Assembly (NCBI RefSeq): GCF_023634805.2
Contig: NZ_CP106881.1
Coordinates: 3,253,501 to 3,317,500, forward strand
Length of the DNA stretch: 64,000 bases
Source of the DNA: Comamonas endophytica
Lineage (GTDB): Bacteria; Pseudomonadota; Gammaproteobacteria; Burkholderiales; Burkholderiaceae_C
Direction of reading: 5' to 3'
The notes under the pieces are model-generated. The model was not told the DNA's origin. It saw nothing but the letters and a program-made list of their open reading frames with translations, and did no database searches. Positions 1 through 64,000 of the stretch are shown in pieces. The position numbers and the translations under genes are program-made. Positions within the stretch are counted from its first letter, which is position 1; each line of letters begins with the position of its first letter.

Positions 1-1
1 C

Positions 2-28
2 GCCATTGCCCTCAAGTCCTGCTGCTAA
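2..28 (+). CDS. arsR: C-terminal end of an ArsR-type repressor (partial)
   Basis: Only the last eight codons and the TAA stop lie in the window, reading AIALKSCC. The stop is 5 nt before the arsC start. A vicinal Cys pair at the C-terminus directly upstream of an arsC-arsB-arsH run is what one expects of an ArsR repressor that binds As(III), so the gene is inferred to be the first of the operon. The identity rests on position and the terminal CC only. Confidence 0.55.
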   Translation, partial: AIALKSCC

Positions 29-33
29 AACTC

Positions 34-540
34 ATGACCGAAACCACTGCCCCCTTGAATGTCCTGTTCCTGTGCACCCACAACTCGGCGCGCAGCATCC
101 TGGCCGAAGCCCTGCTCAACGACATGGGCCGGGGCCGCTTAAAGGCTTATTCGGCCGGCAGCAGCCCACGTTCCAACCAACAGCCCAACCCGCTGGGCCT
201 GCAGGTGCTGCAGCGCGCCGGCGTGTCGGTAGAAGGCCTGCGCAGCAAGACCTGGGACGAGTTCGCCGCGCCCGAAGCACCCCACATGGATCTGATCATC
301 ACCGTCTGCGACAAAGCTGCGGGCGAGGTCTGCCCGATCTGGCCCGGGCACCCGGCCACGGCGCACTGGGGCTACCCGGACCCTTCCGCAGGCGATGCGC
401 CTGAAGACACCAAGCTGGAAGCCTTCCGCCAGACCATGCACCTGATGCGTCGCCGCCTGGAACTGCTGGTCAATCTGCCTGCCGACAAGCTGGACAAGAC
501 ACGCTTGCAAAGCACGGCGCGCGAAATGTCCGCCTCCTGA
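34..540 (+). CDS. arsC: Arsenate reductase, low-molecular-weight phosphatase type
   Basis: A 168-aa cytoplasmic protein expected to reduce As(V) to As(III) for export. The P-loop CTHNSARS near residue 14 fits the C-x5-R-S signature of low-molecular-weight tyrosine phosphatases and thioredoxin-coupled ArsC. The downstream ITVCDKA segment fits the second redox Cys region and YPDPS the general-acid Asp loop. It is tightly spaced after arsR and 55 nt before arsB, consistent with one As(III)-induced operon. A second, unrelated arsC lies two genes on. Length is slightly above the usual 130-145 aa because of a C-terminal helical tail. Confidence 0.92.
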
Positions 541-595
541 CTTCCTGCGCCTTCGTCCACGAACGCATGCCTCTCACCCATTGCACTCTCGCACC

Positions 596-1885
596 ATGCT
601 CACGGCTGCCCTGATCTTTGTTTTCACCCTGGTTCTGGTCATCTGGCAACCACGTAACCTGGGCATCGGCTGGAGCGCTTCGCTGGGCGCGGCCATTGCG
701 CTGCTGCTGGGGGTCGTGCATCTGACGGACATTCCGGTGGTCTGGAACATCGTGTGGAACGCCACCGCCACCTTTGTCGCCGTGATCATCATCAGCTTGC
801 TGCTCGATGAGGCGGGGTTCTTTGAATGGGCCGCGCTGCACTTTGCGCGCTGGGGCGGCGGCCGCGGCACCAAGCTCTTTGCCCTCATCGTGCTGCTGGG
901 CGCGGCCGTGTCTGCGTTGTTCGCCAACGATGGGGCCGCCCTGATCCTCACGCCCATCGTGATGGCGATGCTGGTGGCCTTGGGCTTCTCGCCAGCAACC
1001 ACCCTGGCCTTTGTCATGGCGGCAGGGTTCATCGCCGACACGGCCAGCCTGCCGCTGATCGTGTCCAACCTGGTCAATATCGTTTCGGCCGATTTCTTCG
1101 ATATCGGCTTCAACGAGTACGCCTCGGTCATGGTGCCGGTCAACATCGCCTCGGTGCTGGCCAGCCTGGCCATGCTGCTGCTGTTCTTCCGCCGTGACAT
1201 TCCCGCGGCCTACGACCTTGGCAAGCTCAAACGCCCGGCCGATGCCATCAAGGACCCTGCCACCTTCCGTGCGGGCTGGGTGGTATTGGCCCTGCTGCTG
1301 ATCGGCTTCTTTGGCCTGGAGCCCCTGGGCGTGCCGGTCAGCGCCGTCGCGGCAGTGGGCGCAGCCATCTTGCTGGCCGTGGCGAGCCGCGGGCCGGTCA
1401 TCAGCACAAGGAAGGTGCTGCACGGCGCTCCCTGGCAGATCGTGATTTTCTCGCTGGGCATGTACCTGGTGGTCTATGGTCTGCGCAATGCAGGCCTGAC
1501 AGACTACCTGGCCGCGATGCTGGACCGCTTTGCGCAGGGCGGCATCTGGGGTGCTGCCATGGGCACCGGCCTGCTGTCTGCCCTGCTGTCGTCCGTGATG
1601 AACAACATGCCGACCGTACTGGTGGGCGCTTTGTCCATCGACGCCTCCAATGCCAGTGGCATCGTCAAGGAAGCCATGGTCTATGCCAATGTGATCGGCT
1701 GCGACCTGGGTCCCAAGATCACCCCGATCGGCAGCCTGGCTACGCTGCTGTGGCTGCATGTGCTGGCCAGGAAGGGCATGACGATTGGCTGGGGCTACTA
1801 TTTCAAGGTCGGTACGGTGCTGACCGTGCCGGTCCTGCTGGCCACCCTTGCGGCCTTGGCACTGCGCCTGAGCCTTTTCGCTTGA
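596..1885 (+). CDS. arsB: Arsenite efflux pump ArsB
   Basis: An inner-membrane protein of about 429 aa with a dozen hydrophobic segments, expected to expel As(III)/Sb(III). Segments [23 protein letters not shown] and [11 protein letters not shown] are typical of the ArsB branch of the ion-transporter superfamily rather than ACR3. The ATG at 596 is chosen; an in-frame TTG at 581 would add five residues with no membrane role, and neither has a clear Shine-Dalgarno, suggesting translational coupling to arsC. No arsA ATPase is present, so it would work as a proton-driven carrier. Confidence 0.9.
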
Positions 1886-1910
1886 AGCCACCCTCTGTTC
1901 TGGACCTGGC

Positions 1911-2342
1911 ATGAACACCATCACCATTTACCACAACCCCGCCTGCGGCACGTCCCGCAACGTGCTGGCCTTGATCCGCAACAGCGGCGAGGAACCTTGC
2001 GTCATCGAGTATCTCAAGACGCCACCCGACCGGGCTACGCTCGAGCGCTTGCTGGCCGAGATGGCCATTCCCGTGCGCGAGCTCCTACGGCAAAAGGGCA
2101 CGCCTTTTGAGGAACTGGGCTTGGCCGACCCGAAATGGACCGACCAGCAGCTGATCGACTTCATGCTCGAGCATCCGATCCTGATCAACCGTCCCATCGT
2201 GGTGACACCGCTTGGCACCCGTCTGTGCCGCCCTTCCGAGGCCGTGCTGGACATATTGCCTGGGCCCCAACAGGGTGCACTCTCCAAGGAAGATGGCGAA
2301 GCTGTCATCGACGCGAAAGGACAACGTGTTGCAAAGCACTGA
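1911..2342 (+). CDS. arsC: Arsenate reductase, glutaredoxin type
   Basis: A 143-aa protein of the thioredoxin-fold ArsC family that uses glutathione and glutaredoxin. The N-terminal [11 protein letters not shown] carries the single catalytic Cys, and [15 protein letters not shown] has the Arg residues that bind arsenate in this family. It lies 25 nt after arsB and its last codons overlap the start of arsH. This is the second arsC in the operon and shares no fold with the first, so the operon encodes two mechanistically distinct arsenate reductases. Confidence 0.92.
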
Positions 2343-3045
2343 TCTGCCCAACCTGGATTTTCAATCGTTCGAAGTGCCCGACCTGGTGCGCCTGCTGCTG
2401 CCGCAGCGGGCTGTACATCTTCCTCGCATCTTGCTGCTCTATGGGTCGGCCCGGGAGCGCTCCTACAGCCGGCTGCTGACCGAGGAGGCGGCCCGGCTGC
2501 TGCGCGCAATGGGGGCCGAGCCGCGGATTTTTGACCCGCGCGGACTGCCATTGCCCGACGATGCGCCGGACGACCACCCCAAGGTGCAGGAACTGCGTGA
2601 ACTGGCGTTATGGGCGGAAGGCATGGTCTGGACCTCGCCGGAGCGCCATGGGGCCATGACCGGCATCCTGAAGGCCCAGATCGACTGGATTCCCCTTGCC
2701 GTGGGCGCCGTGCGGCCGACCCAGGGCAAGACCCTGGCCGTGATGCAGGTCTCTGGGGGTTCGCAGTCCTTCAATGCCGTCAACCAGATGCGCGTGCTGG
2801 GCCGCTGGATGCGCATGCTCACCATCCCCAACCAGTCGTCCGTCGCCAAGGCCTTTATGGAATTCGATGATGCAGGCCGAATGAAGCCGTCTCCGTATTA
2901 CGAACGGGTGGTGGACGTGATGGAGGAGTTGATCAAGTTCACGATCCTGACCCGCGACTGCGCGGACTACCTGGTGGACCGGTACAGCGAACGTCGCGAA
3001 AGCACCGAGGCGCTGTCGCAGCGGGTCCACCAACGCAGCATTTAA
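2329..3045 (+). CDS. arsH: ArsH NADPH-FMN oxidoreductase
   Basis: A flavoprotein of about 238 aa that in characterised cases oxidises trivalent organoarsenicals with FMN. The [16 protein letters not shown] segment matches the ArsH phosphate-binding loop, and [16 protein letters not shown] near the C-terminus is also typical. The reading frame stays open up to 2212, but that stretch overlaps arsC. A GAAAGGA at 2315-2321 sits 7 nt before TTG 2329 (4 nt before GTG 2326), giving an N-terminus like other ArsH proteins (LPNLDF). The start therefore overlaps the end of arsC by 14 nt. Confidence 0.9.
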
Positions 3046-3057
3046 GGCGACGTCACG

Positions 3058-4257
3058 ATGCAGCGCCGCACACAGACCACCGTCATGCTGGGTGTGGCTC
3101 AAACGCTGTCTTGGGCCTCTTCGTATTACCTTCCCGCGGTTCTTGCGGAACCGATCGGCCGTGCCGTTGGAATGGCTTACGCCAGTGTGTTTGCTGCCTT
3201 CTCTATGGCACTGCTGGTCGCCGCGGCCACAGGACCGGTGGCCGGCCGGCTCATCGACCGCTTCGGCGGCCGTCCGGTGCTGATCGCCAGCAACCTGGTG
3301 TTTGCCGCAGGGCTGGCCCTCCTGAGCCAGGCCACGCAGGCAAGCCAGGTGTTCCTGGCCTGGGCCATCATGGGCATCGCCATGGGCAGTGGCCTGTACG
3401 AAGCAGCTTTTGCCACCGTTGTGCGCCTGTACGGCCAAGGTGCCCGAAGCGCCATCACGGGGATCACGCTGTTTGCGGGATTCGCCAGCACCATAGGCTG
3501 GCCCCTGTCCAGCTATCTCGCGCATGAATTTGGATGGCGCGAAGCGTGTCTGGCATGGGCGCTGCTTCATCTTCTTCTGGGACTGCCGCTCAATCTGCTG
3601 CTTCCGCGCGCTACGCGAGCAGCTGGGCCAGAGCAAGTTGACGGCCAACCAGCCGACACCCAGGACTCCAGCACGAAAGCGCAACCACGCAGACATACCG
3701 CATACTTCATGGCCTATGTGTTTGCCGTCTCATGGTTTATCAGCACGGCCATGGCCGCGCATCTGCCGCAACTTTTGCAGAGCACGGGGACCGCGGTGGC
3801 GCTGGCCATCGGGGCTGCCGCGCTGGTGGGGCCGGCACAGGTGGCAGGGCGTTTGATCGAATACGGATTACTGAAGAATGCCCATCCATTGCTGTCCGCC
3901 AGGCTGGCGATCCTGGCCCATCCCGTTGCGGCCATATGCCTGGGCCTGATCGGCGCTCCGGCCGCCAGTGCCTTCGCCATCCTGCACGGCCTTGGCAACG
4001 GCATTCTGACCATCGCCGTGGGCACGTTGCCGCTCAAGGTGTTTGGTGCCCAGGGCTATGGCCAGCGGCAGGGCTGGCTGATGGTGCCTGCGCGCATCGT
4101 GCAGGCCGGCTCCCCGCTTCTATTCGGCATGGCTGTCTCCCGATGGGGATTGGGAGCCCTGTGGCTTTCCTCGATGCTCGCCATCACCGCATTTCTGGCC
4201 CTGTGGGCTTTGCGCCGCAACGTTCAATTGGCAGACACCATCCCGACCAGTCAGTGA
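3058..4257 (+). CDS. MFS transporter, last gene of the ars operon
   Basis: A 399-aa inner-membrane protein with about 12 hydrophobic segments in two halves, joined by a hydrophilic loop near residues 185-215. The loop after segment 2 (GRLIDRFGGRP) matches the MFS G-x3-D-R-x-G-R-R motif. It follows arsH by 12 nt and is clearly in the operon, so export of an arsenical, perhaps an organic one alongside ArsH, is inferred. It is not ArsJ by context, because no GAPDH partner is present. The substrate cannot be read from the sequence. Confidence 0.82.
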   Translation: MQRRTQTTVMLGVAQTLSWASSYYLPAVLAEPIGRAVGMAYASVFAAFSMALLVAAATGPVAGRLIDRFGGRPVLIASNLVFAAGLALLSQATQASQVFLAWAIMGIAMGSGLYEAAFATVVRLYGQGARSAITGITLFAGFASTIGWPLSSYLAHEFGWREACLAWALLHLLLGLPLNLLLPRATRAAGPEQVDGQPADTQDSSTKAQPRRHTAYFMAYVFAVSWFISTAMAAHLPQLLQSTGTAVALAIGAAALVGPAQVAGRLIEYGLLKNAHPLLSARLAILAHPVAAICLGLIGAPAASAFAILHGLGNGILTIAVGTLPLKVFGAQGYGQRQGWLMVPARIVQAGSPLLFGMAVSRWGLGALWLSSMLAITAFLALWALRRNVQLADTIPTSQ

Positions 4258-4324
4258 CTAAGCGGACCTGGTTGGCCTTGCTGCCTTAGCCATGTTCGTA
4301 CTTGTGCACCTTTGAGGCGCAAAC

Positions 4325-4358
4325 ATGCTCGATTGCAATTACTCGCGATAACCGTTTG
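4325..4358 (+). repeat. Left copy of imperfect direct repeat bounding the accessory island
   Basis: This 34-bp segment matches 11578-11611 at 28 of 34 positions in the same orientation. The core is TGCAAT(T/A)ACTCG(C/A)GATAACCG followed by (T/C)TTG, with 22 of 25 identical. The segment between the copies is AT-richer than both flanks and holds conflict genes and gene relics, so an attachment-site pair (attL/attR) is inferred. No integrase is in the window. Confidence 0.5.
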
Positions 4359-4445
4359 ACTTATCGTTAGCTAACTCCGCGAGCAGCAGATCCAGACGAT
4401 GAGCAGACACTCGACAAATCGTGATGCATCGCACTCACTCTATTC

Positions 4446-4702
4446 CGCGAGCTCGACCACTTATCTCTTCCAATGTTTAGCGGATCGCGTCGGCTCGCTT
4501 ATCGGTGATCTGACATGCCGCATTGATCTTGTCAAGCACTGCTGCAAAGCTGGGGCCTAATTCGAGCCTCTGAGCAGTCAATTCGACCATGACATTCCGG
4601 TCATCCTGCGTATCACATCTTCTCGTCATAAGTCCGGCCTTCTACATCCGCTTTACCATCGGCGTGATCGTACCTTGTATTCGCACGTAGCCTTGGACTA
4701 CT
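4446..4702 (-). pseudogene. MarR-family regulator remnant
   Basis: Read on the minus strand, this otherwise non-coding stretch gives a continuous MarR-like C-terminal half: QGTITPMVKRM, then an in-frame TAG, then KAGLMTRRCDTQDDRNVMV, then ELTAQRLELGPSFAAVLDK, ending in INAACQITDKRADAIR before a TAA. The wing signature (T-R-R-x-D-x-x-D-x-R) of MarR winged helices is plain. The N-terminal half is missing, and the internal stop makes this a dead gene. It sits just inside the left island repeat and may be a decayed chromosomal gene. Confidence 0.75.
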
Positions 4703-4712
4703 GGCGCCTATT

Positions 4713-4742
4713 TTGGCTTCAATGCTTGCATTATGTTACAAT
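4713..4742 (+). promoter_or_regulatory. Possible sigma70 promoter of the ABC-3C operon
   Basis: TTGGCT at 4713-4718 and TACAAT at 4737-4742 are separated by 18 bp, and the first start codon follows 37 bp later. The -10 is good and the -35 matches four of six bases. Assigned by eye only. Confidence 0.35.
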
Positions 4743-4778
4743 TTTCGACAAGGAATTAATGGAGAGAGGCGCAAAAAA

Positions 4779-5993
4779 GTGACGGAGAACATTAAATCTA
4801 ACGCTGTCCATGAAGCGACAGCCGCTGCCCTCGGGTTTTATTTTCAAAGCCAGTTTGCTTTGTTGAAGCTCATTTCACAGACGAGCAGTGATGCCGCAGC
4901 AGCGGTTGAGCGATTGGATGATGTCGAGTTGAAGGTCGACGGACAGCAACTTTTTTACCAGCTTAAGCATTCTATTAAAGAATTCCCTCCCCCCGTCACG
5001 CTGGCCTCAGTGGCGTTGTGGAAGACTATCAAGGTCTGGATTGACGCTCTCCCTTTTGTTTCCCTTGCAGACACGACATTCCACCTCGTTGCAGTTGGAA
5101 AGGTGCCTACTGATTCACCGTTGATGTCTTTATGCGATTTGGACAGTGATCGCAAGGCGCTACTGCAGGCGATGGAGAAAGAAGCGGATCGTGTATTGAC
5201 TGAAAGATCGGACGCAAAGTCAGCTGGTGCTAAGCCCCCTCATTCTGCTCGAGCACCTGGCTGTCTTGCCTTTCACGCCCTTGCTCCTTCCGCTCGCTTA
5301 AGCCTCCTGCGCAGAGTAATCATTCAGCAGGACACTGCAAGCATTGGAGAAATACCTAATGAGGTAGCCAAGCGACTGCACCTCATTCCTCAAGTACAAC
5401 GATTGGAGGCTGCAAAACGTCTGCTACAATGGTGGGATCAACAAGTCATATTCAGCTTGTGTGAAAAGCGTGAGCGGGTAATCCAACGGAGCGAAATGGA
5501 GTATCAGATATCTTCTATTATCGCGGATCTAGATAATGGAACGTTAGTGGCTGATTTCTCCGAGTTCACACAACCCGAGGATTATGAGCCTGATGGACTA
5601 CTGACTCGTCAAATTGCGCTTGTAGATGGTAGGCCTTCGGATATCGCGAAGGCAATCCGAGCACAATGGCGGGCTAAAGAGCAACGGTCCAAATGGATTA
5701 CAAATAATCCAGAAATGCGCTCGAAAATAGCGGGCTATGATTCAGTACTTACTGAACGCTGGTCAGATCGCCACTCCCAGATGGTAGAGGACTGCGCTGA
5801 ACTCGAGCCATCCCAAGTGGCAAACAAAGGACTAGAACTTCTGCGTTGGACTCATGAGAAAGCTCCGACTCAAGTTGAGCCTATCTCGCGTGGCTGGACC
5901 GCTCATTACTATGTACAGGGCACCTTCCAAGTGCTTGCAATCGACCTTCGCGTAGGTTGGCACGCAAACTACCTGAAGCTTCTCAAGGATTAA
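4779..5993 (+). CDS. ABC-3C system first component (effector-side protein with ABC-3C C-terminal domain)
   Basis: A protein of about 404 aa, first of a three-gene operon. The C-terminal [20 protein letters not shown] resembles the C-terminal domain that marks the effector-associated component of ABC three-component conflict systems. The N-terminal half ([20 protein letters not shown], then [17 protein letters not shown]) resembles the DUF4297/Cap4-like restriction-endonuclease fold that recurs in such proteins, with VELK and QLKHS reading like part of a D-x-n-(E/Q)-x-K core; this is inferred. GTG 4779 is chosen because GGAGAGAGG at 4761-4769 precedes it by 9 nt; the open frame extends to TTG 4713 through the promoter. 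Confidence 0.72.
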
Positions 5994-5997
5994 GGCC

Positions 5998-6483
5998 ATG
6001 GCGATTGCTCACGACATTTTTGCCGAAACCAATCCGGCTTATTGCGCGTCTCTGTTAGCCACATTCGTCCGATCCTACCGTATCGGAAATAAATCAGAGC
6101 CAGATATCACACTGTGTTACGCTGCTCTGCCATTGGCATTGTCTGGAGATTTGACTCCTACGTTCAACGGTACGAATCGTAGGACGGGATTATTGGAGTG
6201 GCTGCGTCGTAGCCCTGTAATTCAGATCCGTCTTGCTGCTCGAGTAAATGGTTCATTGGATATCGTGACAGAAGCAATCAGGTTTGGATGTTTTAGTAAT
6301 CTATTGGAAATAAAAACTGATGGAAAAGTAGCCCCTGGCATGTCACTTGTGCCTAAGCAGCTCAGAGCAGAGCTAACGCAGGACACTCGGAAGAATTTCG
6401 ACAATATCGACCGAATTGGTCATTGGTTTGCTTCGGCCGGCTCAACAAGGACGGTATTCAACTTGATGGGTCTTGAACTATGA
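5998..6483 (+). CDS. ABC-3C middle component
   Basis: A 161-aa protein starting 4 nt after the previous stop and overlapping the next gene by 4 nt (ATGA). It begins [19 protein letters not shown] and has [12 protein letters not shown] and [17 protein letters not shown] segments. These fit the small alpha-helical middle component that links ABC ATPase and effector in three-component systems. No catalytic residues are evident. The assignment depends on operon position and size as much as on sequence. Confidence 0.68.
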
Positions 6484-8420
6484 GTCGCTGGAATATTTCG
6501 AGAATTTTCTTTATTGGTGAGGGCGGCCGTGCTCGTTCCTTCGAACTGGAGCTCGGCAAGGTGAATATATTCACCGGAGCGTCGGGAACTGGTAAATCGA
6601 CGCTGATCAAAGCCATCGACTATTGTCTAGGATCCAGTGTGTGTGAGCTTGCAGCCCACGTGAAGCGCCACAGTATCGCTGTCGGCATCAAGTGGGTGTT
6701 AGGTGATGCGGAAATGATCACTGGCAGAGTCATTCCGCCGCTGGGACAAAACACCAGTACCAAAATGTTCGTCAGCAGCGGACGGAACCTTCGAATCCCA
6801 ACGTCGTTAGAGGAGTTTGAAGGAGCTACAAATCTAATAGCAGGGAAGTCCTTTATTGAGCGAGCATTTGGGATCGGAGGAGTAGTCGACGCATCGGATG
6901 AAAGCGCTGTTCGAAAATGGCGACCGACAGTGCGCCACGCGACAGCTTATATGTTTGTTCCCAAAGACGTTATCTATAACGAGACTGCTTTGCTTCATGG
7001 CTTGGACCAAGCCGATGAAGCTCCGGGTATTATTGAAACGATGCCTTACTTTCTCGGTGTCATCACTCAAGACACTGTGATCCAGGAGCGTCAGTTAAAG
7101 GATCTTCGCAAGCGGTTTGATCGGGAGCAGCGTCGGCTTCGAATTCATCAAGCGGAAGGTAGCGAATACAAAAAGCATGCGACGCGTTTACTGATGGATG
7201 CTCATCGCACTGGCCTTTGTGAACTCCTGCCTGACGATGCTTCAGAAACGGTTCTTCAAGAAGCACTATTTAGGCTCAAACGATTGAAGTTCAGCAAAGG
7301 GCAGAACCCGAGCGAAGGGGAGCTTTCTAGCCTCCACACGCAGCGTCGAAGCTTGCTCAGTGAGATCGAAAAGGCAAGGCGTAGCTCGCGAGCTACACAG
7401 GTGGCGCTCCAGGAAATGTCGGGGTTTGAGGGAGCAGTAAAGCGGCAATATGAGAAGTTGAAAATTGCCGAGCATCTTGAGCCGGTGGCCCACTCTTGCC
7501 CCTTGTGTGATGCACCCAGTGAACGCGGGATCGCTGCCGCCCAGGCCATACGCCAATCAATTGACATCGTTCGCTCTGAAGGTGCAGCGGTTGAAAATGT
7601 ACGGCCTCGCTTGGTGGATCATGAGGAAACGCTTCAGTTGGAGCTTACGAGGCTCAATGACAAACTTAAGGGCGTCGACGAGCGTATAAAAACCTGGATT
7701 AGGCAAAGCAGTGAAGCCCAGGAGATGGATAACCTTGCGCAGTATCACGCGCACTTGATGGGAAAGGTTTCGCAGTTCTTAGAGATGAATCCTGCGACGC
7801 CGCTTCCAGGCCCTGACGTCAACGTCCTACGTGAGCAGATTGAGGAGCTAGAGGCGCTCATTGATAACGACGCTAAACAAGTTTTGCTCGCACGTGCTGA
7901 GCGAAAGGTTTCGCAATATCTGTCTGAAGCGTTCGCATTGCTGCCCACTGTCGCACCTTGCGTTGACGCCGAGTTGGAGTTTTCGACCAAGCCACCAGCT
8001 ATCGCGATCATCGAGAATGATTCTGGAGCGGTATTGCGACTACCAGATGCAGGCTCGGATGAGAACTACTTGGCTATCCACATCGCGCTGTCTTTCGCTT
8101 TACAAAAGCACCTCGGAAATACCAACGCCCCTGTACCGGCTTTTCTAGCATTCGATCAGATCAGTCGTCCTTACTACCCTCAAAGCGGAGACGATGAAGC
8201 AAGTCTTGGAGAGAATGAGGAGGTCTTGGCAATGCGTCGTCACCTAGACTTTTTGTTCAACGCTACCACTGAACAGAAAGATTTGCAGGTTCTGCTGATT
8301 GAGCACGCGTATTTCAGCGATGACCCCCGTTACGTAAGTGCTACCCGTAAGAGGTGGAACAAGCTTTCGGGAGATGCCCTAATTCCGCTGGACTGGCCAA
8401 AGAGGCATGACAGCCTGTAA
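6480..8420 (+). CDS. DUF3732-type SMC/Rad50-like ABC ATPase of the ABC-3C system
   Basis: A 646-aa ATPase with Walker [10 protein letters not shown] near residue 38. Central coiled-coil arms (about 200-440) are interrupted by a Rad50-like zinc hook SCPLCDAP near 340. The C-terminal lobe contains the signature [18 protein letters not shown] and a Walker B-like [11 protein letters not shown]. The Asp-Gln in place of Asp-Glu is usual for this family. Such ATPases are proposed to sense nucleic acid and license an effector component; here that is the product of the first gene. It is the last gene of the operon. Confidence 0.85.
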
Positions 8421-8683
8421 GGGACTTGGCATGAAGAGATAACGACCACTTAAGCTCATTCACAATCATGTTACCTTCGGGCCTAAACGCCGATAACCGC
8501 GCTGCCGTCGATAGCATGTTTGAGGCCGTTTCTACTCACGATAGCACGGCGGACATGCCCGCTCACAAGCTATCTGTCCGCTGATCCCATCTTTATGCTG
8601 AACAACTCTTTGAGCAATATCGCTTCCACGAAACAACCGTGCACACGATGCTCAAAGATTCTTAATCCCTTCGCTATTTGGTG

Positions 8684-8872
8684 CCGCGCACGCTCCGCAC
8701 CTGTGCACCACAGTTCAAGGCCGAACTGATCACCGCATGCCTGCAGCCCGGTGCATCGATTGCCGTCGCGGCGCATGAACATGGCCTGAATGCCAATGTG
8801 CTGTATCGCTGGCTCGAGGAGCATTGGCTAAGCCGGCACCAGATCGCCTGCGATATGGCACCCGCGTCTTAG
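8684..8872 (+). mobile_element. IS66-family accessory transposase (TnpA) relic
   Basis: The frame reads FKAELITACLQPGASIAVAA and then HEHGLNANVLYRWLEEHW, the helix-turn-helix of the small IS66 OrfA/TnpA protein. Neither TnpB nor TnpC follows and no terminal inverted repeats were recognised. The preceding stretch (8421-8683) holds no gene I can support. It lies between the ABC-3C operon and the NACHT gene. Confidence 0.65.
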
Positions 8873-8969
8873 CTCAGACTTTTATCCGATAGCGCCAGAC
8901 GCTTCTCAACTAACTAGAGATTTCGATTCGTCTCGGTCTCCAAATGTTAATCCCGGAAATTTCCTTAGA

Positions 8970-10826
8970 TCAATCTCCTAGAGTGAAGATGAGTTCCTTC
9001 TTATTTTCTGCATCTACAACTTCTTGGGCAACAGTGCGGAGTTTTTCAAGTCGAGTTTCATAAATCCCGAGTTTCGTGCAAATTTCTTTGGTGCCAAACG
9101 CGTTAATAATTGATTTTCCAGGAATAAATATTTCTTCTGCATCGATTGCGTCTGCCATAAAATGAATTTTAAATAAATCCTCTATCTCTTTGATGGGAAA
9201 TGGCGACGGCATCATTGTATCTAAGGCCTCCATGATCAGAAACACCAAGCCAGCCAAGTGCTCGCCTGCCCGCTCCTTCTCAGTTTGAAAGGAAATTATG
9301 GTCGCTGTGTCTGCCGGCGAAGTGTTCCTCTGAAAACAAAGTCCAAAATTAGGATATGCCGCCTCCATAATATTTGACAGTTCTGCAGGACTTTTTTTTG
9401 AGAGGTCGCAACAAAAAATTTCTTTTTCCGATGCAACGAAGGGTAGAATAAATTTCTGGGAATAGCGAAAAGAATCTATTGATTTAAGAAATGACAGCAC
9501 GTCCTCCCATCCAAGCGTTTTCTTTAACATTGCTTGGTAGAAATGTGAGGAGTTTTTTTCGTTCAATTTCCGCACAAAAGAAGCTGCGTAGTAATCTAAG
9601 ATGCTTTTATGTAGATATGTGATGGAATCTATTCCCTCCATTAGCATGAGGCATGCGGTATTTGTTATATCCGCCTTAAAATTATCTGCATCACACTTTA
9701 ATCCGTCGGAGTATTTTATTGCGTATTTGAAAACTTCTTCAAACTGATCTGCGGTCAGTGTTCGATTGTGCCCAAGCTGAAGGGTCATAAAACAAAATGC
9801 CTCGAAAACTGTCTGCAACCCACGTTCCGAAAGTCCACTTTGATGGACGCGTGTAAAACCACCTTTCAGACGGTCGTGATTAGAGACAACAACTTGGAAA
9901 AGTCGGTCAAAAAATTCTGGAAGTGTCTCAGGAATTCTTACTTCAGCCTCATAAACAATAACGACTAAAGTCAGCATTAGCGGCGTTTTTATGAGATTGC
10001 TGAGTTTGCTCGGACTGTTGCGAATGGCCTGTCTTAATTCAAGCGATTTTTCCGAGCTTACGCCTAATTTTGTCAAAAATGCAGGGAACTCGGCCGGAGT
10101 TAATTCAGCTATTCGTAGCGTCTTGAAAGTTGGCGATTTTTGTATCTCGTTTCCTGGCCGGGAAGTGACGACTATTAATAATTCTGGATAGCGCCGTGCA
10201 AGATGTTCAATGTGTAAGTACACCGCCTTGACAAGTTTTTCTTCGATTTCATCGAAGCCATCCAGCAAAAGAGAAAACTTTCCAGATTTGAAGAGAAAAT
10301 CGATGGTGGCCTCATCGATGTCAATATCGTAGCTTTCCAGTGCTCGAAAAATTGCCCCCTGCAGGTCTGTCTTGATACTTAAGTCTTTCAGTTCAATAAA
10401 GAGCGGAAGACGTTGAGCATCATTGCTGGTGATTTCATTGATTGCAAGGCTGCGCAGGAAGATTGATTTCCCTTGGCCGACGATTCCTTCTATGATTACA
10501 GCATTGTCTTCGAATGCAGACAATCTGGTCACAAACTCCGGTTTTTCTTGGAAAGCTAGCTTTGGTGGATGGAAAAATGTTTGCAAAGATAATGGTTGTG
10601 ATTTCCATATGGTTCGCACCGTGTCGAGGCTCTTGATCCGAGTGGCGATTTTGCGAGGGAAGGAGCTGGCTTCCCATTTTTGCAGTCCTCTAGTTCCAGC
10701 TTTTTTCGATAACTTTAGTATTTCATTAATAATCGGAGCAGCTAGTCGCGCAAGGCTTATGAGGGAAATAGGTTCTACAGCCAATTTTTTTCCTGAAAAG
10801 TTATCGTTATGTGAAAGCAACCGCAT
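8970..10826 (-). CDS. Stand-alone bacterial NACHT NTPase
   Basis: A protein of about 618 aa. An N-terminal helical stretch (about 1-90) is followed by a NACHT module. Walker A is GIVGQGKS near residue 115 and Walker B is FSLLLDGFDEIEE near 195, with the small residue and acidic pair typical of NACHT. A sensor-like IVVTSRPGNE follows, then winged-helix and helical regions. The C-terminal 250 residues carry no domain I recognise. ATG 10826 is preferred; an in-frame TTG at 10841 would add five residues. Base composition is strikingly AT-rich for this window, supporting horizontal origin. An antiphage role is inferred from family and context. Confidence 0.78.
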   Translation of the reverse strand: MRLLSHNDNFSGKKLAVEPISLISLARLAAPIINEILKLSKKAGTRGLQKWEASSFPRKIATRIKSLDTVRTIWKSQPLSLQTFFHPPKLAFQEKPEFVTRLSAFEDNAVIIEGIVGQGKSIFLRSLAINEITSNDAQRLPLFIELKDLSIKTDLQGAIFRALESYDIDIDEATIDFLFKSGKFSLLLDGFDEIEEKLVKAVYLHIEHLARRYPELLIVVTSRPGNEIQKSPTFKTLRIAELTPAEFPAFLTKLGVSSEKSLELRQAIRNSPSKLSNLIKTPLMLTLVVIVYEAEVRIPETLPEFFDRLFQVVVSNHDRLKGGFTRVHQSGLSERGLQTVFEAFCFMTLQLGHNRTLTADQFEEVFKYAIKYSDGLKCDADNFKADITNTACLMLMEGIDSITYLHKSILDYYAASFVRKLNEKNSSHFYQAMLKKTLGWEDVLSFLKSIDSFRYSQKFILPFVASEKEIFCCDLSKKSPAELSNIMEAAYPNFGLCFQRNTSPADTATIISFQTEKERAGEHLAGLVFLIMEALDTMMPSPFPIKEIEDLFKIHFMADAIDAEEIFIPGKSIINAFGTKEICTKLGIYETRLEKLRTVAQEVVDAENKKELIFTLGD

Positions 10827-10959
10827 ACTTGCCACTTTCAACAGCTTGCGCTTTCATGGTACCAATAGATAGGTACAACGCGTCTTATGTGGTGGGATGT
10901 TACAACACCAAGGCACGTGCACGTGGGCGACACTTTGCACTCAGATTGAGGCAATGGTG

Positions 10960-11359
10960 AAAGCGCGACTACGATGTCAGGCAGAACATCACGGCGCTGC
11001 CCAAGCATATAGCCATACCAGCGCTGTTAACCTGCTGGATTTTGGCTAGGGCTCGCGGCGCGACTTGCACCTCCAAGGAGATGAGCCACCGTGCCGTGGG
11101 CTTGGAGGGCGCGCCTAGTTCGATGGCGATGGCGCGCGTGCATAGCGGCTGCAAAACGCTGGAACAGAGCTTTCTGCAGCTTGAACTGCCCGCGCAGGGC
11201 TTCAATGATGTGCTTGCCAATGCCGTGCTGTTTCATGTGCCCAGCCAAGTGCTGCCTTAGGTGCTGTGCCAACTGCGGCCGAGCGGGGTGTTGTTCAGCT
11301 TCAACCCGCGCGGGTTACGGTGGGAGGGCTGAAACGGTGAACGCTATGGCGTGTTTTGA
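10960..11359 (+). pseudogene. Class I SAM-dependent methyltransferase, frameshifted remnant
   Basis: Three frames together rebuild a methyltransferase: DYDVRQNITAL near 10968; in the next frame LLDFG-stop-GSRRDL, the remains of the glycine-rich SAM site; then back to VGLEGAPSSMAMARVHSGC and FNDVLANAVLFHVPSQVLP, and after a TAG VLCQLRPSGVLFSFNPRG. At least two frameshifts and three stops are present. The order of motifs is that of an intact family member, so this is a decayed gene rather than chance similarity. Confidence 0.75.
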
Positions 11360-11577
11360 GGCCCGCTGTTTCTTTTGAACGACTTGCAAGACTTCGGCTC
11401 GTATACTCCGCTCAGGACAAGCGGAAGCCAAAGAGGCTTCCTCAAGCTGGACATCCCCGACCACCGAATCCTCAATTAGACCTAAAGCTATTAAGTCACG
11501 ATAAGCAGCGTCTCCCGACGTTCTGCACCTTTCTGTAGCTGCCCGGAGAGCCGTCAATCCTAACGCAGCATCCGGTT

Positions 11578-11611
11578 ATGCACCACTGCAATAACTCGAG
11601 ATAACCGCTTG
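11578..11611 (+). repeat. Right copy of imperfect direct repeat bounding the accessory island
   Basis: This is the partner of 4325-4358 with 28 of 34 identical positions in the same orientation. To its right, GC-rich metabolic genes resume after about 280 bp. A partial third match (CGATAACCGC) occurs at 8491 within the island. Confidence 0.5.
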
Positions 11612-11694
11612 CGAGTACAACGTAGGCTATGGCGTTTGGCTCTGGAAACAGCGGCTTTTCAGCCCTTTGGCCTTTGCCACCAAAGCATTTTGAT

Positions 11695-11811
11695 TTAATT
11701 TAAATTTATCGACGCATCATATCCCTCAATGAATTCCGTCAAAATCTTCGTCAGCCCATGAAATGCCCCCTTAGGCAAGGGATAGACTGCGCCTTTCCAC
11801 CTCGCAACGGC
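11695..11811 (-). pseudogene. C-terminal coding remnant of unknown protein
   Basis: Minus-strand reading gives VARWKGAVYPLPKGAFHGLT followed by KILTEFIEGYDASINLN and TAA, a coherent protein-like tail with an in-frame TGA just upstream. I do not recognise the family. It lies between the right island repeat and the Bug gene; the rest of 11612-11895 holds nothing else I can support. Confidence 0.4.
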
Positions 11812-11895
11812 AGTTCAACCAACGCTACCTAGAGGAATTTCCTCAGTCCCGATGCAGCCCCGCATGCGCAGCGCCACATCGGGCCGATGAAAGCC

Positions 11896-12897
11896 TCACT
11901 CCGCCGTAATCCCCCCGTTCCGGGCCAGCGTGGACCATTTCTCCACGTCATCCGCAATGATCTTGGTGAAGGCCTCGGGCGTATCCGAAACGGGCAGGGC
12001 GCCGGCCGCGGCGAACTTTTCGCGTACGAGGGGGGTTTTGAGCGCTGCGACGATGGCCGAATGCAGTGGCTTGAGCACTTCGGGCGGCAGGCCGGCAGGG
12101 GCCAGCACGCCGTTCCAGAAGCCTTCGTTGGCGCGCGGAAGGCCCAGTTCGGCGAAGGTCGGAACGTTCGGCAGTTCCTTCAGGCGCGCGGGGGAGGCGA
12201 TGGCCATGGGCACGATGGCGCCGCTCTTGATGTGGGGCATCGACGAGGCCAGGGTGTCGTAGATCATGTCGACCTGGCCGGCGATCACATCGTTGAGCGC
12301 GGGGCCGGTGCCGCGGTAGGGGATGTGCACCACGCGCATGCCGCTGAGCGTCTTGTAGTATTCCATTGCCAGGTGGGTCGCCCCGCCGTTGCCCGACGAG
12401 GCGTAGGAAAACTTGCCCGGTGAAGTCTTGACCAGTGCGGCGAACTCCTGGTAGTTCGCGGCGGGGAATTTCTTGTTCACGCTGAGCGCGCCAGGCACCG
12501 TGAGGATGCGGGTGATGGGCGTGAAGCTCTTGACCGCGTCGAAGGGCAGGTTCTTGTAGACCGCCGAGTTGGTGCCGTTGGTGCTGGTGGTGCCCAGCAG
12601 CAGGGTGTAGCCATCGGGCTTGGCCTCGGCCACATAGCGCGCGCCCACCGAGCCGCCGGCGCCGGCTTTGTTTTCCACGACGACGGGTTGGCCCAGTTCC
12701 TTGGCCAGTGCCTCGGCCAGCACGCGTGCGCTGATGTCGGAGGTGCCGCCCGGGGGGAAGGGCACGACCAGGCGCACCGGCCTGTCGGGGTACTTGGCCT
12801 GCGCCATGGCGGGCTGCACGCCAAAGGCTGCCGAGCCAACGGCAAGCAGGATTGCCACGCAGTGGTGGCGGTTGGGTGAACGCTTGGTTGTGGTCAT
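11896..12897 (-). CDS. Bug/TctC-family periplasmic solute-binding protein
   Basis: A 333-aa secreted receptor. An N-terminal signal peptide (hydrophobic stretch ending ...FGVQPAMAQA) precedes the mature start YPDRPVRLVVPFPPGGTSD, the hallmark of Bug receptors that bind carboxylates. PYRGTGPALNDVIAGQVDM is the conserved second-domain strand. It is the last gene of a five-gene minus-strand operon, 85 nt after the SDR, with a strong GAGGAG ribosome-binding site. No TctAB membrane partners are nearby, so it would have to share permeases encoded elsewhere. The ligand is presumably the acid degraded by this operon. Confidence 0.9.
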   Translation of the reverse strand: MTTTKRSPNRHHCVAILLAVGSAAFGVQPAMAQAKYPDRPVRLVVPFPPGGTSDISARVLAEALAKELGQPVVVENKAGAGGSVGARYVAEAKPDGYTLLLGTTSTNGTNSAVYKNLPFDAVKSFTPITRILTVPGALSVNKKFPAANYQEFAALVKTSPGKFSYASSGNGGATHLAMEYYKTLSGMRVVHIPYRGTGPALNDVIAGQVDMIYDTLASSMPHIKSGAIVPMAIASPARLKELPNVPTFAELGLPRANEGFWNGVLAPAGLPPEVLKPLHSAIVAALKTPLVREKFAAAGALPVSDTPEAFTKIIADDVEKWSTLARNGGITAE

Positions 12898-12982
12898 GAT
12901 GTCATCTCCTCGTTGATCTTTTAGTGTTCAAACCGGCGGTTGGCCGATTTCATGCAGGCGAATCTGTTGCTCGCCTTGTTGC

Positions 12983-13831
12983 TCATCTGCCGGCGCAGCC
13001 CTTGCCGCCATCGACCGGGATGCAGACCCCGGTGACATAGCGTGCTTCATCGCTTGCCAGGAACAGCGCAGTGTAGGCCACGTCCCACGCTTCGCCCATG
13101 CGGTTCATGGGGCTGGCCGCGTTGCGGGTGCGCAGCATTTCCTCGGTGTTCGCGAACTGGCCGGATATCTGCTGGTGGATCAGCGGCGTGTTCATCACGC
13201 CCGGCAGCACGGCGTTGGCGCGGATGCCGCGTGCAGCGTACTGCACCGCCAGCGCCCGCGTGAAGTGGTTGAGCCCGGCCTTGGCGGCGTAGTAGGGCAT
13301 GTAGGGGTAATTGTTGATCTGCTGCGATGCCAGGGAAGAGATGTTGACGATGGCGCCGCGCGACTGCTGCAGCATGACCGGGATCACATGCTTGCAGGTG
13401 AGGAACACGCCCGTGAGGTTGGTGTCGAGCACCTGGCTCCACTCCGACTCCTCCATCTCCACCACGCTGCCCATGCGCGTGATGCCGACGTTGTTGTGCA
13501 GGATATCGATGGTGCCCCACTGCGCCACCACGCTGCGCACGACCTGCTCGACCTGCCCGGAGCGCGTCACGTCGGCCACATGGGCCTCGCACTCGTAGCC
13601 TTCGGCGCGGATCTGTTCGCAGGTTTCCTGCGCGGCTTCCTCGCGTACGTCCACGACGGCCACGCGTGCGCCTTCGCGCGCATACACCATGGCCGCGGCC
13701 TTGCCGTTGCCCCAGCCCGGGCCGGCCGAGCCGCCGCCGAACACCAGTGCCACGCGGCCGGCGACGCGCCCCTTGCCGGGAACCGCATCCAGCGGGGGGA
13801 AGTGGCCTGAAATTTTGTCTGCAACCGCCAT
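12983..13831 (-). CDS. Short-chain dehydrogenase/reductase
   Basis: A 282-aa NAD(P)-dependent enzyme of the classical SDR type. The cofactor loop is FGGGSAGPGWGNG near residue 32, with HNNVG at about 110, the catalytic Ser in NISSL and the Tyr-Lys pair in PYYAAKAG. The extended glycine loop (GSAGPGWGNG) is seen in SDRs annotated in aromatic and organic acid catabolism. It follows the duplicated unknown protein by 18 nt in the operon, so it probably oxidises or reduces an intermediate of the same acid-degradation pathway. Confidence 0.85.
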   Translation of the reverse strand: MAVADKISGHFPPLDAVPGKGRVAGRVALVFGGGSAGPGWGNGKAAAMVYAREGARVAVVDVREEAAQETCEQIRAEGYECEAHVADVTRSGQVEQVVRSVVAQWGTIDILHNNVGITRMGSVVEMEESEWSQVLDTNLTGVFLTCKHVIPVMLQQSRGAIVNISSLASQQINNYPYMPYYAAKAGLNHFTRALAVQYAARGIRANAVLPGVMNTPLIHQQISGQFANTEEMLRTRNAASPMNRMGEAWDVAYTALFLASDEARYVTGVCIPVDGGKGCAGR

Positions 13832-13849
13832 CGTTTCATCCTTGGTTTT

Positions 13850-14662
13850 CTAGGGCTTCGCCCTGGCCATCAGCCGCGCCCATTCCTGGACGCTCTGTCC
13901 GGCGCGCGCTCCCAGCGCCGCCGCGCGCTGGTTCACATGGGACAGGACGCCGCGTTCCCAGGCCGAGCGTGCCTGGCCGATCCGGGCCGAATGGGCCGCC
14001 ACGGTGGCACCCGCGATGCCGCGTGCATCCAGTACGGGAAGCCGCGATATGCCCGCGTTGTCGCGCCCCAGCCCGGCGTCGTTGTACAGCGCGGCAAAGG
14101 CAGCCTGCTTGATGGCCGTCTCGCGCCGCCCGCCCAGCAAGCCGCCGTGCGAGGCCGTGATCACGATGGCGCCCACGTCCTGCGGCATGACCAGCGAGGC
14201 GGAATCGACGAGCACGATGCGCCTGCCGGTCGACGCGATCTCCATGCGCGACTCCTCGGGCGGGCGCCCGACCGCGACGGGTGCAAGCGTGGCTGCCGCC
14301 ATGAGGTGTGCCGCCTGCATGGCGGGCATTCCCGCGGTGATGCCAAGCTGGCGGGCAGGTGCGTTGGCATGCGATACCACGCCGCTTTGCGCACAATTGG
14401 CGCCGTCGCCGATGCGCGCCGATGCGCTGGCGATGGCGCAGCAGGGCACGTCGAACTGCTGCGCGTAGGCGAGGCCGGAGATGCCCGCCTGATCGAGGCC
14501 CACCCCGGCGTCGCACACCACGAGTCCGCACACGCCTTCGCCCAGCGCGAGGTGCACGGCATACAGGCCTCCGTGCGAGGCCGCGATCACCACGCTGCCA
14601 CGCGCCTGCGGCCCCATCTGGGTGACCGAGTCGCATACCAGTATCTTGAGCGGCGCTGCCAT
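13850..14662 (-). CDS. Unknown protein with two tandem homologous halves
   Basis: A protein of about 270 aa that I cannot assign. The two halves repeat each other: GSVVIAASHGGL...DAGVGLDQAGISGL...SARIG...GVVSHAN...LG in the first, and GAIVITASHGGL...DAGLGRDNAGISRL...SARIG...GVLSHVN...LG in the second. ASHGGL and the Asp-Ala-Gly and Ser-Ala-Arg-Ile-Gly motifs are conserved in both, which suggests an active or binding site contributed by each half. The start ATG 14662 lies 4 nt after the citryl-CoA-lyase-like gene; a longer frame upstream overlaps that gene and is rejected. The operon places it in acid catabolism. Confidence 0.75.
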   Translation of the reverse strand: MAAPLKILVCDSVTQMGPQARGSVVIAASHGGLYAVHLALGEGVCGLVVCDAGVGLDQAGISGLAYAQQFDVPCCAIASASARIGDGANCAQSGVVSHANAPARQLGITAGMPAMQAAHLMAAATLAPVAVGRPPEESRMEIASTGRRIVLVDSASLVMPQDVGAIVITASHGGLLGGRRETAIKQAAFAALYNDAGLGRDNAGISRLPVLDARGIAGATVAAHSARIGQARSAWERGVLSHVNQRAAALGARAGQSVQEWARLMARAKP

Positions 14663-14666
14663 GGCT

Positions 14667-15464
14667 TTACTCTCCTGAACGGTTGTGGCCTTCGCCGGTG
14701 CCGCGGTAGGGAACTTCGTGGTCCACCAGGTCCCAGATGAAGCGCGCCGTGGGAACGCGCTGCTCCTCGGCCACATGGGCCACGAGCCCGGCGGCGCGCG
14801 AGATCACGGAGAAGCCGCGCATCAGCACCGGTGGCACGCCCAGTTCGCCGAGCAGCGTGCCCACCGCGCCCGTGGCGTTGATGGTGATGTGCTTGCCGAA
14901 GGCGGCGTCCACCTCGCGCGAAAGGATCTGAATGGCGGCCAGGTAGCGGCCTTCGAAGCGCGGGTGCTCCCGGCCGATGGCTAGCAGCTTGGCGGCTCGC
15001 GGATCGTCCGGCTTGTGCATGTGCTGGCCGAAGCCGGGGATCGGCTTACGGTCCTCGCGGTACTGCCGGACCGCCGCGCGGGCCGCGGCCTCCACGCCCA
15101 GGGGCGAGTCGATGAGCTGCTTGAGCAGGATGGCGGAGTTCTCCACCGTGCCGACGAACTGGCTGCCCACGGCCAGCAGGCCCGCTGCCACGCCGCTTTG
15201 CAGGTTCTCCGGCGAGCTCATGTACACCAGGCGCGTGGCGATGGCGCTGGGCGTGAGGCCGTGCTCCATGATGGCGATCAGCGCGGCGTCGAGCACCCGG
15301 ATGTCATCGGCGTCGGGCCAGCGCCCCAGGATCTGCGCGAACACCACCTCGGTGAACCCGCGCTTGCCGAGGATGTCCTCCGTGAGGTTCTCGTTGCGGT
15401 AATGGATGGAGGTCAGCGAGTGGGTGCACAGCTCGGTGTACGGCTTTTCCATGGGCTTGCTCAT
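14667..15464 (-). CDS. Citryl-CoA lyase / citrate-synthase-like protein
   Basis: A protein of about 265 aa of the citrate synthase superfamily in the short form used by citryl-CoA lyases. DSPLGVEAAARAAVR and PIPGFGQHMHKPDDPRA correspond to the active-site His region (GFGQHMHK), and VPPVLMRGFSVISRAAGLVA to the C-terminal conserved helix. It is shorter than true citrate synthases (about 430 aa). It overlaps the upstream CoA ligase gene by 4 nt (ATGA). It would cleave a tertiary hydroxyacyl-CoA into acetyl-CoA (or similar) and a keto acid once the ligase has made the thioester. Confidence 0.85.
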   Translation of the reverse strand: MSKPMEKPYTELCTHSLTSIHYRNENLTEDILGKRGFTEVVFAQILGRWPDADDIRVLDAALIAIMEHGLTPSAIATRLVYMSSPENLQSGVAAGLLAVGSQFVGTVENSAILLKQLIDSPLGVEAAARAAVRQYREDRKPIPGFGQHMHKPDDPRAAKLLAIGREHPRFEGRYLAAIQILSREVDAAFGKHITINATGAVGTLLGELGVPPVLMRGFSVISRAAGLVAHVAEEQRVPTARFIWDLVDHEVPYRGTGEGHNRSGE

Positions 15465-16990
15465 GCAACTTCTTCCTTGCTGTTCATTTGCTGATGGATC
15501 TCGGCCTTGAGCGTGGGTTTGTGCACCTTGCCCGCCACGCTGCGCGGAAGATCGGCGTAGAAGTGGATCCGCTTGGGGGTCTTGACGGAGCCGAGCTGCT
15601 GCTTGGCGAAGGCGATCAGCTCCTGCTCGCCGACCTGCTGTCCCGGCTTGAGCTGAACGGCCGCGTGCACCGCCTCGCCCCACTTGTCATCGGCAATGCC
15701 GAAGACCGCGGATTCATGCACCGCCGGGTGCTGGTCGAGCACGCTTTCCACATCGATGGGGTATACGTTGAAGCCGCCGGTGATCACCACCTCGCGCAGG
15801 CGGTCCTTCAGATAGAGGTATCCGCGCTCGTCCAGATAGCCGCGGTCGCCGGTGTGCAGCCAGCCGTCCACAATGGTCTCGGCGGACTTCTCCGGCATGC
15901 GCCAGTAGCCGGCCATGATCAGGTCGCCGCGCACGACGATTTCGCCGACCTCGCCCACGGCCAGCAGCCGGCCTTCGGGATCCATGATGGCCAGGTCGCT
16001 GAGCAGGCCGCGGCGCCCGACGGCGCGCCAGTTGTGCTCGTCGGCGAAGTCCTCGGCGCGCATCACCGTCACCACCTGGGGCGCCTCGGTCTGGCCGTAC
16101 GAGGTCTCCAGCACCGGGCCGAAGCACTCGCGCACGAGGCGGATCTTCTCGACCGGCATGGGCGCGCCGGCGTAGATCAGATGGCGCAGCTTCGGCAGCT
16201 CCAGGCGCGCGCCGCCGGCCTCCGCCATCAGCATGTACATCAGGGTAGGCGGCATGAACGTGGTGGTGATGCCGTGCTCGCGCAGGCAGCGCAGAAGCTC
16301 GGGCGGCTTGTTGCTGGCGGGCAGCACCAGGCAACCCCCCTCGGCAAGGATCGGCAGCAGGTAGGTGGAGGTGCCGTGCGTGACCGGCGCGCAGATCAGA
16401 TAGCGGTCGTCGCCGTTGAAGCCGAACGCGTGGATCTGATTGACGATGGAGGTTTCCCAGGCGCGGTAGGGCTGCATCACGCCCTTGGGCTGGCCCGTGG
16501 AGCCGCCGGTGAACTTGATGGCCTGTACCTCGTCGCGCGTGCGGTGGTGCGGTTCCGGGGTTTTGCCGATATGGCCTGCCATGGCGGATGCCAGGGTGCG
16601 CGCGGTGGCATCGCCGCCCTCCGTCAACACGACGCTGATCCGCTCATCGAGCGCCAGCGCATCGACATGCGCGCTTTCGGACACGACGATGGTGGGCTCG
16701 GTGAAGGCAATCACGCGCTGCAGTTCCGCCGCGGGGTTGCGCTGGTTCAAGGGCACCCAGACCTTGCCGGCGGCCAGCACCGCCAGCAGCGCGACGATGT
16801 GCTGCACGCTGTTGCCGGCGCAGATGCCGACGCGCGAACCCTCGTCAGGGTCCATCGCCTGGAATGCGCAGGCCAGCGCATTCACCTGCTCGGCAAGCTG
16901 CCCATAGGTCAGGGTCTGGTGGCTTGAAATGAGGGCCTGGCGCTCGGGGTACTGCCGTGCGGACCGGAGGAAGAAATCTATTGGATACAT
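15461..16990 (-). CDS. Acyl-CoA synthetase (AMP-forming)
   Basis: A 509-aa ANL-superfamily enzyme. The P-loop-like AIKFTGGSTGQPKGVMQ is near residue 160, TSYGQTEAP near 295, the adenylate-binding GWLHTGDRGYLDERGYLYLK near 385, and VAGKVHKPTLK near the C-terminus with the catalytic Lys region. It is the first gene of the operon and is expressed divergently from an IclR regulator. The ATG abuts an inverted repeat of the regulator operator with no clear Shine-Dalgarno before it. The acid substrate is unknown; activation followed by lyase cleavage is the inferred pathway. Confidence 0.88.
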   Translation of the reverse strand: MYPIDFFLRSARQYPERQALISSHQTLTYGQLAEQVNALACAFQAMDPDEGSRVGICAGNSVQHIVALLAVLAAGKVWVPLNQRNPAAELQRVIAFTEPTIVVSESAHVDALALDERISVVLTEGGDATARTLASAMAGHIGKTPEPHHRTRDEVQAIKFTGGSTGQPKGVMQPYRAWETSIVNQIHAFGFNGDDRYLICAPVTHGTSTYLLPILAEGGCLVLPASNKPPELLRCLREHGITTTFMPPTLMYMLMAEAGGARLELPKLRHLIYAGAPMPVEKIRLVRECFGPVLETSYGQTEAPQVVTVMRAEDFADEHNWRAVGRRGLLSDLAIMDPEGRLLAVGEVGEIVVRGDLIMAGYWRMPEKSAETIVDGWLHTGDRGYLDERGYLYLKDRLREVVITGGFNVYPIDVESVLDQHPAVHESAVFGIADDKWGEAVHAAVQLKPGQQVGEQELIAFAKQQLGSVKTPKRIHFYADLPRSVAGKVHKPTLKAEIHQQMNSKEEVA

Positions 16991-16991
16991 A

Positions 16992-17011
16992 ATTAATCCG
17001 GGATACGGACT
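16992..17011 (-). promoter_or_regulatory. Operator copy next to the CoA ligase start
   Basis: On the minus strand this reads AGTCCGTATCCCGGATTAAT. It matches 17110-17129 on the plus strand at 18 of 20 bases. It ends 1 nt before the CoA ligase ATG. Two facing copies between a divergent regulator and its likely target operon suggest IclR-family binding sites. Confidence 0.55.
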
Positions 17012-17109
17012 TTCAATGAGATGATCGGCGGTCGAGAACCATTCGCGTGCCTGGCACCGCTTTATGTCGCTGGATTGTTCCAGAACGTAATTTTGTGTTT
17101 AAGCGATTT

Positions 17110-17129
17110 AGTCCGTATCGCGGATTATT
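17110..17129 (+). promoter_or_regulatory. Operator copy upstream of the IclR gene
   Basis: It reads AGTCCGTATCGCGGATTATT, 19 nt before the iclR-like ATG, in inverted orientation to the copy at 16992-17011. The arrangement would let one regulator control both its own gene and the catabolic operon. Confidence 0.55.
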
Positions 17130-17148
17130 TGAAAATAAAGCAATCGTT

Positions 17149-17904
17149 ATGAGTACCGTACAGAGCCTGGAACGCGCCATCGAATTGCTGCGCCACATTT
17201 CGGTCGAGCATGAGACGGGAGCGCGCCTTTCGGACCTGGTGGCAGCCAGTGGGCTGCCTCAGCCCACCACCCACCGCTTGCTCAAGCAAATGGTCGAAGG
17301 CGGCCTCGTCATGCAGGATGAGAAGCGCCGCTACCGGCTGGGCCATTTCGCCTATGAGCTGGGCCTGCTCGCGTCCAAGCACTTCGTGCTCAAGGAGCAG
17401 TGCGCGCCTTATCTGCAGCGCATCAGCAGCGCCACGGGGGATACCGCATTCCTGGTGGTGCGCAGCGGCGTGGATTCGTTCTGCCTGGATCGCCAATCCG
17501 GCAGCTTTCCAATCCAGGTGCTCACCGTCGACGTGGGCCGGCGCAGGCCACTGGGAATCGGCGGTGGGGGGCTTGCGCTGCTGAGCTTCATGAACGGGCA
17601 GGATCTGCCCAAGGTGCTCGATCGCATCGAGCCCTCCCTGGCGCAGTACGGCGGCCTCACGCGCGCCATCCTGCTGCAGCTGGTGCGCGAAGCGCAGGAA
17701 AAAGGCTACGCGATCATCACCAATTACGCGGTGGCGGGCGTGTCGAGCATTGGCGTGCCGATCCGCAGCGCGTCGGGTGCGTTGATCGGCGCCATCAGCG
17801 TGAGCGCCATGACCGAGCGCATGCGGCCGCGCGAGGCTATGGTGGTGCAGACGGTCAAGCGGGAAGTGGCGCTGCTGGAAGCGGCGCTGCAAGCCTCGGG
17901 TTGA
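17149..17904 (+). CDS. IclR-family transcriptional regulator
   Basis: A 251-aa regulator. The N-terminal winged helix (SLERAIELLRHIS, then LSDLVAASGLPQPTTHRLLK, about 5-55) is followed by the IclR ligand-binding domain with LGIGGGGLALLS and ISVSAMTERM. ATG 17149 is chosen because it begins at the usual IclR distance before the first helix; the frame is open to 17047 through the operator. It is divergent from the CoA ligase operon and flanked by a mirrored operator pair, so it most likely controls that operon in response to a pathway acid. Confidence 0.9.
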   Translation: MSTVQSLERAIELLRHISVEHETGARLSDLVAASGLPQPTTHRLLKQMVEGGLVMQDEKRRYRLGHFAYELGLLASKHFVLKEQCAPYLQRISSATGDTAFLVVRSGVDSFCLDRQSGSFPIQVLTVDVGRRRPLGIGGGGLALLSFMNGQDLPKVLDRIEPSLAQYGGLTRAILLQLVREAQEKGYAIITNYAVAGVSSIGVPIRSASGALIGAISVSAMTERMRPREAMVVQTVKREVALLEAALQASG

Positions 17905-17941
17905 ACCGCACGCGGCGTGCTCGCATGGACTCGGACCCCGG

Positions 17942-18715
17942 CTACCGGTAGAAACTCGAGGGCGCTACCCCGAAATGCCTGCGGAACATTGCCGCAAAGG
18001 CACTGTGGCTCGAGTACCCGCAGTCCAGTGCCACCTCGATGATCCTGTCGCCATTGGCGATCCGGCGCAGCGCATGGATCAGCCGGGCCTGTTCGCGCCA
18101 TTGGGCGAAGCTCATGCCGGTTTCGCGGGCGAAGAGGCGGTGCAGGGTGCGCTCGGCCACATGGATGGAGGCAGCGCAGTGGGCGGCGCTGGAGGCGTCC
18201 GACGGGGTGGCTATCAACCGATGGCACAGGGCGCGCAGCCGCTCGTCATCGGGCATGGGCAGGTGCAGCGCAATGCTGGTGGATTCGCGGATCTCTTCGA
18301 TCAGCAGTTCGAGAAGCCGCGCATTCCGGCCCTGCAGCGCGCCGTCGGGCGCAATGTCGACGGCCGCCACGAGCAGCTCGCGCAGCAGGGGCGAGACGTT
18401 GATCACGCCGCTTTGCGTGGGCAGGGTGGATATCTTGCCGGTGTCTATGTAGGCCGTGCGCATCAGCACGTCGCCCGACATCGTGACGGTGTGGCGCAGG
18501 CCGGGGAGCATCCACAAGGCACGGTTCGGAGGCACGACCCAAGAGCCGGCGTCGGTGTGCACGACCATGATCCCCTCCGTAGCGTAGAGCAACTGGCCGC
18601 GAGCATGGGAGTGCCAGCCACTGGACACGCCTGTGGGCCAGCGGGTCTCCATCACGACCACCGGGCGGGGGAGGTTGTCGTACTGCTTGTGCCTTTCCAT
18701 CGGATGCAGCTTCAT
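17942..18715 (-). CDS. AraC-family regulator with cupin sensor domain
   Basis: A protein of about 257 aa. The N-terminal cupin is visible as SSGWHSHARGQLLYATEGIM (residues 30-50) and VVPPNRALWMLPG. The C-terminal AraC helix-turn-helix pair is visible as HVAERTLHRLFARETGMSFA and IIEVALDCGYSSHSAFAAMF. It is divergent from the Fsr-like exporter with 70 nt between starts, so it probably controls that exporter. ATG 18715 is chosen; an in-frame Met at 18700 is an alternative. The longer open frame to 19516 is antisense to the exporter and rejected. Confidence 0.88.
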   Translation of the reverse strand: MKLHPMERHKQYDNLPRPVVVMETRWPTGVSSGWHSHARGQLLYATEGIMVVHTDAGSWVVPPNRALWMLPGLRHTVTMSGDVLMRTAYIDTGKISTLPTQSGVINVSPLLRELLVAAVDIAPDGALQGRNARLLELLIEEIRESTSIALHLPMPDDERLRALCHRLIATPSDASSAAHCAASIHVAERTLHRLFARETGMSFAQWREQARLIHALRRIANGDRIIEVALDCGYSSHSAFAAMFRRHFGVAPSSFYR

Positions 18716-18785
18716 GGCAGGAATTCTATAGATGTTGGCAGATTGGCGGGAGACAGACATCCGGCACGCCATTACTCTTGGCGCC

Positions 18786-20027
18786 ATGACTGTCGAAACT
18801 GCAACCTTTGACCACCTGGACCCGGCATCTGCCCCCGCCCAGGCCGAACAGAAGCCCCACGGCCTTCTATTGCCCATCGTGGGCGGCGCAGCGCTGGCGC
18901 ATCTGCTCAACGACATGATCCAGGCCATGCTGCCGGCCATCTTTCCAATGCTCAAGGCGAACTTCGCGCTGAGCTTCGGGCAGATTGGCATCATCGGGCT
19001 GGTGTACCAAGCCACGGCCTCGCTGCTGCAGCCGTGGATCGGCATGTATACCGACAGGCATCCCATGCCCTGGCTGCTGCCCTCGGGTATGGTGATGACG
19101 CTGATCGGCATCGCGCTGCTGGCTATGGCCGGCAGCTTCGAGATGCTGCTGGTGGCGGCGGCCGTGGTGGGTGTGGGGTCTGCCACCTTCCACCCCGAGG
19201 CATCGCGCATTGCACGGCTGGCTTCGGGCGGGCGCTTCGGCACGGCGCAGTCGACCTTCCAGGTGGGCGGCAACACCGGCAGCGCGATCGGCCCGTTGCT
19301 GACCGCAGCCATCGTCATTCCCCATGGCCAGCCCGCGGTGGCCTGGTTCATGGTGGTGGCGCTGGTGGCCATCCTCGTGCTGTACCGCCTCACGGCCTGG
19401 GTGCGGCACAACGGCTCGGCCAAGGCAAAGGGGCTCGCAAAGAGCCATGGTGCGGGCCTGGACCGCGCGGGTGTGGTGCGCGCGGTGGCGGTGATCTGCG
19501 TGCTGATGTTTGCCAAGTTCGTCTACATCGCCTCGTTCACGAACTACTTCACCTTCTATCTGATCGAGCGCTTCGCGCTGAGCGTGCAGCACAGCCAGCT
19601 GTTCCTGTTCATCTTTCTCGCGGCGGTGGCGCTGGGCACCTTTGCCGGCGGACCCGTGGGCGACCGCATCGGCCGCAAGGCGGTGATCTGGATCTCGTTC
19701 CTGGGCGTGGCGCCCTTTGCGCTGGCGCTGCCCTATGCGGGCCTGGTCACAACGGCGGTGCTGGCGATCATCATCGGGCTGGTGATGTCCTCGGCCTTTG
19801 CCGCGCTGGTGGTCTATGCGCAGGAGGCGGTGCCGGGGCGCGTGGGCCTGGTGTCCGGGTTGATGTTCGGGCTGATGTTCGGCATTGGCGGGATTGGCGC
19901 CGCGGGCCTGGGCGAGCTGGCCGACAAGCATGGCATCGTGTGGGTCTATGGGCTGACCTCGTTCCTGCCGCTGCTGGGGCTGGCCACCGCCTTCCTGCCC
20001 GAGACGCGCAAGAAACCAGCGCTGTAG
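18786..20027 (+). CDS. fsr: Fosmidomycin-resistance-type MFS exporter
   Basis: A 413-aa inner-membrane protein with 12 hydrophobic segments. Segments LPAIFPMLKANFALSFGQIG, ATASLLQPWIGMYTDRHPMP and FHPEASRIARLASGGRFG run in the order and spacing of E. coli Fsr, and FQVGGNTGSAIGPLL is also characteristic. ATG 18786 gives a 40-residue cytoplasmic N-terminus; an upstream TTG at 18732 is less likely. It is followed by a strong hairpin terminator. Actual substrates are unknown; Fsr-like pumps export fosmidomycin and other small drugs. Confidence 0.87.
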   Translation: MTVETATFDHLDPASAPAQAEQKPHGLLLPIVGGAALAHLLNDMIQAMLPAIFPMLKANFALSFGQIGIIGLVYQATASLLQPWIGMYTDRHPMPWLLPSGMVMTLIGIALLAMAGSFEMLLVAAAVVGVGSATFHPEASRIARLASGGRFGTAQSTFQVGGNTGSAIGPLLTAAIVIPHGQPAVAWFMVVALVAILVLYRLTAWVRHNGSAKAKGLAKSHGAGLDRAGVVRAVAVICVLMFAKFVYIASFTNYFTFYLIERFALSVQHSQLFLFIFLAAVALGTFAGGPVGDRIGRKAVIWISFLGVAPFALALPYAGLVTTAVLAIIIGLVMSSAFAALVVYAQEAVPGRVGLVSGLMFGLMFGIGGIGAAGLGELADKHGIVWVYGLTSFLPLLGLATAFLPETRKKPAL

Positions 20028-20048
20028 AAAGCTGGCCTCAGCCAGCAA

Positions 20049-20074
20049 AAGAGCCCGCAGGTGCGGGCTCTTTG
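20049..20074. terminator. Hairpin terminator between convergent genes
   Basis: AAAGAGCCCGCA (20049-20060) pairs with TGCGGGCTCTTT (20063-20074), a perfect stem ending in A and T runs on either side, so it can serve both the fsr-like gene and the minus-strand gene beyond it. Confidence 0.85.
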
Positions 20075-20111
20075 CGTTGAGGCAATGCGTCGTTCCAACG
20101 CACCGCAGGTT

Positions 20112-20276
20112 TCAATTGGCCCGCGTTTCCCCGAGCTGGTCCGAGTCGTTCCCCGGATTTTGCGGCTGCTTTTTCTGCAGGTTGGGGTCGCCCTCGGCAG
20201 GACTCCATTGCCCCATCTTGCCTTCCTGTTGGCCGGGAACCTGGCTGGTTCCGGGCTGGTTTGCCTGTTGTGGCAT
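20112..20276 (-). CDS. Small hydrophilic protein, unknown
   Basis: A 54-aa, highly polar protein rich in Gln, Asn, Pro and Gly (starts MPQQANQPGTSQVPGQQEGK) with no hydrophobic segment, so probably disordered and cytoplasmic. ATG 20276 is supported by AGAAAGGA 8 nt upstream; an open frame to 20363 lacks such a site. It follows the low-complexity gene at 20367 and may share its transcript. It resembles small general-stress proteins, but no family is recognised. Confidence 0.6.
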   Translation of the reverse strand: MPQQANQPGTSQVPGQQEGKMGQWSPAEGDPNLQKKQPQNPGNDSDQLGETRAN

Positions 20277-20366
20277 ATCGTGGTCCTTTCTGTTGAGGCA
20301 GAGGCTTCCTGGAACCTCATGCAGGTCTTCACCGGGCTGCGGGCCAGGGCCCGCAGCGTTCATCGA

Positions 20367-21656
20367 TCAGGACTGGTCCTTGCCCTTGGATCCCGAGCTG
20401 GCCGAGGTGCCTGTGCTGCCGGAGTGACCCGATGCACCGGAGCTGCCCGAGGTACCGGAGCTGGCCGAGGTGCCGCCCGAAGTGCCGGAGCTGGCCGAGG
20501 TTCCGGAGCCACCCGAGCTGCTGCCCGAGGTGCCGGAGCTGCCCATGCCGCCGGAACCCATGCTGCCCGAGCTGCCGGAGCTGCCGGAGCTGCCGGAGCT
20601 GCCGGAACCCATGCTTCCCGAGCTGCCGGAGCTGCCTTGCTGCTGGTCCTGGTTGCCGCCCTTGTTGCGGTTGGTGCGCCAGTTGGTGAATTCATCGGAG
20701 AAGTTCTTGTAGCGTTCGGCGCGCCAGCCCTCGTAGTCCTCATCCAGGTTGCGCATCTGTTCGCTGCGCCACTGCTGGTAGTCGGAGTCGTGCTGGTTGT
20801 TGCCGCGCGACTGGCCGGAGCTCTCGTTCCAGTTGCTGCGCGACTGATACGAGCCGTCGCCCCAGTTGTCGCGGGATTGGGAGGTCTGGTCGCGCATGCC
20901 GCCGCTGGAGAAACGGCTGGAATCGCCATAGAAGCCTCCGCCGAAACGGTCGCCGGAGCCTTGGCTGCCGGAGCCGTAGCCGCCCGAGCTCTGGCCGCCC
21001 GAGCCGTAGCCGCCGGAGCTTTGGCCGCCCGAGCCGTAGCCGCCCGAACTCTGGCCGCCCGAGCCGTAGCCGCCGGAGCTATAACCGCCGGAGCTATAAC
21101 CGCCCGAGCCATAGCCGCCGCCGGACTGGCGGCCGCCGCTACCCTGGTCGAAAGCCTGCTGCTGGCGATTGCTCGAGAAACGGTCTTCCTGGTAGCGCTG
21201 GCCGCCGCTGCCATAGCCTTGGCCGTATCCCTGGCCCTGGCCATAGCTCTGTCCGCCCTGGCCCTGGCCGTAGTTCTGACCCTGTCCTTGGCCGTAATTC
21301 TGTCCCTGACCATAGTTCTGGCCTTGCTGCTGTCCATAGCCCTCGGGCTGACGGCCCCAGCCGGAACGGTCGTCCTGGTAGTTCTGTCCGCCGCCGTAAC
21401 CGCCGTAGGTGGAGTTGCCGGGGCCGCCGTAACGGCTTGAGCCATAGTCGGAGCCGAAGTCGTTACCGCGGGCCTGGCCACCGTAGTCGTCGAAGTTGCC
21501 TTGCGATTGCTGTCCGGAATTGCGGTCCTGATAGTTGTGCTGGCCGCGCGCACCGCCGGATTGGCCCGAGCCCCAGTTTTCGCCCTGTACTGACTGGCGG
21601 TCGTCGTATTGCTCTTGTCCTCGGTTGCGGCGGTGGTCGTGATCACGTGAAGCCAT
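20367..21656 (-). CDS. Low-complexity Gly/Ser/Gln protein with SWFGD-like central segment
   Basis: A protein of about 429 aa. Residues 1-120 are rich in Gly, Gln, Tyr and Asp with repeats of QNYGQGQ; about 130-215 hold repeats of YGSGGQSSGG. A short folded-looking segment QQWRSEQMRNLDEDYEGWRA then RYKNFSDEFTNWRTNR lies near 300. The last 100 residues are runs of SSGSSGS and SGTSASSGTSG. The central segment is of the kind named SWFGD in related proteins. No signal peptide. ATG 21656 gives MASRDHDHRR. Such composition suggests a disordered, possibly phase-separating stress protein; this is inference. Confidence 0.75.
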   Translation of the reverse strand: MASRDHDHRRNRGQEQYDDRQSVQGENWGSGQSGGARGQHNYQDRNSGQQSQGNFDDYGGQARGNDFGSDYGSSRYGGPGNSTYGGYGGGQNYQDDRSGWGRQPEGYGQQQGQNYGQGQNYGQGQGQNYGQGQGGQSYGQGQGYGQGYGSGGQRYQEDRFSSNRQQQAFDQGSGGRQSGGGYGSGGYSSGGYSSGGYGSGGQSSGGYGSGGQSSGGYGSGGQSSGGYGSGSQGSGDRFGGGFYGDSSRFSSGGMRDQTSQSRDNWGDGSYQSRSNWNESSGQSRGNNQHDSDYQQWRSEQMRNLDEDYEGWRAERYKNFSDEFTNWRTNRNKGGNQDQQQGSSGSSGSMGSGSSGSSGSSGSSGSMGSGGMGSSGTSGSSSGGSGTSASSGTSGGTSASSGTSGSSGASGHSGSTGTSASSGSKGKDQS

Positions 21657-21891
21657 ATCCATCTCCAAAAGAATTGACGCAGCGTTGCTGCAGGCCTGCC
21701 CGAAGACGATTCCTCGAGCCCGGTCACCGCACTTTGCGCCAGCCCCGGAGCTGGTGGTGTAGGAGGTCGCTGGCCTGTTTGTGGGAGTACTCACTCTTTT
21801 GGTAACCAAGCTTTGCTGCGTTCAGGAAGATGCTACGGCTGTAAAAGTGGAAGTCCGAGGCCTTGTGAAAGCAGTTCGAATGCCCATGAAA

Positions 21892-21917
21892 AAACCCGCC
21901 GGTAGACCGGCGGGTTT
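21892..21917 (-). terminator. Terminator of the dehydrogenase operon
   Basis: AAACCCGCCGGT pairs with ACCGGCGGGTTT across a 2-nt loop, 22 nt beyond the cytochrome stop on the minus strand. The 235 bp between this and the low-complexity gene start contain no gene I can support. Confidence 0.85.
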
Positions 21918-21938
21918 GCTGGGCAAGAGTGCAGAGCC

Positions 21939-23369
21939 TCAAACGCGATTGCGACGCTTTCTGGCGATCAGAACGATCAGCAGCAGCAAGATCACCGCGG
22001 CCACGGCCATGCCCACGCGGGCTAGCAGGATCAGGCTGGATTTCTCTCCGCCTTCGCGGATGGTCTGCACCTGCGCCGCGGTCACGGATACGCCAGGATT
22101 GCCATAGCTGGTCAGCAGGAAGTTCGACAGCGCGGCCACTTCGTCATTGTTCAGCGGCACCATGGCATTGTCCTGGCCACCGAAGGGCGGCATGAACACA
22201 TGGCCGCCTTGGGGTGTCTCGCGGTCTACGCCGCTCAAAATGGCGGCAATCAGGTTCGACGGGTTGGCTTCGCCGGTGATCGACTTGCCGAACAGCGCCG
22301 GGTAATAGCCGTCCTGCGTGCCCTGGCCCGATGCGCCATGGCAGGAGGCGCAGTTGGCGGTGAAGATCTGCGACCCGAGCGCCACGCCGCTTTGCTTCAT
22401 GCCTTCGGCAAAGGAGGTGCCGCGGAAGCTGGCGGTGGCGTCCGTGGCCTGACCGTGCGCGAAGCGGTTGCGTCCGGCGGGCTCCTCCGGCTTGTGGCTG
22501 GGCACCGACAGGATATAGGTGGAGATAGCGCGCAGGTCGCTTTCAGTCATGCGGCTGAAGCTGTGCGTGATCGCCTCCGCCATCGGGCCCGCGGCCTGGG
22601 CTTTGCCGGGCAGATGGCCGGTGCGCAGGTAGGTCGTCAGCTCATCCACCGACCAGCTGCCGATGCCGTGCGTCTTGCTGTTGGTGATGTCCGGCGCCCA
22701 CCAGGCACCGATCTGCGCACCGCTCAGGCTCTCGCTGCCCAGCTCCTGCATCAGCGCGCCACGCGGGGTGTGGCAGGTCATGCAGTGGCCGGGGCCCTGG
22801 GCCAGATAGGCGCCGCGGTTCCATTGCGCGGATTGCGCTGCGTCGGCCTCGAAGGGCTTGTCATCGGCGAACAGCAGGTTCCAGCCGATCATCGAGGCGC
22901 GCACGTTCATCGGGAAGGGCAGCGAGGTGCTTGCCTTGGGCGACTCGTCCACCGGCTTCACGCCCTCCATGAAATAGGCGTACAGCGCGTGCACGTCTTC
23001 ATTGGTCAAGCGCGCGAACGCGGTGTAGGGCATGGCCGGGTACAGCCGCGCGCCGTCGGCACGCACGCCCTTGCGCAGCGCATCGGAGAACTGCTGCTCC
23101 GTGTAGTTGCCTATGCCGTGGGTCTTGGAGGGCGTGATGTTGGTGGCGACGATCTCGCCCACGGGCGACGAGATCGCATGCCCGCCCGCCATGGGCTTGT
23201 CCTTGGTGGCGGTGTGGCAGGCAATGCAGTCCGATGCCGTGGCCAGGTAGCGGCCCTTTTCGATCAGCTCGGTGGAATAGTTCTGCGCCATGGCGGCGCC
23301 GGTCACGGCCAGCGCGGCGATGGCCAGCAAGGCGCGTGCATTGCGCAGGAGGGAGGTGGTGTTTCGCAT
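21939..23369 (-). CDS. Tri-haem cytochrome c subunit of FAD dehydrogenase
   Basis: A protein of about 476 aa. A Sec signal peptide ends near AAMAQ, followed by three cytochrome c domains with haem motifs CIACH, CMTCH and CASCH, and a C-terminal anchor helix VAAVILLLLIVLIA followed by RKRRN. This layout is that of the cytochrome subunits of membrane-bound gluconate, sorbitol and alcohol dehydrogenases, which pass electrons to ubiquinone. ATG 23369 is 14 nt after the flavoprotein gene. It is the last gene of a three-gene operon, before a terminator. Confidence 0.92.
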   Translation of the reverse strand: MRNTTSLLRNARALLAIAALAVTGAAMAQNYSTELIEKGRYLATASDCIACHTATKDKPMAGGHAISSPVGEIVATNITPSKTHGIGNYTEQQFSDALRKGVRADGARLYPAMPYTAFARLTNEDVHALYAYFMEGVKPVDESPKASTSLPFPMNVRASMIGWNLLFADDKPFEADAAQSAQWNRGAYLAQGPGHCMTCHTPRGALMQELGSESLSGAQIGAWWAPDITNSKTHGIGSWSVDELTTYLRTGHLPGKAQAAGPMAEAITHSFSRMTESDLRAISTYILSVPSHKPEEPAGRNRFAHGQATDATASFRGTSFAEGMKQSGVALGSQIFTANCASCHGASGQGTQDGYYPALFGKSITGEANPSNLIAAILSGVDRETPQGGHVFMPPFGGQDNAMVPLNNDEVAALSNFLLTSYGNPGVSVTAAQVQTIREGGEKSSLILLARVGMAVAAVILLLLIVLIARKRRNRV

Positions 23370-23383
23370 GGTCGTTCCCTTCC

Positions 23384-25009
23384 TCAAGCCTTGCGCACTT
23401 GCGCTTGCAGCGCATCGGCTGCCTTGATGGCCAGTGCCACCATGGTGATGGTCGAGTTGCCGCAGGCCGTGCTGGCCATGGCGCCGCCGCCGGGGATGAA
23501 GAGGTTGGCGTGGTCGTGCGAGCGGCAGTCGGCGTCCACCACGGAAGTGGCGGGGTCGTTGCCCATGATGGTGCCGCCCATGATGTGCTTGCTTTGCGCG
23601 AAGCCCTTGGGCTCCTGCACCTTGACGGCGCCCATGGCCTTGGCGATTCTGTGCAGCAGCGGCACGGCGTATTCGTCGGCCGAGCGGCGCGTGTAGTCGC
23701 CCACGTCGTAATAGATCGCTGGCTTGGGCAGGCCCAGCCAGTCCTTTTTGTCCGACAGGGTCAGGCGGTTCTCCGGGTTCGCCAGGGTTTCGAAGGCGAT
23801 CACCACGTTGGTGGTGCAGCCGGCCTCGCGGCGGATTTCCTCGTCGAGCGCGCGGCCGACCTTGCCGGTCTTGAGCGCGTTGAAGGTGACGAAGCGGTTG
23901 CGGCCGAAGTTGTTGAGGCGGAAATAGGCGCCGGCATGGCGCGAGCGGAAGTCGCCCTGCGAGGTTTCCATGATGCCGGAGTTCACCACCGGGCCGGCAC
24001 CGGTCCAGTACGGCTCGGTCGTGGTGAGGGTGAAGCCCTTTTGCGGGTGGTCCATCATGTTGCGGCCGACCTGGTCGGAGCTGTTGTTGGCAATGCCCTT
24101 CGGATTGCGTTCGTCGGCCGACATCAGCAGCAGCTTGGGGTTCTCCAGGCCGTTGCAGGCGGCGACGAAGTGCCCGCCGGTGACGCGGTGGCTCTGCTTG
24201 TTCGGATCCATGTAGTGGACCGCGGTGATGCGGTTGCCTTCGCCCGATTCGATGCGGTGCGCCACGGCGTTGTAGATGATCTTCACGCCCTTGCGCTCCA
24301 GGCGCAGCAGGGCGGTTTCGCCGTCGTACTTGGCGCCGATGGGGCAGACCGGCACGCAGTTGTTGTTGGCGCAGCAGGCCGGGCGGCCGTGGTAGGGCAT
24401 GCCGCTGTTGCGCGCCTGCGAGACGTGGATGTTCGACAGGCCCAGCTGCGACTTCACCACTTCCGTGAACTTCTTCTCGCCCGGCGACAGCGGCAGGGCC
24501 GGCATGGGGTAGGGCGCGGAGCGCCGCAGGCGCGGCCATTGCTGCTCGGGATCGGACGGGCCGCAGATGCCGATGGCGTGCTCGGCGCGCACGTAGTAGG
24601 GCTCCAGCACGTCGTAGCCGAAAGCCCAGTCGCGGCCCACCCCGTAGAGCGAGTGCAGGCGCATGTCCTCGGGCGTCAGGCGCCAGCTGGTGCCGGCCCA
24701 GTGCCAGGTGGAGCCGCCGGCGTAGCGGATATAGGTCTGGTCGTAGCTGTCCGGGCCGGAGAGCTGCAGATAGTCATCGCCGGGCATGGGGTGCGGCGCC
24801 CAGTCGGCCGGCGGGTAGATCGAGTTGGCGCTGCCCTTGTTCGACAGGGGCATGTTGCGGAAGTTTTCCACGATCTCGTTGCGGTAGACGCGCGGGCCTG
24901 CCTCGAGCATCACTACGCTGATGCCGGCATCGATCATCTGCTCGGCGATCGTCAGGCCGACGACGCCGGTGCCGACGATGACCACGTCGGCGGAAATATT
25001 CTTGTTCAT
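23384..25009 (-). CDS. GMC-family FAD dehydrogenase large subunit
   Basis: A 541-aa flavoprotein. The N-terminal dinucleotide fold is VIVGTGVVGLTIAEQM, with GGSTWHWAGTSWR for flavin contact. A Cys cluster ACCANNNCVPVCPIG near residue 225 fits the Fe-S ligands of FAD-dependent glucose and sorbitol dehydrogenases. The C-terminal HIMGGTIMGNDP and CGNSTITMVALA contain the catalytic His/Asn region. It has no own signal peptide, so it is probably exported with the Tat-signal small subunit. The oxidised polyol or sugar acid cannot be told from sequence. Confidence 0.9.
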   Translation of the reverse strand: MNKNISADVVIVGTGVVGLTIAEQMIDAGISVVMLEAGPRVYRNEIVENFRNMPLSNKGSANSIYPPADWAPHPMPGDDYLQLSGPDSYDQTYIRYAGGSTWHWAGTSWRLTPEDMRLHSLYGVGRDWAFGYDVLEPYYVRAEHAIGICGPSDPEQQWPRLRRSAPYPMPALPLSPGEKKFTEVVKSQLGLSNIHVSQARNSGMPYHGRPACCANNNCVPVCPIGAKYDGETALLRLERKGVKIIYNAVAHRIESGEGNRITAVHYMDPNKQSHRVTGGHFVAACNGLENPKLLLMSADERNPKGIANNSSDQVGRNMMDHPQKGFTLTTTEPYWTGAGPVVNSGIMETSQGDFRSRHAGAYFRLNNFGRNRFVTFNALKTGKVGRALDEEIRREAGCTTNVVIAFETLANPENRLTLSDKKDWLGLPKPAIYYDVGDYTRRSADEYAVPLLHRIAKAMGAVKVQEPKGFAQSKHIMGGTIMGNDPATSVVDADCRSHDHANLFIPGGGAMASTACGNSTITMVALAIKAADALQAQVRKA

Positions 25010-25107
25010 GTGGGGAAAGTGTTCGCGCGTGCGCGGCGCACGCTTGCATCAACGCCCAAGGGGCACGCTCGAGCAATTGCCAGGGCGCGCCGCGGGCTCC
25101 GGGGTTG

Positions 25108-25662
25108 TCAGAATTGCGGGATCGGCAGCAGCGGCGCGTTGTCGAGTTGCTGCCACGCGTTCGGCGCGGTGAAGCCGTAGGAGGGAATGGGCACCACGTC
25201 GCGGGTGACCTGGTACGTCAGCGCATGCTCGTAGGTGAACATGGCGTCCTTCTTACCCGGGCCGGCCATGCCGCTGTACCAGGCAAAGATGATCCACTGC
25301 GCGAGTTCGCGCTGCGGTCCCTCGGGAATGTCGTCGTAGAAATCTTCCACTGCCGTCGCCTTGCGCTCCTGCGCGAGTTGCAGGATGGCGGCGGAGTTGC
25401 CGGCGAAATCGGCGAAGTGCTGGCTTGCGTAAGCCTCCATCTTGGCGCCTGCTGCCGCGTTCAGGCCGTGGTTGACCAGCAGCTGCGACAGGCTCATGAA
25501 GGACGAGGTGCCTGCTGCCGCTGCAGGCGCCAGCGCGCCGGGCGCCGCGGCGCCGCTGCCGGCCAGGGCCGAAGTTTGCAAGGGGCCTGCATAGGCGGTC
25601 AGCACGGCTGCCGCCGCACCGAGCAAGGCTTGCCGGCGGGAAAGGGAATCGGGGGAAGACAT
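25108..25662 (-). CDS. Tat-exported small subunit of FAD dehydrogenase
   Basis: A protein of about 184 aa with a twin-arginine signal SRRQALLGAAAA at residue 8 and an Ala-rich hydrophobic stretch. The mature domain has a FYDDIPEGPQRELAQWIIFA segment and ends near WQQLDNAPLLP. It matches the small (gamma) subunit of gluconate 2-dehydrogenase and sorbitol dehydrogenase complexes, which pilots the folded flavoprotein through Tat. It is the first gene of the operon, 98 nt before the large subunit. Confidence 0.88.
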   Translation of the reverse strand: MSSPDSLSRRQALLGAAAAVLTAYAGPLQTSALAGSGAAAPGALAPAAAAGTSSFMSLSQLLVNHGLNAAAGAKMEAYASQHFADFAGNSAAILQLAQERKATAVEDFYDDIPEGPQRELAQWIIFAWYSGMAGPGKKDAMFTYEHALTYQVTRDVVPIPSYGFTAPNAWQQLDNAPLLPIPQF

Positions 25663-26000
25663 CGAGGGAGCCGCTAGATCGAGAGAAAGGGAAGAATTGC
25701 CGTGGCAGGCCGTTTCGTTGCGCTGTGCCGCTGCCACCCGGGCAACCGGAGCGATTCTAGTTTCTTTTGGGCACCGCTGGAGTCGTTTGCGCGGTATTGC
25801 ATTGCATGAGGGCGCGGAGCGCGCCAGAGTGGTTACCCTAATGCCGGGTTCGCCAGGCATCTTCAGGCGCTGGCTTGCGGGCCTTCGGAAATGATTCGCC
25901 GGCAGCTCATGCAATGGATGCGCACCGGGCCGCGGCAGCGGGGCCAGGCCCTCGGGAACAACGCCATCAAGGCTGAATCGGCGGCGCAGGAGGACAAAAT
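25663..26000. other. Intergenic region without a recognised gene
   Basis: About 340 bp between the dehydrogenase operon and the lipoprotein terminator. It must hold the promoter of the minus-strand operon. Frames here are short and have no family resemblance. Confidence 0.6.
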
Positions 26001-26006
26001 GCAAAA

Positions 26007-26030
26007 AGCCCACCGGAGTGCCGGTGGGCT
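26007..26030 (-). terminator. Terminator of the lipoprotein gene
   Basis: AGCCCACCGG and CCGGTGGGCT pair around AGTG; on the minus strand the stem is followed by a T run (from the AAAAA at 26003-26007), 22 nt after the stop codon. Confidence 0.88.
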
Positions 26031-26052
26031 CGCGCTTGGGGCCCAGCCGGGA

Positions 26053-26487
26053 TCAGGGCGCCACGCGCACCAGCATCAGGTTGGCGGTCTTGCCGGCGCC
26101 GCGCGTCAGCACCGGGTAGGCGGTGTCGCTGGCGAAGGTGGTCTGGTTGCCCAGGGTGATGCGCGCGCTCACCCGGTATTCCGCCTCCTGGTTGATGGGG
26201 GCGTTGTTGGTGGGCAGGATGAACTTGAAGGGCGGCTTCAGCGTCTCGATGTTGATGGCGGTCTGACCCACGATCTGCGCGGGTGCGCTGGGCTGGGCGA
26301 TCTGGTGCAGCTCCACGATCAGCGTGGATTGCGGCGGCACCATGACGCGCTCTGCCAGGTCCACGGTGCCGACGATGGCGTTGGCCTGGGGCGCCGGCAT
26401 CTTGCCCGGTTGTGCACAGGCGGCAAGCAGCGCCGCGGAAGCCAGCGTGGCAAAGAGGGCCCGGCGGGAAGTGATGCTGGAGATCAT
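26053..26487 (-). CDS. YbaY-family lipoprotein
   Basis: A 144-aa protein with a type II signal peptide ending in LLAACAQ (lipobox Cys near residue 24). The beta-rich domain includes VMVPPQSTLIVELHQIAQPS and INIETLKPPFKFILP, typical of the YbaY/type III pilotin-like domain. ATG 26487 gives MISSITSRRALFA. It is divergent from the TPP riboswitch operon. Its role is unknown; it is probably at the outer or inner membrane facing the periplasm. Confidence 0.85.
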   Translation of the reverse strand: MISSITSRRALFATLASAALLAACAQPGKMPAPQANAIVGTVDLAERVMVPPQSTLIVELHQIAQPSAPAQIVGQTAINIETLKPPFKFILPTNNAPINQEAEYRVSARITLGNQTTFASDTAYPVLTRGAGKTANLMLVRVAP

Positions 26488-26657
26488 TGGAATCCTTCTT
26501 GGCTTTTGCGAAGGTCCCAGTCTCATCGCAACGCCGCAAGCGCTGCTGTAGGACGGAGCTTTGCAAGCGCCGCTGTAATTTCCCAAATTCCGCGGTGGCG
26601 CTTGCGCCCGGCGGCATTGGCCGGATGGCGCGGCTGCGGTAAGATGGCAAGTGCTCC

Positions 26658-26734
26658 GGGGTGCACGCCAGTGCTGAGATCCATACCCGTGAACTTGACC
26701 CGGGTCATTCCGGCGGAAGAAGAGCTTGCACCCC
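26658..26734 (+). ncRNA. TPP (THI-box) riboswitch
   Basis: Outer helix P1 is GGGGTGCA (26658-26665) with TGCACCCC (26727-26734). CTGAGA at 26674-26679 is the invariant pyrimidine-sensing bulge. ACCCGTGAACTTGACC and CGGGTCATTCCGGCGGAAGA follow, giving the conserved pyrophosphate-sensing arm in order. The element is 76 nt upstream of the LuxE-like start codon. Thiamine pyrophosphate is therefore expected to turn the downstream operon off. Confidence 0.93.
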
Positions 26735-26766
26735 GATGTGGCCGCGCCTGCCCGCGCGCCCGGCAG

Positions 26767-26806
26767 GGGAGCCTTCGGAGCACCATGCCAACGCTCCCGA
26801 AGGAAA
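26767..26806 (+). promoter_or_regulatory. Expression platform that can hide the ribosome-binding site
   Basis: CCTTCGG at 26772-26778 is complementary to CCGAAGG at 26797-26803, and the latter contains most of the Shine-Dalgarno GAAGGAAA of the LuxE-like gene. Flanking GGGAG/CTCCC can extend or compete with the pairing. No U-run follows, so control is probably at translation. Confidence 0.6.
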
Positions 26807-26809
26807 TCC

Positions 26810-27892
26810 ATGGACCAAGCCGCTTCACTGGTTGCAGACCTGCGTGCATTCATCGCGCAGGGTGGCTGCACCGACGCCCAGTTCGACGCTCTCGCGCTGC
26901 GGCTGTTTGCCTACCAGTACGCATCGAACCTGCCGTTTCGCAGCTTCTGCCAGCGCCGCGGCGCCACGCTGCGCAATGTGCGCACCTGGAGCGACATTCC
27001 CGCCGTGCCCATCGATGCCTTCAAGGCATTGGAACTGCGCAGCGCACCGCCTTGCGAACAAGAGCGCGTTTTCATGACCAGCGGCACCACCGGGCGCGCG
27101 GCGCGCGGGCGGCACTTCCATCCGCAACTCGAGGTCTATGACCTGTCGATGGTGCGCAATTTCGCGCAACGCTTCATGCACGGGACCGGGCGCATGCCCA
27201 TGGGCATCCTGTTTCCCGACGAGCAGGCCATGCCGAATTCATCGCTCGCGCATTACCTGGCGCTGGCGAAGTCCGAGTTCGGCACTGCCGAGAGCCGCTA
27301 TTTCCTCTCGCCCGAAGGTCTCGACATGCCCGGCCTGTGCGCTGCGCTTGCGGAGTCGGAGCGCAGCGGCCAGCCCTATGCGCTGCTGGGCGCGAGCTTC
27401 AGCCTGGTGCATGTGATGGACGCGCTGCGCGCGCAAGGCCGCAGCTTTCGGCTGCCCGCGGGCAGCCGCATCCTGGACACCGGCGGCTACAAGGGCCAGT
27501 CGCGCGAGCTGCCGCTGGAGGACTTCTATGCCGGGCTGTCGCAGCTGCTGGGCGTGCCGCGCTCGCACTGTATCAACATGTATGGCATGACGGAGCTCAG
27601 CACGCAGTTCTATGACGACGGCAACGCCGTGATCCCTTCCGTCAAGTCGGGACCGCACTGGATCCGCTCGCGCCTGGTCGAGCCCGTCACGGGGCGCGAT
27701 GTGGCGCCGGGCGAGCGCGGCATCCTGGTGCATTGCGATCTGGCGAACTACAACGCCGTCACCACCATCCTGACCGAGGACGTCGGCCTGTGGGCCGAAG
27801 GCGGCTTCTTGCTGCTGGGGCGCGCCGAGGGCGCAGCAGCCAAGGGCTGCTCGCTGGCCGTCGAGGAATTCGTCAAGGCAGCCGGCGCATGA
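26810..27892 (+). CDS. LuxE-like acyl-protein synthetase (carboxylate-activating)
   Basis: A 360-aa protein of the LuxE branch of the ANL adenylating fold. FMTSGTTGRAARGRHF near residue 88 is the ATP loop and NMYGMTELSTQFYDD near 258 is the LuxE signature. In bioluminescent bacteria LuxE adenylates a fatty acid and passes the acyl group to LuxC. No luxAB is present here, so luminescence is not implied. ATG 26810 has AAGGAAAT just upstream, within the riboswitch expression platform. It overlaps the next gene by 4 nt. Inferred role: activating a carboxylate linked to thiamine supply. Confidence 0.85.
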   Translation: MDQAASLVADLRAFIAQGGCTDAQFDALALRLFAYQYASNLPFRSFCQRRGATLRNVRTWSDIPAVPIDAFKALELRSAPPCEQERVFMTSGTTGRAARGRHFHPQLEVYDLSMVRNFAQRFMHGTGRMPMGILFPDEQAMPNSSLAHYLALAKSEFGTAESRYFLSPEGLDMPGLCAALAESERSGQPYALLGASFSLVHVMDALRAQGRSFRLPAGSRILDTGGYKGQSRELPLEDFYAGLSQLLGVPRSHCINMYGMTELSTQFYDDGNAVIPSVKSGPHWIRSRLVEPVTGRDVAPGERGILVHCDLANYNAVTTILTEDVGLWAEGGFLLLGRAEGAAAKGCSLAVEEFVKAAGA

Positions 27893-29349
27893 ATGTCCAA
27901 CGGATCACTGCGGGCTATCTGCCGGGGGGGCTCGAAGAGGGGGTGCACTGGCATCTGCTGCCCTTCGAGCGCGACGGGCTGCGGCTCGAGGTGGCGGTGC
28001 CGGTGCTGTCCGAAGCGCAGATGCAGGCGCTGGCCGAGCGGGTGCGCGCGGCTGCCGACCGCCATCTGCGCCAGATGCCGGTCGCGCAGATCATCGATGC
28101 CATCGACCGGGCCATCGCGCGCCTGCTGGACCGCAACGACCCCGCGCGCCGCGAGGCCGAGGCCTGGCTGCCGGTGGTGACCGGGTATGACGCGGAGATG
28201 GTGCGGCTGGGACTGACGGGGCTTTTCAAGACCTTCAGAGCCGCGCAGCTGCGGCGCTTCGTGGCCGAGGATTTCGCCAACCCCGGCGTGCTCGACGGCT
28301 TCCAGCCTGCGCCCAAGGGCGGGGCCGTGCGCGCCTTCGGGCCCGATCTGCTGGTGCACAGCTGGGCCGGCAACGTGCCGGCGCTGTCGCTGTGGAGCCT
28401 GGTCTGCGGGCTGCTGGTGAAGGCGCCAAGCATCGGCAAGCTGGCCAGCGCCGAGCCGTTGTTTGCCGGGTGGTTTGCGCGGCTGCTGACCGAGGTGCAT
28501 CCACCGCTGGCCGAATGCCTGGCCGTGGTCTGGTGGGACGGCGCCGGAGGCATCGGCGCCGAAGGGGCGCAGGCGCTGTATGCCCGTGCCGATACGGTGC
28601 TGGCCTATGGCGGCAACCAGACGCTGGATGCGCTGCGCCGGCGGCTGCCGGTGACCACGCGCTTCGTGCCGCATGGGCATCGGCTGGGCTTTGGCTTGAT
28701 CGGCGTGGCGGCGCTCGATGCGCTGAAGGCTCCGGCGCTGGCACGGCTGGCGGCCTGGGATGTGATGCGCTACGACCAGCAGGGCTGCTACTCGCCGCAT
28801 GTGTTCTATGTGCAGCGCGGCGCGCAGGTGGAGCCGCGCGCGTTTGCCGATCATCTCGCGGCCGAGCTGGCCAATCTGCAGCGACGCTTCGCGCGCCGCG
28901 CGCTGGCGCTGGAGGAGGGCGCGGCCGTGGCGAAATGGCAGCAGGGGGTGGAGTGGGGCGCTGACGAAAACATCCTGATCGGGCCGGTCGATGCGCCCTG
29001 GAGCGTGGCATACAGCGACAGCCTGCAGCCGCTGGCGCCCACGGCGCTGTACCGCACCATTGCGGTGGTGGGTGTGGACAGCCTCGATGAAGTGGTGCCG
29101 GTGGTGGCGGCACAGCGCGAATACCTGCAGACCGCGGGCGTTGCCGCGGGGCCCGAAGAGCTTTACCGGCTGGCCGGGCTGTTGGGCGCGGCCGGGGCCA
29201 CGCGCATCTGCGCGATCGGCGCGATGAGCACGCCCGAGGCCGGCTGGCATAACGACGGGCGTTTCAATCTGCTGGATCTGGTGCGCATGACGGAGATCGA
29301 GCAGTCCGCGGAAATCGCGGCCCAGCCCTTTGCCACCTATGCGGACTGA
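27889..29349 (+). CDS. LuxC-like acyl-CoA reductase
   Basis: A 486-aa protein of the LuxC aldehyde-dehydrogenase-like family. HSWAGNVPALSLWSLV near 160 fits the LuxC nucleotide-binding region and RYDQQGCYSPHVFYVQ near 295 carries the acyl-accepting Cys. It begins inside the LuxE-like stop (ATGA), so the two are coupled. Together they would reduce a carboxylate to an aldehyde with ATP and NADPH. The natural substrate is not evident; regulation by TPP suggests a thiamine precursor rather than a fatty acid. Confidence 0.85.
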   Translation: MNVQRITAGYLPGGLEEGVHWHLLPFERDGLRLEVAVPVLSEAQMQALAERVRAAADRHLRQMPVAQIIDAIDRAIARLLDRNDPARREAEAWLPVVTGYDAEMVRLGLTGLFKTFRAAQLRRFVAEDFANPGVLDGFQPAPKGGAVRAFGPDLLVHSWAGNVPALSLWSLVCGLLVKAPSIGKLASAEPLFAGWFARLLTEVHPPLAECLAVVWWDGAGGIGAEGAQALYARADTVLAYGGNQTLDALRRRLPVTTRFVPHGHRLGFGLIGVAALDALKAPALARLAAWDVMRYDQQGCYSPHVFYVQRGAQVEPRAFADHLAAELANLQRRFARRALALEEGAAVAKWQQGVEWGADENILIGPVDAPWSVAYSDSLQPLAPTALYRTIAVVGVDSLDEVVPVVAAQREYLQTAGVAAGPEELYRLAGLLGAAGATRICAIGAMSTPEAGWHNDGRFNLLDLVRMTEIEQSAEIAAQPFATYAD

Positions 29350-29356
29350 GACGAGC

Positions 29357-30103
29357 ATGGCATTCCTGGAGATCCAGCAGGTGGCCTTCGGCTACCCCGG
29401 CCGCGCGCCCGTGGTGGATGGCGTGGACTGGCGCATGCCGGCCGGCGAGATCCATTGCCTGCTCGGGCGCAGCGGCTGCGGCAAGACCACGTTGCTCAAG
29501 CTGGCGGCGGGCCTGCTGCGGCCGCAGTCGGGGCGCATCCTGCTGCGCGGCGCCGCGCTCACCGCGCCCGGGCCGCAGCTGGGCTTCATGTTCCAGGCGC
29601 CGACGCTGCTGGAATGGCACCGGGTGCTCGACAACGTGCTGCTGCCGGTGTCGCTGCAGCGCCGGCCCACGCCGCAGGACCGCGAGCGTGCACTGCAGCT
29701 GCTGGGGCAGCTGGGCCTGGCCGGGCATGCGCAGCGCTATCCGCGCCAGCTCTCGGGCGGACAGCAAAGCCGCGTGGCGCTGGCGCGCGCGCTGCTGCTG
29801 GAGCCGCCGCTGCTGCTGCTCGACGAGCCCTTCGCCGCACTCGATGCGATCACGCGCGCCGAGCTGCAGGACGATCTGCTGCGCACCTGCCGCGCGCTGG
29901 GCACCACGGTGCTGTTCGTCACGCATGACATCCACGAGGCGGTCTACCTGGGCGACCGCATCGCGCTGATGCATGGCGGGCGCATCGTCGACGATATCGC
30001 CATCGTGCTTCCCGCACCGCGCACCCAGGCCATGCGCCATGGCGCGGCCTTCAACGGATACTGCGCGCGCGTGCGCGCCTGCATGGACCGGGCCGGTACA
30101 TGA
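29357..30103 (+). CDS. ABC transporter ATPase (SsuB/TauB/ThiZ type)
   Basis: A 248-aa ATPase. Walker A is GRSGCGKTT near residue 37, the Q-loop is MFQAPTL, the signature is LSGGQQSRVALARAL, Walker B is LLLLDEPFAALD and the switch His is in VTHDIHEAV. ATG 29357 follows the LuxC-like stop by 7 nt. Its sequence class is the importer group that takes up sulfonates, nitrate or HMP; under TPP control, uptake of a pyrimidine or thiamine precursor is inferred. Confidence 0.9.
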   Translation: MAFLEIQQVAFGYPGRAPVVDGVDWRMPAGEIHCLLGRSGCGKTTLLKLAAGLLRPQSGRILLRGAALTAPGPQLGFMFQAPTLLEWHRVLDNVLLPVSLQRRPTPQDRERALQLLGQLGLAGHAQRYPRQLSGGQQSRVALARALLLEPPLLLLDEPFAALDAITRAELQDDLLRTCRALGTTVLFVTHDIHEAVYLGDRIALMHGGRIVDDIAIVLPAPRTQAMRHGAAFNGYCARVRACMDRAGT

Positions 30104-30876
30104 ATCCGACGCCATTCCGGATACGGCTCATGGCCGCCGCCTTGCTGCTCGTCTTGCTCGGCCTGTGGGAGCTTGCGGTGCGCGGCTGGGGCCTCTCGGC
30201 GCTGGTGCTGCCCGCGCCCTCGGCCGTGGCCGCAGCGCTGTGGACGGGCCTGGACTCGGGTTACTTCTGGCCGCACATCGCCGCCACGCTGCAGGCGCTG
30301 CTGCTGGGGCTGGCGGCCGGCTCCCTGGTGGGGCTGCTGGCGGGCATGGCGCTGGCCGAGTTCGCGCTGCTCGAGCGGGTGCTCAAGCCCTATGTCGTCG
30401 TGAGCCAGGTCGTGCCCAAGCTGGCGCTGGCGCCGCTGTTCGTGCTGTGGTTCGGCTTCGGGCTGCTGCCGACGGTGCTGATCACGGCGCTGATCTGCTT
30501 TTTCCCGCTGATGGAAAACACGCTGACCGGCCTGCGCCAGGCCGACGCCCAGCGGCTGCAGCTGTTTCGCATGCTGGGCGCCACGCGCCTGCAGACGCTG
30601 CTGCGCCTGAAGCTGCCCGCGGGCCTGCCGTCGATTCTCGCCGGCCTGCGCGTGGCGGTGGTGCTGGCGCTGGTGGGGGCGGTGGTCGCCGAATTCATGG
30701 GCGCCAGCCGCGGCCTGGGCGCGGTGGTCATTGCCGCCCAGGGAATGATGGACACCCCGCTGATGTTTGCGGCGCTGGCGCTGATCGCGGCGCTGGGGCT
30801 GCTGCTGTACCAGGGCTGCCTGGTTCTGGAGCGCCGGCTGCTGCGCGCGCATGCCGTTTCCGAAGACTCTTGTTGA
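30100..30876 (+). CDS. ABC transporter permease (ThiX/SsuC/TauC type)
   Basis: A 258-aa inner-membrane protein with about six helices, starting ATGA inside the ATPase gene end. The EAA loop is visible as FRMLGATRLQTLLRLKLPAG followed by LPSILAGLRVA (about 155-185), and VVAEFMGASRGLG is typical of the taurine/nitrate/HMP permease family. It functions as a homodimer with the ATPase upstream and the binding protein downstream. Confidence 0.9.
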   Translation: MNPTPFRIRLMAAALLLVLLGLWELAVRGWGLSALVLPAPSAVAAALWTGLDSGYFWPHIAATLQALLLGLAAGSLVGLLAGMALAEFALLERVLKPYVVVSQVVPKLALAPLFVLWFGFGLLPTVLITALICFFPLMENTLTGLRQADAQRLQLFRMLGATRLQTLLRLKLPAGLPSILAGLRVAVVLALVGAVVAEFMGASRGLGAVVIAAQGMMDTPLMFAALALIAALGLLLYQGCLVLERRLLRAHAVSEDSC

Positions 30877-30885
30877 TTGCCCGAT

Positions 30886-31893
30886 ATGACTGAATTGCCT
30901 ATGTTTCTTTCGCGCCGCGGCCTGCTCGGCGGCATTGCCGGCCTGGCACTTGCGGGGCCGGGCATTGCCGCGCCGGCGCCAGCGGGCAGGGTGCGCCTTG
31001 CCGGCTGGAGCAAGCCGATCAGCGAGATCACCAATATCCTTGCGGAACCCGACAAGGGCTTCTTCAGGGCCCAGGGCGTGGAGCTGGACTACCTGCCGGG
31101 CGCGGGTGGCGGCGATGCCGTGCGCAACCTGCTCAGCGGCCAGGCCGATGTGGCCTTCACCGACCCGGGCTCGTTCTTCATGGCGCTCGACAAGGGCGCG
31201 AAGCTGGTCGCGATCTACGACATCTATCCGCAGAACGTGTTCAACGTGGTGTCGCTCAAGTCCTCGGGCATCCGCAAGCCTGCCGACCTCAAGGGCAGGA
31301 AGATCGGGGTCTACAGCCTGTCGAGCGGCACGCGCCAGAACCTGCTGGTGCTGCTGCATCAGGCCGGGCTCAAGGAGTCGGACGTGCAGATCGTCGTCAC
31401 CGGGCTGCTGAACTTCGCACCGCTGATGCAGGGCCAGGTCGATGCCACGGCCGCCACCGACACCGGGCTGGCCGTGGGCCTGCGCAAGGGCATCGGCCAG
31501 GTCAACGTGATGCCGGTGCGCGAGCATCTGAACATGTCCAGCGACCTGTTCGTGGTGCGCGAGGAGGCGCTGCGCGAGAAGAGGGCGCTGTTCAAGGCCT
31601 TCCTGAAGGGCTATCGCGACAGCGCGGCGTGGATGATGGCGCATCCCCAGGAGGCGGCGGATCTGGCCGCCAGGCGAGCCATTGACGGCACGCAGCGCGA
31701 CATCAACCTCGAGGTGATCCGGCTGCGCAATGTGGCCTCGTTGCCCGAGGGCAAGGACGCCGCGTCCCGGTTGGGCAACTTCGACCTCGTTGCGCTGCAA
31801 AAGGGCGCCGATGCCTACCAGGCGCTGGGCCTGGTGCAGCGCCGGATCAAGGTATCGGACGTGGTCGACACGAGCCTGTTGCCGGGAGCCTGA
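30886..31893 (+). CDS. NMT1/THI5-like ABC substrate-binding protein
   Basis: A 335-aa secreted receptor. The signal peptide begins with a twin-arginine-like SRRGLLGGIAGLALAG and ends near PGIAAPA. The mature start VRLAGWSKPISEITNILAEP, the GGGDAVRNLLSGQADVAFTD turn and DLKGRKIGVYSLSSGTRQNL fit the NMT1 family, to which the HMP-precursor receptor ThiY belongs. ATG 30886 is chosen; the frame also has a TTG at 30877. Ligand inferred, not shown. Confidence 0.85.
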   Translation: MTELPMFLSRRGLLGGIAGLALAGPGIAAPAPAGRVRLAGWSKPISEITNILAEPDKGFFRAQGVELDYLPGAGGGDAVRNLLSGQADVAFTDPGSFFMALDKGAKLVAIYDIYPQNVFNVVSLKSSGIRKPADLKGRKIGVYSLSSGTRQNLLVLLHQAGLKESDVQIVVTGLLNFAPLMQGQVDATAATDTGLAVGLRKGIGQVNVMPVREHLNMSSDLFVVREEALREKRALFKAFLKGYRDSAAWMMAHPQEAADLAARRAIDGTQRDINLEVIRLRNVASLPEGKDAASRLGNFDLVALQKGADAYQALGLVQRRIKVSDVVDTSLLPGA

Positions 31894-31894
31894 C

Positions 31895-32677
31895 ATGGTG
31901 CCGACAGCAATGGATCTGCGCGGCAAGGTGGCGCTTGTCACGGGCGCGAGCCGCGGCATCGGAGCGGCGATCGCCGTGGCGCTGGCGCGCGAGGGCGCCA
32001 GCGTGGTGGTCAACCATCTCTCCAACGATGCGGCGGCGGCGCAGACCGTGGCGGCATGCATCGCCGCCGGCGGCGACGCCTGGGCCGTGAAGGCCGATGT
32101 GGGTTCGGCGGAAGCGGTGCGGGCCATGGCCGAGGACATCGGGCGCGAGGCCGGGGCGATCGATATCGTGGTCAACAACGCGTTCCGTCCCTATGCCTTC
32201 GACCCCGAACGCCGCCAGCGCTTCGACGATCTGGCGTGGCGCGACTACCAGGCGCAGTTCGATGGCGCCGTGGGCGCGGCCTTCAATGTCTGCCATGCGG
32301 TGCTGCCGCAGATGCGCCGGCGCGCGCGCGGCAGCATCGTCAACATCGCCAGCAATCTGGTCGAGCACCCGGTCGTGCCCTACCATGACTACACCACCGC
32401 CAAGGCCGCGCTGGTGGCGTTCAGCCGCAACCTGGCCAGCGAGCTCGGGCCGATGGGCATCCGCGTCAACTGCGTGGCGCCGGGGCTGGTCCACCCCACG
32501 CGGGGCAGCCAGGGCACCCGGGAATCGTTTCGCGAATCGCTGATGGCGGCCACCCCGTTGCGGCGCCTGGCGCGGCCTGAGGATGTGGCCGGGCCGGTGC
32601 TGTTCCTGGCGTGCGATCTCAGCGCCTTCATGACCGGCCAGGTGCTGACCGTGGATGGCGGGCTGGTGATGCGATGA
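31895..32677 (+). CDS. Short-chain dehydrogenase in the TPP-controlled operon
   Basis: A 260-aa FabG-like SDR. The cofactor loop is TGASRGIG near residue 17, VNNAF follows near 92, the catalytic Ser is in NIASNL and the catalytic pair in YHDYTTAKAAL. It starts 1 nt after the binding-protein stop, so it is the last gene of the riboswitch operon. It could reduce the aldehyde made by the LuxE/LuxC-like pair to an alcohol, completing a carboxylate-to-alcohol conversion. That link is inference from gene order. Confidence 0.85.
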   Translation: MVPTAMDLRGKVALVTGASRGIGAAIAVALAREGASVVVNHLSNDAAAAQTVAACIAAGGDAWAVKADVGSAEAVRAMAEDIGREAGAIDIVVNNAFRPYAFDPERRQRFDDLAWRDYQAQFDGAVGAAFNVCHAVLPQMRRRARGSIVNIASNLVEHPVVPYHDYTTAKAALVAFSRNLASELGPMGIRVNCVAPGLVHPTRGSQGTRESFRESLMAATPLRRLARPEDVAGPVLFLACDLSAFMTGQVLTVDGGLVMR

Positions 32678-32814
32678 ACGTGGCCATGCGTAAGCCTGGA
32701 CCGACTGCGCGTTCTCCCGGACTCCTACCGCGGCGGCATGCGGCCTGAGGCATCCTCGAGCTGTACTTCAACCCAGGGGCCACCAAGAGGGTCTCGCCAC
32801 AGAGAGGAACGCAT

Positions 32815-32994
32815 ATGAATACCGATCAAATCAAGGGCACGCTCAAGGACGCAGCTGGCAAGGTCCAGCAAAAGACGGGTGAAGTGTTCGACAGCCCCGA
32901 GCAGCAGGCCAAGGGCGCTGCCAAGCAGGTCGAAGGCAAGACCCAGAAGGCCTATGGCGACGTGAAGGAAGTTGCCAAGGACGCAACGAAGTAA
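32815..32994 (+). CDS. CsbD-family stress protein
   Basis: A 59-aa hydrophilic protein, starting MNTDQIKGTLKDAAGKVQQ, with the repeated K-G-x-x-K-x-A-x-G motif of CsbD proteins (QAKGAAKQVEGKTQKAYGDV). AGAGAGGAA lies just before ATG 32815. These proteins are induced by general stress in many bacteria; molecular role unknown. It stands alone after the TPP operon. Confidence 0.9.
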   Translation: MNTDQIKGTLKDAAGKVQQKTGEVFDSPEQQAKGAAKQVEGKTQKAYGDVKEVAKDATK

Positions 32995-33097
32995 TTCTTC
33001 GTCTCTCCTGCCAGGCCGGCATGACCGGCCCGGCCCGGGCCCTGGTTGCGCATGCGGCTGGGGCCTTGTCTTTAGGCAAGCCATGAAAGGATCCGAC

Positions 33098-33232
33098 ATG
33101 AACAGACCCCCCGACGAAACCCAGGCCAAGCGCCATGCGTCTTTCCGCAGCCGCTTCTTCACTTCCCGTGGTCTCATGGTCATCGGCATCGTGGTGGCTT
33201 TCTTGCTGTTCGCCATTTTCATACCTTGGTAA
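33098..33232 (+). CDS. Small single-pass membrane protein
   Basis: A 44-aa protein with a charged N-terminus and one C-terminal helix GLMVIGIVVAFLLFAIFIPW. AAAGGA sits 6 nt before ATG 33098. An in-frame ATG at 33083 would add five residues. It resembles small stress-induced membrane proteins adjacent to CsbD genes, but no family is recognised. Confidence 0.6.
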   Translation: MNRPPDETQAKRHASFRSRFFTSRGLMVIGIVVAFLLFAIFIPW

Positions 33233-33368
33233 GGCGCGTCAGCGAGATTCACCGCGGCCCTGGATGCGGCAAGCATCCGGGGCTTTGTTGTTTTTGGTAA
33301 GGGCGCTGGAACCCTGGCCCGATCCAGTGCTCGAACAGTCCGTTATCCATCCAGGAGCTGAAGTACCC

Positions 33369-34469
33369 ATGACACATGACGAAATCCGCGCGACCCTGAC
33401 CCTGTGCCTGCTGGCCTCGTTTGCCGACGGCGAAAAGCATGACCGCGAACGCGAGCAGATCCGCCAGGTGGCCGAGGGGCTGGCCGGCGACGAGGCCGTC
33501 AACCTTCCCGGCCTTTACCAGGATGTGCTGCTGCGCCGTGTGAAGCTCGAGGACGTGCTGGCCCGCCTGAGCGGCACCGAATCCCGGCAGCTGGCATACG
33601 AGATGGCGGTATGCGTGTGCGATGCCGATGGCCAGACCAGCGCCAAGGAGGAAGCTTTCCTGGCGCAGGTGCGCCAGGCCTGGGGCATGGGAGGCACGGC
33701 GCCGGCGTCTGGGGCTGCGGCAGCCGGTGCTGGGGCAGCCAGTGCTGCGGCAGCCGGTGCCTCCACGGCTGCGATGGGCACGGAGTGGGGACGCGCCACC
33801 GACAGCTTCGATGCGCAGGCCCGCACGGTGGCCGACGCGCCGCTGCAGACGCCCGTCCCCGAGGCGCCCCTCCCCCAGGGAGCGCTGGTGCCGCACCCCG
33901 CGGCCGTGGACGAGCTCGCCACCACCGCGGCCCAACGCCGTCCAGGCACGCTCTCCGCCGCGGAAATGGACAGCAAGATCCTCAAGTCCTCGATCATGAA
34001 CGGCGCCATCGAGCTGCTGCCCGAGAACCTGTCGACGCTGGCCATCATTCCGCTGCAGATGCGCCTGGTGTACCAGATCGGCCAGAGCTACGGCTACGAG
34101 CTCGATCGCGGACACATCAAGGACCTGCTGGGCGCGCTGGGCGTGGGCCTGACCTCGCAATACCTGGAGGAGGCCGGACGCAAGCTGCTGGGCGGCCTGC
34201 TGGGGCGTGCCGGCAAGGGGCTGCTGGGCGGGCTGGGGCGCCAGGCGGTGAGCAGCGGCATGAGCTTTGCCTCGACCTACGCGCTGGGCCACGTGGCGAA
34301 CCAGTACTACGCGGGCGGGCGCACGCTTTCCACGGCCATGCTCAAGGATGCCTACCAGCACGTGATGAAGGACGGGCGCGAGCTGCAGTCGCGCTATCTG
34401 CCGCAGATGCAGGAGACCGCGCGCGGCTTGAACACCGCCAAGATCATGGCCATGGTGCGCGGCTCCTAG
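33369..34469 (+). CDS. TerB-like / DUF697-like membrane-associated protein
   Basis: A 366-aa protein. Residues 1-110 are helical and TerB-like (LCLLASFADGEKHDREREQ, then CDADGQTSAKEEAFLAQVRQ, with acidic helix ends that could bind metal). Residues 110-200 are an Ala/Pro-rich linker. The C-terminal part, NGAIELLPENLSTLAIIPLQ and LVYQIGQSYGYELDRGHI then a Gly-rich GLLGRAGKGLLGGLG, resembles DUF697/YcjF domains. ATG 33369 is preferred to earlier frames. Combination with tellurite/stress context suggests envelope-stress function, not proven. Confidence 0.7.
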   Translation: MTHDEIRATLTLCLLASFADGEKHDREREQIRQVAEGLAGDEAVNLPGLYQDVLLRRVKLEDVLARLSGTESRQLAYEMAVCVCDADGQTSAKEEAFLAQVRQAWGMGGTAPASGAAAAGAGAASAAAAGASTAAMGTEWGRATDSFDAQARTVADAPLQTPVPEAPLPQGALVPHPAAVDELATTAAQRRPGTLSAAEMDSKILKSSIMNGAIELLPENLSTLAIIPLQMRLVYQIGQSYGYELDRGHIKDLLGALGVGLTSQYLEEAGRKLLGGLLGRAGKGLLGGLGRQAVSSGMSFASTYALGHVANQYYAGGRTLSTAMLKDAYQHVMKDGRELQSRYLPQMQETARGLNTAKIMAMVRGS

Positions 34470-34491
34470 ACGGCACACGCTGTTGCCCGCC

Positions 34492-34785
34492 ATGGATTGG
34501 ACGCCGCTCGAGCATGCCGCCATTGCCGTGGGCCTGCAGCTGGCTCTGGGACTGCGCCTGCGCAACTGGTGGCTGGGTGGGCTGCTGGCCTGCTGCTGGT
34601 TCCTGGCGCGCGAGCACACCCAGGCCGAGTACCGCTGGATCGCGCAGCATGGCGCCGGCCTGCGCGCCAACCTGCCCTGGTGGGGCGGCTTCGATGCCAG
34701 CGCCTGGAATGTCGCATCGATGCTGGACTGGTCCGCGCCAGCCATGGCCTGCGCGCTGGTGTGGGCCGTGGCGCGAAGACGCTGA
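34492..34785 (+). CDS. Small membrane protein, unknown
   Basis: A protein of about 97 aa with two or three hydrophobic stretches (AAIAVGLQLALGLRL, WWLGGLLACCWFLA, and APAMACALVWAVA at the end). Family not recognised. It follows the TerB-like gene by 22 nt and probably shares its transcript. Confidence 0.55.
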   Translation: MDWTPLEHAAIAVGLQLALGLRLRNWWLGGLLACCWFLAREHTQAEYRWIAQHGAGLRANLPWWGGFDASAWNVASMLDWSAPAMACALVWAVARRR

Positions 34786-34888
34786 ACGCGGCAATGCGCT
34801 GGCGCAGGCCCCGGTGCCTACAGGCGCAAGCCGCGATGGCTGACCCTGGCGCCTGGAAGCGCGCCGGATACCGGGGAATAATGCAGCG

Positions 34889-35908
34889 ATGGAGCCTTTA
34901 CTTGATCAACTGTCCGTAGCCGTCACCTCGGCCAAGACCCTCGAGGAGATGTCACGCCCCTTGCTGGACATGCTGGCCGCGGTCACCGGCATGGAGTCGA
35001 CCTTCCTCACCACCATGGATTGGAAGCGCGAAGTGCTGGAGGTGCTGTATGCGCGCAACGAGGGCGAGATGCAGATCAGCGAGGGCATCTCCGTGCCCTG
35101 GGGCGACACGCTGTGCCGGCGCGCGATCGACGAGAACCAGCCCTTCGTCAATGACGTGGACAAGCGCTGGAGCGATTGCGAGATCGGGCGCGCACTGCAG
35201 ATCCAGTCCTATATGAGCACACCGGTGCGCCTGGCCGATGGCGAGCTGTACGGCACGCTGTGCGCCGCAAGTTCCGGGCGCCACGTGATGCCGCCGCAGG
35301 CGCAGCATATCTTCACGCTGTTTGCCGCACTGATTGCCCAGCAGGTGGAGCGCGAGCAACTGGTGCAGCAGCTCATGGATGCGAACGCGCGGCTGATGGT
35401 CTATGCCTCGACCGACGCGTTGACCCAGCTGCCCAATCGGCGCGCGCTGCAGCAGGCGCTGACCCGACTGCTGGAGCAGGGCGCGCGGGAGCAACGGGCC
35501 GTGCTGGTGGCATTCGTCGATCTCGATGGCTTCAAGGCCATCAACGACACCCACGGCCACGAGGTGGGAGACCGGTTCCTGATGGCCCTGGCCGACCGAC
35601 TGCGCGTTCTGCTGCGCGCCGAGGACCTCGCGGCGCGGCTGGGCGGCGATGAATTCGCAGTCCTTGCGCTGGGCCCGCAGGAATCTGAGCAACTGTCCGC
35701 GGCCGAGAGCGCATTCCAGCGGCGGGTGTTCGAGGCCACGCAGGGCGATTACCAGCTCGGCGCCGTCGAGATCCATTACGACGGGGCCAGCGTGGGGGTG
35801 CTAGGTGTGGCGCCCGGCACGGGCAATGCGCTGGAGGCACTGCAGGCAGCGGACGCCGCCATGTACCGCATCAAGCAGCAACGCAGGAGCCGGCGCCTGC
35901 AGCAGTGA
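34889..35908 (+). CDS. GAF-GGDEF diguanylate cyclase
   Basis: A 339-aa cytoplasmic signalling protein. A GAF domain occupies roughly residues 5-160 and a GGDEF domain 170-330. The active motif is RLGGDEFAV and the product-inhibition site RAED lies five residues before it, so catalysis of c-di-GMP synthesis with feedback control is expected. NDTHGHEVGDRFL gives the metal-binding region. No transmembrane segment; the GAF ligand is unknown. Confidence 0.92.
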   Translation: MEPLLDQLSVAVTSAKTLEEMSRPLLDMLAAVTGMESTFLTTMDWKREVLEVLYARNEGEMQISEGISVPWGDTLCRRAIDENQPFVNDVDKRWSDCEIGRALQIQSYMSTPVRLADGELYGTLCAASSGRHVMPPQAQHIFTLFAALIAQQVEREQLVQQLMDANARLMVYASTDALTQLPNRRALQQALTRLLEQGAREQRAVLVAFVDLDGFKAINDTHGHEVGDRFLMALADRLRVLLRAEDLAARLGGDEFAVLALGPQESEQLSAAESAFQRRVFEATQGDYQLGAVEIHYDGASVGVLGVAPGTGNALEALQAADAAMYRIKQQRRSRRLQQ

Positions 35909-35958
35909 AGCGGGGACGTGCGTGTTCGCGCCCACTGGGCCGGCACCATCTAGCGCAC

Positions 35959-36016
35959 AGGCAAACGCCCGGCAATTGCTGCAAGCAGAGCTTGCGCAGT
36001 TGCCGGGCGTTTGCCT
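35959..36016. terminator. Long inverted repeat, probable bidirectional terminator
   Basis: AGGCAAACGCCCGGCAA (35959-35975) is perfectly mirrored at 36000-36016, with a further GCAAGC/GCTTGC pair in the loop. It lies between the cyclase stop and the convergent DUF3309 gene. There is no T run, so it could instead be a REP-like element. Confidence 0.6.
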
Positions 36017-36065
36017 GATGAGCGGGCAGGCGCGGGCGCCTGTATCGCTCAACGTGCCGTCAAGG

Positions 36066-36224
36066 CTATATGCGGCCCATGAGCAGCAAGACGATCAGCA
36101 CCACCACCACCAGGCCCAGCACACCGCTGGGGGCGTAGCCCCAGCTGCGGCTGTAGTTCCAGGAAGGCAGAGCGCCAATGAGGAGCAGGATGAGAACGAT
36201 CAACAAAATGGTGCTAATGGCCAT
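36066..36224 (-). CDS. DUF3309 small membrane protein
   Basis: A 52-aa protein: MAISTILLIVLILLLIGALP, then SWNYSRSWGYAPSGVLGLVV and a second helix VVLIVLLLMGRI. The PSWNYSRSWGYAPSG loop between two helices is the DUF3309 pattern. It is common in stress-related clusters of proteobacteria; function unknown. Confidence 0.88.
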   Translation of the reverse strand: MAISTILLIVLILLLIGALPSWNYSRSWGYAPSGVLGLVVVVLIVLLLMGRI

Positions 36225-36275
36225 GGTTCACTCTTTTCTTTGTGGTTGATGGAAATCGGCACCTCAAGGCGCAGA

Positions 36276-36494
36276 TCAGCGCTTGTCCACTTGGTTGCCA
36301 ATGACGCCGCCCACGGCTGCGCCGCCGAGCGTGCCCAGCGCGCTGCCGCCCGACAGCACCGAGCCGCCCACGGCACCGACGCCAGCGCCGATGGCGGTGT
36401 TGCGATCACGGGTATCCATGCCGCTGCAGGCAACCAGGCTCAGCAGGGCAGCGCCGGTCAGCGAAGCCAGGGTGATTCGTTTGATGGATTTCAT
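36276..36494 (-). CDS. Glycine-zipper lipoprotein
   Basis: A 72-aa protein. A lipoprotein signal ends LLSLVACSG, followed by RDRNTAIGAGVGAVGGSVLS and LGTLGGAAVGGVIGNQVDKR, a glycine-zipper pair of the kind found in osmotically inducible OsmB-like lipoproteins. AGGAGGCC lies upstream of ATG 36494. Probably outer-membrane attached. Confidence 0.88.
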   Translation of the reverse strand: MKSIKRITLASLTGAALLSLVACSGMDTRDRNTAIGAGVGAVGGSVLSGGSALGTLGGAAVGGVIGNQVDKR

Positions 36495-36923
36495 GTCAGG
36501 GCCTCCTAAAAGTCGTGGACTCGATAGCAATATGGCGAAAGTTGGTCCGAGATACATTCCGGTGGACCTCCTGTCCGGACAGTGCACGAAAAATGCTCCA
36601 CCAGGACAGGCTGCAGCGGCTTGCGCCGGCTGGGAGGCACACCGCGACTCGGTGGGCCAGTGAGCGCGTGCCTGAAAGGCCCCGCTCCTGTAGCGTGTGC
36701 AGATCGATCTTGTTGTAGGGCGAGCCCTCCGTCGATCCGCTAGGGTTTCGGTCGCTGCCCTCGGCCTGCAGCCTTGGATGCGCCCCTGGTTCAAACCATA
36801 CTTGGCGGGTGAATGCACGCAGGTAGGATGCCGCCGCATTGATGCGCATGCTTACAGGCAATGGCGCGGCATCCGGCATGGAACACGACAGCTGGTGGGC
36901 AAGGTGTTGGCCGCTCCATGCAA
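36495..36923. other. Intergenic region without a recognised gene
   Basis: About 430 bp between two minus-strand genes. It should contain the promoter of the glycine-zipper gene. No conserved frame, RNA element or repeat was recognised. Confidence 0.5.
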
Positions 36924-36943
36924 AAAGGGCCCGAAGGCCCTTT
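36924..36943 (-). terminator. Terminator of the Gln-rich gene
   Basis: AAAGGGCC pairs with GGCCCTTT around CGAA, and on the minus strand runs into TTTTT, 55 nt after the stop codon of the Gln-rich gene. Confidence 0.85.
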
Positions 36944-36998
36944 GCTGTGCAGTCATGGCATCTGGATACCAGGGGATGCAAGCCCCTCCATTGCACGC

Positions 36999-37553
36999 TC
37001 AGCTCTGCGAGCGCTGCTGGCCGGCAACCGGATTGCCGTGCTGCTGTTGCCCTGGATTGGATTGCTGCTGCTGGCCCGGCTGGTGCTGGCTACCGGTCTG
37101 TTGCTGGCCAGGATTGCTCTGCTCCTGCTGGCCGCTGGTGCTGTACTTGTTGCTGGGCTGCTGCTGGCCCGGATCGTATTGCTGCTGCTGGCCCACGCGC
37201 TGCTGGCCGCCCGACTGTTGTTGGCCAGGATTCGATTGTTGTTGCTGGCCGGGGTTCGACTGGTGCTGCTGACCAGGATTCGATTGCTGTTGCTGGCCAG
37301 GGTTCGACTGGTGCTGCTGACCAGGATTCGATTGCTGTTGCTGACCGGGGTTCGACTGGTGCTGTTGGCCCAGATTCGATTGTTGGCCAGGATTGGATTG
37401 CTGCTGCTGGCCGGGATTGGAACGGCCCGAGGACTGCTCATTGGGGTAAGTCTGCTGCTGCTGCTGATCCTGCTGGCTCGTGCGGGCCGGATCGCTTTGC
37501 TGCTGCTGGTTCAGGTTGTTCTGGTTGTTTGCGTTTTGGCTCTGCTGTGTCAT
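36999..37553 (-). CDS. Gln/Asn/Pro-rich repeat protein
   Basis: A 184-aa protein of almost only Gln, Asn, Ser, Pro and Gly. Seven or more units of SNPGQQ(Q/H)Q run through the middle; the N-terminus is TQQSQNANNQNNLNQQQQ. No signal peptide or hydrophobic segment. ATG 37553 has GAGGAG 7 nt upstream; the first ATG at 37559 is only 1 nt from it. Disordered and prion-like in composition; function unknown. Codon-level repeats explain the DNA repeats seen here. Confidence 0.65.
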   Translation of the reverse strand: MTQQSQNANNQNNLNQQQQSDPARTSQQDQQQQQTYPNEQSSGRSNPGQQQQSNPGQQSNLGQQHQSNPGQQQQSNPGQQHQSNPGQQQQSNPGQQHQSNPGQQQQSNPGQQQSGGQQRVGQQQQYDPGQQQPSNKYSTSGQQEQSNPGQQQTGSQHQPGQQQQSNPGQQQHGNPVAGQQRSQS

Positions 37554-37559
37554 TTCCAT

Positions 37560-37867
37560 ACTCCTCAGGTTGCGGTGTTGGTAAGTGAACAGTGATCGAA
37601 AACCACTGAACCCTTACTTTGCACCGCCATCGCAAAGAACACTGTAGGACGGCCTGGCTATTACCTTTTGTTGCGACGTGTCAACTTGTCAATCGCAATA
37701 AAGTTTGTTTTCAACAAAAAAGCAACAAATTGGATACGGAGGGATGTATCGGGCGCAACAGTCCGTCACCACGTTGGTGGCCGCGCTGGGGCATTTCCCA
37801 GGTCACGGAACCTTGGTCTGGTGCGTGTTACTCATGGGTGTCGAACTGACGATGCTGCTGACATCCG
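37560..37867. other. Divergent intergenic region before the chaperone/effector array
   Basis: About 308 bp with an AT-rich centre (37690-37735, including TTTGTTTTCAACAAAAAAGC). It separates the minus-strand Gln-rich gene from the plus-strand array and should hold promoters for both. No TTCG-N16-TTCG (PIP-box) pair was found. Confidence 0.4.
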
Positions 37868-38311
37868 ATGCCTGAAGATCCCTATCTGATTTTGCTTGAT
37901 GCGCTGGCGCGCCGCCTGCCCGGTGTGGAGCCGGCGCGCCTGGTGCAGGCACAGTGCCTGCAGATGAACAATCGGCGCATTGATTTTTTCGTGCAACGCG
38001 ATGCCAGCGATCGGGGTGAGGACCGCATCGTTCTGCGCTGCGACGTGGTGCAGTTGCCGGCCCCCGCATCCGAGGAAGTCTGCCGGCAACTGCTGCATGC
38101 CAACAACCTCTGGGCCGGCACGCATGGCGCGACGCTGGCGCTGCGCGGAGACGACACCGTCATGCTTGGCATCTCGGCACGAATCGCGTCGTTGGACGGC
38201 GCTGGACTGGCCCATATGCTCAACAGCCTGTACCGCGAGGCCGGACGCTGGGTGGAGAAGCTCACGCATACCGATGACGCGCTTGCCATGTTCCTTGAAA
38301 TGCGCGTTTGA
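37868..38311 (+). CDS. CesT-family type III secretion chaperone-like protein
   Basis: A 147-aa acidic protein with the alternating helix/strand pattern of class I type III chaperones. The segment LLHANNLWAGTHGATLALRG then DDTVMLGISARI matches the conserved region seen in the other chaperones of this locus. It is the first gene of the array. No large partner is directly downstream; a second chaperone follows by 12 nt. Partner and secretion system are not in the window. Confidence 0.75.
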   Translation: MPEDPYLILLDALARRLPGVEPARLVQAQCLQMNNRRIDFFVQRDASDRGEDRIVLRCDVVQLPAPASEEVCRQLLHANNLWAGTHGATLALRGDDTVMLGISARIASLDGAGLAHMLNSLYREAGRWVEKLTHTDDALAMFLEMRV

Positions 38312-38323
38312 GCGCTTCGCACG

Positions 38324-38773
38324 ATGCAGAACCTACCTGATACCCCGTACCACGCGGCAATAGCGGCGCTGGCCCTTGAAATCGGGCTTGAGCCCCAGGG
38401 CTTGGCCAAGTGCGAAGAGCTGGTCATCGACGGCATTCCTGTGGCGCTCCGTGCGTCGCGGCATGCCGGCGTGGAGGGCATGGAGATGGCCTGCAAGGTC
38501 GGCCCCCTGCCGCAGCAGCCGTTGCCCGTACTGCGCCTGCTGCTGCAGGCCAATACGCTGGGTTTCATCACCGGCGGCGCCACGCTGGGGCTGCAGCATG
38601 GGGCGGATGATGTGGTGCTGGCCAGCGCCCATCCACTGGACACGCCGCCAGCGGCGCTGGCGCGCGCCTGCCGGATGTTGACGGACATTGCGGGCATCTG
38701 GTCTGCAGCGCTCCAACAGAATTTCAACCAGGCCGATCCCGCGCCGGGCGATACAGCCTTTTTTCGCGGGTGA
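38324..38773 (+). CDS. CesT-family type III chaperone-like protein
   Basis: A 149-aa protein with the same core as its neighbour (LLLQANTLGFITGGATLGLQ then HGADDVVLASAHPL). It begins 12 nt after the first chaperone. The 200 bp that follow contain only a 25-codon frame (38778-38855) that may be an effector start relic. It could serve one of the effectors downstream or one elsewhere. Confidence 0.72.
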   Translation: MQNLPDTPYHAAIAALALEIGLEPQGLAKCEELVIDGIPVALRASRHAGVEGMEMACKVGPLPQQPLPVLRLLLQANTLGFITGGATLGLQHGADDVVLASAHPLDTPPAALARACRMLTDIAGIWSAALQQNFNQADPAPGDTAFFRG

Positions 38774-38977
38774 TCGCATGGCGGCTTTTGGCGGCGCCGC
38801 GTTGGAGTTGCGCCACAGCGCCGATGGACTGGAAGCTGTGGGGGCGCATTCGTAGGCATGCCGTATAGGCACTGCTTGCTGAAGGCAAGCCGAAATCGCA
38901 GCCGTCGAGCCCCGCGGCGCTGACCAGGGGCTGGCTGACATTGGATCAATCGACTGCATGATTCCCAGGGAAACACC

Positions 38978-39406
38978 ATGACGCGTTACCAGCATCTTCT
39001 CGAGAACTACGCCCGGCTGATGGGCATCGAGCCCGCAGCGGACCTGCTCGAGATCCAGGAAGTGGAGGTGGCGGACATGACCGTCGGCTTCACCGTCGAA
39101 GGCGATGAGGAGGAGGGCAGCGTCGTGCTGTTCACCAGCCTGGGCCTGCCCGCGCCGCAGGTGCCGCGCGAGCGCCTGATGCAGTTCATGCTCGAAGCCA
39201 ATGCCTTCTGGGCCGGCACCGGCGGCTGCACGCTGGGCCTGCAGGGGCATACGGGCGCGGTGCTGGTATGCGCACGCGCGCCGCTGGCGCTGTGCGATGC
39301 GCCGGCCTTTGCCGCCGTGGTCGATGCGTTTGCCGAAGTGGCGCTGCTGTGGCGGGAGGTCGTGCAGGGGCGGCAGGAGCTCGATATCACGGCGCTCGCC
39401 GCGTGA
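38978..39406 (+). CDS. CesT-family chaperone of effector unit 1
   Basis: A 142-aa protein starting TRYQHLLENYARLMGIEPAA. The core MLEANAFWAGTGGCTLGLQG then AVLVCARAPLALCDAP fits class I type III chaperones. It is identical from about residue 47 to the chaperone at 44880-45308, while the first 46 residues differ. It is 16 nt before effector 1 and most likely its partner. Confidence 0.8.
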   Translation: MTRYQHLLENYARLMGIEPAADLLEIQEVEVADMTVGFTVEGDEEEGSVVLFTSLGLPAPQVPRERLMQFMLEANAFWAGTGGCTLGLQGHTGAVLVCARAPLALCDAPAFAAVVDAFAEVALLWREVVQGRQELDITALAA

Positions 39407-39422
39407 GTACTGCGAGGACATC

Positions 39423-41789
39423 ATGAACTACTCCATATCGCCACCGGGCAGCCCGCAGTCCTCGATACCCCTGTTGCCGCAGGAGCCCGTGGTGGACAAG
39501 GCGGATGAGCCCATGCCGGCAAGCAGGCCAGCGCAGGGTGGCTTGCAGGGAGCATTGGTGGCGGTAGGCAACGGTAGCCTGAGCAAGGCACTGTACCGGG
39601 ACGCGGAATCGGTCGGCGATGAGGACGACGATGACGATGACAACGACGTGTTCGAGGATGCGCGGGAAGCGCCCGATGATGCGGTTAGGTACCGTTCGGA
39701 ACCCGGCGGCATAGCGCATCACGATGAGGGTGAAGAGCGCTATGACGCCGCTTTGGCCAATTCGGCTCCGTTGTCGCTGGATGCGGCCGAAGACCTGCAC
39801 GCCGTGGCCGGCCCAAGCGATGAGCCGGCGCATTTCGCAGTGGATGAAGATGCGGCACAGGAGCGTCTGGCCAACGAGACTCGGCTGCAGCAGCAAAACC
39901 AGGGCCTGTGGCAGAAGATAAAGAACTGGTTCTCGTTTGAACTGCCATTGCCTGGCGACCTGCTTCATGAAAACGCATTGCTGGGGGAGGATGCCCCGCC
40001 TGCTGCTGTGCAGCCAGTGGCAATCAGCGCGCCGCGCGATTCAGCGGCAGATGTCGAGCCGCAGATTAAGGGCACCTGGAAGCGTCAGCTTGCCTATGCC
40101 GTAGGTAGCGCTTTCAATCAAGCGCAACTCCTTGTGGGCGGTGTGCCAGCGCAACCCCAGCTTGTCGCACCAAAAAAAACCGCGCAGCAGCAGAATTCTG
40201 ACCGGATCCTGGAACTGAGATCCCAGATCCACCAGGAGCTTGTCAAGCTCAACCAGCATGTCAGGAATACGACCGACGAGGATGTCAAGGATATCGTTGA
40301 CCTGACGGGCGATCTGACTTCAGTGGAAATGGATGGATGGGACAGGTTGTTCGCTGCGCGCCATATGGTGGCCGGAGCGTTCTCGGCGGCAACTCCTGTA
40401 CTGGGCAAGTTGGCAGGTGCTGCGGCGGTACCAATCGTCGCGGGCGCGGTGGCTCCCTGGCTGGGCGTATCGATGCTGGGTAATGTGGCAGGCTATGCGA
40501 CAGGTGCATTTTTGGCCTTCAGGGCACTGCAGGGCCTTGGCGAGAAGGTCACCGACGCGACCGCGAAGTCGATGATCGCGGAGATAGAAGGCAAGCTCAA
40601 GAACGCGCACGAGGAGCTGCGCATCATCGAAAGAGAGGAGAAGGTGCGCGCAGATGTCGAAGACCTCATCCGGTTGGCAGCCAAGCCCCGATCGCAGCAG
40701 ATCAATGACTTGAGAAAGCAGCTGTCGCACATAGACAAGGCGCTGCAAGCCAATACTCCGCAAAAGGCTGGCGCGGCCAGGGAAGCGGCGCGGCCACTGC
40801 GGCACCCTGTGACTGTGGGCGATGGCGCGCGGCGCGCGCAGTTGCTTGATACAGCGGTGGGAATGCGACAGAAATTCAGCCGCTTTTTCCGCCGCATCGC
40901 TGATTTCTTCTTTGCGCGCCGGAACGCGGCCAATCGAGAGCATGCCTATGTCATCGAGGCTGGTAACAGGAAGACCTTCGAAGCGTTGTCCATGCCAGCG
41001 CTCGGCAGCCGCCTCAACGCACTGGAAGTGGAAGCGGAAAAGCGATTGGCACCAAGCCAGCGGACCATGAGGGGCATGGCGCTGCGCCAGCGATTGGTGC
41101 AGGGGGAGAATGTGGTGCGGGCGTTGGTGGCGGCGGAGCTGGGTTTCGGGGGAGTGGCATTCAAGCATGCTCTTGCTGGCGAGCGCGCCGTTGCCGCGAC
41201 GTTGTCCACGGCGCGCATGCTGGCTTGGTACCTCGATGCACTGGCGGATCTGCCGGAGGAAGAGTGGGAAAATTATTCCCACGCGCCGCGGGTGACGCGC
41301 GGCGACGACGGTGTTCTGACGGTGGAGGATCCCGGGCGCAAGCTCTCGAACTTCCTCATGGGAGTTCCCACGGCCCATGCTGGCGCGGCCCGCGGGGAGG
41401 ATGGGATACTGATCGACGACCACTCTCCCGGCATGCCTGGCGCGATGTCCGGCCTTCGATTCAGCACGGAACCGAGCAAGGACAGCCATGTCTTGAAGCT
41501 GTCCTTTGTGCCCAAAAGCAGCAACCAGGTATTCCAGCAAATGGACCATCACAAGGAATTGGTCCGACTTTCGGTTGCACTGCGCGAGGCAAGTGCTGCC
41601 GCAAGCCAGCCGCAAGACGATATCGCCGGGCGTTCACCAGAGGGACTGCTTGCGCTGCGCGGCGATCTCGAGGCGAAGCTGAAGCCGCTGCACGCGCTTG
41701 AATTGGAAGACATGGAGCGGCTACAGGTTCTGGCGAATTGGCACGATCCGGAGAGCGCGGTGGAGCGTGCGCGAATTGCCCCGCATTAG
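39423..41789 (+). CDS. Large effector-like protein 1 (class A)
   Basis: A 788-aa protein without a Sec signal. The N-terminus NYSISPPGSPQSSIPLLPQE is Ser/Pro-rich with no charged residue until Glu, as in type III signals. An acidic run (DEDDDDDDNDVFED) lies near 70. A hydrophobic region (APVLGKLAGAAAVPIVAGAV-like, about 320-370) is followed by charged helices to about 480. The C-terminal block is shared with all four paralogues: QGENVVRALV near 562, AWYLDALADLPEE near 610, then DDHSPGMPGAMSGL and LKLSFVPKSS. The molecular activity is unknown. Confidence 0.72.
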   Translation: MNYSISPPGSPQSSIPLLPQEPVVDKADEPMPASRPAQGGLQGALVAVGNGSLSKALYRDAESVGDEDDDDDDNDVFEDAREAPDDAVRYRSEPGGIAHHDEGEERYDAALANSAPLSLDAAEDLHAVAGPSDEPAHFAVDEDAAQERLANETRLQQQNQGLWQKIKNWFSFELPLPGDLLHENALLGEDAPPAAVQPVAISAPRDSAADVEPQIKGTWKRQLAYAVGSAFNQAQLLVGGVPAQPQLVAPKKTAQQQNSDRILELRSQIHQELVKLNQHVRNTTDEDVKDIVDLTGDLTSVEMDGWDRLFAARHMVAGAFSAATPVLGKLAGAAAVPIVAGAVAPWLGVSMLGNVAGYATGAFLAFRALQGLGEKVTDATAKSMIAEIEGKLKNAHEELRIIEREEKVRADVEDLIRLAAKPRSQQINDLRKQLSHIDKALQANTPQKAGAAREAARPLRHPVTVGDGARRAQLLDTAVGMRQKFSRFFRRIADFFFARRNAANREHAYVIEAGNRKTFEALSMPALGSRLNALEVEAEKRLAPSQRTMRGMALRQRLVQGENVVRALVAAELGFGGVAFKHALAGERAVAATLSTARMLAWYLDALADLPEEEWENYSHAPRVTRGDDGVLTVEDPGRKLSNFLMGVPTAHAGAARGEDGILIDDHSPGMPGAMSGLRFSTEPSKDSHVLKLSFVPKSSNQVFQQMDHHKELVRLSVALREASAAASQPQDDIAGRSPEGLLALRGDLEAKLKPLHALELEDMERLQVLANWHDPESAVERARIAPH

Positions 41790-41860
41790 CGGCTTGTGCG
41801 CGGCCCGCAACGCGGGCGTTGCCGTATCCATGCGCGATTCTGGTGGCTTGATAAGGCGCC

Positions 41861-41925
41861 ACGAATCGTCTGGCCCATGCCGATCTTTGGGCTTGCCAGC
41901 CAAGGAGGCGGCTGAAACCCCTCAG
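41861..41925 (+). pseudogene. Relic of the 67-aa small gene after effector 1
   Basis: Aligned with the intact gene at 50742, the start codon is ACG instead of ATG, and the frame reads NRLAHADLWACQPRRRL where the intact gene has NHPAHADLLARYRKAAAE. The DNA match GGCCCATGCCGATCT is exact. It decays beyond about 41925. Confidence 0.65.
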
Positions 41926-42377
41926 TGAAAATCATTTGGTACCCGTTAAAGCCGTCAAGGATCCACGGGTCCTGGTTCTGCCGACCGAGCTCGCGGCCGA
42001 GGCCGTTCGCAGACGCAATGGCATTGAAGCCTGACTCGACTAGCTGGGGATTAACAGAGCGCTGGAGTTCGGACGCAAGGGGACACATGGCGTTCAAGCG
42101 CTGTGGGCTCCGGCCTGCACACGTTAGTGGCTGTGAGTCCGCGCAATTCGACAAGCGCGGTAAAAACTTCGGCGCATCTGGATGCACGCTCACACTGCTG
42201 CATGCGCGAAGCCGCAGCAGCAGTACTTCCTTTGGCGAACGTCGCCATAACGCACCGGGAATAGCAAATTTTAATTAAATTAAATTTGCAAATAGTTTTT
42301 ATCAATGAGACAATGCCATTGATTGTTCACGCTCTGATGCAGGTGGCTCGCAAACCATTTTCACAGGAAGACTGCGA
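41926..42377. other. Spacer between effector units 1 and 2
   Basis: About 450 bp without a gene I can support. The right part turns AT-rich (42260-42310) and probably holds the promoter of unit 2. Confidence 0.4.
42264..42289. promoter_or_regulatory. AT-rich near-palindrome upstream of unit 2
   Basis: GCAAATTTTAATTAAATTAA continuing to ATTTGC forms an imperfect palindrome of about 26 bp, about 90 bp before the chaperone relic. It stands out sharply from its GC-rich surroundings and could be a regulator or H-NS-like binding site. Confidence 0.4.
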
Positions 42378-42379
42378 CC

Positions 42380-42500
42380 TGCCACCAGTATCTGTTTGAG
42401 AACCGCGCCCAAGAGATACCCATCGACATGCAGCCGATCAGGAAGATCGGCGCGCATGAATTTCGGCTTTACCGCTCAATTGGATAAGGAGCACCCATGA
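42380..42500 (+). pseudogene. Frameshifted, truncated chaperone upstream of effector 2
   Basis: In one frame it reads CHQYLFENRAQEIPID (compare RYQHLLENYARLMGIE of the intact chaperone). After a shift it reads ARMNFGFTAQLDKEHP and TGA (compare ADMTVGFTVEGDEEEG). The tail DKEHP-stop overlaps the effector ATG by ATGA, exactly as at 48782. The chaperone core is missing. Confidence 0.7.
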
Positions 42501-44401
42501 TGAATTACCAAACGATTGCCGCGCATGGCAGCCGCCAACCTTTGGTTCAAGCCTTTCATTGTGAAGAAATACCGGCCAGTGGTGTGAGAAACGCGTCCGC
42601 AAGAAGTCTGATGCAGTCTGAGTCCATCGTAGTGGACGATGGCAACTGGCTCGTACCATGGCCGGCAGATAATTTGTCGCCTGCTGCACCATCAATTGCT
42701 GGTGCTGCCTGCAGCGTCAAGACAGATCAGTCGCAGTTGAACATGGAGGTAGCCAACAGAGCCATGAAATTTATGACCGAGGCGAAAGTCTCAGCCATTC
42801 AATTGGATGAATCTTGCTACCAGTTGCTGGCTGTGATGAATGAGGCCGCTGGCGAGACCATGCATTTACCGCATCCCGATCGAATGCTACCCATGGAATT
42901 CGGTTCGCTAGATACGCTTCAATATTGGGCGCAAACGATGTCGCGTGGTTTGGCAGCATTCCAATCCAACGTTGACGAGCTTTTGGCTGCACCAGCGGCG
43001 TCAGCGGCGTTAGCGGCCGTGGGTATGGCAGCAACGGTAGGGGTGCCGAAAAGCAGCTTGGCGGTGCAGAGCGCAGCGACAACCGGGGCGGCTTACCTGT
43101 GCGCGCAGGCACTGCGCAAATGTCCTAAATTGACGAATGATAAAGAAATAATGAGCTCACTGAATGCAGGGCTCAGCCCCTTGAATGCCCTACTCGAGCA
43201 AATCGAGCACCGGCTGGCGTGGCTCAAAGGGCGCCATGATGTCGAAGCGCGTATAACCACGGTGCAGTATGCACGCGCGCAGAAGCTGCGTAACCTGCGC
43301 TTTGAGGCGCAAAGCGTAGCCACTGCAGGCAATGCCGCCATGGCGGCGCCGGACAGGACGGTTCGTGTGAGCGATGGCGGCCTTCGCGCGCAGGTGCTGG
43401 GCCTGGCGGCACAGGCCAAGACTGCCTTCGGCACCTTCTTCACGCACGTCGGCAAGGCGCTGTGCCGGGTCTACACCTTCTTCGTGCCGGGCGCCGGTGA
43501 CGGGCGCCGCGCGGCGTTCCTGCAGGAGCAGGAAGATGCCAAAAGAATCACGCCGACCCTGAGGGCCCTGCAGTCCAGTGCGCAAGACAGCCTGATCGAC
43601 AACAAACTGTCCCTTGAAGCGCAGGCAATGCAGCGGGCGATCAAGGCTGGCGTCACCGACCTGGAGTATTCGGAGGCACGCCAGCGATTCATCATGGGCG
43701 AGAACCTCGTGCGTGCGCTGATGACTGCCAAGGTACCGAGCTTCGGAAGCATGGAATACGATGGCGGAGAAAAGCATGGTGGCAGGCATATCGTGTACTC
43801 CACGCTCGCCACGTCGCGCTCCATCGCCTGGTATCTCGATGCCATTGCCGATCTGGATGCAGAAGCCAGGCGCGTGTCGCCTGGCACTCCGCAAGTCAAA
43901 CGCATCGGGAACAGCCTGGTCGTGGCCGATCCGCAGCGCCGCCTGGCTGGATTCCTGATGAGTGCACCGACCGCACATACCGCGATCATGGCGGGACGCA
44001 AAGATGCGGCGCTTTCCACGGCAATCACCATCGATGATCACCGTGCCGGCATGCCCGGGGGCATGCACAGCATGCAGATCGAGTCGGTGGTGGACGAGAA
44101 ATCGAATACTGCCGGGCTGCGGCTGTCGTTCACGGCACAGGGTGATCGCCCTGTCTACCAGCCTTTGACAAACGAAGCTCGGGTAATGGACCGGATGAGG
44201 ACCGCCCCGTATATGTCCGGCGCCCCACTGCCGGCGGCCAGCCAGGATTACTCCGGCTGGTCTGTCGACAGGCGCGCCGCGCACTTTCAGGCACTGAAAG
44301 AGCAGGTCCGACAGGAGGCTATCGTGTTCAAGGCAGATCAGCGTCTGCTGCTGGACATCGCTGTGCCGGGCATGCCCCAGCTGATCGCCAATTACGCGTG
44401 A
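42497..44401 (+). CDS. Large effector-like protein 2 (class B)
   Basis: A 634-aa protein, no Sec signal, starting MMNYQTIAAHGSRQPLVQA. A short conserved element VVDDGNWLVPWPADNL lies near 45. An Ala-rich hydrophobic stretch (about 160-205, with AVQSAATTGAAYLCAQALR) is followed by a helical region. The common C-terminal block follows: MGENLVRALMTAKVPSFGS near 401, AWYLDAIADL near 445, RAGMPGGMHSMQIESVVDE near 520, ending PGMPQLIANYA. The last 155 residues are nearly identical to those of effector 4. Activity unknown; an exported effector is inferred from chaperone-type neighbours. Confidence 0.7.
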   Translation: MMNYQTIAAHGSRQPLVQAFHCEEIPASGVRNASARSLMQSESIVVDDGNWLVPWPADNLSPAAPSIAGAACSVKTDQSQLNMEVANRAMKFMTEAKVSAIQLDESCYQLLAVMNEAAGETMHLPHPDRMLPMEFGSLDTLQYWAQTMSRGLAAFQSNVDELLAAPAASAALAAVGMAATVGVPKSSLAVQSAATTGAAYLCAQALRKCPKLTNDKEIMSSLNAGLSPLNALLEQIEHRLAWLKGRHDVEARITTVQYARAQKLRNLRFEAQSVATAGNAAMAAPDRTVRVSDGGLRAQVLGLAAQAKTAFGTFFTHVGKALCRVYTFFVPGAGDGRRAAFLQEQEDAKRITPTLRALQSSAQDSLIDNKLSLEAQAMQRAIKAGVTDLEYSEARQRFIMGENLVRALMTAKVPSFGSMEYDGGEKHGGRHIVYSTLATSRSIAWYLDAIADLDAEARRVSPGTPQVKRIGNSLVVADPQRRLAGFLMSAPTAHTAIMAGRKDAALSTAITIDDHRAGMPGGMHSMQIESVVDEKSNTAGLRLSFTAQGDRPVYQPLTNEARVMDRMRTAPYMSGAPLPAASQDYSGWSVDRRAAHFQALKEQVRQEAIVFKADQRLLLDIAVPGMPQLIANYA

Positions 44402-44406
44402 CGCGA

Positions 44407-44500
44407 TGTTCGCCGGGACCATCGACATCCCGGCCCATGCCGATCGATTGGCCCGGTGTATCCGGCGATCCGATGCTGCTTTCTGCACAGTGACGCGGGC
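44407..44500 (+). pseudogene. Relic of the 67-aa small gene after effector 2
   Basis: The frame reads IDIPAHADRLARCIRRSDAA where the intact copy has MNHPAHADLLARYRKAAAE. The DNA after the effector stop (TGACGCG) also matches the region after effector 4. There is no start codon in register and the frame diverges after about 25 codons. Confidence 0.65.
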
Positions 44501-44524
44501 AGAGACCCCGAGCCCAAGCGCGTG

Positions 44525-44660
44525 CAGCGCGTACATGCCCCGCCTCGGGAGCTCGAGCTTCCGACCCATCTGCATGCTGTCCTTTGTGTCTGGTAGCAGC
44601 GTCCAGGTATCCAGGAAGTCAGGGCGAGGAACCTTGATCTGCCAATTGTCACTCATGGGA
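44525..44660 (+). pseudogene. Fragment of an effector C-terminal coding region
   Basis: CTGTCCTTTGTG at 44577 begins a frame LSFVSGSSVQVSRK that matches LSFVPKSSNQVFQQ of effector 1 (about 41499). It lies between units 2 and 3 and is debris of recombination between units. The remaining bases to 44879 hold only the conserved leader before the next chaperone. Confidence 0.45.
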
Positions 44661-44879
44661 GCGGCATCGAGGCGATGCTGCTACTGATCCTTGCTGGTCC
44701 GGTATGCGCGGCGCGATGCAGATGCTGCACCAGGACGCGTGGTGCTGCAAGCGCATATGTATTGAACAGAATCCTGCCCGCAGTTGCATGAGTTGCAGAA
44801 GGCGGGCCGGTAGCGCTCGACCAGCGTCTGGATCAGCCTGACCGTGCATCGATCGAAACGCATGATTTGGAATGACGCC

Positions 44880-45308
44880 ATGACCCGCTACCAGCAGCTG
44901 CTTGAAAACTACGCCCGCCTGATCGGTATCGAGCCCGCAGCCGATCTGCTGGAAACCCAGGAGGTGCAGGTCGCAGAACTGGCTGTGGGTTTCACTGTGG
45001 AAGGGGATGAGGAAGACGGCAGCGTCGTGCTGTTCACCAGCCTGGGCCTGCCCGCGCCGCAGGTGCCGCGCGAGCGCCTGATGCAGTTCATGCTCGAAGC
45101 CAATGCCTTCTGGGCCGGCACCGGCGGCTGCACGCTGGGCCTGCAGGGGCATACGGGCGCGGTGCTGGTATGCGCGCGTGCGCCGCTGGCGCTGTGCGAT
45201 GCGCCGGCGTTCGCGGCCGTGGTCGATGCGTTTGCCGAGGTGGCGCTGCTGTGGCGGGAGGTCGTGCAGGGGCGGCAGGAGCTCGATATCACGGCGCTCG
45301 CCGCGTGA
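44880..45308 (+). CDS. CesT-family chaperone of effector unit 3
   Basis: A 142-aa protein, TRYQQLLENYARLIGIEPAA at the start and the same core as the unit 1 chaperone, with which it is identical over the last two thirds at protein level and almost so in DNA. It ends 16 nt before effector 3, the same spacing as in unit 1. Confidence 0.8.
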   Translation: MTRYQQLLENYARLIGIEPAADLLETQEVQVAELAVGFTVEGDEEDGSVVLFTSLGLPAPQVPRERLMQFMLEANAFWAGTGGCTLGLQGHTGAVLVCARAPLALCDAPAFAAVVDAFAEVALLWREVVQGRQELDITALAA

Positions 45309-45324
45309 GTACTGCGAGGACATC

Positions 45325-48063
45325 ATGAACTACTCCGTATCGCCACCAGGCAGCCCGCACGCCTCGATGCCCCTGTTGCCGCAGGAGCCCGTGACGGACG
45401 AGGCGGAAAAGGACTTGCCGGGCAGCATTTGCGGAATGGGCGCGGCGCAGGGCACGCTGGTGGCGGTGGGCGATGGCCTTGCTCGCAAAGTGCTGCATCA
45501 GGATGCCAGGATGGCTGAGGCGCCCGGCGACGATGATGATGACGACATCGACGACGTGTTCTATGAGATGGACGGAACTCCCGAGGACATTGCAGGCCTT
45601 GATGGCAATGTGTCTTCCGAAAAGGACGAAGACGCTGCGCTGCACAACCCCGTGCGTGTGCGATTGGATTCGGCTGATGGGCATCAAGACGTGGAGTCTG
45701 GCAACGCGACCCGCGCCGTCGGCAGGTCGTTGGACACCATCGAGGAACACCTGGACACCACGGCCGGCACGCACAGTGAGATGGCGCTGTTCGTAGTGGA
45801 TGACAAGGGGGCGCGGCAGCGCCAGGAGACCGAAAACGAGCTGCAGCAGCAAAGCTCGGGCATCCACCGGAAAGTGGTTGACTATTGTGGAAGTTGGTTG
45901 CCGGGGTTCATCACTGCGCGTCTGCCAAGCTTTCTTTCGCCAGCGGATGTGCTACCGCCAGCCAAGGGGGCAGCAGCCAGCGTGCCGCGCGATCCTTTGG
46001 CGACCGGAGATCCAGCGATGGAGTACGCAGAGGATGAGGAGATGTCGCAAGGTCTCGATGCCGCGAAAAGTGGCTTGTTGCAAAGTGTCCAGGGCTTGAT
46101 GCATCAATATCCAACAGCCGAGCGAATCGCAAGGGGAATATTCAACCTGTATGAGAGCGCTGATCGATTCGCGAATTTGCCCCCGTACGAATCTCCAACT
46201 GCCACGTCACCGGTTTTTACGGCTCCTTCCAGCAGCGCCAAGGCTTACCCGCCACCATCTTCAAATGTAGTGGTCAGTAAGTTCAGCACAGCGCCCGTGA
46301 TTCAACATGTGCCTATTGAAATGGATGACGGCAAGTGGCTTATCCCGTTGCCGGCAGATGATTTGCCGCCACTTTCGGCCGCCGCAGGGGACAGTGTCGA
46401 AGCAGACCATGCGCAATCGGCCAGTAAAGTGGCAGAAATAGCTACGCCGTATCTGGATCGGGCACAGAAATTGGCTAGTGAAGTGGATGACCGTTTCTAT
46501 AAATTGATGGACGAAATAAATAGGACACATGGCGAGATCGCCATGGACCAAGACCCCGACCGCCTTAATCCTCCGGATTTTCAGGTGGCAGACAAGCTCC
46601 GGGGGTGGTGGTACAACATTTCGGGTGGAATGGCAGCATTGCAGACCACTCTGGGCAAGATGACGGGCGCGACGACGATAGCGGCGGCCGTGGACATCGC
46701 GGCCAGCGTGGGTGTGCCGGGATTTGGCTTTGCGGCGAACGCTGCAGCGAAGACTGGGGCGGCTTATCTGTGTGTGAAGGCACTGCGCGAATTTCCCAAG
46801 TTGGCATCCGATCAAAAGATGGTGCGAATGATCGAGGACACCATTCGTTGGGCAAATCCCAAACTGGAACAATTCAAGCGCTTGGTAAACGCGGAGGAGA
46901 GGCGTAACGATGTCGGAACCCGTATCAACACACTGCAGATGGCGCGCTTGCAGAAGATCTCCAACCTGGGTCATGAGATGGAGAGTGTGTCCAAGGCCCG
47001 CGCTGCCGCAATAGTTGTTCGGGTTAACAAGGTCAGTCTTGGCAATGGCGGCATTTTGACGCAGGTGCTGCGCTTGGCAGCACGAGCGAAAGCAGGTTTC
47101 AGCGAGTTCTTCAAGCGCGTCAGTGCAGCGCTGGGTGGAGTTTTCAAGCCGACCGCTGATCAGGGGCGCAGCGCGGCACACCTGCTGGAACAGGAGGAAG
47201 CCAAGAGAATCTCAGCGACCTTGAAGAGCCTGCGGTCCACTGCGCCGGACAGCCTGCTGAAGATCAAAGGCCTGGGCGTTGAAGTGGACGCTTGGCAGCG
47301 AGCCGAAAGAGCCGGCAGCAGCATGAGTTATTCAAATGCGCGCGAACAATTTGCCATGGGCGAAAATCTCGTGCGCACACTGATGACGTCCGAGAAACCG
47401 AGCTTCGGAGTCATGACCTACGATGGCGGAAAGGTGCATGGTGGTCCGCGTGCCGTATCCTCCACTTTGGCATCGGCGCGCGCCATCGCCTGGTATCTCG
47501 ATGCCATTGCCGACCTGCCCGAAGGAGCCAGAAACCAGGTCCCTGGAACTCCTAAAGTCGTGCGTAGAGGGGACAACCTGCTGGTAACCGATCCGCAGCT
47601 CCGGCTCGCCGGATTTCTAATCAGTGCGCCGACCGCTTACACCGCTGCGATGGCAGGGCGCGAAGATGCAGCGCCTTCCCCGATAATCACCATTGACGAT
47701 CCCGGATCCGGCATGCCCGGGGCCAGGGACAGCATGCAGTTAGAGTCGGTGGTGGACACGGAATCAAACACTGTCGAGTTGCGGTTGTCATTCATGCCGC
47801 GGAGCGAGGCTCCGGTCTACCAGCCTTTGGGCAACGAACGTCCAACTATTGAGAGGATGAAAGTTGCCCTGCACAACACAGGTTCCGCGCCGCCAGCGAC
47901 AAGCCAGGATTACTCGTACTGGACCAAAGAAGAGCTCGATGCGCGCCATCTGGAACTGGAAAAGCAGTTGGCCCAGGAACTTGTTCTCTTCAATACGGAA
48001 CAACATATGCTTGAAGCCGCCGATGTCTGGGAAAACCCTCGGTTTGGCCCCCGACTCTCGTGA
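45325..48063 (+). CDS. Large effector-like protein 3 (class A head joined to class B body)
   Basis: A 912-aa protein. Residues 1-50 (NYSVSPPGSPHASMPLLPQE) match effector 1, and an acidic tract DDDDDDIDDVFYEMD lies near 70. From residue 333 (EMDDGKWLIPLPADDLPPLS) it follows the whole of class B: the Ala-rich region near 455-475, MGENLVRTLM near 679, AWYLDAIADLPEGARN near 725, and a C-terminus with GSGMPGARDSMQLESVVDTE. It is thus a fusion of the two classes. No catalytic motif is recognised. Confidence 0.7.
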   Translation: MNYSVSPPGSPHASMPLLPQEPVTDEAEKDLPGSICGMGAAQGTLVAVGDGLARKVLHQDARMAEAPGDDDDDDIDDVFYEMDGTPEDIAGLDGNVSSEKDEDAALHNPVRVRLDSADGHQDVESGNATRAVGRSLDTIEEHLDTTAGTHSEMALFVVDDKGARQRQETENELQQQSSGIHRKVVDYCGSWLPGFITARLPSFLSPADVLPPAKGAAASVPRDPLATGDPAMEYAEDEEMSQGLDAAKSGLLQSVQGLMHQYPTAERIARGIFNLYESADRFANLPPYESPTATSPVFTAPSSSAKAYPPPSSNVVVSKFSTAPVIQHVPIEMDDGKWLIPLPADDLPPLSAAAGDSVEADHAQSASKVAEIATPYLDRAQKLASEVDDRFYKLMDEINRTHGEIAMDQDPDRLNPPDFQVADKLRGWWYNISGGMAALQTTLGKMTGATTIAAAVDIAASVGVPGFGFAANAAAKTGAAYLCVKALREFPKLASDQKMVRMIEDTIRWANPKLEQFKRLVNAEERRNDVGTRINTLQMARLQKISNLGHEMESVSKARAAAIVVRVNKVSLGNGGILTQVLRLAARAKAGFSEFFKRVSAALGGVFKPTADQGRSAAHLLEQEEAKRISATLKSLRSTAPDSLLKIKGLGVEVDAWQRAERAGSSMSYSNAREQFAMGENLVRTLMTSEKPSFGVMTYDGGKVHGGPRAVSSTLASARAIAWYLDAIADLPEGARNQVPGTPKVVRRGDNLLVTDPQLRLAGFLISAPTAYTAAMAGREDAAPSPIITIDDPGSGMPGARDSMQLESVVDTESNTVELRLSFMPRSEAPVYQPLGNERPTIERMKVALHNTGSAPPATSQDYSYWTKEELDARHLELEKQLAQELVLFNTEQHMLEAADVWENPRFGPRLS

Positions 48064-48127
48064 ATCGGTGCGCTCTCTCGCAAGAAATGGCTTTTTTGAG
48101 GCGTCAAGGATTCGCGGAGCAATTCAG

Positions 48128-48200
48128 CCCATGTCCACAAGCCGAACCGCTATCGCAAAGCGGCTGCCAAGACTGGTAACTTTGCGCAGCTGAACCACCA
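48128..48200 (+). pseudogene. Relic of the 67-aa small gene after effector 3
   Basis: The frame HVHKPNRYRKAAAKTGNFAQ aligns with HADLLARYRKAAAEAQQKEQ of the intact gene. DNA CGCTA(T/C)CGCAA(A/G)GC(G/A)GC matches closely. The start and end are lost. Confidence 0.6.
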
Positions 48201-48644
48201 CAACACGGACTTCAAGCCTGTAAGCATGATATGGCGCGATAGCGCCTTGTCACCTAGAGGCGCAATGCGAACGCACTGTGCAGCATCAAGGAAATGCGAA
48301 GCACCGCTAGTGCCTGGCAAGCAGCACCGTGCCCAGACTTTCAACACAGACTCCTGGCTGTCTTCGGCCATCAGCAAAAGCATGCCTCAAAAATAGTGAA
48401 CTTAAATCGCATATCGGTTACCAATAGTTTTCTTGAGCGGATGCTACTTGCTCCTTGATCTGGCGGGCAGCTGATACGGACGCTGTAAGAGAGGTCATGG
48501 GAGATGCCAGCTTATCTCTGCTGGATCGGCTGTCAGCCTACATCGCAGGTTGACCGCAGTCGCTGCTGTCCAGCTGGCAGCGCCCGACCCGGGCCTGTAG
48601 CGATGCACTACCGATTCAACTCGCAAAACCGTATTGGAAGGAAG
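48201..48644. other. Spacer between effector units 3 and 4
   Basis: About 440 bp. A GGCGC-containing inverted pair near 48234-48265 may be a weak hairpin. No gene is supported; the promoter for unit 4 is probably in the AT-richer part around 48385-48440. Confidence 0.4.
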
Positions 48645-48785
48645 ATGATGAACCGTTACCAGGATCTGCTTGAAAAACAGCTGATGGGCGTCGCGCCTGC
48701 GGAGGCGCTGCTCGAGAACTACAAGGACGAAAGGGTGGAATTGGCCATCGACTCCGCCATGCAATGGGACAAGGAACATCCATGA
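48645..48785 (+). CDS. Truncated chaperone-like protein of effector unit 4
   Basis: A 46-aa frame, MNRYQDLLEKQLMGVAPAEA then ERVELAIDSAMQWDKEHP, which matches only the first 45 residues of the unit 1 and 3 chaperones. The conserved ligand-binding core is absent. It overlaps effector 4 by ATGA and GGAAGGAAG lies before its start. It is either a leader that couples translation or a decaying gene. Confidence 0.55.
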   Translation: MMNRYQDLLEKQLMGVAPAEALLENYKDERVELAIDSAMQWDKEHP

Positions 48786-50692
48786 TGAATTATCCAGCCA
48801 TTGCCGCTCATGGTGGCCCCCGCCCTATGGCCCGCGCCTCGCATAATGAAGGAATACCACCCGGTGGTGTGGGACACATGCCCGAAAACAGCCTGCCGCA
48901 GCCCGGGCCCATCGAAGTGGATGAGGGTCAGTGGCTTGTCCCGTGGTCGGCAGATGATGTGCCGCATACTGTGCCCTTGATTGCGGCTGCCGGCGTCAGC
49001 ATATGCCAGCCGCTCTCTAACGGTACGACAGCCGCTATCGCTAGACAGTACATGAGCGAAGCAAAGAATGAGGCCATCTCATTGGATGATGATTGCTATC
49101 ATCTGCATGATTTGATAAATTCTTGCGATGGCGGACCGATGACTGTGCCACACCCCGATCGTCTATTGCCAGCGGAGTTCGGCGTGCCAGATAAGCTGCG
49201 CAATTGGGCGCAGGCGATGTCGGGGGGATTGACAGCATTTCAGTCGGCTCTGGACGAGATGTTGGCTGCACCAGCGGTACCGGCAGCACCTGCAGCACCG
49301 GAAGCAGCGAGCATGGCCGCAGTGGCCGGCGTGCCGAAGTCTGACTTTGCGGCGCAGAGCGTCGGGACGACTGGGGCCGCTTACCTGTGCTTAAAGGCGT
49401 TGCGCGAGCATCCCGAATTGGCGACGACCTATAAATATACGGTGAGCCGTATCAGGACAAGAATAAGCGAGTCGAAAGCCAAGCTCGAACAAATCGAGTA
49501 CCGGCTGGACTGGCTGAAAGGCCGCCATGATGTCGAAGCGCGTATGACCATGGTGCAACATGCGCGCGCGCAGAAGCTGCGCAGCTTGCGCTTCGAAGCG
49601 GAGAGCGTAGCCATTTCGGGCAGGGCCGCCATGGTGGCGCCGGGCAGGAAGGTTCGTCTGAGCGATGGCGGCCTGCGTGCGCAGGTGCTGGGCCTGGCGG
49701 AGCGCGCCAAGACCGCCTTCGACGCATTCCTCACGCATGCCGGTGCGGCGCTGGGCTGGATATATGCCTTCTTCGGGCCGGCCACCGATGACGGGCGCGA
49801 CGCGGCACGTCTGCATGAGCAGCAACATGCCAAAAGAATCGAGTCGACTCTGAGGGCCCTGCAGACCATTGCGCCACACAGCCTGCTGAACAACAAACTG
49901 TGCCTTGAAGCGCAGGCAATGCTTCGCGCGATCAAGGCGGGCGTCGCCCACCGAGAGTATCCGGAGGTGGGCAAACAATTCATCATGGGCGAGAACCTCG
50001 TACGTGCACTGATGAGTGCCAAGGTGCCGAGCTTTGGGTCCATAGCTTATGACGGCGCAAACGCACATGGTGGTTTGAATGCTGTGTCTTCCACGCTAGC
50101 CACCGCGCGCGCCGTCGCCTGGTATCTCGATGCCATTGCCGATCTGGATGCAGATGCCAGGCGGGCGTCGCCTGGCACTCCGGAAGTCAAGCGCAGGGGA
50201 AACAGCTTGATAGTGGCCGATCCGCAGCGCCGCCTGGCCGGATTTTTGATGAGTGCGCCGACCGCACATACCGCGATCATGGCGGGACGCAAAGATGCGG
50301 CGCTTTCCACGGCAATCACCATCGATGATCACCGTGCCGGCATGCCTGGGGGCATGCACAGCATGCAGATCGAGTCGGTGGTGGACGAGGAATCGAATAC
50401 TGTCGGGCTGCGGCTGTCGTTCACGGCACAGGGTGATCGTCCTGTCTACCAGCCTTTGGCAAACGAAGCTCGGGTAATGGACCGGATGAGGACCGCCCCG
50501 CATATGTCCCGCGCCCCACTGCCGGCGGTCAGCCAGGATTACTCCGGCTGGTCTGTCGACAGGCTCGCTGCGCACTTTCAGGCACTGAAAGAGCAGGTCC
50601 GACAGGAGGCGATCGTGTTCAAGGCAGATCAGCGTCTGCTGCTGGACATCGCTGTGCCGGGCATGCCCCAGCTGGTCGCCAATTACGCATGA
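48782..50692 (+). CDS. Large effector-like protein 4 (class B)
   Basis: A 636-aa protein, start MMNYPAIAAHGGPRPMARA, with VDEGQWLVPWSADDVP near 50 and an Ala/Pro-rich region near 160-190. The class B body follows: MGENLVRALMSAKVPSFGS near 403, AWYLDAIADLDADARR near 445 and the shared end PGMPQLVANYA. Its last ~155 residues differ from effector 2 at only a few positions, while the N-terminal parts differ widely. Function unknown. Confidence 0.7.
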   Translation: MMNYPAIAAHGGPRPMARASHNEGIPPGGVGHMPENSLPQPGPIEVDEGQWLVPWSADDVPHTVPLIAAAGVSICQPLSNGTTAAIARQYMSEAKNEAISLDDDCYHLHDLINSCDGGPMTVPHPDRLLPAEFGVPDKLRNWAQAMSGGLTAFQSALDEMLAAPAVPAAPAAPEAASMAAVAGVPKSDFAAQSVGTTGAAYLCLKALREHPELATTYKYTVSRIRTRISESKAKLEQIEYRLDWLKGRHDVEARMTMVQHARAQKLRSLRFEAESVAISGRAAMVAPGRKVRLSDGGLRAQVLGLAERAKTAFDAFLTHAGAALGWIYAFFGPATDDGRDAARLHEQQHAKRIESTLRALQTIAPHSLLNNKLCLEAQAMLRAIKAGVAHREYPEVGKQFIMGENLVRALMSAKVPSFGSIAYDGANAHGGLNAVSSTLATARAVAWYLDAIADLDADARRASPGTPEVKRRGNSLIVADPQRRLAGFLMSAPTAHTAIMAGRKDAALSTAITIDDHRAGMPGGMHSMQIESVVDEESNTVGLRLSFTAQGDRPVYQPLANEARVMDRMRTAPHMSRAPLPAVSQDYSGWSVDRLAAHFQALKEQVRQEAIVFKADQRLLLDIAVPGMPQLVANYA

Positions 50693-50741
50693 CGCGCTGC
50701 CTACCGGGCGACAATGGCGCCTTTGAGCAATCGAGGCGTCT

Positions 50742-50945
50742 ATGAATCATCCGGCCCATGCCGATCTCCTGGCCCGCTACCGCAAGGCAGCGGCCGAAGC
50801 CCAGCAAAAGGAGCAACTGGTGCGCGTGGTTGCGGCCAAGGGCCCACGGGCCATCCAGCTGGCCAGCGAAACCGCGGCCAAGGCGGTTCGCCGGCGCAAG
50901 GTGCTGGAGTCCCAGCTCGAGCAGCTGGGCATCACCGAGCGCTAG
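50742..50945 (+). CDS. Small basic protein closing the array
   Basis: A 67-aa, helical and charged protein (NHPAHADLLARYRKAAAEAQ, ending RRRKVLESQLEQLGITER) with no hydrophobic segment; coiled-coil-like. It lies 49 nt after effector 4. Relics of the same gene follow the three other effectors, so it belongs to the repeated module. Role unknown; it could be a regulator or accessory factor. It converges with cobA with only 3 nt between. Confidence 0.65.
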   Translation: MNHPAHADLLARYRKAAAEAQQKEQLVRVVAAKGPRAIQLASETAAKAVRRRKVLESQLEQLGITER

Positions 50946-50948
50946 AAC

Positions 50949-51749
50949 TCAGGCGCAGGCGGCCAGCGGCGTACTTTCCATCCACTGGGCAAAGCTGCTG
51001 GCGCAGCGCACCACGTTCCCCACCACCAGCACGCTGGGGCTGCCCAGCTTTTCCTGCGCCACTACCTGCGTGAGCGCATCGAGCCGCGCAATCGCGTGGC
51101 GCTGCTGTGGCAGCGAGGCGTTCTGGATCACGGCCACGGGCATATCCGCGGGCAGGCCCTGCAGCAAGCCATGCGCGATGCCGGCCACGCCTTTCATGCC
51201 CATGTAGATCACCAGCGTCAGCTGCGCGGCATGCGCGGTGGCGGCCAGCGCCGGCCAGTCGATGGGGGCTCCGCCCGGGCGGGTGTGGCCGGTGATGAAT
51301 ACCACGCCCTGCGCATGCGAGCGGTGCGTCAGTGGCGCGCCGATCTGCGTGATCCCCGCCAGGCCCGCGGTGATGCCGTTGACGACATCGACTTCGACGC
51401 CCGCAGCGCGCAGGTGCTCGGCTTCCTCGCCGCCGCGTCCGAAGATGAACGGGTCGCCGCCCTTGAGGCGCGCCACGTTCTCGCCCGCCAGCGCGTTGCT
51501 CAGCATCAGCTTTTCAATGAAGGGCTGCGGCGTGCTCATGCAGCCGCCGCGCTTGCCCACCGGGATGATGCGCGCGCCAGGCGGGGCCAGCGCGAGGATC
51601 GCATCGCTGACCAGATCATCGGCCAGCAGCACCGTGGCGGCTTGTATTGCCTTGAGCGCCTTGAGCGTCAGCAGCTCGGGATCGCCCGGGCCGGCGCCCA
51701 CCAAGGTGCAGCGGCCCGGGGAGCGAGACGGTTCGGTGATGTGGGACAT
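50949..51749 (-). CDS. cobA: Uroporphyrinogen-III C-methyltransferase
   Basis: A 266-aa SAM-dependent enzyme that makes precorrin-2 for sirohaem. LVGAGPGDPELLTLKALKA near the N-terminus and RLKGGDPFIFGRGGEEAEHL are the two SUMT signatures, and GHTRPGG and IYMGMKG follow in order. It lacks the CysG N-terminal oxidase/chelatase domain. It is last in the nirB-nirD-nasA operon, supplying sirohaem to NirB. Confidence 0.93.
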   Translation of the reverse strand: MSHITEPSRSPGRCTLVGAGPGDPELLTLKALKAIQAATVLLADDLVSDAILALAPPGARIIPVGKRGGCMSTPQPFIEKLMLSNALAGENVARLKGGDPFIFGRGGEEAEHLRAAGVEVDVVNGITAGLAGITQIGAPLTHRSHAQGVVFITGHTRPGGAPIDWPALAATAHAAQLTLVIYMGMKGVAGIAHGLLQGLPADMPVAVIQNASLPQQRHAIARLDALTQVVAQEKLGSPSVLVVGNVVRCASSFAQWMESTPLAACA

Positions 51750-51755
51750 AGGGCC

Positions 51756-54584
51756 TCAGGCGTTGGTGGTTTCGGGTAGTGCGGCCACAGGTATGGCCTG
51801 CACCAGGCGTTTGAGTTCGGGAATGCAGGAGCCGCATTGCGTGCCGCAGCCCAGGCGCTGCTGCAGTTGCGCCAGGCGCTCGCCATCGCAGCCCGCGCAT
51901 TGCGCCAGCGTCTGCCCGATGCGATCGGCGTTGACGTTCATGCAGCTGCAGACCTGGGCGCTGCGTGGCGCGGCCCCGCTGGGCGGGTGGGCGCTCTGGG
52001 TCAGAAGCAGATGGGTGGGTTGGGGCAGCGGCAGTTCGTCGGCCAGCAGCTGCGCGAGCCAGCTGCCGGCGCGCGTGTCGCCGGTCAGCAGCAGGACCTC
52101 GAGGCGCAGCGCGCCCTGGTCCAGGGGCTGCAGCTGCAGCGTGCGGCTTTGCTGCCGGCGCTTGTCTTCGTAGCGTATGGCGTGGGCGCCGCTCAGTCCC
52201 AGCAACTGCTCGATCTGCTGCAGCACTTCGGGCGCAGGCGGCTGGTGTGCCGCGGCGCGCAGGAGCACGCCGGTGCGTGTTCGCGCGGCGGCGCTCAGCG
52301 GCACCTGGCTGCCAAAGGGCGCGCAGGTGGCGAAGTCGAATTCCCCCATCAGCGCGGCCAGCGATTGGCGCGCTTCAAGCACGCTTTCCGCGGGCAGCCA
52401 GGCCATGGCCAGCAGCGACCAGGGCAGCTCCACCTTGCTGACCTTGACGGCCGTATGCTTGAGCTCGGGCTGCTTGGAGGTGGGGCAGAAGGCCGGCTGC
52501 GTCAGCGCGTTGATGCCCAGCAGCCGCTCGCCATTTTCAGCGCGGCCGCCGAGGAATTCGCTGCCCCAGTGCATGGCCATGAACAGCCGCGTGGGCGCCA
52601 GCTGGGTATCGGCCTGCACGGGCACCATCAATGTGCCGCGCCGGCTGGCGATCTGCACCAGCTCGCCTTCGGCGAAGCCGCGGCGCTGCATGTCCTGCGG
52701 GTGCATGTGCAGGCGTGGCTCGGCGGTGTGGCTGAACAGGCGCCCCAGCGTGCCGGTGCGGCTCATGCCATGCCACTGGTCGCGCAGCCGGCCGGTGGTG
52801 AGGCCGAACGGATAGCGCGCATCGACGGGCTCGGCCAGCGGTTGGTAGGACGCCGAATGGAAGCGCGCCTTGCCATCGGGGGTGGGAAAGATGCCGTTTT
52901 CATAGAGGCGTGCCTGGCCCTGACTGGCACCTTCAGGCATGGGCCACTGCTGCGGGCCCTGTTCCAGCCTCTCCCATGACAGGCCGGTGATATCGAGATC
53001 GCGCCCCGCGGTGCTGCTGCGGTGCTCCTCCCACAGCGCCTGTGGGCCTGCATAGGGAAACAGCGTGCGCTGGCCGGGCCGCAGCCTGGCTTCCAGGCGA
53101 TGCGCCAGCTCCACTGCAATCTGCCAGTCATGGCGCGCCATGCCGGGCGCGGGCACGGCGGCGCGCACGCGCGAGATGCGGCGCTCGCTGTTGGTGACGG
53201 TGCCGATCTTCTCGCCCCAGCTGCTGGCCGGCAGCAGCAGATGCGCATGGCGCGCGGTTTCGGTGGTGGTGAAGGCCTCCTGTACCACCACCAGCTCGGC
53301 GCGCTCGAGCGCGCGCTGCACCATGCGTTGGTCGGGCATGCTCTGCGCGGGATTGGTGCAGGCGATCCACAGCGCCTTGATCTGTCCGTCGGCCGCGGCC
53401 TCGAACATCTCGATCGCGGTCTTTCCGGGCGCGGCCGGCACCTCGGGAATGCCCCAGAGCGCCGCGACTTCGGCGCGGTGCGTGGCGTTGGCCAGATCGC
53501 GGTGGCCGCTCAGGAGATTTGCCATGCCGCCTACCTCGCGCCCCCCCATCGCATTGGGCTGGCCGGTGAGCGACAGCGGCCCGGCGCCGGGCTTGCCGAT
53601 CTGGCCCGTCGCCAGATGCAGATTGATCAGCGCCGCGTTCTTCGCGGTGCCGCTGCTGCTTTGGTTCAGCCCCTGGCAGTAGAGACTCAAGCTGGCAGGG
53701 GATTGCGCAAACCAGCGCGTGGCCTGCAGCACGTCGTCGACGCGCACCCCGCATTCCTGCGCGACGCGCTCGGGCGTGGCGCTGCGTACCAGGTTCTTGA
53801 GTGCTTCGAAGCCCGTGGTGTGGGCGGCAATGTAATCGCTGTCGATCCAGCCTTCCCAGAGCATCAGGTGCAGCATGCCGTGGAACAGCAGCACATCGCT
53901 GCCCGGCGCGATCGGCAGGAACAGATCGGCCAGGCTGGCGGTGTCGGTGCGGCGCGGGTCGGCAACGATGATCTTCATCGCCGGGTTCGCGGCCTTGGCG
54001 GCTTCCAGGCGCCGGAACAGGATCGGATGCGCCCAGGCCATGTTGCTGCCGACGATGAACACGCAATGCGCGCGCTCGATGTCTTCATAGCACGCCGGTG
54101 GCGCATCGGCGCCCAGCGTGGCCTTGTAGCCGGCCACCGCGCTGCTCATGCACAGCCGCGAGTTGGTGTCGAGGTTGTTGGTGCCCAGCAAGCCCTTGGC
54201 CAGCTTGTTGAAGGCGTAATAGTCCTCGGTCAGCAGCTGGCCGCTGAGATAGAAGCCCACGGCGTCGGGGCCATGGTCGGTGACGATGCGCGCGATCTCG
54301 CTGCTGGCCGTGTCGAGCGCCGCATCCCAGCTGACCGGCACCGGCGCCGCGCCGCGCTCCAGGCGCTGCATTGGCTGCAGCAGCCGGGCCTGGCGCGTGA
54401 CTTCGGCCGTCGCCGTGAGATGCAGCGTGCTGCCCTTGGTACACAGCTTGCCGAAATTCGCCGGGTGCAGCGGATCGCCCTGCACGCCGGTGATGCGGCC
54501 GCCTTGCGCTTCGATGACGACGCCACAACCCACGCCGCAATAGGGGCAGGTCGAGCGCGTGTGGGTGACGGGGAGGGCGCTCAT
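51756..54584 (-). CDS. nasA: Assimilatory nitrate reductase with C-terminal Fe-S domain
   Basis: A 942-aa molybdopterin (bis-MGD) enzyme reducing nitrate to nitrite in the cytoplasm. N-terminal STCPYCGVGCGVVIEA with KLCTKG binds a [4Fe-4S] cluster. NSRLCMSSAVAGYKATLGAD and NPAMGG-like GQPNAMGGREVGGMANLL mark the molybdenum domain. The last 70 residues add a BFD-like [2Fe-2S] domain, CSCMNVNADRIG and GCGTQCGSCIPELK. Start ATG 54584 lies 13 nt after nirD; the longer frame overlaps nirD. No separate electron-transfer subunit is seen; the fused domain may take that role. Confidence 0.92.
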   Translation of the reverse strand: MSALPVTHTRSTCPYCGVGCGVVIEAQGGRITGVQGDPLHPANFGKLCTKGSTLHLTATAEVTRQARLLQPMQRLERGAAPVPVSWDAALDTASSEIARIVTDHGPDAVGFYLSGQLLTEDYYAFNKLAKGLLGTNNLDTNSRLCMSSAVAGYKATLGADAPPACYEDIERAHCVFIVGSNMAWAHPILFRRLEAAKAANPAMKIIVADPRRTDTASLADLFLPIAPGSDVLLFHGMLHLMLWEGWIDSDYIAAHTTGFEALKNLVRSATPERVAQECGVRVDDVLQATRWFAQSPASLSLYCQGLNQSSSGTAKNAALINLHLATGQIGKPGAGPLSLTGQPNAMGGREVGGMANLLSGHRDLANATHRAEVAALWGIPEVPAAPGKTAIEMFEAAADGQIKALWIACTNPAQSMPDQRMVQRALERAELVVVQEAFTTTETARHAHLLLPASSWGEKIGTVTNSERRISRVRAAVPAPGMARHDWQIAVELAHRLEARLRPGQRTLFPYAGPQALWEEHRSSTAGRDLDITGLSWERLEQGPQQWPMPEGASQGQARLYENGIFPTPDGKARFHSASYQPLAEPVDARYPFGLTTGRLRDQWHGMSRTGTLGRLFSHTAEPRLHMHPQDMQRRGFAEGELVQIASRRGTLMVPVQADTQLAPTRLFMAMHWGSEFLGGRAENGERLLGINALTQPAFCPTSKQPELKHTAVKVSKVELPWSLLAMAWLPAESVLEARQSLAALMGEFDFATCAPFGSQVPLSAAARTRTGVLLRAAAHQPPAPEVLQQIEQLLGLSGAHAIRYEDKRRQQSRTLQLQPLDQGALRLEVLLLTGDTRAGSWLAQLLADELPLPQPTHLLLTQSAHPPSGAAPRSAQVCSCMNVNADRIGQTLAQCAGCDGERLAQLQQRLGCGTQCGSCIPELKRLVQAIPVAALPETTNA

Positions 54585-54597
54585 GGGCGGCTCCTGC

Positions 54598-54984
54598 TCA
54601 GTGCGTGCAGGCCGTCTTGCGCGAGACGGGGCCGGCGATGGGCCGGGTCTGCCCGGTGGCATGTTCGGCGAGCTGCTCGGCATCGAGATAGACCAGGCCC
54701 TCCTCGAGCTTGACGCGAAAGCTGGGCGTGCAGCCCTCGTCGGGCGCGGCGGCATGGCCGTCGCAGCCGATGCTCCAGTTGTGCAGCGGGCAGGCCACGC
54801 TGTTGCCCAGCACGATGCCCTGCGACAGCGGCCCGCCCTTGTGCGGGCAGCGGTCGAGCAGCGCGAACAGGCCGTCGGCCTCGTTGCGGAATATCGCGAC
54901 ATCGAGGCCGTTCTCGCGCGCCACGCGGCGCGCGCCCAGCCGGGGGATATCGTCCAGTGCGCAGATGGCAATCCAGTCGTACAT
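54598..54984 (-). CDS. nirD: Nitrite reductase small subunit with Rieske ligands
   Basis: A 128-aa Rieske-fold protein. Unlike E. coli NirD, which lacks them, it keeps both ligand pairs: CPHKGGPL (C-x-H) near 46 and CPLHNW (C-x2-H) near 65, so it may bind a [2Fe-2S] cluster. It lies 10 nt after nirB and is expected to pair with it for NADH-dependent nitrite reduction. Confidence 0.9.
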   Translation of the reverse strand: MYDWIAICALDDIPRLGARRVARENGLDVAIFRNEADGLFALLDRCPHKGGPLSQGIVLGNSVACPLHNWSIGCDGHAAAPDEGCTPSFRVKLEEGLVYLDAEQLAEHATGQTRPIAGPVSRKTACTH

Positions 54985-54994
54985 GTTTTCTCCT

Positions 54995-57460
54995 TCAGGC
55001 GGGCAGGGCGGTGGCGACGTGGGCAACCGGCGTGAACTGACGCTCATCCACGGCCGCCTTCTGCAGCTCGAACCAGGGATCGGGCTCGCCATCGAGCGCG
55101 AACTGCAGCCGCTCCCAGAGCTCGGCGCGGCCGGCGTGGTCTTCGAGAATGCGCTTCTTAACGTAATCGAGCCCCACGCGGTTGACGTAGTGCACGGTGC
55201 GCTCGAGGTACCAGCCTTCCTCGCGGTACAGCTGCATGAACGCGCCGGTGTACTCCAGCACCTCGGCCGCGGTCTTGACCTTGGTGAAGAAATGCGCGAC
55301 CTCGGTCTTGATGCCGCCGTTGCCCGCGATGTGCAGCTCCCAGCCGCTGTCCACGCCGATCACGCCCACGTCCTTGATGCCGCTCTCGGCGCAGTTGCGC
55401 GGGCAGCCCGAGACCGCGAACTTGACCTTGTGCGGCGCGTACATGCGCCACATCGCGCGCTCCAGGTCTTTGCCCATCTGCGTGCTGTCCTGCGTGCCCA
55501 TGCGGCACCATTCCGAGCCGACGCAGGTCTTGACGGTGCGCAGCGCCTTGGCATACGCATGGCCGCTGGGCATGCCGATGTCGCGCCAGACGTTGACCAG
55601 GTCTTCCTTCTTCACGCCCAGCAGGTCGATGCGCTGGCCGCCTGTGACCTTCACGGTGGGGATCTGGTATTTGTCCACGGCGTCCGCGATGCGGCGCAGC
55701 TCGTCGGCCGTGGTCTCTCCGCCCCACATGCGCGGAATCACGCTGTAGGTACCGTCTTTCTGGATGTTCGCGTGGCTGCGCTCGTTGATGAAACGGCTTT
55801 GCGGGTCGTCCTTGGCCTCCTTGGGCCAGGTGCTCAGCAGGTAGTAGTTGATCGCCGGGCGGCAGCTGGCGCAGCCGTTGGGCGTGCTCCAGTCCATGAA
55901 GCGGTAGACTTCGGGGATGCTCAGCAGCTTGTTGGCGCGGATGGCGTCGCGCACCACCTGGTGGCCGTGCTCCGTGCAGCCGCACATCGCCTTGAGCCTG
56001 GGCTTGGCGGAATAGTCGCCGCCGGCGGTGAACATGATGATCTGCTCGACCAGCCCGGTGCACGAGCCGCAGCTGGCGCTGGCCTTGGTGTGCTTGCGCA
56101 CCTCTTCCAGCGTGAACAGGCCCTTGTCCTTGATGGCCTTGCAGATGCTGCCCTTGGTGATGCCGTTGCAGCCGCAGACCTCGTCGCCGTCGGCCATGGC
56201 GGCGGCCTTGCTGTGGCCCTCGTGGCCGCTGTCGCCCAGGTTGGATTCGCCGAACATCAGCCGGTCGCGGATGCCGGCGATGCTCTTGCCCTCGCGCAGC
56301 AGCTTGAAGTACCAGCTTCCGTCCACCGTGTCGCCATAGAGGCAGGCGCCGACCAGCTTGTCGTCGGCGATCACCAGCTTCTTGTACACGCCGCCGATCG
56401 GGTCGCTGAGCACGATTTCCTCGGTCTCCGCCGAGCCCTGGAAGTTGCCGGCGGAGAACAGGTCGATGCCCGTGACCTTGAGCTTGGTCGAGGTGACGGA
56501 GCCTTCATAGCGGCTGATGCCCAGTTCCGCCAGATGGTTCGCCAGCACCTTGCCCTGCTCGAACAGCGGCGCCACCAGCCCGTAGGCCACGCCGCGGTGC
56601 GCCGCGCATTCGCCCACCGCGTAGATGCGCGGGTCGGTCGTGGTCTGCAGCGTGTCGTGCACGACGATGCCGCGGTCGACATGCAGCCGCGCCGATTCGG
56701 CCAGTGCGGTATTGGGGCGGATGCCCACGGCCATGACCACCAGATCCGCCGGCACCTCGCTGCCGTCTTTGAAGCGCACGGCGCGCACGCGGCCCGCATC
56801 GTTGCCCAGCAGTTCCTGCGTCTGCGCGCCCATGAGGAACTGCATGCCGCGCTCCTGCAGCGACTTGCGCAGCAGCCTGGCGGCCGCCTCGTCGAGCTGG
56901 CGCTCCATCAGCCATTCGTTCACATGCACCACCGTGACCTGCATGCCGCGCTTCACCAGCCCGTTGGCGGCTTCGAGCCCCAGCAGGCCGCCGCCGATGA
57001 CCACCGCGTGGCGGTATTGCGTGGAGGCATCGATCATGGCCTGGGTATCGGCAATGTCGCGGTAGCCCAGCACCCCCTGCAGCCGGCTGCCGGGAATCGG
57101 CAGGATGAAGGCATTCGAGCCGGTGGCCATGATCAGCCGGTCGTAGGGGGCACTGAGTTCCTCGCCCGCAGCGTTGACGGCGTGCACGGTGCGCGTCTGG
57201 CGGTCGATCCTCGTGACGGTGAAGCCCGCATGCAGCGTGATCGCGTTGTCGGTGTACCAGTTCCAGTCGTTGAGCACGATCTGCTCGAGCGTCTGCTCGC
57301 CGGCGAGCAGCGGCGACAGCATGATGCGGTTGTAGTTCGGGTGCGGCTCAGCTCCGAACACGGTGATGTCGTACATGTCGGGCGCGAGCTTGAGCAGCTC
57401 CTCGAGCGCGCGCACGCCCGCCATTCCATTGCCGACCATGACCAGTCTGGATTTCTTCAT
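54995..57460 (-). CDS. nirB: Nitrite reductase (NADH) large subunit
   Basis: An 821-aa enzyme. N-terminal FAD/NADH folds (VMVGNGMAGVRALEELLK; AVVIGGGLLGLEAANGL) are followed by a BFD-like [2Fe-2S] region (CGCNGITKGSICKAI, SCGSC) near 430. The ferredoxin-like and sirohaem domains follow, with CVGSEWCRMG and SGCPRNCAESGIKD supplying cluster and sirohaem ligands. It reduces nitrite to ammonium in the cytoplasm. It is the first gene of the operon and is preceded by a structured leader. Confidence 0.95.
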   Translation of the reverse strand: MKKSRLVMVGNGMAGVRALEELLKLAPDMYDITVFGAEPHPNYNRIMLSPLLAGEQTLEQIVLNDWNWYTDNAITLHAGFTVTRIDRQTRTVHAVNAAGEELSAPYDRLIMATGSNAFILPIPGSRLQGVLGYRDIADTQAMIDASTQYRHAVVIGGGLLGLEAANGLVKRGMQVTVVHVNEWLMERQLDEAAARLLRKSLQERGMQFLMGAQTQELLGNDAGRVRAVRFKDGSEVPADLVVMAVGIRPNTALAESARLHVDRGIVVHDTLQTTTDPRIYAVGECAAHRGVAYGLVAPLFEQGKVLANHLAELGISRYEGSVTSTKLKVTGIDLFSAGNFQGSAETEEIVLSDPIGGVYKKLVIADDKLVGACLYGDTVDGSWYFKLLREGKSIAGIRDRLMFGESNLGDSGHEGHSKAAAMADGDEVCGCNGITKGSICKAIKDKGLFTLEEVRKHTKASASCGSCTGLVEQIIMFTAGGDYSAKPRLKAMCGCTEHGHQVVRDAIRANKLLSIPEVYRFMDWSTPNGCASCRPAINYYLLSTWPKEAKDDPQSRFINERSHANIQKDGTYSVIPRMWGGETTADELRRIADAVDKYQIPTVKVTGGQRIDLLGVKKEDLVNVWRDIGMPSGHAYAKALRTVKTCVGSEWCRMGTQDSTQMGKDLERAMWRMYAPHKVKFAVSGCPRNCAESGIKDVGVIGVDSGWELHIAGNGGIKTEVAHFFTKVKTAAEVLEYTGAFMQLYREEGWYLERTVHYVNRVGLDYVKKRILEDHAGRAELWERLQFALDGEPDPWFELQKAAVDERQFTPVAHVATALPA

Positions 57461-57490
57461 TGCTTGTCTTTCGTGGGCAGTGCTGAAAAC

Positions 57491-57539
57491 AAAAAAGGCG
57501 CCTGTCCCTGCACAGCCTGGCTGTGGGGAAAGACGCCTT
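57491..57539 (-). terminator. Leader terminator upstream of nirB
   Basis: On the minus strand AAGGCG...CACAGCCAGGCTGTG...CGCCTT folds into a long stem followed directly by six T, located 31 nt before the nirB ATG. Being between leader hairpins and the first gene, it is suited to attenuation. Confidence 0.75.
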
Positions 57540-57545
57540 CGTCAT

Positions 57546-57596
57546 GGGTTCAGGTCCACCGTTGCACCGAAACCCTTTGTGGCCTTCGGTGGCCAC
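57546..57596 (-). promoter_or_regulatory. Tandem hexaloop hairpins (ANTAR/NasT target) in the nirB leader
   Basis: On the minus strand, hairpin 1 is GUGGCC-ACCGAA-GGCCAC (57579-57596) and hairpin 2 is GGGUUUCGGUGC-AACGGU-GGACCUGAACCC (57546-57575, two mismatches). Both loops have six bases with A at position 1 and G at position 4, the published consensus for RNA recognised by ANTAR proteins such as NasT and NasR. The terminator at 57491-57539 follows. The promoter must be further right, in 57600-57990. Confidence 0.65.
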
Positions 57597-57775
57597 GGGA
57601 TGGGTTAAGCAAGTTGCGGGCCAGGGCGGTTACGCGCAGAGGTGGTTTGGGGTGCGTTGGTTATGCACCGCTATGGGGAGGTGGATGCTGCTTTTGGGTG
57701 CGCGGTGAGGAAAATGCATTTGTGGACGTGGAAAATCCATGCTATTTCTTGAGGACAGGCCCGTCATCCTTCGAT

Positions 57776-57926
57776 CCTTCGACAGGCTCAGGATCAGGAC
57801 GAACGGACTAAAACCTGCCCGCCTCGGTGCCCCTGGCCCCCGGCCCCTGGGCCCCCGGTCCCCCGGCCCCCGGTCCCCTTGGCCCCTGGGCCCCTGGGCC
57901 CCCGCTCGCCCTGAGCCTGTCGAAGG
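57776..57926. repeat. REP-like inverted repeats around a GC-rich simple sequence
   Basis: CCTTCGACAGGCTCAGG (57776-57792) is exactly mirrored by CCTGAGCCTGTCGAAGG (57910-57926). Between them, 57829-57904 is a simple C/G-rich run built of variants of CCCCTGGGCC. The same 17-mer family recurs at 62380 and 62505. Such elements are common intergenic repeats in this group. The rest of 57600-57997 carries no gene. Confidence 0.8.
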
Positions 57927-57997
57927 GTGGGCGGCCTGACCTACCGCTCGCCCCAAGCCGTCGTGATGCGACGCGACTCGACCCCGAGGAAGTCCCC

Positions 57998-60900
57998 TCA
58001 AGCAATCGTCATCAGACTCGCGTTCCCCCCCGCCGCCGCCGTGTTCACGCTCAGCGCGCGTTCCATCACCAGCCGCTCCAGCGGCACGTCGTGCAGCGTG
58101 GAGGTGATGCCGGCAATCGGCCCCTTGCGGGCGGCAACCGCCTGCTGGATCTGCTGCAGGCCGATCGCCGAGCCATGGTGCAGCACGGCGTCGAAAGCCA
58201 CTTCGGAGGCCGTCCAGTCGGGCACCAGCGCAATGGACTGGCGCACGGCCTGGGGCAGGCGCGCGAACAGGGGCTGGGTATCGGCGGGCCAGATGGCGCG
58301 GCTGCCCACCGCCAGCACCGCCGCCAGCTGGACCAGCCGGGCCTGGTCGCCTTCGGCCAGGCACAGCACGGCTTCGCGCGGGACCAGCGTGTAGACATTG
58401 CGCTCGCCCGTCGGGCCCGGCAGCGTCTGCGCGGCCTGGCGCGGCACCAGCGACTGGAAGCGCGCGCAGGCCGAGGCCAGCTCGTTCAGGCCCGAGCCTT
58501 CGGCCCAGCGCTGCAGTTCGCCCAATGCCGCGCCCGCGCGCCAGTGCGCCGAGGTATCGATCTCCTGCGCGCCCTGCGGCATGGCTTGCTGCAGCACATC
58601 GCCCGGACGCTGCGACAGCAGGCGGTAGAGATACAGCGGGCCGCCGGCCTTCGGGCCGGTGCCCGACAGGCCTTCGCCGCCAAAGGGCTGCACGCCGACC
58701 ACGGCGCCCACCATGTTGCGGTTCACATAGACATTGCCCGCGTGTGCGGCGCCCACCACCTGGGCGATGGTTTCGTCGATGCGCGTGTGCAGGCCCAGCG
58801 TGAGGCCGTAGCCCGTGGCGTTGATCTGCTCGAGCAGCTGCGGCAGGTTGCTGCGGCGATAGCGCACCACGTGCAGCACCGGGCCGAAGATCTCGCGCTG
58901 GAGCTCGGCAATGGAGTCGAGCTCGATCAGCGTCGGCAGCACGAAGGTGCCTCGCGCCAGCGCCTCGGCGTCGATCTGCCAGCCGGTGCGCAGCACCTTG
59001 CGGCCCTTGGCCTGCATGGCGGCAATGTGGTCCTCGATGCCGTCGCGCGCCTGGGCGTCGATCACCGGGCCTACGTCCACGGCCAGCTGGCCGGGGTTGC
59101 CGATGCGGCTTTGCGCCATGGCGCCCTGCAGCATCTCGATGGTGCGCTCGGCGCAGTCCTCCTGCAGGCACAGCACGCGCAGCGCCGAGCAGCGCTGGCC
59201 CGCGCTGTCGAAGGCCGAGGCCACGACATCGGCCACCACCTGCTCGGCCAATGCCGACGAATCCACGATCATCGCGTTCTGGCCGCCGGTCTCGGCAACC
59301 AGCGGGATCGGCTGGCCGTTGCGGCCCAGGCGCGTTGCCAGCGACTTCTGCAGGATGCGCGCCACATCGGTGGAACCCGTGAACAGCACGCCCTGCACGC
59401 GCGCGTCGCCGACCAGCGTCGCGCCCACGGTTTCGCCCTGGCCGGGCAGGAGCTGCACCACGGCCTGCGGAATGCCTGCGTCCCACAGCCGCCGCACTGC
59501 ATGCGCGGCCACCAGCGGGGTCTGTTCTGCGGGCTTGGCCAGCACCGGATTGCCGGCGGCCACGGCAGCGCTGATCTGGCCCAGGAAAATGGCCAGCGGG
59601 AAATTCCAGGGGCTGATGCAGACCACCGGGCCCAGCGGCAGATGGCTGCCGGCCACCAGGTCGGCGCGTGCCTGGCCCGCATAGAAGCGCAGGAAGTCCA
59701 CGGCTTCGCGCACTTCGGCAATGGCGTTGGCGGCGGTCTTGCCGGCTTCGCGCGCCAGCAGGGCAATCAGCTGCGCCATGTCGGCTTCCAGCAGATCGGC
59801 GGCACGCTCGAGCATGGCTGCGCGCTCGGCAGGGGCTGTGGCAGCCCAGGCACCGGCGGCCTGCTCGGCGGCGGCAAGCGCATGCTCGACTTCATGCGAA
59901 GACGCTTCCCGCACCCGACCCACCAGATCGCGCAGATCCGCGGGGTTGCGTATCTCCACGCTGGCGCCCTCGAATGCAGCGGGTGCCGCCGTCACGGCAA
60001 TGCCGGGCGCCAGCATCGGGACTGCGGACCAGTCGGTAGGTGCCTGCAGGGCATGGGCCAAGACCTGCAGCGTGTTTTCATTGGACAGATCCAGGCCGCG
60101 CGAGTTGGCGCGCGCCGTGCCATAGAGCGCCACGGGCAGGGGAATGGCGGGGTGCGGCGCGCCGAGCTGGCCGTCCGCGTCGGCCATGCGCTCCACCGTG
60201 CGCACCGGGTCTTCGACCAGCGACTCCAGCGGCAGCGCGGGGTCGGCAATGCGGTTCACGAAGGAGGTGTTGGCGCCGTTTTCCAGCAGCCGGCGCACCA
60301 GGTAGGCCAGCAGCGTTTCATGCGTGCCCACGGGCGCATAGATGCGGCAGGGGCGGCCCAGCTGCGCGACGACCTGTTCGTACAGCGGCTCGCCCATGCC
60401 GTGCAGGCACTGGAATTCATACTGCCCGGCGGTATAGCGCGCCGGATCGGCCATCTGGTGGATGGCGGCGACGGTGTGTGCGTTGTGCGTGGCGAACTGC
60501 GGGAACACGGCGTCGGGCGCCGCCAGCAGCTTGCGCGCGCAGGCCAGGTAGGCGAGGTCGGTATGGGGCTTGCGCGTGTAGACCGGATAGCCGTCCTGGC
60601 CGTCGACCTGGGCGCGCTTGATCTCGCTGTCCCAGTAGGCGCCCTTGACCAGGCGGACCATCAGCCGGTGGCCGCTGCGGCGTGCCAGGTCGATCATGAA
60701 ATCGATGACCTGCGGGCAGCGCTTCTGGTAGGCCTGCACGACAAAGCCGATGCCCTGCCAGCCGGCCAGCTGGGGCTCGAAGCACAGGCGCTCGAGCAGG
60801 TCCAGCGACAGCTCCAGGCGGTCGGCTTCCTCGGCGTCGATGTTCAGGCCGATGTCGTAGCCCTTGGCCTGCACGGCCAGCTGCAGCACGCGCGGATAGA

Positions 60901-61744
60901 GCTCGTCCATGACGCGCGCATACTGCGCCCGGCTGTAGCGCGGGTGCAGCGCCGACAGCTTGATCGAGATGCCCGGGCCGGCCTGGATGCCCGCGCCGCC
61001 GGCGGCCTGGCCGATCGCATCGATGGCCTGGCGGTAGTCGGCCAGGTAGCGCTGCGCATCGTGCTCGGTCAGCGCGGCTTCGCCGAGCATGTCATAGGAG
61101 TAGCGAAAGCCTTTTTCCTCCAGGCCGCGCGCATGCTGCAGTGCGCTGTCGATGGTCTCGCCGGCAACGAACTGCTCGCCCATCACGCGCATGGCCATGT
61201 CCACGCCCTTGCGGATCAGCGGCTCGCCGCCCTTGCCGATCAGGCGCGCCAGCGTATTCGATAGGCCGGTCTCGCTGTGCGTCGCGACCAGCCGGCCCGT
61301 CAGCAGCAGGCCCCAGGTCGCGGCGTTGACGAACAGCGAGGGGCTGCGGCCCAGATGCTGGCGCCAGTCGCCCTCGGCGATCTTGTCGCGGATCAGCGCA
61401 TCGCGCGTGGCGGTATCGGGAATGCGCAGCAGCGCCTCGGCCAGGCACATCAGCGCCACGCCCTCGCTCGAAGACAGCGAATATTCCTGCAGCAGGCCCT
61501 GCACCAGGCCCGCACGGCCGCTGGCGGTCTTGCGCTCGCGCAGCCCGCGCGCCAGCTGCAGCGCCAGGGCATCGGTGGCCTGGGCATCGGCGGCACTGGC
61601 GCGGGCCAGCGGCAACAGGCGGGTGACGGCTTCGGATTCCGGCAGGCGCGTCGTGTCGGTGATGGCCTGGCGCAGCGCTTCGCTCGCTGCAGGCAGCTGT
61701 TCGACGAAGGCGGGACGGGGGACCGGGGCGGAGTTGAGAGACAT
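57998..61744 (-). CDS. putA: Bifunctional proline dehydrogenase / P5C dehydrogenase PutA
   Basis: A 1248-aa enzyme converting proline to glutamate. The PRODH barrel (about 170-480) has YSYDMLGEAALTEHDAQRYL and LVKGAYWDSEIKRAQ. The aldehyde dehydrogenase domain (about 560-1010) has LVAETGGQNAMIVDSSA with the catalytic Glu and SAGQRCSALRVLCLQ with the catalytic Cys near 850. A further C-terminal domain is present. No N-terminal ribbon-helix-helix DNA-binding domain is seen, so it is not self-regulating like E. coli PutA; the divergent Lrp protein likely takes that role. Confidence 0.94.
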   Translation of the reverse strand: MSLNSAPVPRPAFVEQLPAASEALRQAITDTTRLPESEAVTRLLPLARASAADAQATDALALQLARGLRERKTASGRAGLVQGLLQEYSLSSSEGVALMCLAEALLRIPDTATRDALIRDKIAEGDWRQHLGRSPSLFVNAATWGLLLTGRLVATHSETGLSNTLARLIGKGGEPLIRKGVDMAMRVMGEQFVAGETIDSALQHARGLEEKGFRYSYDMLGEAALTEHDAQRYLADYRQAIDAIGQAAGGAGIQAGPGISIKLSALHPRYSRAQYARVMDELYPRVLQLAVQAKGYDIGLNIDAEEADRLELSLDLLERLCFEPQLAGWQGIGFVVQAYQKRCPQVIDFMIDLARRSGHRLMVRLVKGAYWDSEIKRAQVDGQDGYPVYTRKPHTDLAYLACARKLLAAPDAVFPQFATHNAHTVAAIHQMADPARYTAGQYEFQCLHGMGEPLYEQVVAQLGRPCRIYAPVGTHETLLAYLVRRLLENGANTSFVNRIADPALPLESLVEDPVRTVERMADADGQLGAPHPAIPLPVALYGTARANSRGLDLSNENTLQVLAHALQAPTDWSAVPMLAPGIAVTAAPAAFEGASVEIRNPADLRDLVGRVREASSHEVEHALAAAEQAAGAWAATAPAERAAMLERAADLLEADMAQLIALLAREAGKTAANAIAEVREAVDFLRFYAGQARADLVAGSHLPLGPVVCISPWNFPLAIFLGQISAAVAAGNPVLAKPAEQTPLVAAHAVRRLWDAGIPQAVVQLLPGQGETVGATLVGDARVQGVLFTGSTDVARILQKSLATRLGRNGQPIPLVAETGGQNAMIVDSSALAEQVVADVVASAFDSAGQRCSALRVLCLQEDCAERTIEMLQGAMAQSRIGNPGQLAVDVGPVIDAQARDGIEDHIAAMQAKGRKVLRTGWQIDAEALARGTFVLPTLIELDSIAELQREIFGPVLHVVRYRRSNLPQLLEQINATGYGLTLGLHTRIDETIAQVVGAAHAGNVYVNRNMVGAVVGVQPFGGEGLSGTGPKAGGPLYLYRLLSQRPGDVLQQAMPQGAQEIDTSAHWRAGAALGELQRWAEGSGLNELASACARFQSLVPRQAAQTLPGPTGERNVYTLVPREAVLCLAEGDQARLVQLAAVLAVGSRAIWPADTQPLFARLPQAVRQSIALVPDWTASEVAFDAVLHHGSAIGLQQIQQAVAARKGPIAGITSTLHDVPLERLVMERALSVNTAAAGGNASLMTIA

Positions 61745-61768
61745 GATGTCGACAAATTAGTGGATGCG

Positions 61769-61778
61769 GCAATGTTGC
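61769..61778. promoter_or_regulatory. Short palindrome in the putA/lrp intergenic region
   Basis: GCAATGTTGC lies between the divergent putA and Lrp-type starts, with AGAATATTCGTTCGAAATTT nearby. An Lrp-type operator in this 94-bp gap is expected, but the site is only a candidate. Confidence 0.3.
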
Positions 61779-61838
61779 ATCGAGCTGACTAGAATATTCG
61801 TTCGAAATTTCCTCACTGCGCCGCATAAATAACTACCG

Positions 61839-62327
61839 ATGGATACCGACCCGACACCGCAGCAGCTCGACCGCATGGACCTGCGCATCCTTTCGCTGCT
61901 GCAAAGCGATGGCCGCCTGTCCAACCTCAAGCTGGCCGAGGCCATCAGCCTGTCGCCCACCGCCACGCTGGCGCGCGTGCAGCGCCTCACGCGCGAGGGC
62001 TTCATCCTGGGCTACGAGGCGCGGCTCAACCCCATCAAACTGGATGCGGGGATGCTGGTGTTCGTCGAGGTGCTGCTGGACCGCACCACGCCCAATGTGT
62101 TCGAGGAGTTCAAGGTGGCGGTGCAGCTGCAGCCGGAAATCATGGAGTGCCACATGGTCGCCGGGGGCTTCGACTACCTGCTGAAGACGCGCAGCGCCGA
62201 CATGAACGCCTACCGGGTGTTTGCCGGCAATGTGCTTTGGCAGCTGCCGGGGGTGCGGGAGACGCGCACCTATGCGGTGATGGAGGAGGTGAAGAACTCC
62301 TCGCATCTGCATTTGCGGGGGGTTTAG
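61839..62327 (+). CDS. Lrp/AsnC-family regulator, probable putA activator
   Basis: A 162-aa protein. The N-terminal helix-turn-helix (LDRMDLRILSLLQSDGRLSN, LAEAISLSPTATLARVQRLT) is followed by the RAM ligand domain (MECHMVAGGFDYLLKTRSAD). It is divergent from putA with 94 nt between start codons, the arrangement of proline-responsive PutR/BkdR-type regulators. Proline as effector is inferred. Confidence 0.9.
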   Translation: MDTDPTPQQLDRMDLRILSLLQSDGRLSNLKLAEAISLSPTATLARVQRLTREGFILGYEARLNPIKLDAGMLVFVEVLLDRTTPNVFEEFKVAVQLQPEIMECHMVAGGFDYLLKTRSADMNAYRVFAGNVLWQLPGVRETRTYAVMEEVKNSSHLHLRGV

Positions 62328-62379
62328 GGGGCGGTGCCCTGGATGAGGCCGGGGTAGAGCTTGTGAGCTGGCCCTTCAC

Positions 62380-62521
62380 CCTTCGACAAGCTCAGGGCGA
62401 ACGGTCAAATCCGTCTCCCGTTGGCAAGCTGAGGGCGAACGGTCAAATCCGTCTCCCGTTAGCAAGCTGAGGGCGCTCGGTGGATGTTAACCGTTCGTCC
62501 TGATCCTGAGCCTGTCGAAGG
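62380..62521. repeat. REP-like inverted pair enclosing a 38-bp tandem repeat
   Basis: CCTTCGACAAGCTCAGG (62380-62396) and CCTGAGCCTGTCGAAGG (62505-62521) face each other. Between them a 38-bp unit (GGGCGAACGGTCAAATCCGT then CTCCCGTT(G/A)GCAAGCTGA) occurs at 62395 and 62433, with a partial third start at 62471. Confidence 0.8.
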
Positions 62522-62543
62522 ATCGAAGGATGGACGTCCTGTC

Positions 62544-63077
62544 CTATAGCTTGCGAACGCAATCCGCCACAACTACGCGCGCAAACGCCGCCAGCACCTC
62601 GATCTGCATCTTCTCGACTTCTGTCCAGGGGTCCTGCGGCCCCAGCACATTGAAAGTCGCGAAGCACCGGCCGTCGGCGCCCACCAGCGGCACATTCATC
62701 ACCGACCGCAACCCCATCGACAGGATCAGCCGGTTGTCGTCGAACACCTGCGCCAGCGCCTCGGGGCCCTCGCCAATGAAGATCTCGCTGGACAGCAGCA
62801 GCTGGCGCGTCCAGGGCGTGAGCTGCTTGCGCTTGCGGCCGGCGACCGGGTATTCGGCCGGGCGCGAGGACCAGATGCGCTGCAGGTCGATGATCTCCGC
62901 CTGCTTCCCGGCCGCGGGCCACTCGACGTGGTTCACCGTGAGCAGACCATCGCCCAGCAGCTCCTGGCGCACGCGCTCGATCACCTGCATCGCGGCGTCG
63001 AGTCCCGGCGCGCGCGGCAGTTCGCGGCACAGCGCCTGGACGGCCGAGGCCGGCAACGTCAACAGGGCGTCACTCAC
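62544..63077 (-). CDS. GAF-domain protein of unknown role
   Basis: A protein of about 177 aa. Segments LNVEWP-like VNHVEWPAAGKQAEIIDLQR, SSEIFIGEGPEALAQVFDDN, SMGLRSVMNVPLVGADGRCF and TFNVLGPQDPWTEVEKMQIE run in GAF order. GTG 63077 overlaps the upstream Bug gene end by 8 nt, so the two are co-transcribed. No output domain is present; it may be a ligand-binding or free-radical-type sensor. ORF extension to 63122 overlaps the Bug gene and is rejected. Confidence 0.7.
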   Translation of the reverse strand: MSDALLTLPASAVQALCRELPRAPGLDAAMQVIERVRQELLGDGLLTVNHVEWPAAGKQAEIIDLQRIWSSRPAEYPVAGRKRKQLTPWTRQLLLSSEIFIGEGPEALAQVFDDNRLILSMGLRSVMNVPLVGADGRCFATFNVLGPQDPWTEVEKMQIEVLAAFARVVVADCVRKL

Positions 63078-64000
63078 CCTTGATTCCCAGTTCGCGGATG
63101 ATCTTGCCGTAGCGGTCCGCATCGGACTTGAGCACCGCGGCGAACTGCGCCGGCGTGGTCTTGACGACTTCCACGCCGAGGCTGTCCATGCGCGCCTTGA
63201 CGGCGGGGTCGGCCATGGCGGCGTTGGCCACCGCGTTCAGGCGGTCCACCAGGTCCTTGGGCATGTTGGCGGGGCCGAACAGGCCGTACCAGACGCCGAG
63301 CTCGTAGCCGGGCAGCGTCTCGCCCACGGTGGGCACGCCCTCGGGCATCAGCGCCGAGCGCTTGGCTTCGGTCACGGCCAGCAGCTTGAGCTTGCCCGAC
63401 TTCACGTGCGGCAGGGTCTGCGTGCCGGCCGAGAACAGCACCTGGGTCTGGTCCGCCACGGTATCGACCACCGCCGGCGCGCCGCCCTTGTAGGGCACGT
63501 GCACCATGGTGACGCCCGCGGCCTTCTCGAACAGCACCGCGCTCAGGTGGTTGGTCGAGCCTTGGCCGGCGCTGGCGTAGTTCAGCTTGCCCGGGTTGGC
63601 CTTGGCGTAGGCAATGAAGTCCTTGAGGTTGTTGGCCGGCACCGAGGTGCTCACGACCATGGTGTTGATCACGTTGGCCAGCTGCGCGATCGGCGTGAAG
63701 TCCTCCACGCCCTTGAAGGGCATGCTGGCCATCAGCGCCGGGTTCATGGCGTGCGTGCTCATCGAGCCCACGAGCAGCGTGTAGCCGTCGGGGCGCGCCT
63801 TGGCGACGATGTTCGAGCCGATGTTGCCCGAGGCGCCGGCGCGGTTGTCGACGATGACCGGCTGGCCCAGCGCCTTCGTCATGCGCTCGCCCAGCGCGCG
63901 CGCCAGGATGTCGGTCGAGCCGCCCGGCGCCCAGGGCACGATCAGCGTGATCGGCTTGTCGGGGTAGGCGGCGGAGGCGGCGCCGGCAACGGCCAGCAGG
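63070..64000 (-). CDS. Bug/TctC-family solute-binding protein (5' end outside window)
   Basis: About 310 codons of a periplasmic receptor. The signal peptide tail (LLAVAGAASAA) and mature start YPDKPITLIVPWAPGGSTDI are at the right edge, so only the first residues are missing. PYKGGAPAVVDTVADQTQVL is the family strand. It is co-transcribed with the GAF gene. It has only moderate similarity to the Bug protein at 11896 and is not a recent copy. Confidence 0.9.
   Translation of the reverse strand, partial: LLAVAGAASAAYPDKPITLIVPWAPGGSTDILARALGERMTKALGQPVIVDNRAGASGNIGSNIVAKARPDGYTLLVGSMSTHAMNPALMASMPFKGVEDFTPIAQLANVINTMVVSTSVPANNLKDFIAYAKANPGKLNYASAGQGSTNHLSAVLFEKAAGVTMVHVPYKGGAPAVVDTVADQTQVLFSAGTQTLPHVKSGKLKLLAVTEAKRSALMPEGVPTVGETLPGYELGVWYGLFGPANMPKDLVDRLNAVANAAMADPAVKARMDSLGVEVVKTTPAQFAAVLKSDADRYGKIIRELGIKGE

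Follow-up and report, generated by a model that had tools for sequence, protein, structure and literature searches.

The window analysed here, a 64,000-nucleotide stretch of the Comamonas endophytica genome, contains a riboswitch-controlled six-gene operon that probably salvages an oxidised form of the thiamine pyrimidine. Most simply, the operon would return 4-amino-2-methylpyrimidine-5-carboxylate to HMP and would be repressed by TPP. This reading builds on the riboswitch, the gene set, conserved cysteines, the linkage to thi genes and a predicted receptor fold, all of which were read from the sequence. The features are, with the genes lettered as in the text below:

26647..26738, + strand: TPP riboswitch aptamer (THI element); RF00059, 53.6 bits, E-value 8.6e-10
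26772..26803, + strand: putative expression platform, a hairpin with its 3' arm over the luxE Shine-Dalgarno; minimum-energy fold within the window
26810..27892, + strand: E, LuxE-like acyl-adenylating / acyl-protein synthetase, proposed catalytic Cys347; PF04443; LuxE of 7xc6, E-value 2.7e-27
27889..29349, + strand: C, LuxC-like acyl reductase, proposed catalytic Cys300; PF05893; LuxC of 7xc6, E-value 1.9e-15
29357..30103, + strand: A, ABC importer ATPase; PF00005
30100..30876, + strand: B, ABC importer permease; PF00528
30886..31893, + strand: S, NMT1/THI5-family substrate-binding protein; PF09084, 168.9 bits
31895..32677, + strand: D, short-chain dehydrogenase/reductase (SDR), proposed aldehyde-to-alcohol step; PF13561/PF00106

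The initial annotation had placed a THI-box ahead of the operon, and the covariance-model search bore this out. The RF00059 match spans model positions 1-105, i.e. the whole aptamer, with the above E-value in a 501-base search and 1.8e-9 in a search of the organism's own genome. The score lies 0.7 bits below the gathering score of 54.3, and because of this shortfall an Rfam scan at the gathering threshold did not list a riboswitch ahead of the luxE-like gene. Orthologous THI elements reach higher RF00059 scores (up to 61.1 bits, and 85 bits). Of 80 relatives, 79 have the element ahead of the operon; the DNA of the sole exception (L090) starts inside thiD, such that its leader falls outside the contig. 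Within the family the element was present at 14 of 16 loci, the misses being a locus at a contig edge (L019) and a match of 27% identity (L020). On plasmids it was found at all eight loci read (of 28 found), which belong to three classes. Pairing close to the start codon, scored by a crude script rule, was seen in 75 of 79 sequences. Of the 81 sequences entered, L090 dropped out for lack of a riboswitch match and L094 for lack of the motif, and the start codon was miscut in some. From its position over the luxE ribosome-binding site, the predicted hairpin probably mediates translational control by the riboswitch.

E and C belong to the LuxE and LuxC families, with 67.3 bits against PF04443 (Pfam cut-off 24.9) and 248.7 bits against PF05893 (cut-off 21). 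They are homologous to the LuxC-LuxE fatty acid reductase of luminous bacteria (PDB 7xc6) and share its cysteines: Cys347 of E aligns to the KGCS motif of LuxE, and Cys300 of C to the LuxC cysteine. Every locus covering the respective site has a cysteine there (90 loci for E, 89 for C). We take these aligned cysteines to be the acyl-carrying and catalytic residues. The domains and the conserved cysteines support the carboxylate-reducing pair of LuxE/LuxC type, accompanied by an SDR and an importer, that had been proposed for this operon. Unlike the 7xc6 system, the operon stays far below the NCBIfam equivalog cut-offs for the long-chain reductase of luminescence (NF052244, 64.9 of 550 bits; NF052251, 71.0 of 750 bits). 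It also differs from it in having no luciferase among its six genes and in possessing a TPP riboswitch, an SDR and an importer. Automated annotation uses the label 'long-chain fatty acid--CoA ligase' for genes of this kind.

The six genes are tightly packed, as described before, with Pfam domains and spacing in agreement. By their coordinates E overlaps C and A overlaps B; the start codons of S and D were chosen among in-frame candidates. The order E-C-A-B-S-D is identical in 74 of 80 relatives, and the association is therefore beyond chance. The remaining six are cut by contig ends and keep the same order in the visible part. A core of E, C and the SDR under TPP riboswitches also occurs in Pantoea, Azospirillum, Priestia, Niallia and lactobacilli. 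In these the importer is sometimes absent or swapped for a nucleobase permease; where the importer is absent, D stays with E and C.

The importer provides a first indication of the substrate. In a structural search with a model of S, 3ix1 came out on top, tied with 4nmy, i.e. the predicted fold is nearest to the formylaminopyrimidine-binding ThiY and to a thiamin-bound receptor. In a single-sequence search SsuA outranked both THI5 and ThiY. By domain and closest fold we predict S to be a pyrimidine receptor of the ThiY / NMT1 type. A THI5-type enzyme is disfavoured: the N-terminus looks twin-arginine-like by eye, as for an export signal, and the stretch of THI5 with its cysteine motif is left unmatched in the profile alignment. 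Lactobacilli and Niallia carry an NCS2-type nucleobase permease (PF00860) in the importer's place, and the Niallia operon starts with thiW. ThiW is a family of thiazole-linked precursor transporters. Salvage of formylaminopyrimidine by ThiXYZ / ThiY-type operons likewise proceeds under TPP riboswitches, using deformylating and deaminating enzymes; in the present operon carboxylate-reducing enzymes replace these.

Linkage to thi genes points the same way. Among 91 loci (88 distinct), thiD lies immediately upstream of luxE in 14. Eleven of these extend beyond D, and in all eleven a thiE or thiO match follows within 0.5 kb on the same strand. One locus (G384) reads thiD-E-C-A-B-S-D-thiE-thiO-thiG in a single run; this genome (98% complete) lacks thiC but has thiG, and its only PF08543 kinase sits inside the operon. 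Together with the ThiY-like receptor model and the NCS2-type permease substitution, the flanking thiD and thiE favour a thiamine-pyrimidine product, as originally suggested. The accompanying expectation that LuxE-LuxC pairs correlate with missing thiC failed. Absence of thiC and presence of the pair showed no association among 150 family genomes (p = 0.28), and a general link to missing thiC was thus rejected. Occurrence where thiC is missing, as for a replacement of thiC, does not describe the Comamonas genome either, which has thiC, thiG and thiD as well as thiO- and thiE-like frames. What the pair does follow is thiG: it is carried by 15 of the 95 family genomes that have thiG and by a single one of the 55 that lack it, a genome 55% complete (p = 0.006, 150 genomes).

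For the route itself, we infer the substrate, the direction of the reaction, the order of the steps and the repression of the operon. Receptor S with B and A would import 4-amino-2-methylpyrimidine-5-carboxylate. E would activate the carboxylate with ATP and hold it as a thioester on Cys347, from where C would take the acyl group onto Cys300 and, using NAD(P)H, reduce it to the aldehyde. D would then reduce the aldehyde to HMP, which ThiD would convert to HMP-PP for coupling to the thiazole by ThiE. With plentiful TPP the riboswitch would shut the operon, probably by means of the hairpin over the ribosome-binding site. Of the earlier idea of uptake and reductive repair of an oxidised thiamine building block, the importer, the reducing enzymes and the pyrimidine product are supported.

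A different acid might enter the same enzymes. HMP or an HMP precursor could be made from an acid, a pyrimidine or another, that does not stem from vitamin breakdown, i.e. the operon would be a ThiC-independent pyrimidine source. LuxE/LuxC chemistry should in principle be open to various acids, and nine operon-bearing genomes lack thiC but keep thiG, so that their pyrimidine must have some other source. We nevertheless consider this unlikely, since the presence of a dedicated importer or of a nucleobase permease points to an external, ready-made ring and 45 of 50 named carriers keep thiC. Import of thiamine acetic acid and its reduction to whole thiamine by the same enzymes is quite improbable. 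Genomes with neither thiC nor thiG would profit most from it, yet only 1 of 53 (55% complete) has the pair, and the nine thiC-less carriers just mentioned all retain thiG. In addition, the front gene of the 14 loci is thiD rather than a thiamine kinase (thiamine pyrophosphokinase was outside the queries), and lactobacilli use a nucleobase permease. Thiazole acids are also products of thiamine breakdown, and 4-methylthiazole-5-acetate could be reduced to hydroxyethylthiazole. The thiW gene heading the Niallia operon would fit, as would matches to the HET-kinase (ThiM-type) family in 3 of 47 genomes, all three carriers. We regard this as very unlikely, given that 19 of 22 carriers have no such match, that thiG is present in all 50 named carriers and in 21 of 22 others, and that the cassette is bordered by thiD and thiE (in flank searches whose queries did not include thiM).

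Fatty aldehyde or lipid synthesis, with incidental TPP control, would agree with the family names and with the automated annotation. Flagellar glycosylation islands, too, group LuxE-type, LuxC-type and FabG (SDR) genes (PMC7874193, PMC4875605). These islands additionally encode glycosyltransferases, an acyl carrier protein and an AMP-dependent synthetase or CoA ligase, and the passages describing them contain no link to thiamine (PMC7874193, PMC4875605). The long-chain model scores given above, a true lux operon used as control (G537), whose 4-kb locus L112 has no TPP match, and the TPP and thi linkage that recurs across classes disfavour such a function, which is the least probable of those considered.

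Pyrimidine salvage remains the preferred reading. Its wider form is to us an evenly balanced proposition: a mobile TPP-controlled cassette, in at least three classes of two phyla, may convert HMP carboxylate to HMP by the ATP-dependent acyl-thioester chemistry of luminescence, making oxidised B1 fragments a usable nutrient and a pyrimidine source in strains without thiC. If true, vitamin B1 salvage would gain a repair arm, the reduction of oxidised thiamine acids; LuxE/LuxC chemistry would extend to a heteroaromatic acid, and genes automatically annotated as long-chain fatty acid ligases or acyl-CoA reductases would receive a function. A weak search of the open-access literature (titles and beginnings of abstracts) found, among the matches listed, none that links LuxE/LuxC genes to thiamine or to TPP riboswitches. 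The main text of a survey of riboswitch regulons, with Burkholderia and Ralstonia as its betaproteobacteria, has no word starting with 'lux' (PMC3766115).

The genes adjoining the operon encode a GMC dehydrogenase and YscW-like, TerB-like and GGDEF proteins (the latter two named by eye). They recur beside it in only 1 to 2 of the 91 loci and were therefore placed outside the operon.

The window carries six same-strand genes downstream of a TPP riboswitch. Their Pfam assignments, in gene order, are LuxE, LuxC, ABC ATPase, binding-protein-dependent permease, NMT1 and SDR (here E, C, A, B, S and D); four-base overlaps join E to C and A to B. The features of this leader and operon are:

26647-26738, + strand: full-length TPP aptamer (53.6 bits, E 8.6e-10 in a 501-base search)
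26772-26803: hairpin between the aptamer and the start codon of E, over the Shine-Dalgarno sequence of E
32677: end of the last gene, D

The aptamer scores 0.7 bits under the Rfam gathering score, and a scan of the whole window at that cut-off listed no match. At E values up to 10, the window's own genome contained three TPP matches including that of the operon. Judged by reading frames, the remaining two lie upstream of thiC (64.5 bits) and of a thiO-thiG-thiE run (24.4 bits, E 0.027), the frames of which Pfam assigns to DAO (the ThiO family), ThiG and TMP-TENI.

To follow the operon among relatives, genome contigs were searched with a LuxE profile (alignment A1, 13 sequences). This gave 367 related stretches, the best 80 of which were studied; they include Comamonas, Delftia, Acidovorax, Achromobacter, Bordetella, Variovorax, Ramlibacter, Polaromonas, Curvibacter and others. 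The order E-C-A-B-S-D was found in 74 of these 80 loci, and a contig end falls inside the operon in the remaining six (L029, L033, L073, L076, L081, L093). Fourteen leaders were used to build a covariance model, which detected the riboswitch at 79 of the 80, always at E 2.6e-22 or better; the sole exception, L090, has no match because its contig starts inside thiD, such that the leader lies off the contig. Hairpins of differing letters occur at the same position in many relatives (75 of 79 satisfy a crude rule). Since the hairpin covers the Shine-Dalgarno sequence of E and recurs at the same place, we infer that translational control is favoured. Adding 11 loci to the 80 gave 91 (88 distinct, since L118, L124 and L125 duplicate members of the 80). 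The genes flanking the window operon were seen again in only 1 to 2 of these, so that the six genes are the unit.

In a family sample of 150 genomes 17 had a LuxE match, 16 of which were taken as members while G028 (27% identity) was excluded. An Rfam TPP element was present in 14 of 16 family relatives scanned, the misses being L019 (contig edge) and L020 (the G028 match). With the profile, 7 of 300 genomes from the order gave a match, as did 8 of 398 from the phylum. Among the latter, two matches from one genus (G537, G679) were weak; that in G537 falls in a genuine lux operon, and neither locus had a TPP match by Rfam scan. All five others scanned alongside (L106, L108-L111) had one. At one locus (L006, genome G147, with thiD and thiG matches within 7 kb) there is an additional TPP match of lower score (40.6 bits), some 1 kb away from the operon riboswitch and on the other strand, the two elements being at 3704-3813 and 2639-2732.

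The initial annotation had proposed checking whether the LuxE-LuxC pair correlates with missing thiC. As worded this test fails: among the 150 family genomes, relatedness uncorrected, absence of thiC overall was not associated with the pair (p = 0.28). What holds is an association with thiG and a near absence where both branches are lacking. In the same uncorrected sample the pair occurred in 15/95 genomes with thiG vs 1/55 without (G093; p = 0.006), and in 3/7 genomes having thiG without thiC vs 12/88 having both (p = 0.076). Comparing 22 carriers of the operon with 25 non-carriers gave 17 vs 15 for thiC, 21 vs 16 for thiG and 3 vs 0 for a ThiM-type kinase. Fifty carriers drawn from the 80 loci had thiC in 45 and thiG in all cases; at least five are genomes of the first set by identical match coordinates (G816/G280, G829/G088, G839/G022, G847/G068, G856/G014). 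Among the fifty, thiC was missing from L075 (Variovorax dokdonensis), from the two MAGs L077 and L097, and from L089 (Ramlibacter monticola) and L091 (R. montanisoli). Together with G048 (86% complete), G110, G130 and G384 they make nine carriers with thiG but no thiC; in a tenth thiC-less carrier, G093 (55% complete), the thiG match is also absent.

Genes for thiamine synthesis adjoin the cassette in some loci. In 14 of the 91 loci thiD lies immediately upstream of luxE, with the riboswitch ahead of thiD in all but L090. Contigs end before or just past D in L076, L077 and L081; in the other 11 thiD-first loci a match to thiE (8) or thiO (3), queried with frames from the window's own genome, begins at most 0.5 kb from D on the same strand. 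In L121 thiD is on the opposite strand and thiO-thiG-thiE stands just past D. The clearest case is L116 of G384 (98% complete), which reads thiD-E-C-A-B-S-D-thiE-thiO-thiG behind a 62.4-bit TPP element. This genome has thiG, no thiC match and no ThiM-type kinase match, and its only PF08543 kinase lies within the operon. A cell of this kind is able to make the thiazole but, going by these matches, not the pyrimidine.

Relatives were also found in 28 plasmid records, 27 of them passing 1e-30; the 28th is from E. coli (24% identity). Eight of the 28, picked for variety, were read, and each has a TPP match upstream of the cassette.

Plasmid loci with their gene content and TPP matches
Pantoea dispersa and Pantoea sp. 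BRR-3P: E-C-SDR only; TPP match upstream
Azospirillum lipoferum: all six genes; TPP match upstream
Priestia megaterium: all six genes; TPP 49.0 bits, under cut-off
Pseudomonas silvicola, L136 (CP093281.1), about 8000-11270: E-C-SDR, with split matches in E, C and D; TPP 63.8 bits
Lactiplantibacillus plantarum, L132 (NZ_CP035118.1), 1390-6321: riboswitch-permease-E-C-SDR; 10-kb plasmid
Levilactobacillus brevis, L133 (NZ_CP050546.1), 2947-7878: riboswitch-permease-E-C-SDR; 21-kb mobilizable plasmid
Niallia taxi, L135 (NZ_CP102590.1): two tandem TPP riboswitches, 5697-5993 (85.0 and 72.9 bits), then thiW, nucleobase permease, E, C, SDR; 1.4-Mb plasmid

The P. silvicola copy is apparently broken or misread. 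The two lactobacillus cassettes have identical protein accessions; they are thus not independent, and the cassette has moved recently between these species. In G790 (L115), from another order, the operon is E-C-D alone. As the importer is missing or replaced in Pantoea, the lactobacilli, Niallia and G790, what stays constant across the loci read is the set of E, C and the SDR, whereas the importer can be exchanged. The permeases of the lactobacilli and Niallia belong to PF00860; their best NCBIfam match, PbuX, is under its cut-off, and both are above that of NF037981 (purine/pyrimidine permease). Nucleobase permeases standing in for the importer point to a flat, nucleobase-like substrate.

Sequence comparison also bears on the enzyme chemistry. 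E aligns with the LuxE chain of 7xc6, a solved complex of LuxC and LuxE (E 2.7e-27), and Cys347 lies opposite a KGCS motif whose cysteine carries the acyl group in LuxE. C aligns with LuxC of this complex (E 1.9e-15), DQQGC pairing with DQQAC. The conserved cysteine was present in all loci covering the site, 90/90 for E (91 compared) and 89/89 for C (90 compared), and both were found in 8/8 plasmid loci. Against the NCBIfam long-chain luminescence models E and C scored far short of the requirement. By eye, D has the SDR motifs YxxxK and TGASRGIG; its best NCBIfam model, PRK08642, gave 272 against a cut-off of 292.

The link of the operon to thiamine is strong, and its service to the pyrimidine branch is well supported. 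The simplest candidate for the acid is a carboxylated thiamine pyrimidine. It would be imported, adenylated and bound as thioester on E; the acyl group would then pass to C and be reduced there, and D would convert the aldehyde to the alcohol, which would go to ThiD and ThiE. The matches listed in a literature search, outside which subscription papers mostly fall, contain no description of such an operon, so its novelty is provisional.

Adjoining the window operon at 21939-26013 (- strand) is a GMC-family dehydrogenase (Pfam) together with frames that, judged by eye, resemble a cytochrome and a small subunit, a group that among the 91 loci recurs next to the operon only in L022. Elsewhere in this genome (L102, 6722-8961) eutB and eutC (ethanolamine ammonia-lyase, Pfam) lie between the thiO-thiG-thiE run and thiD.
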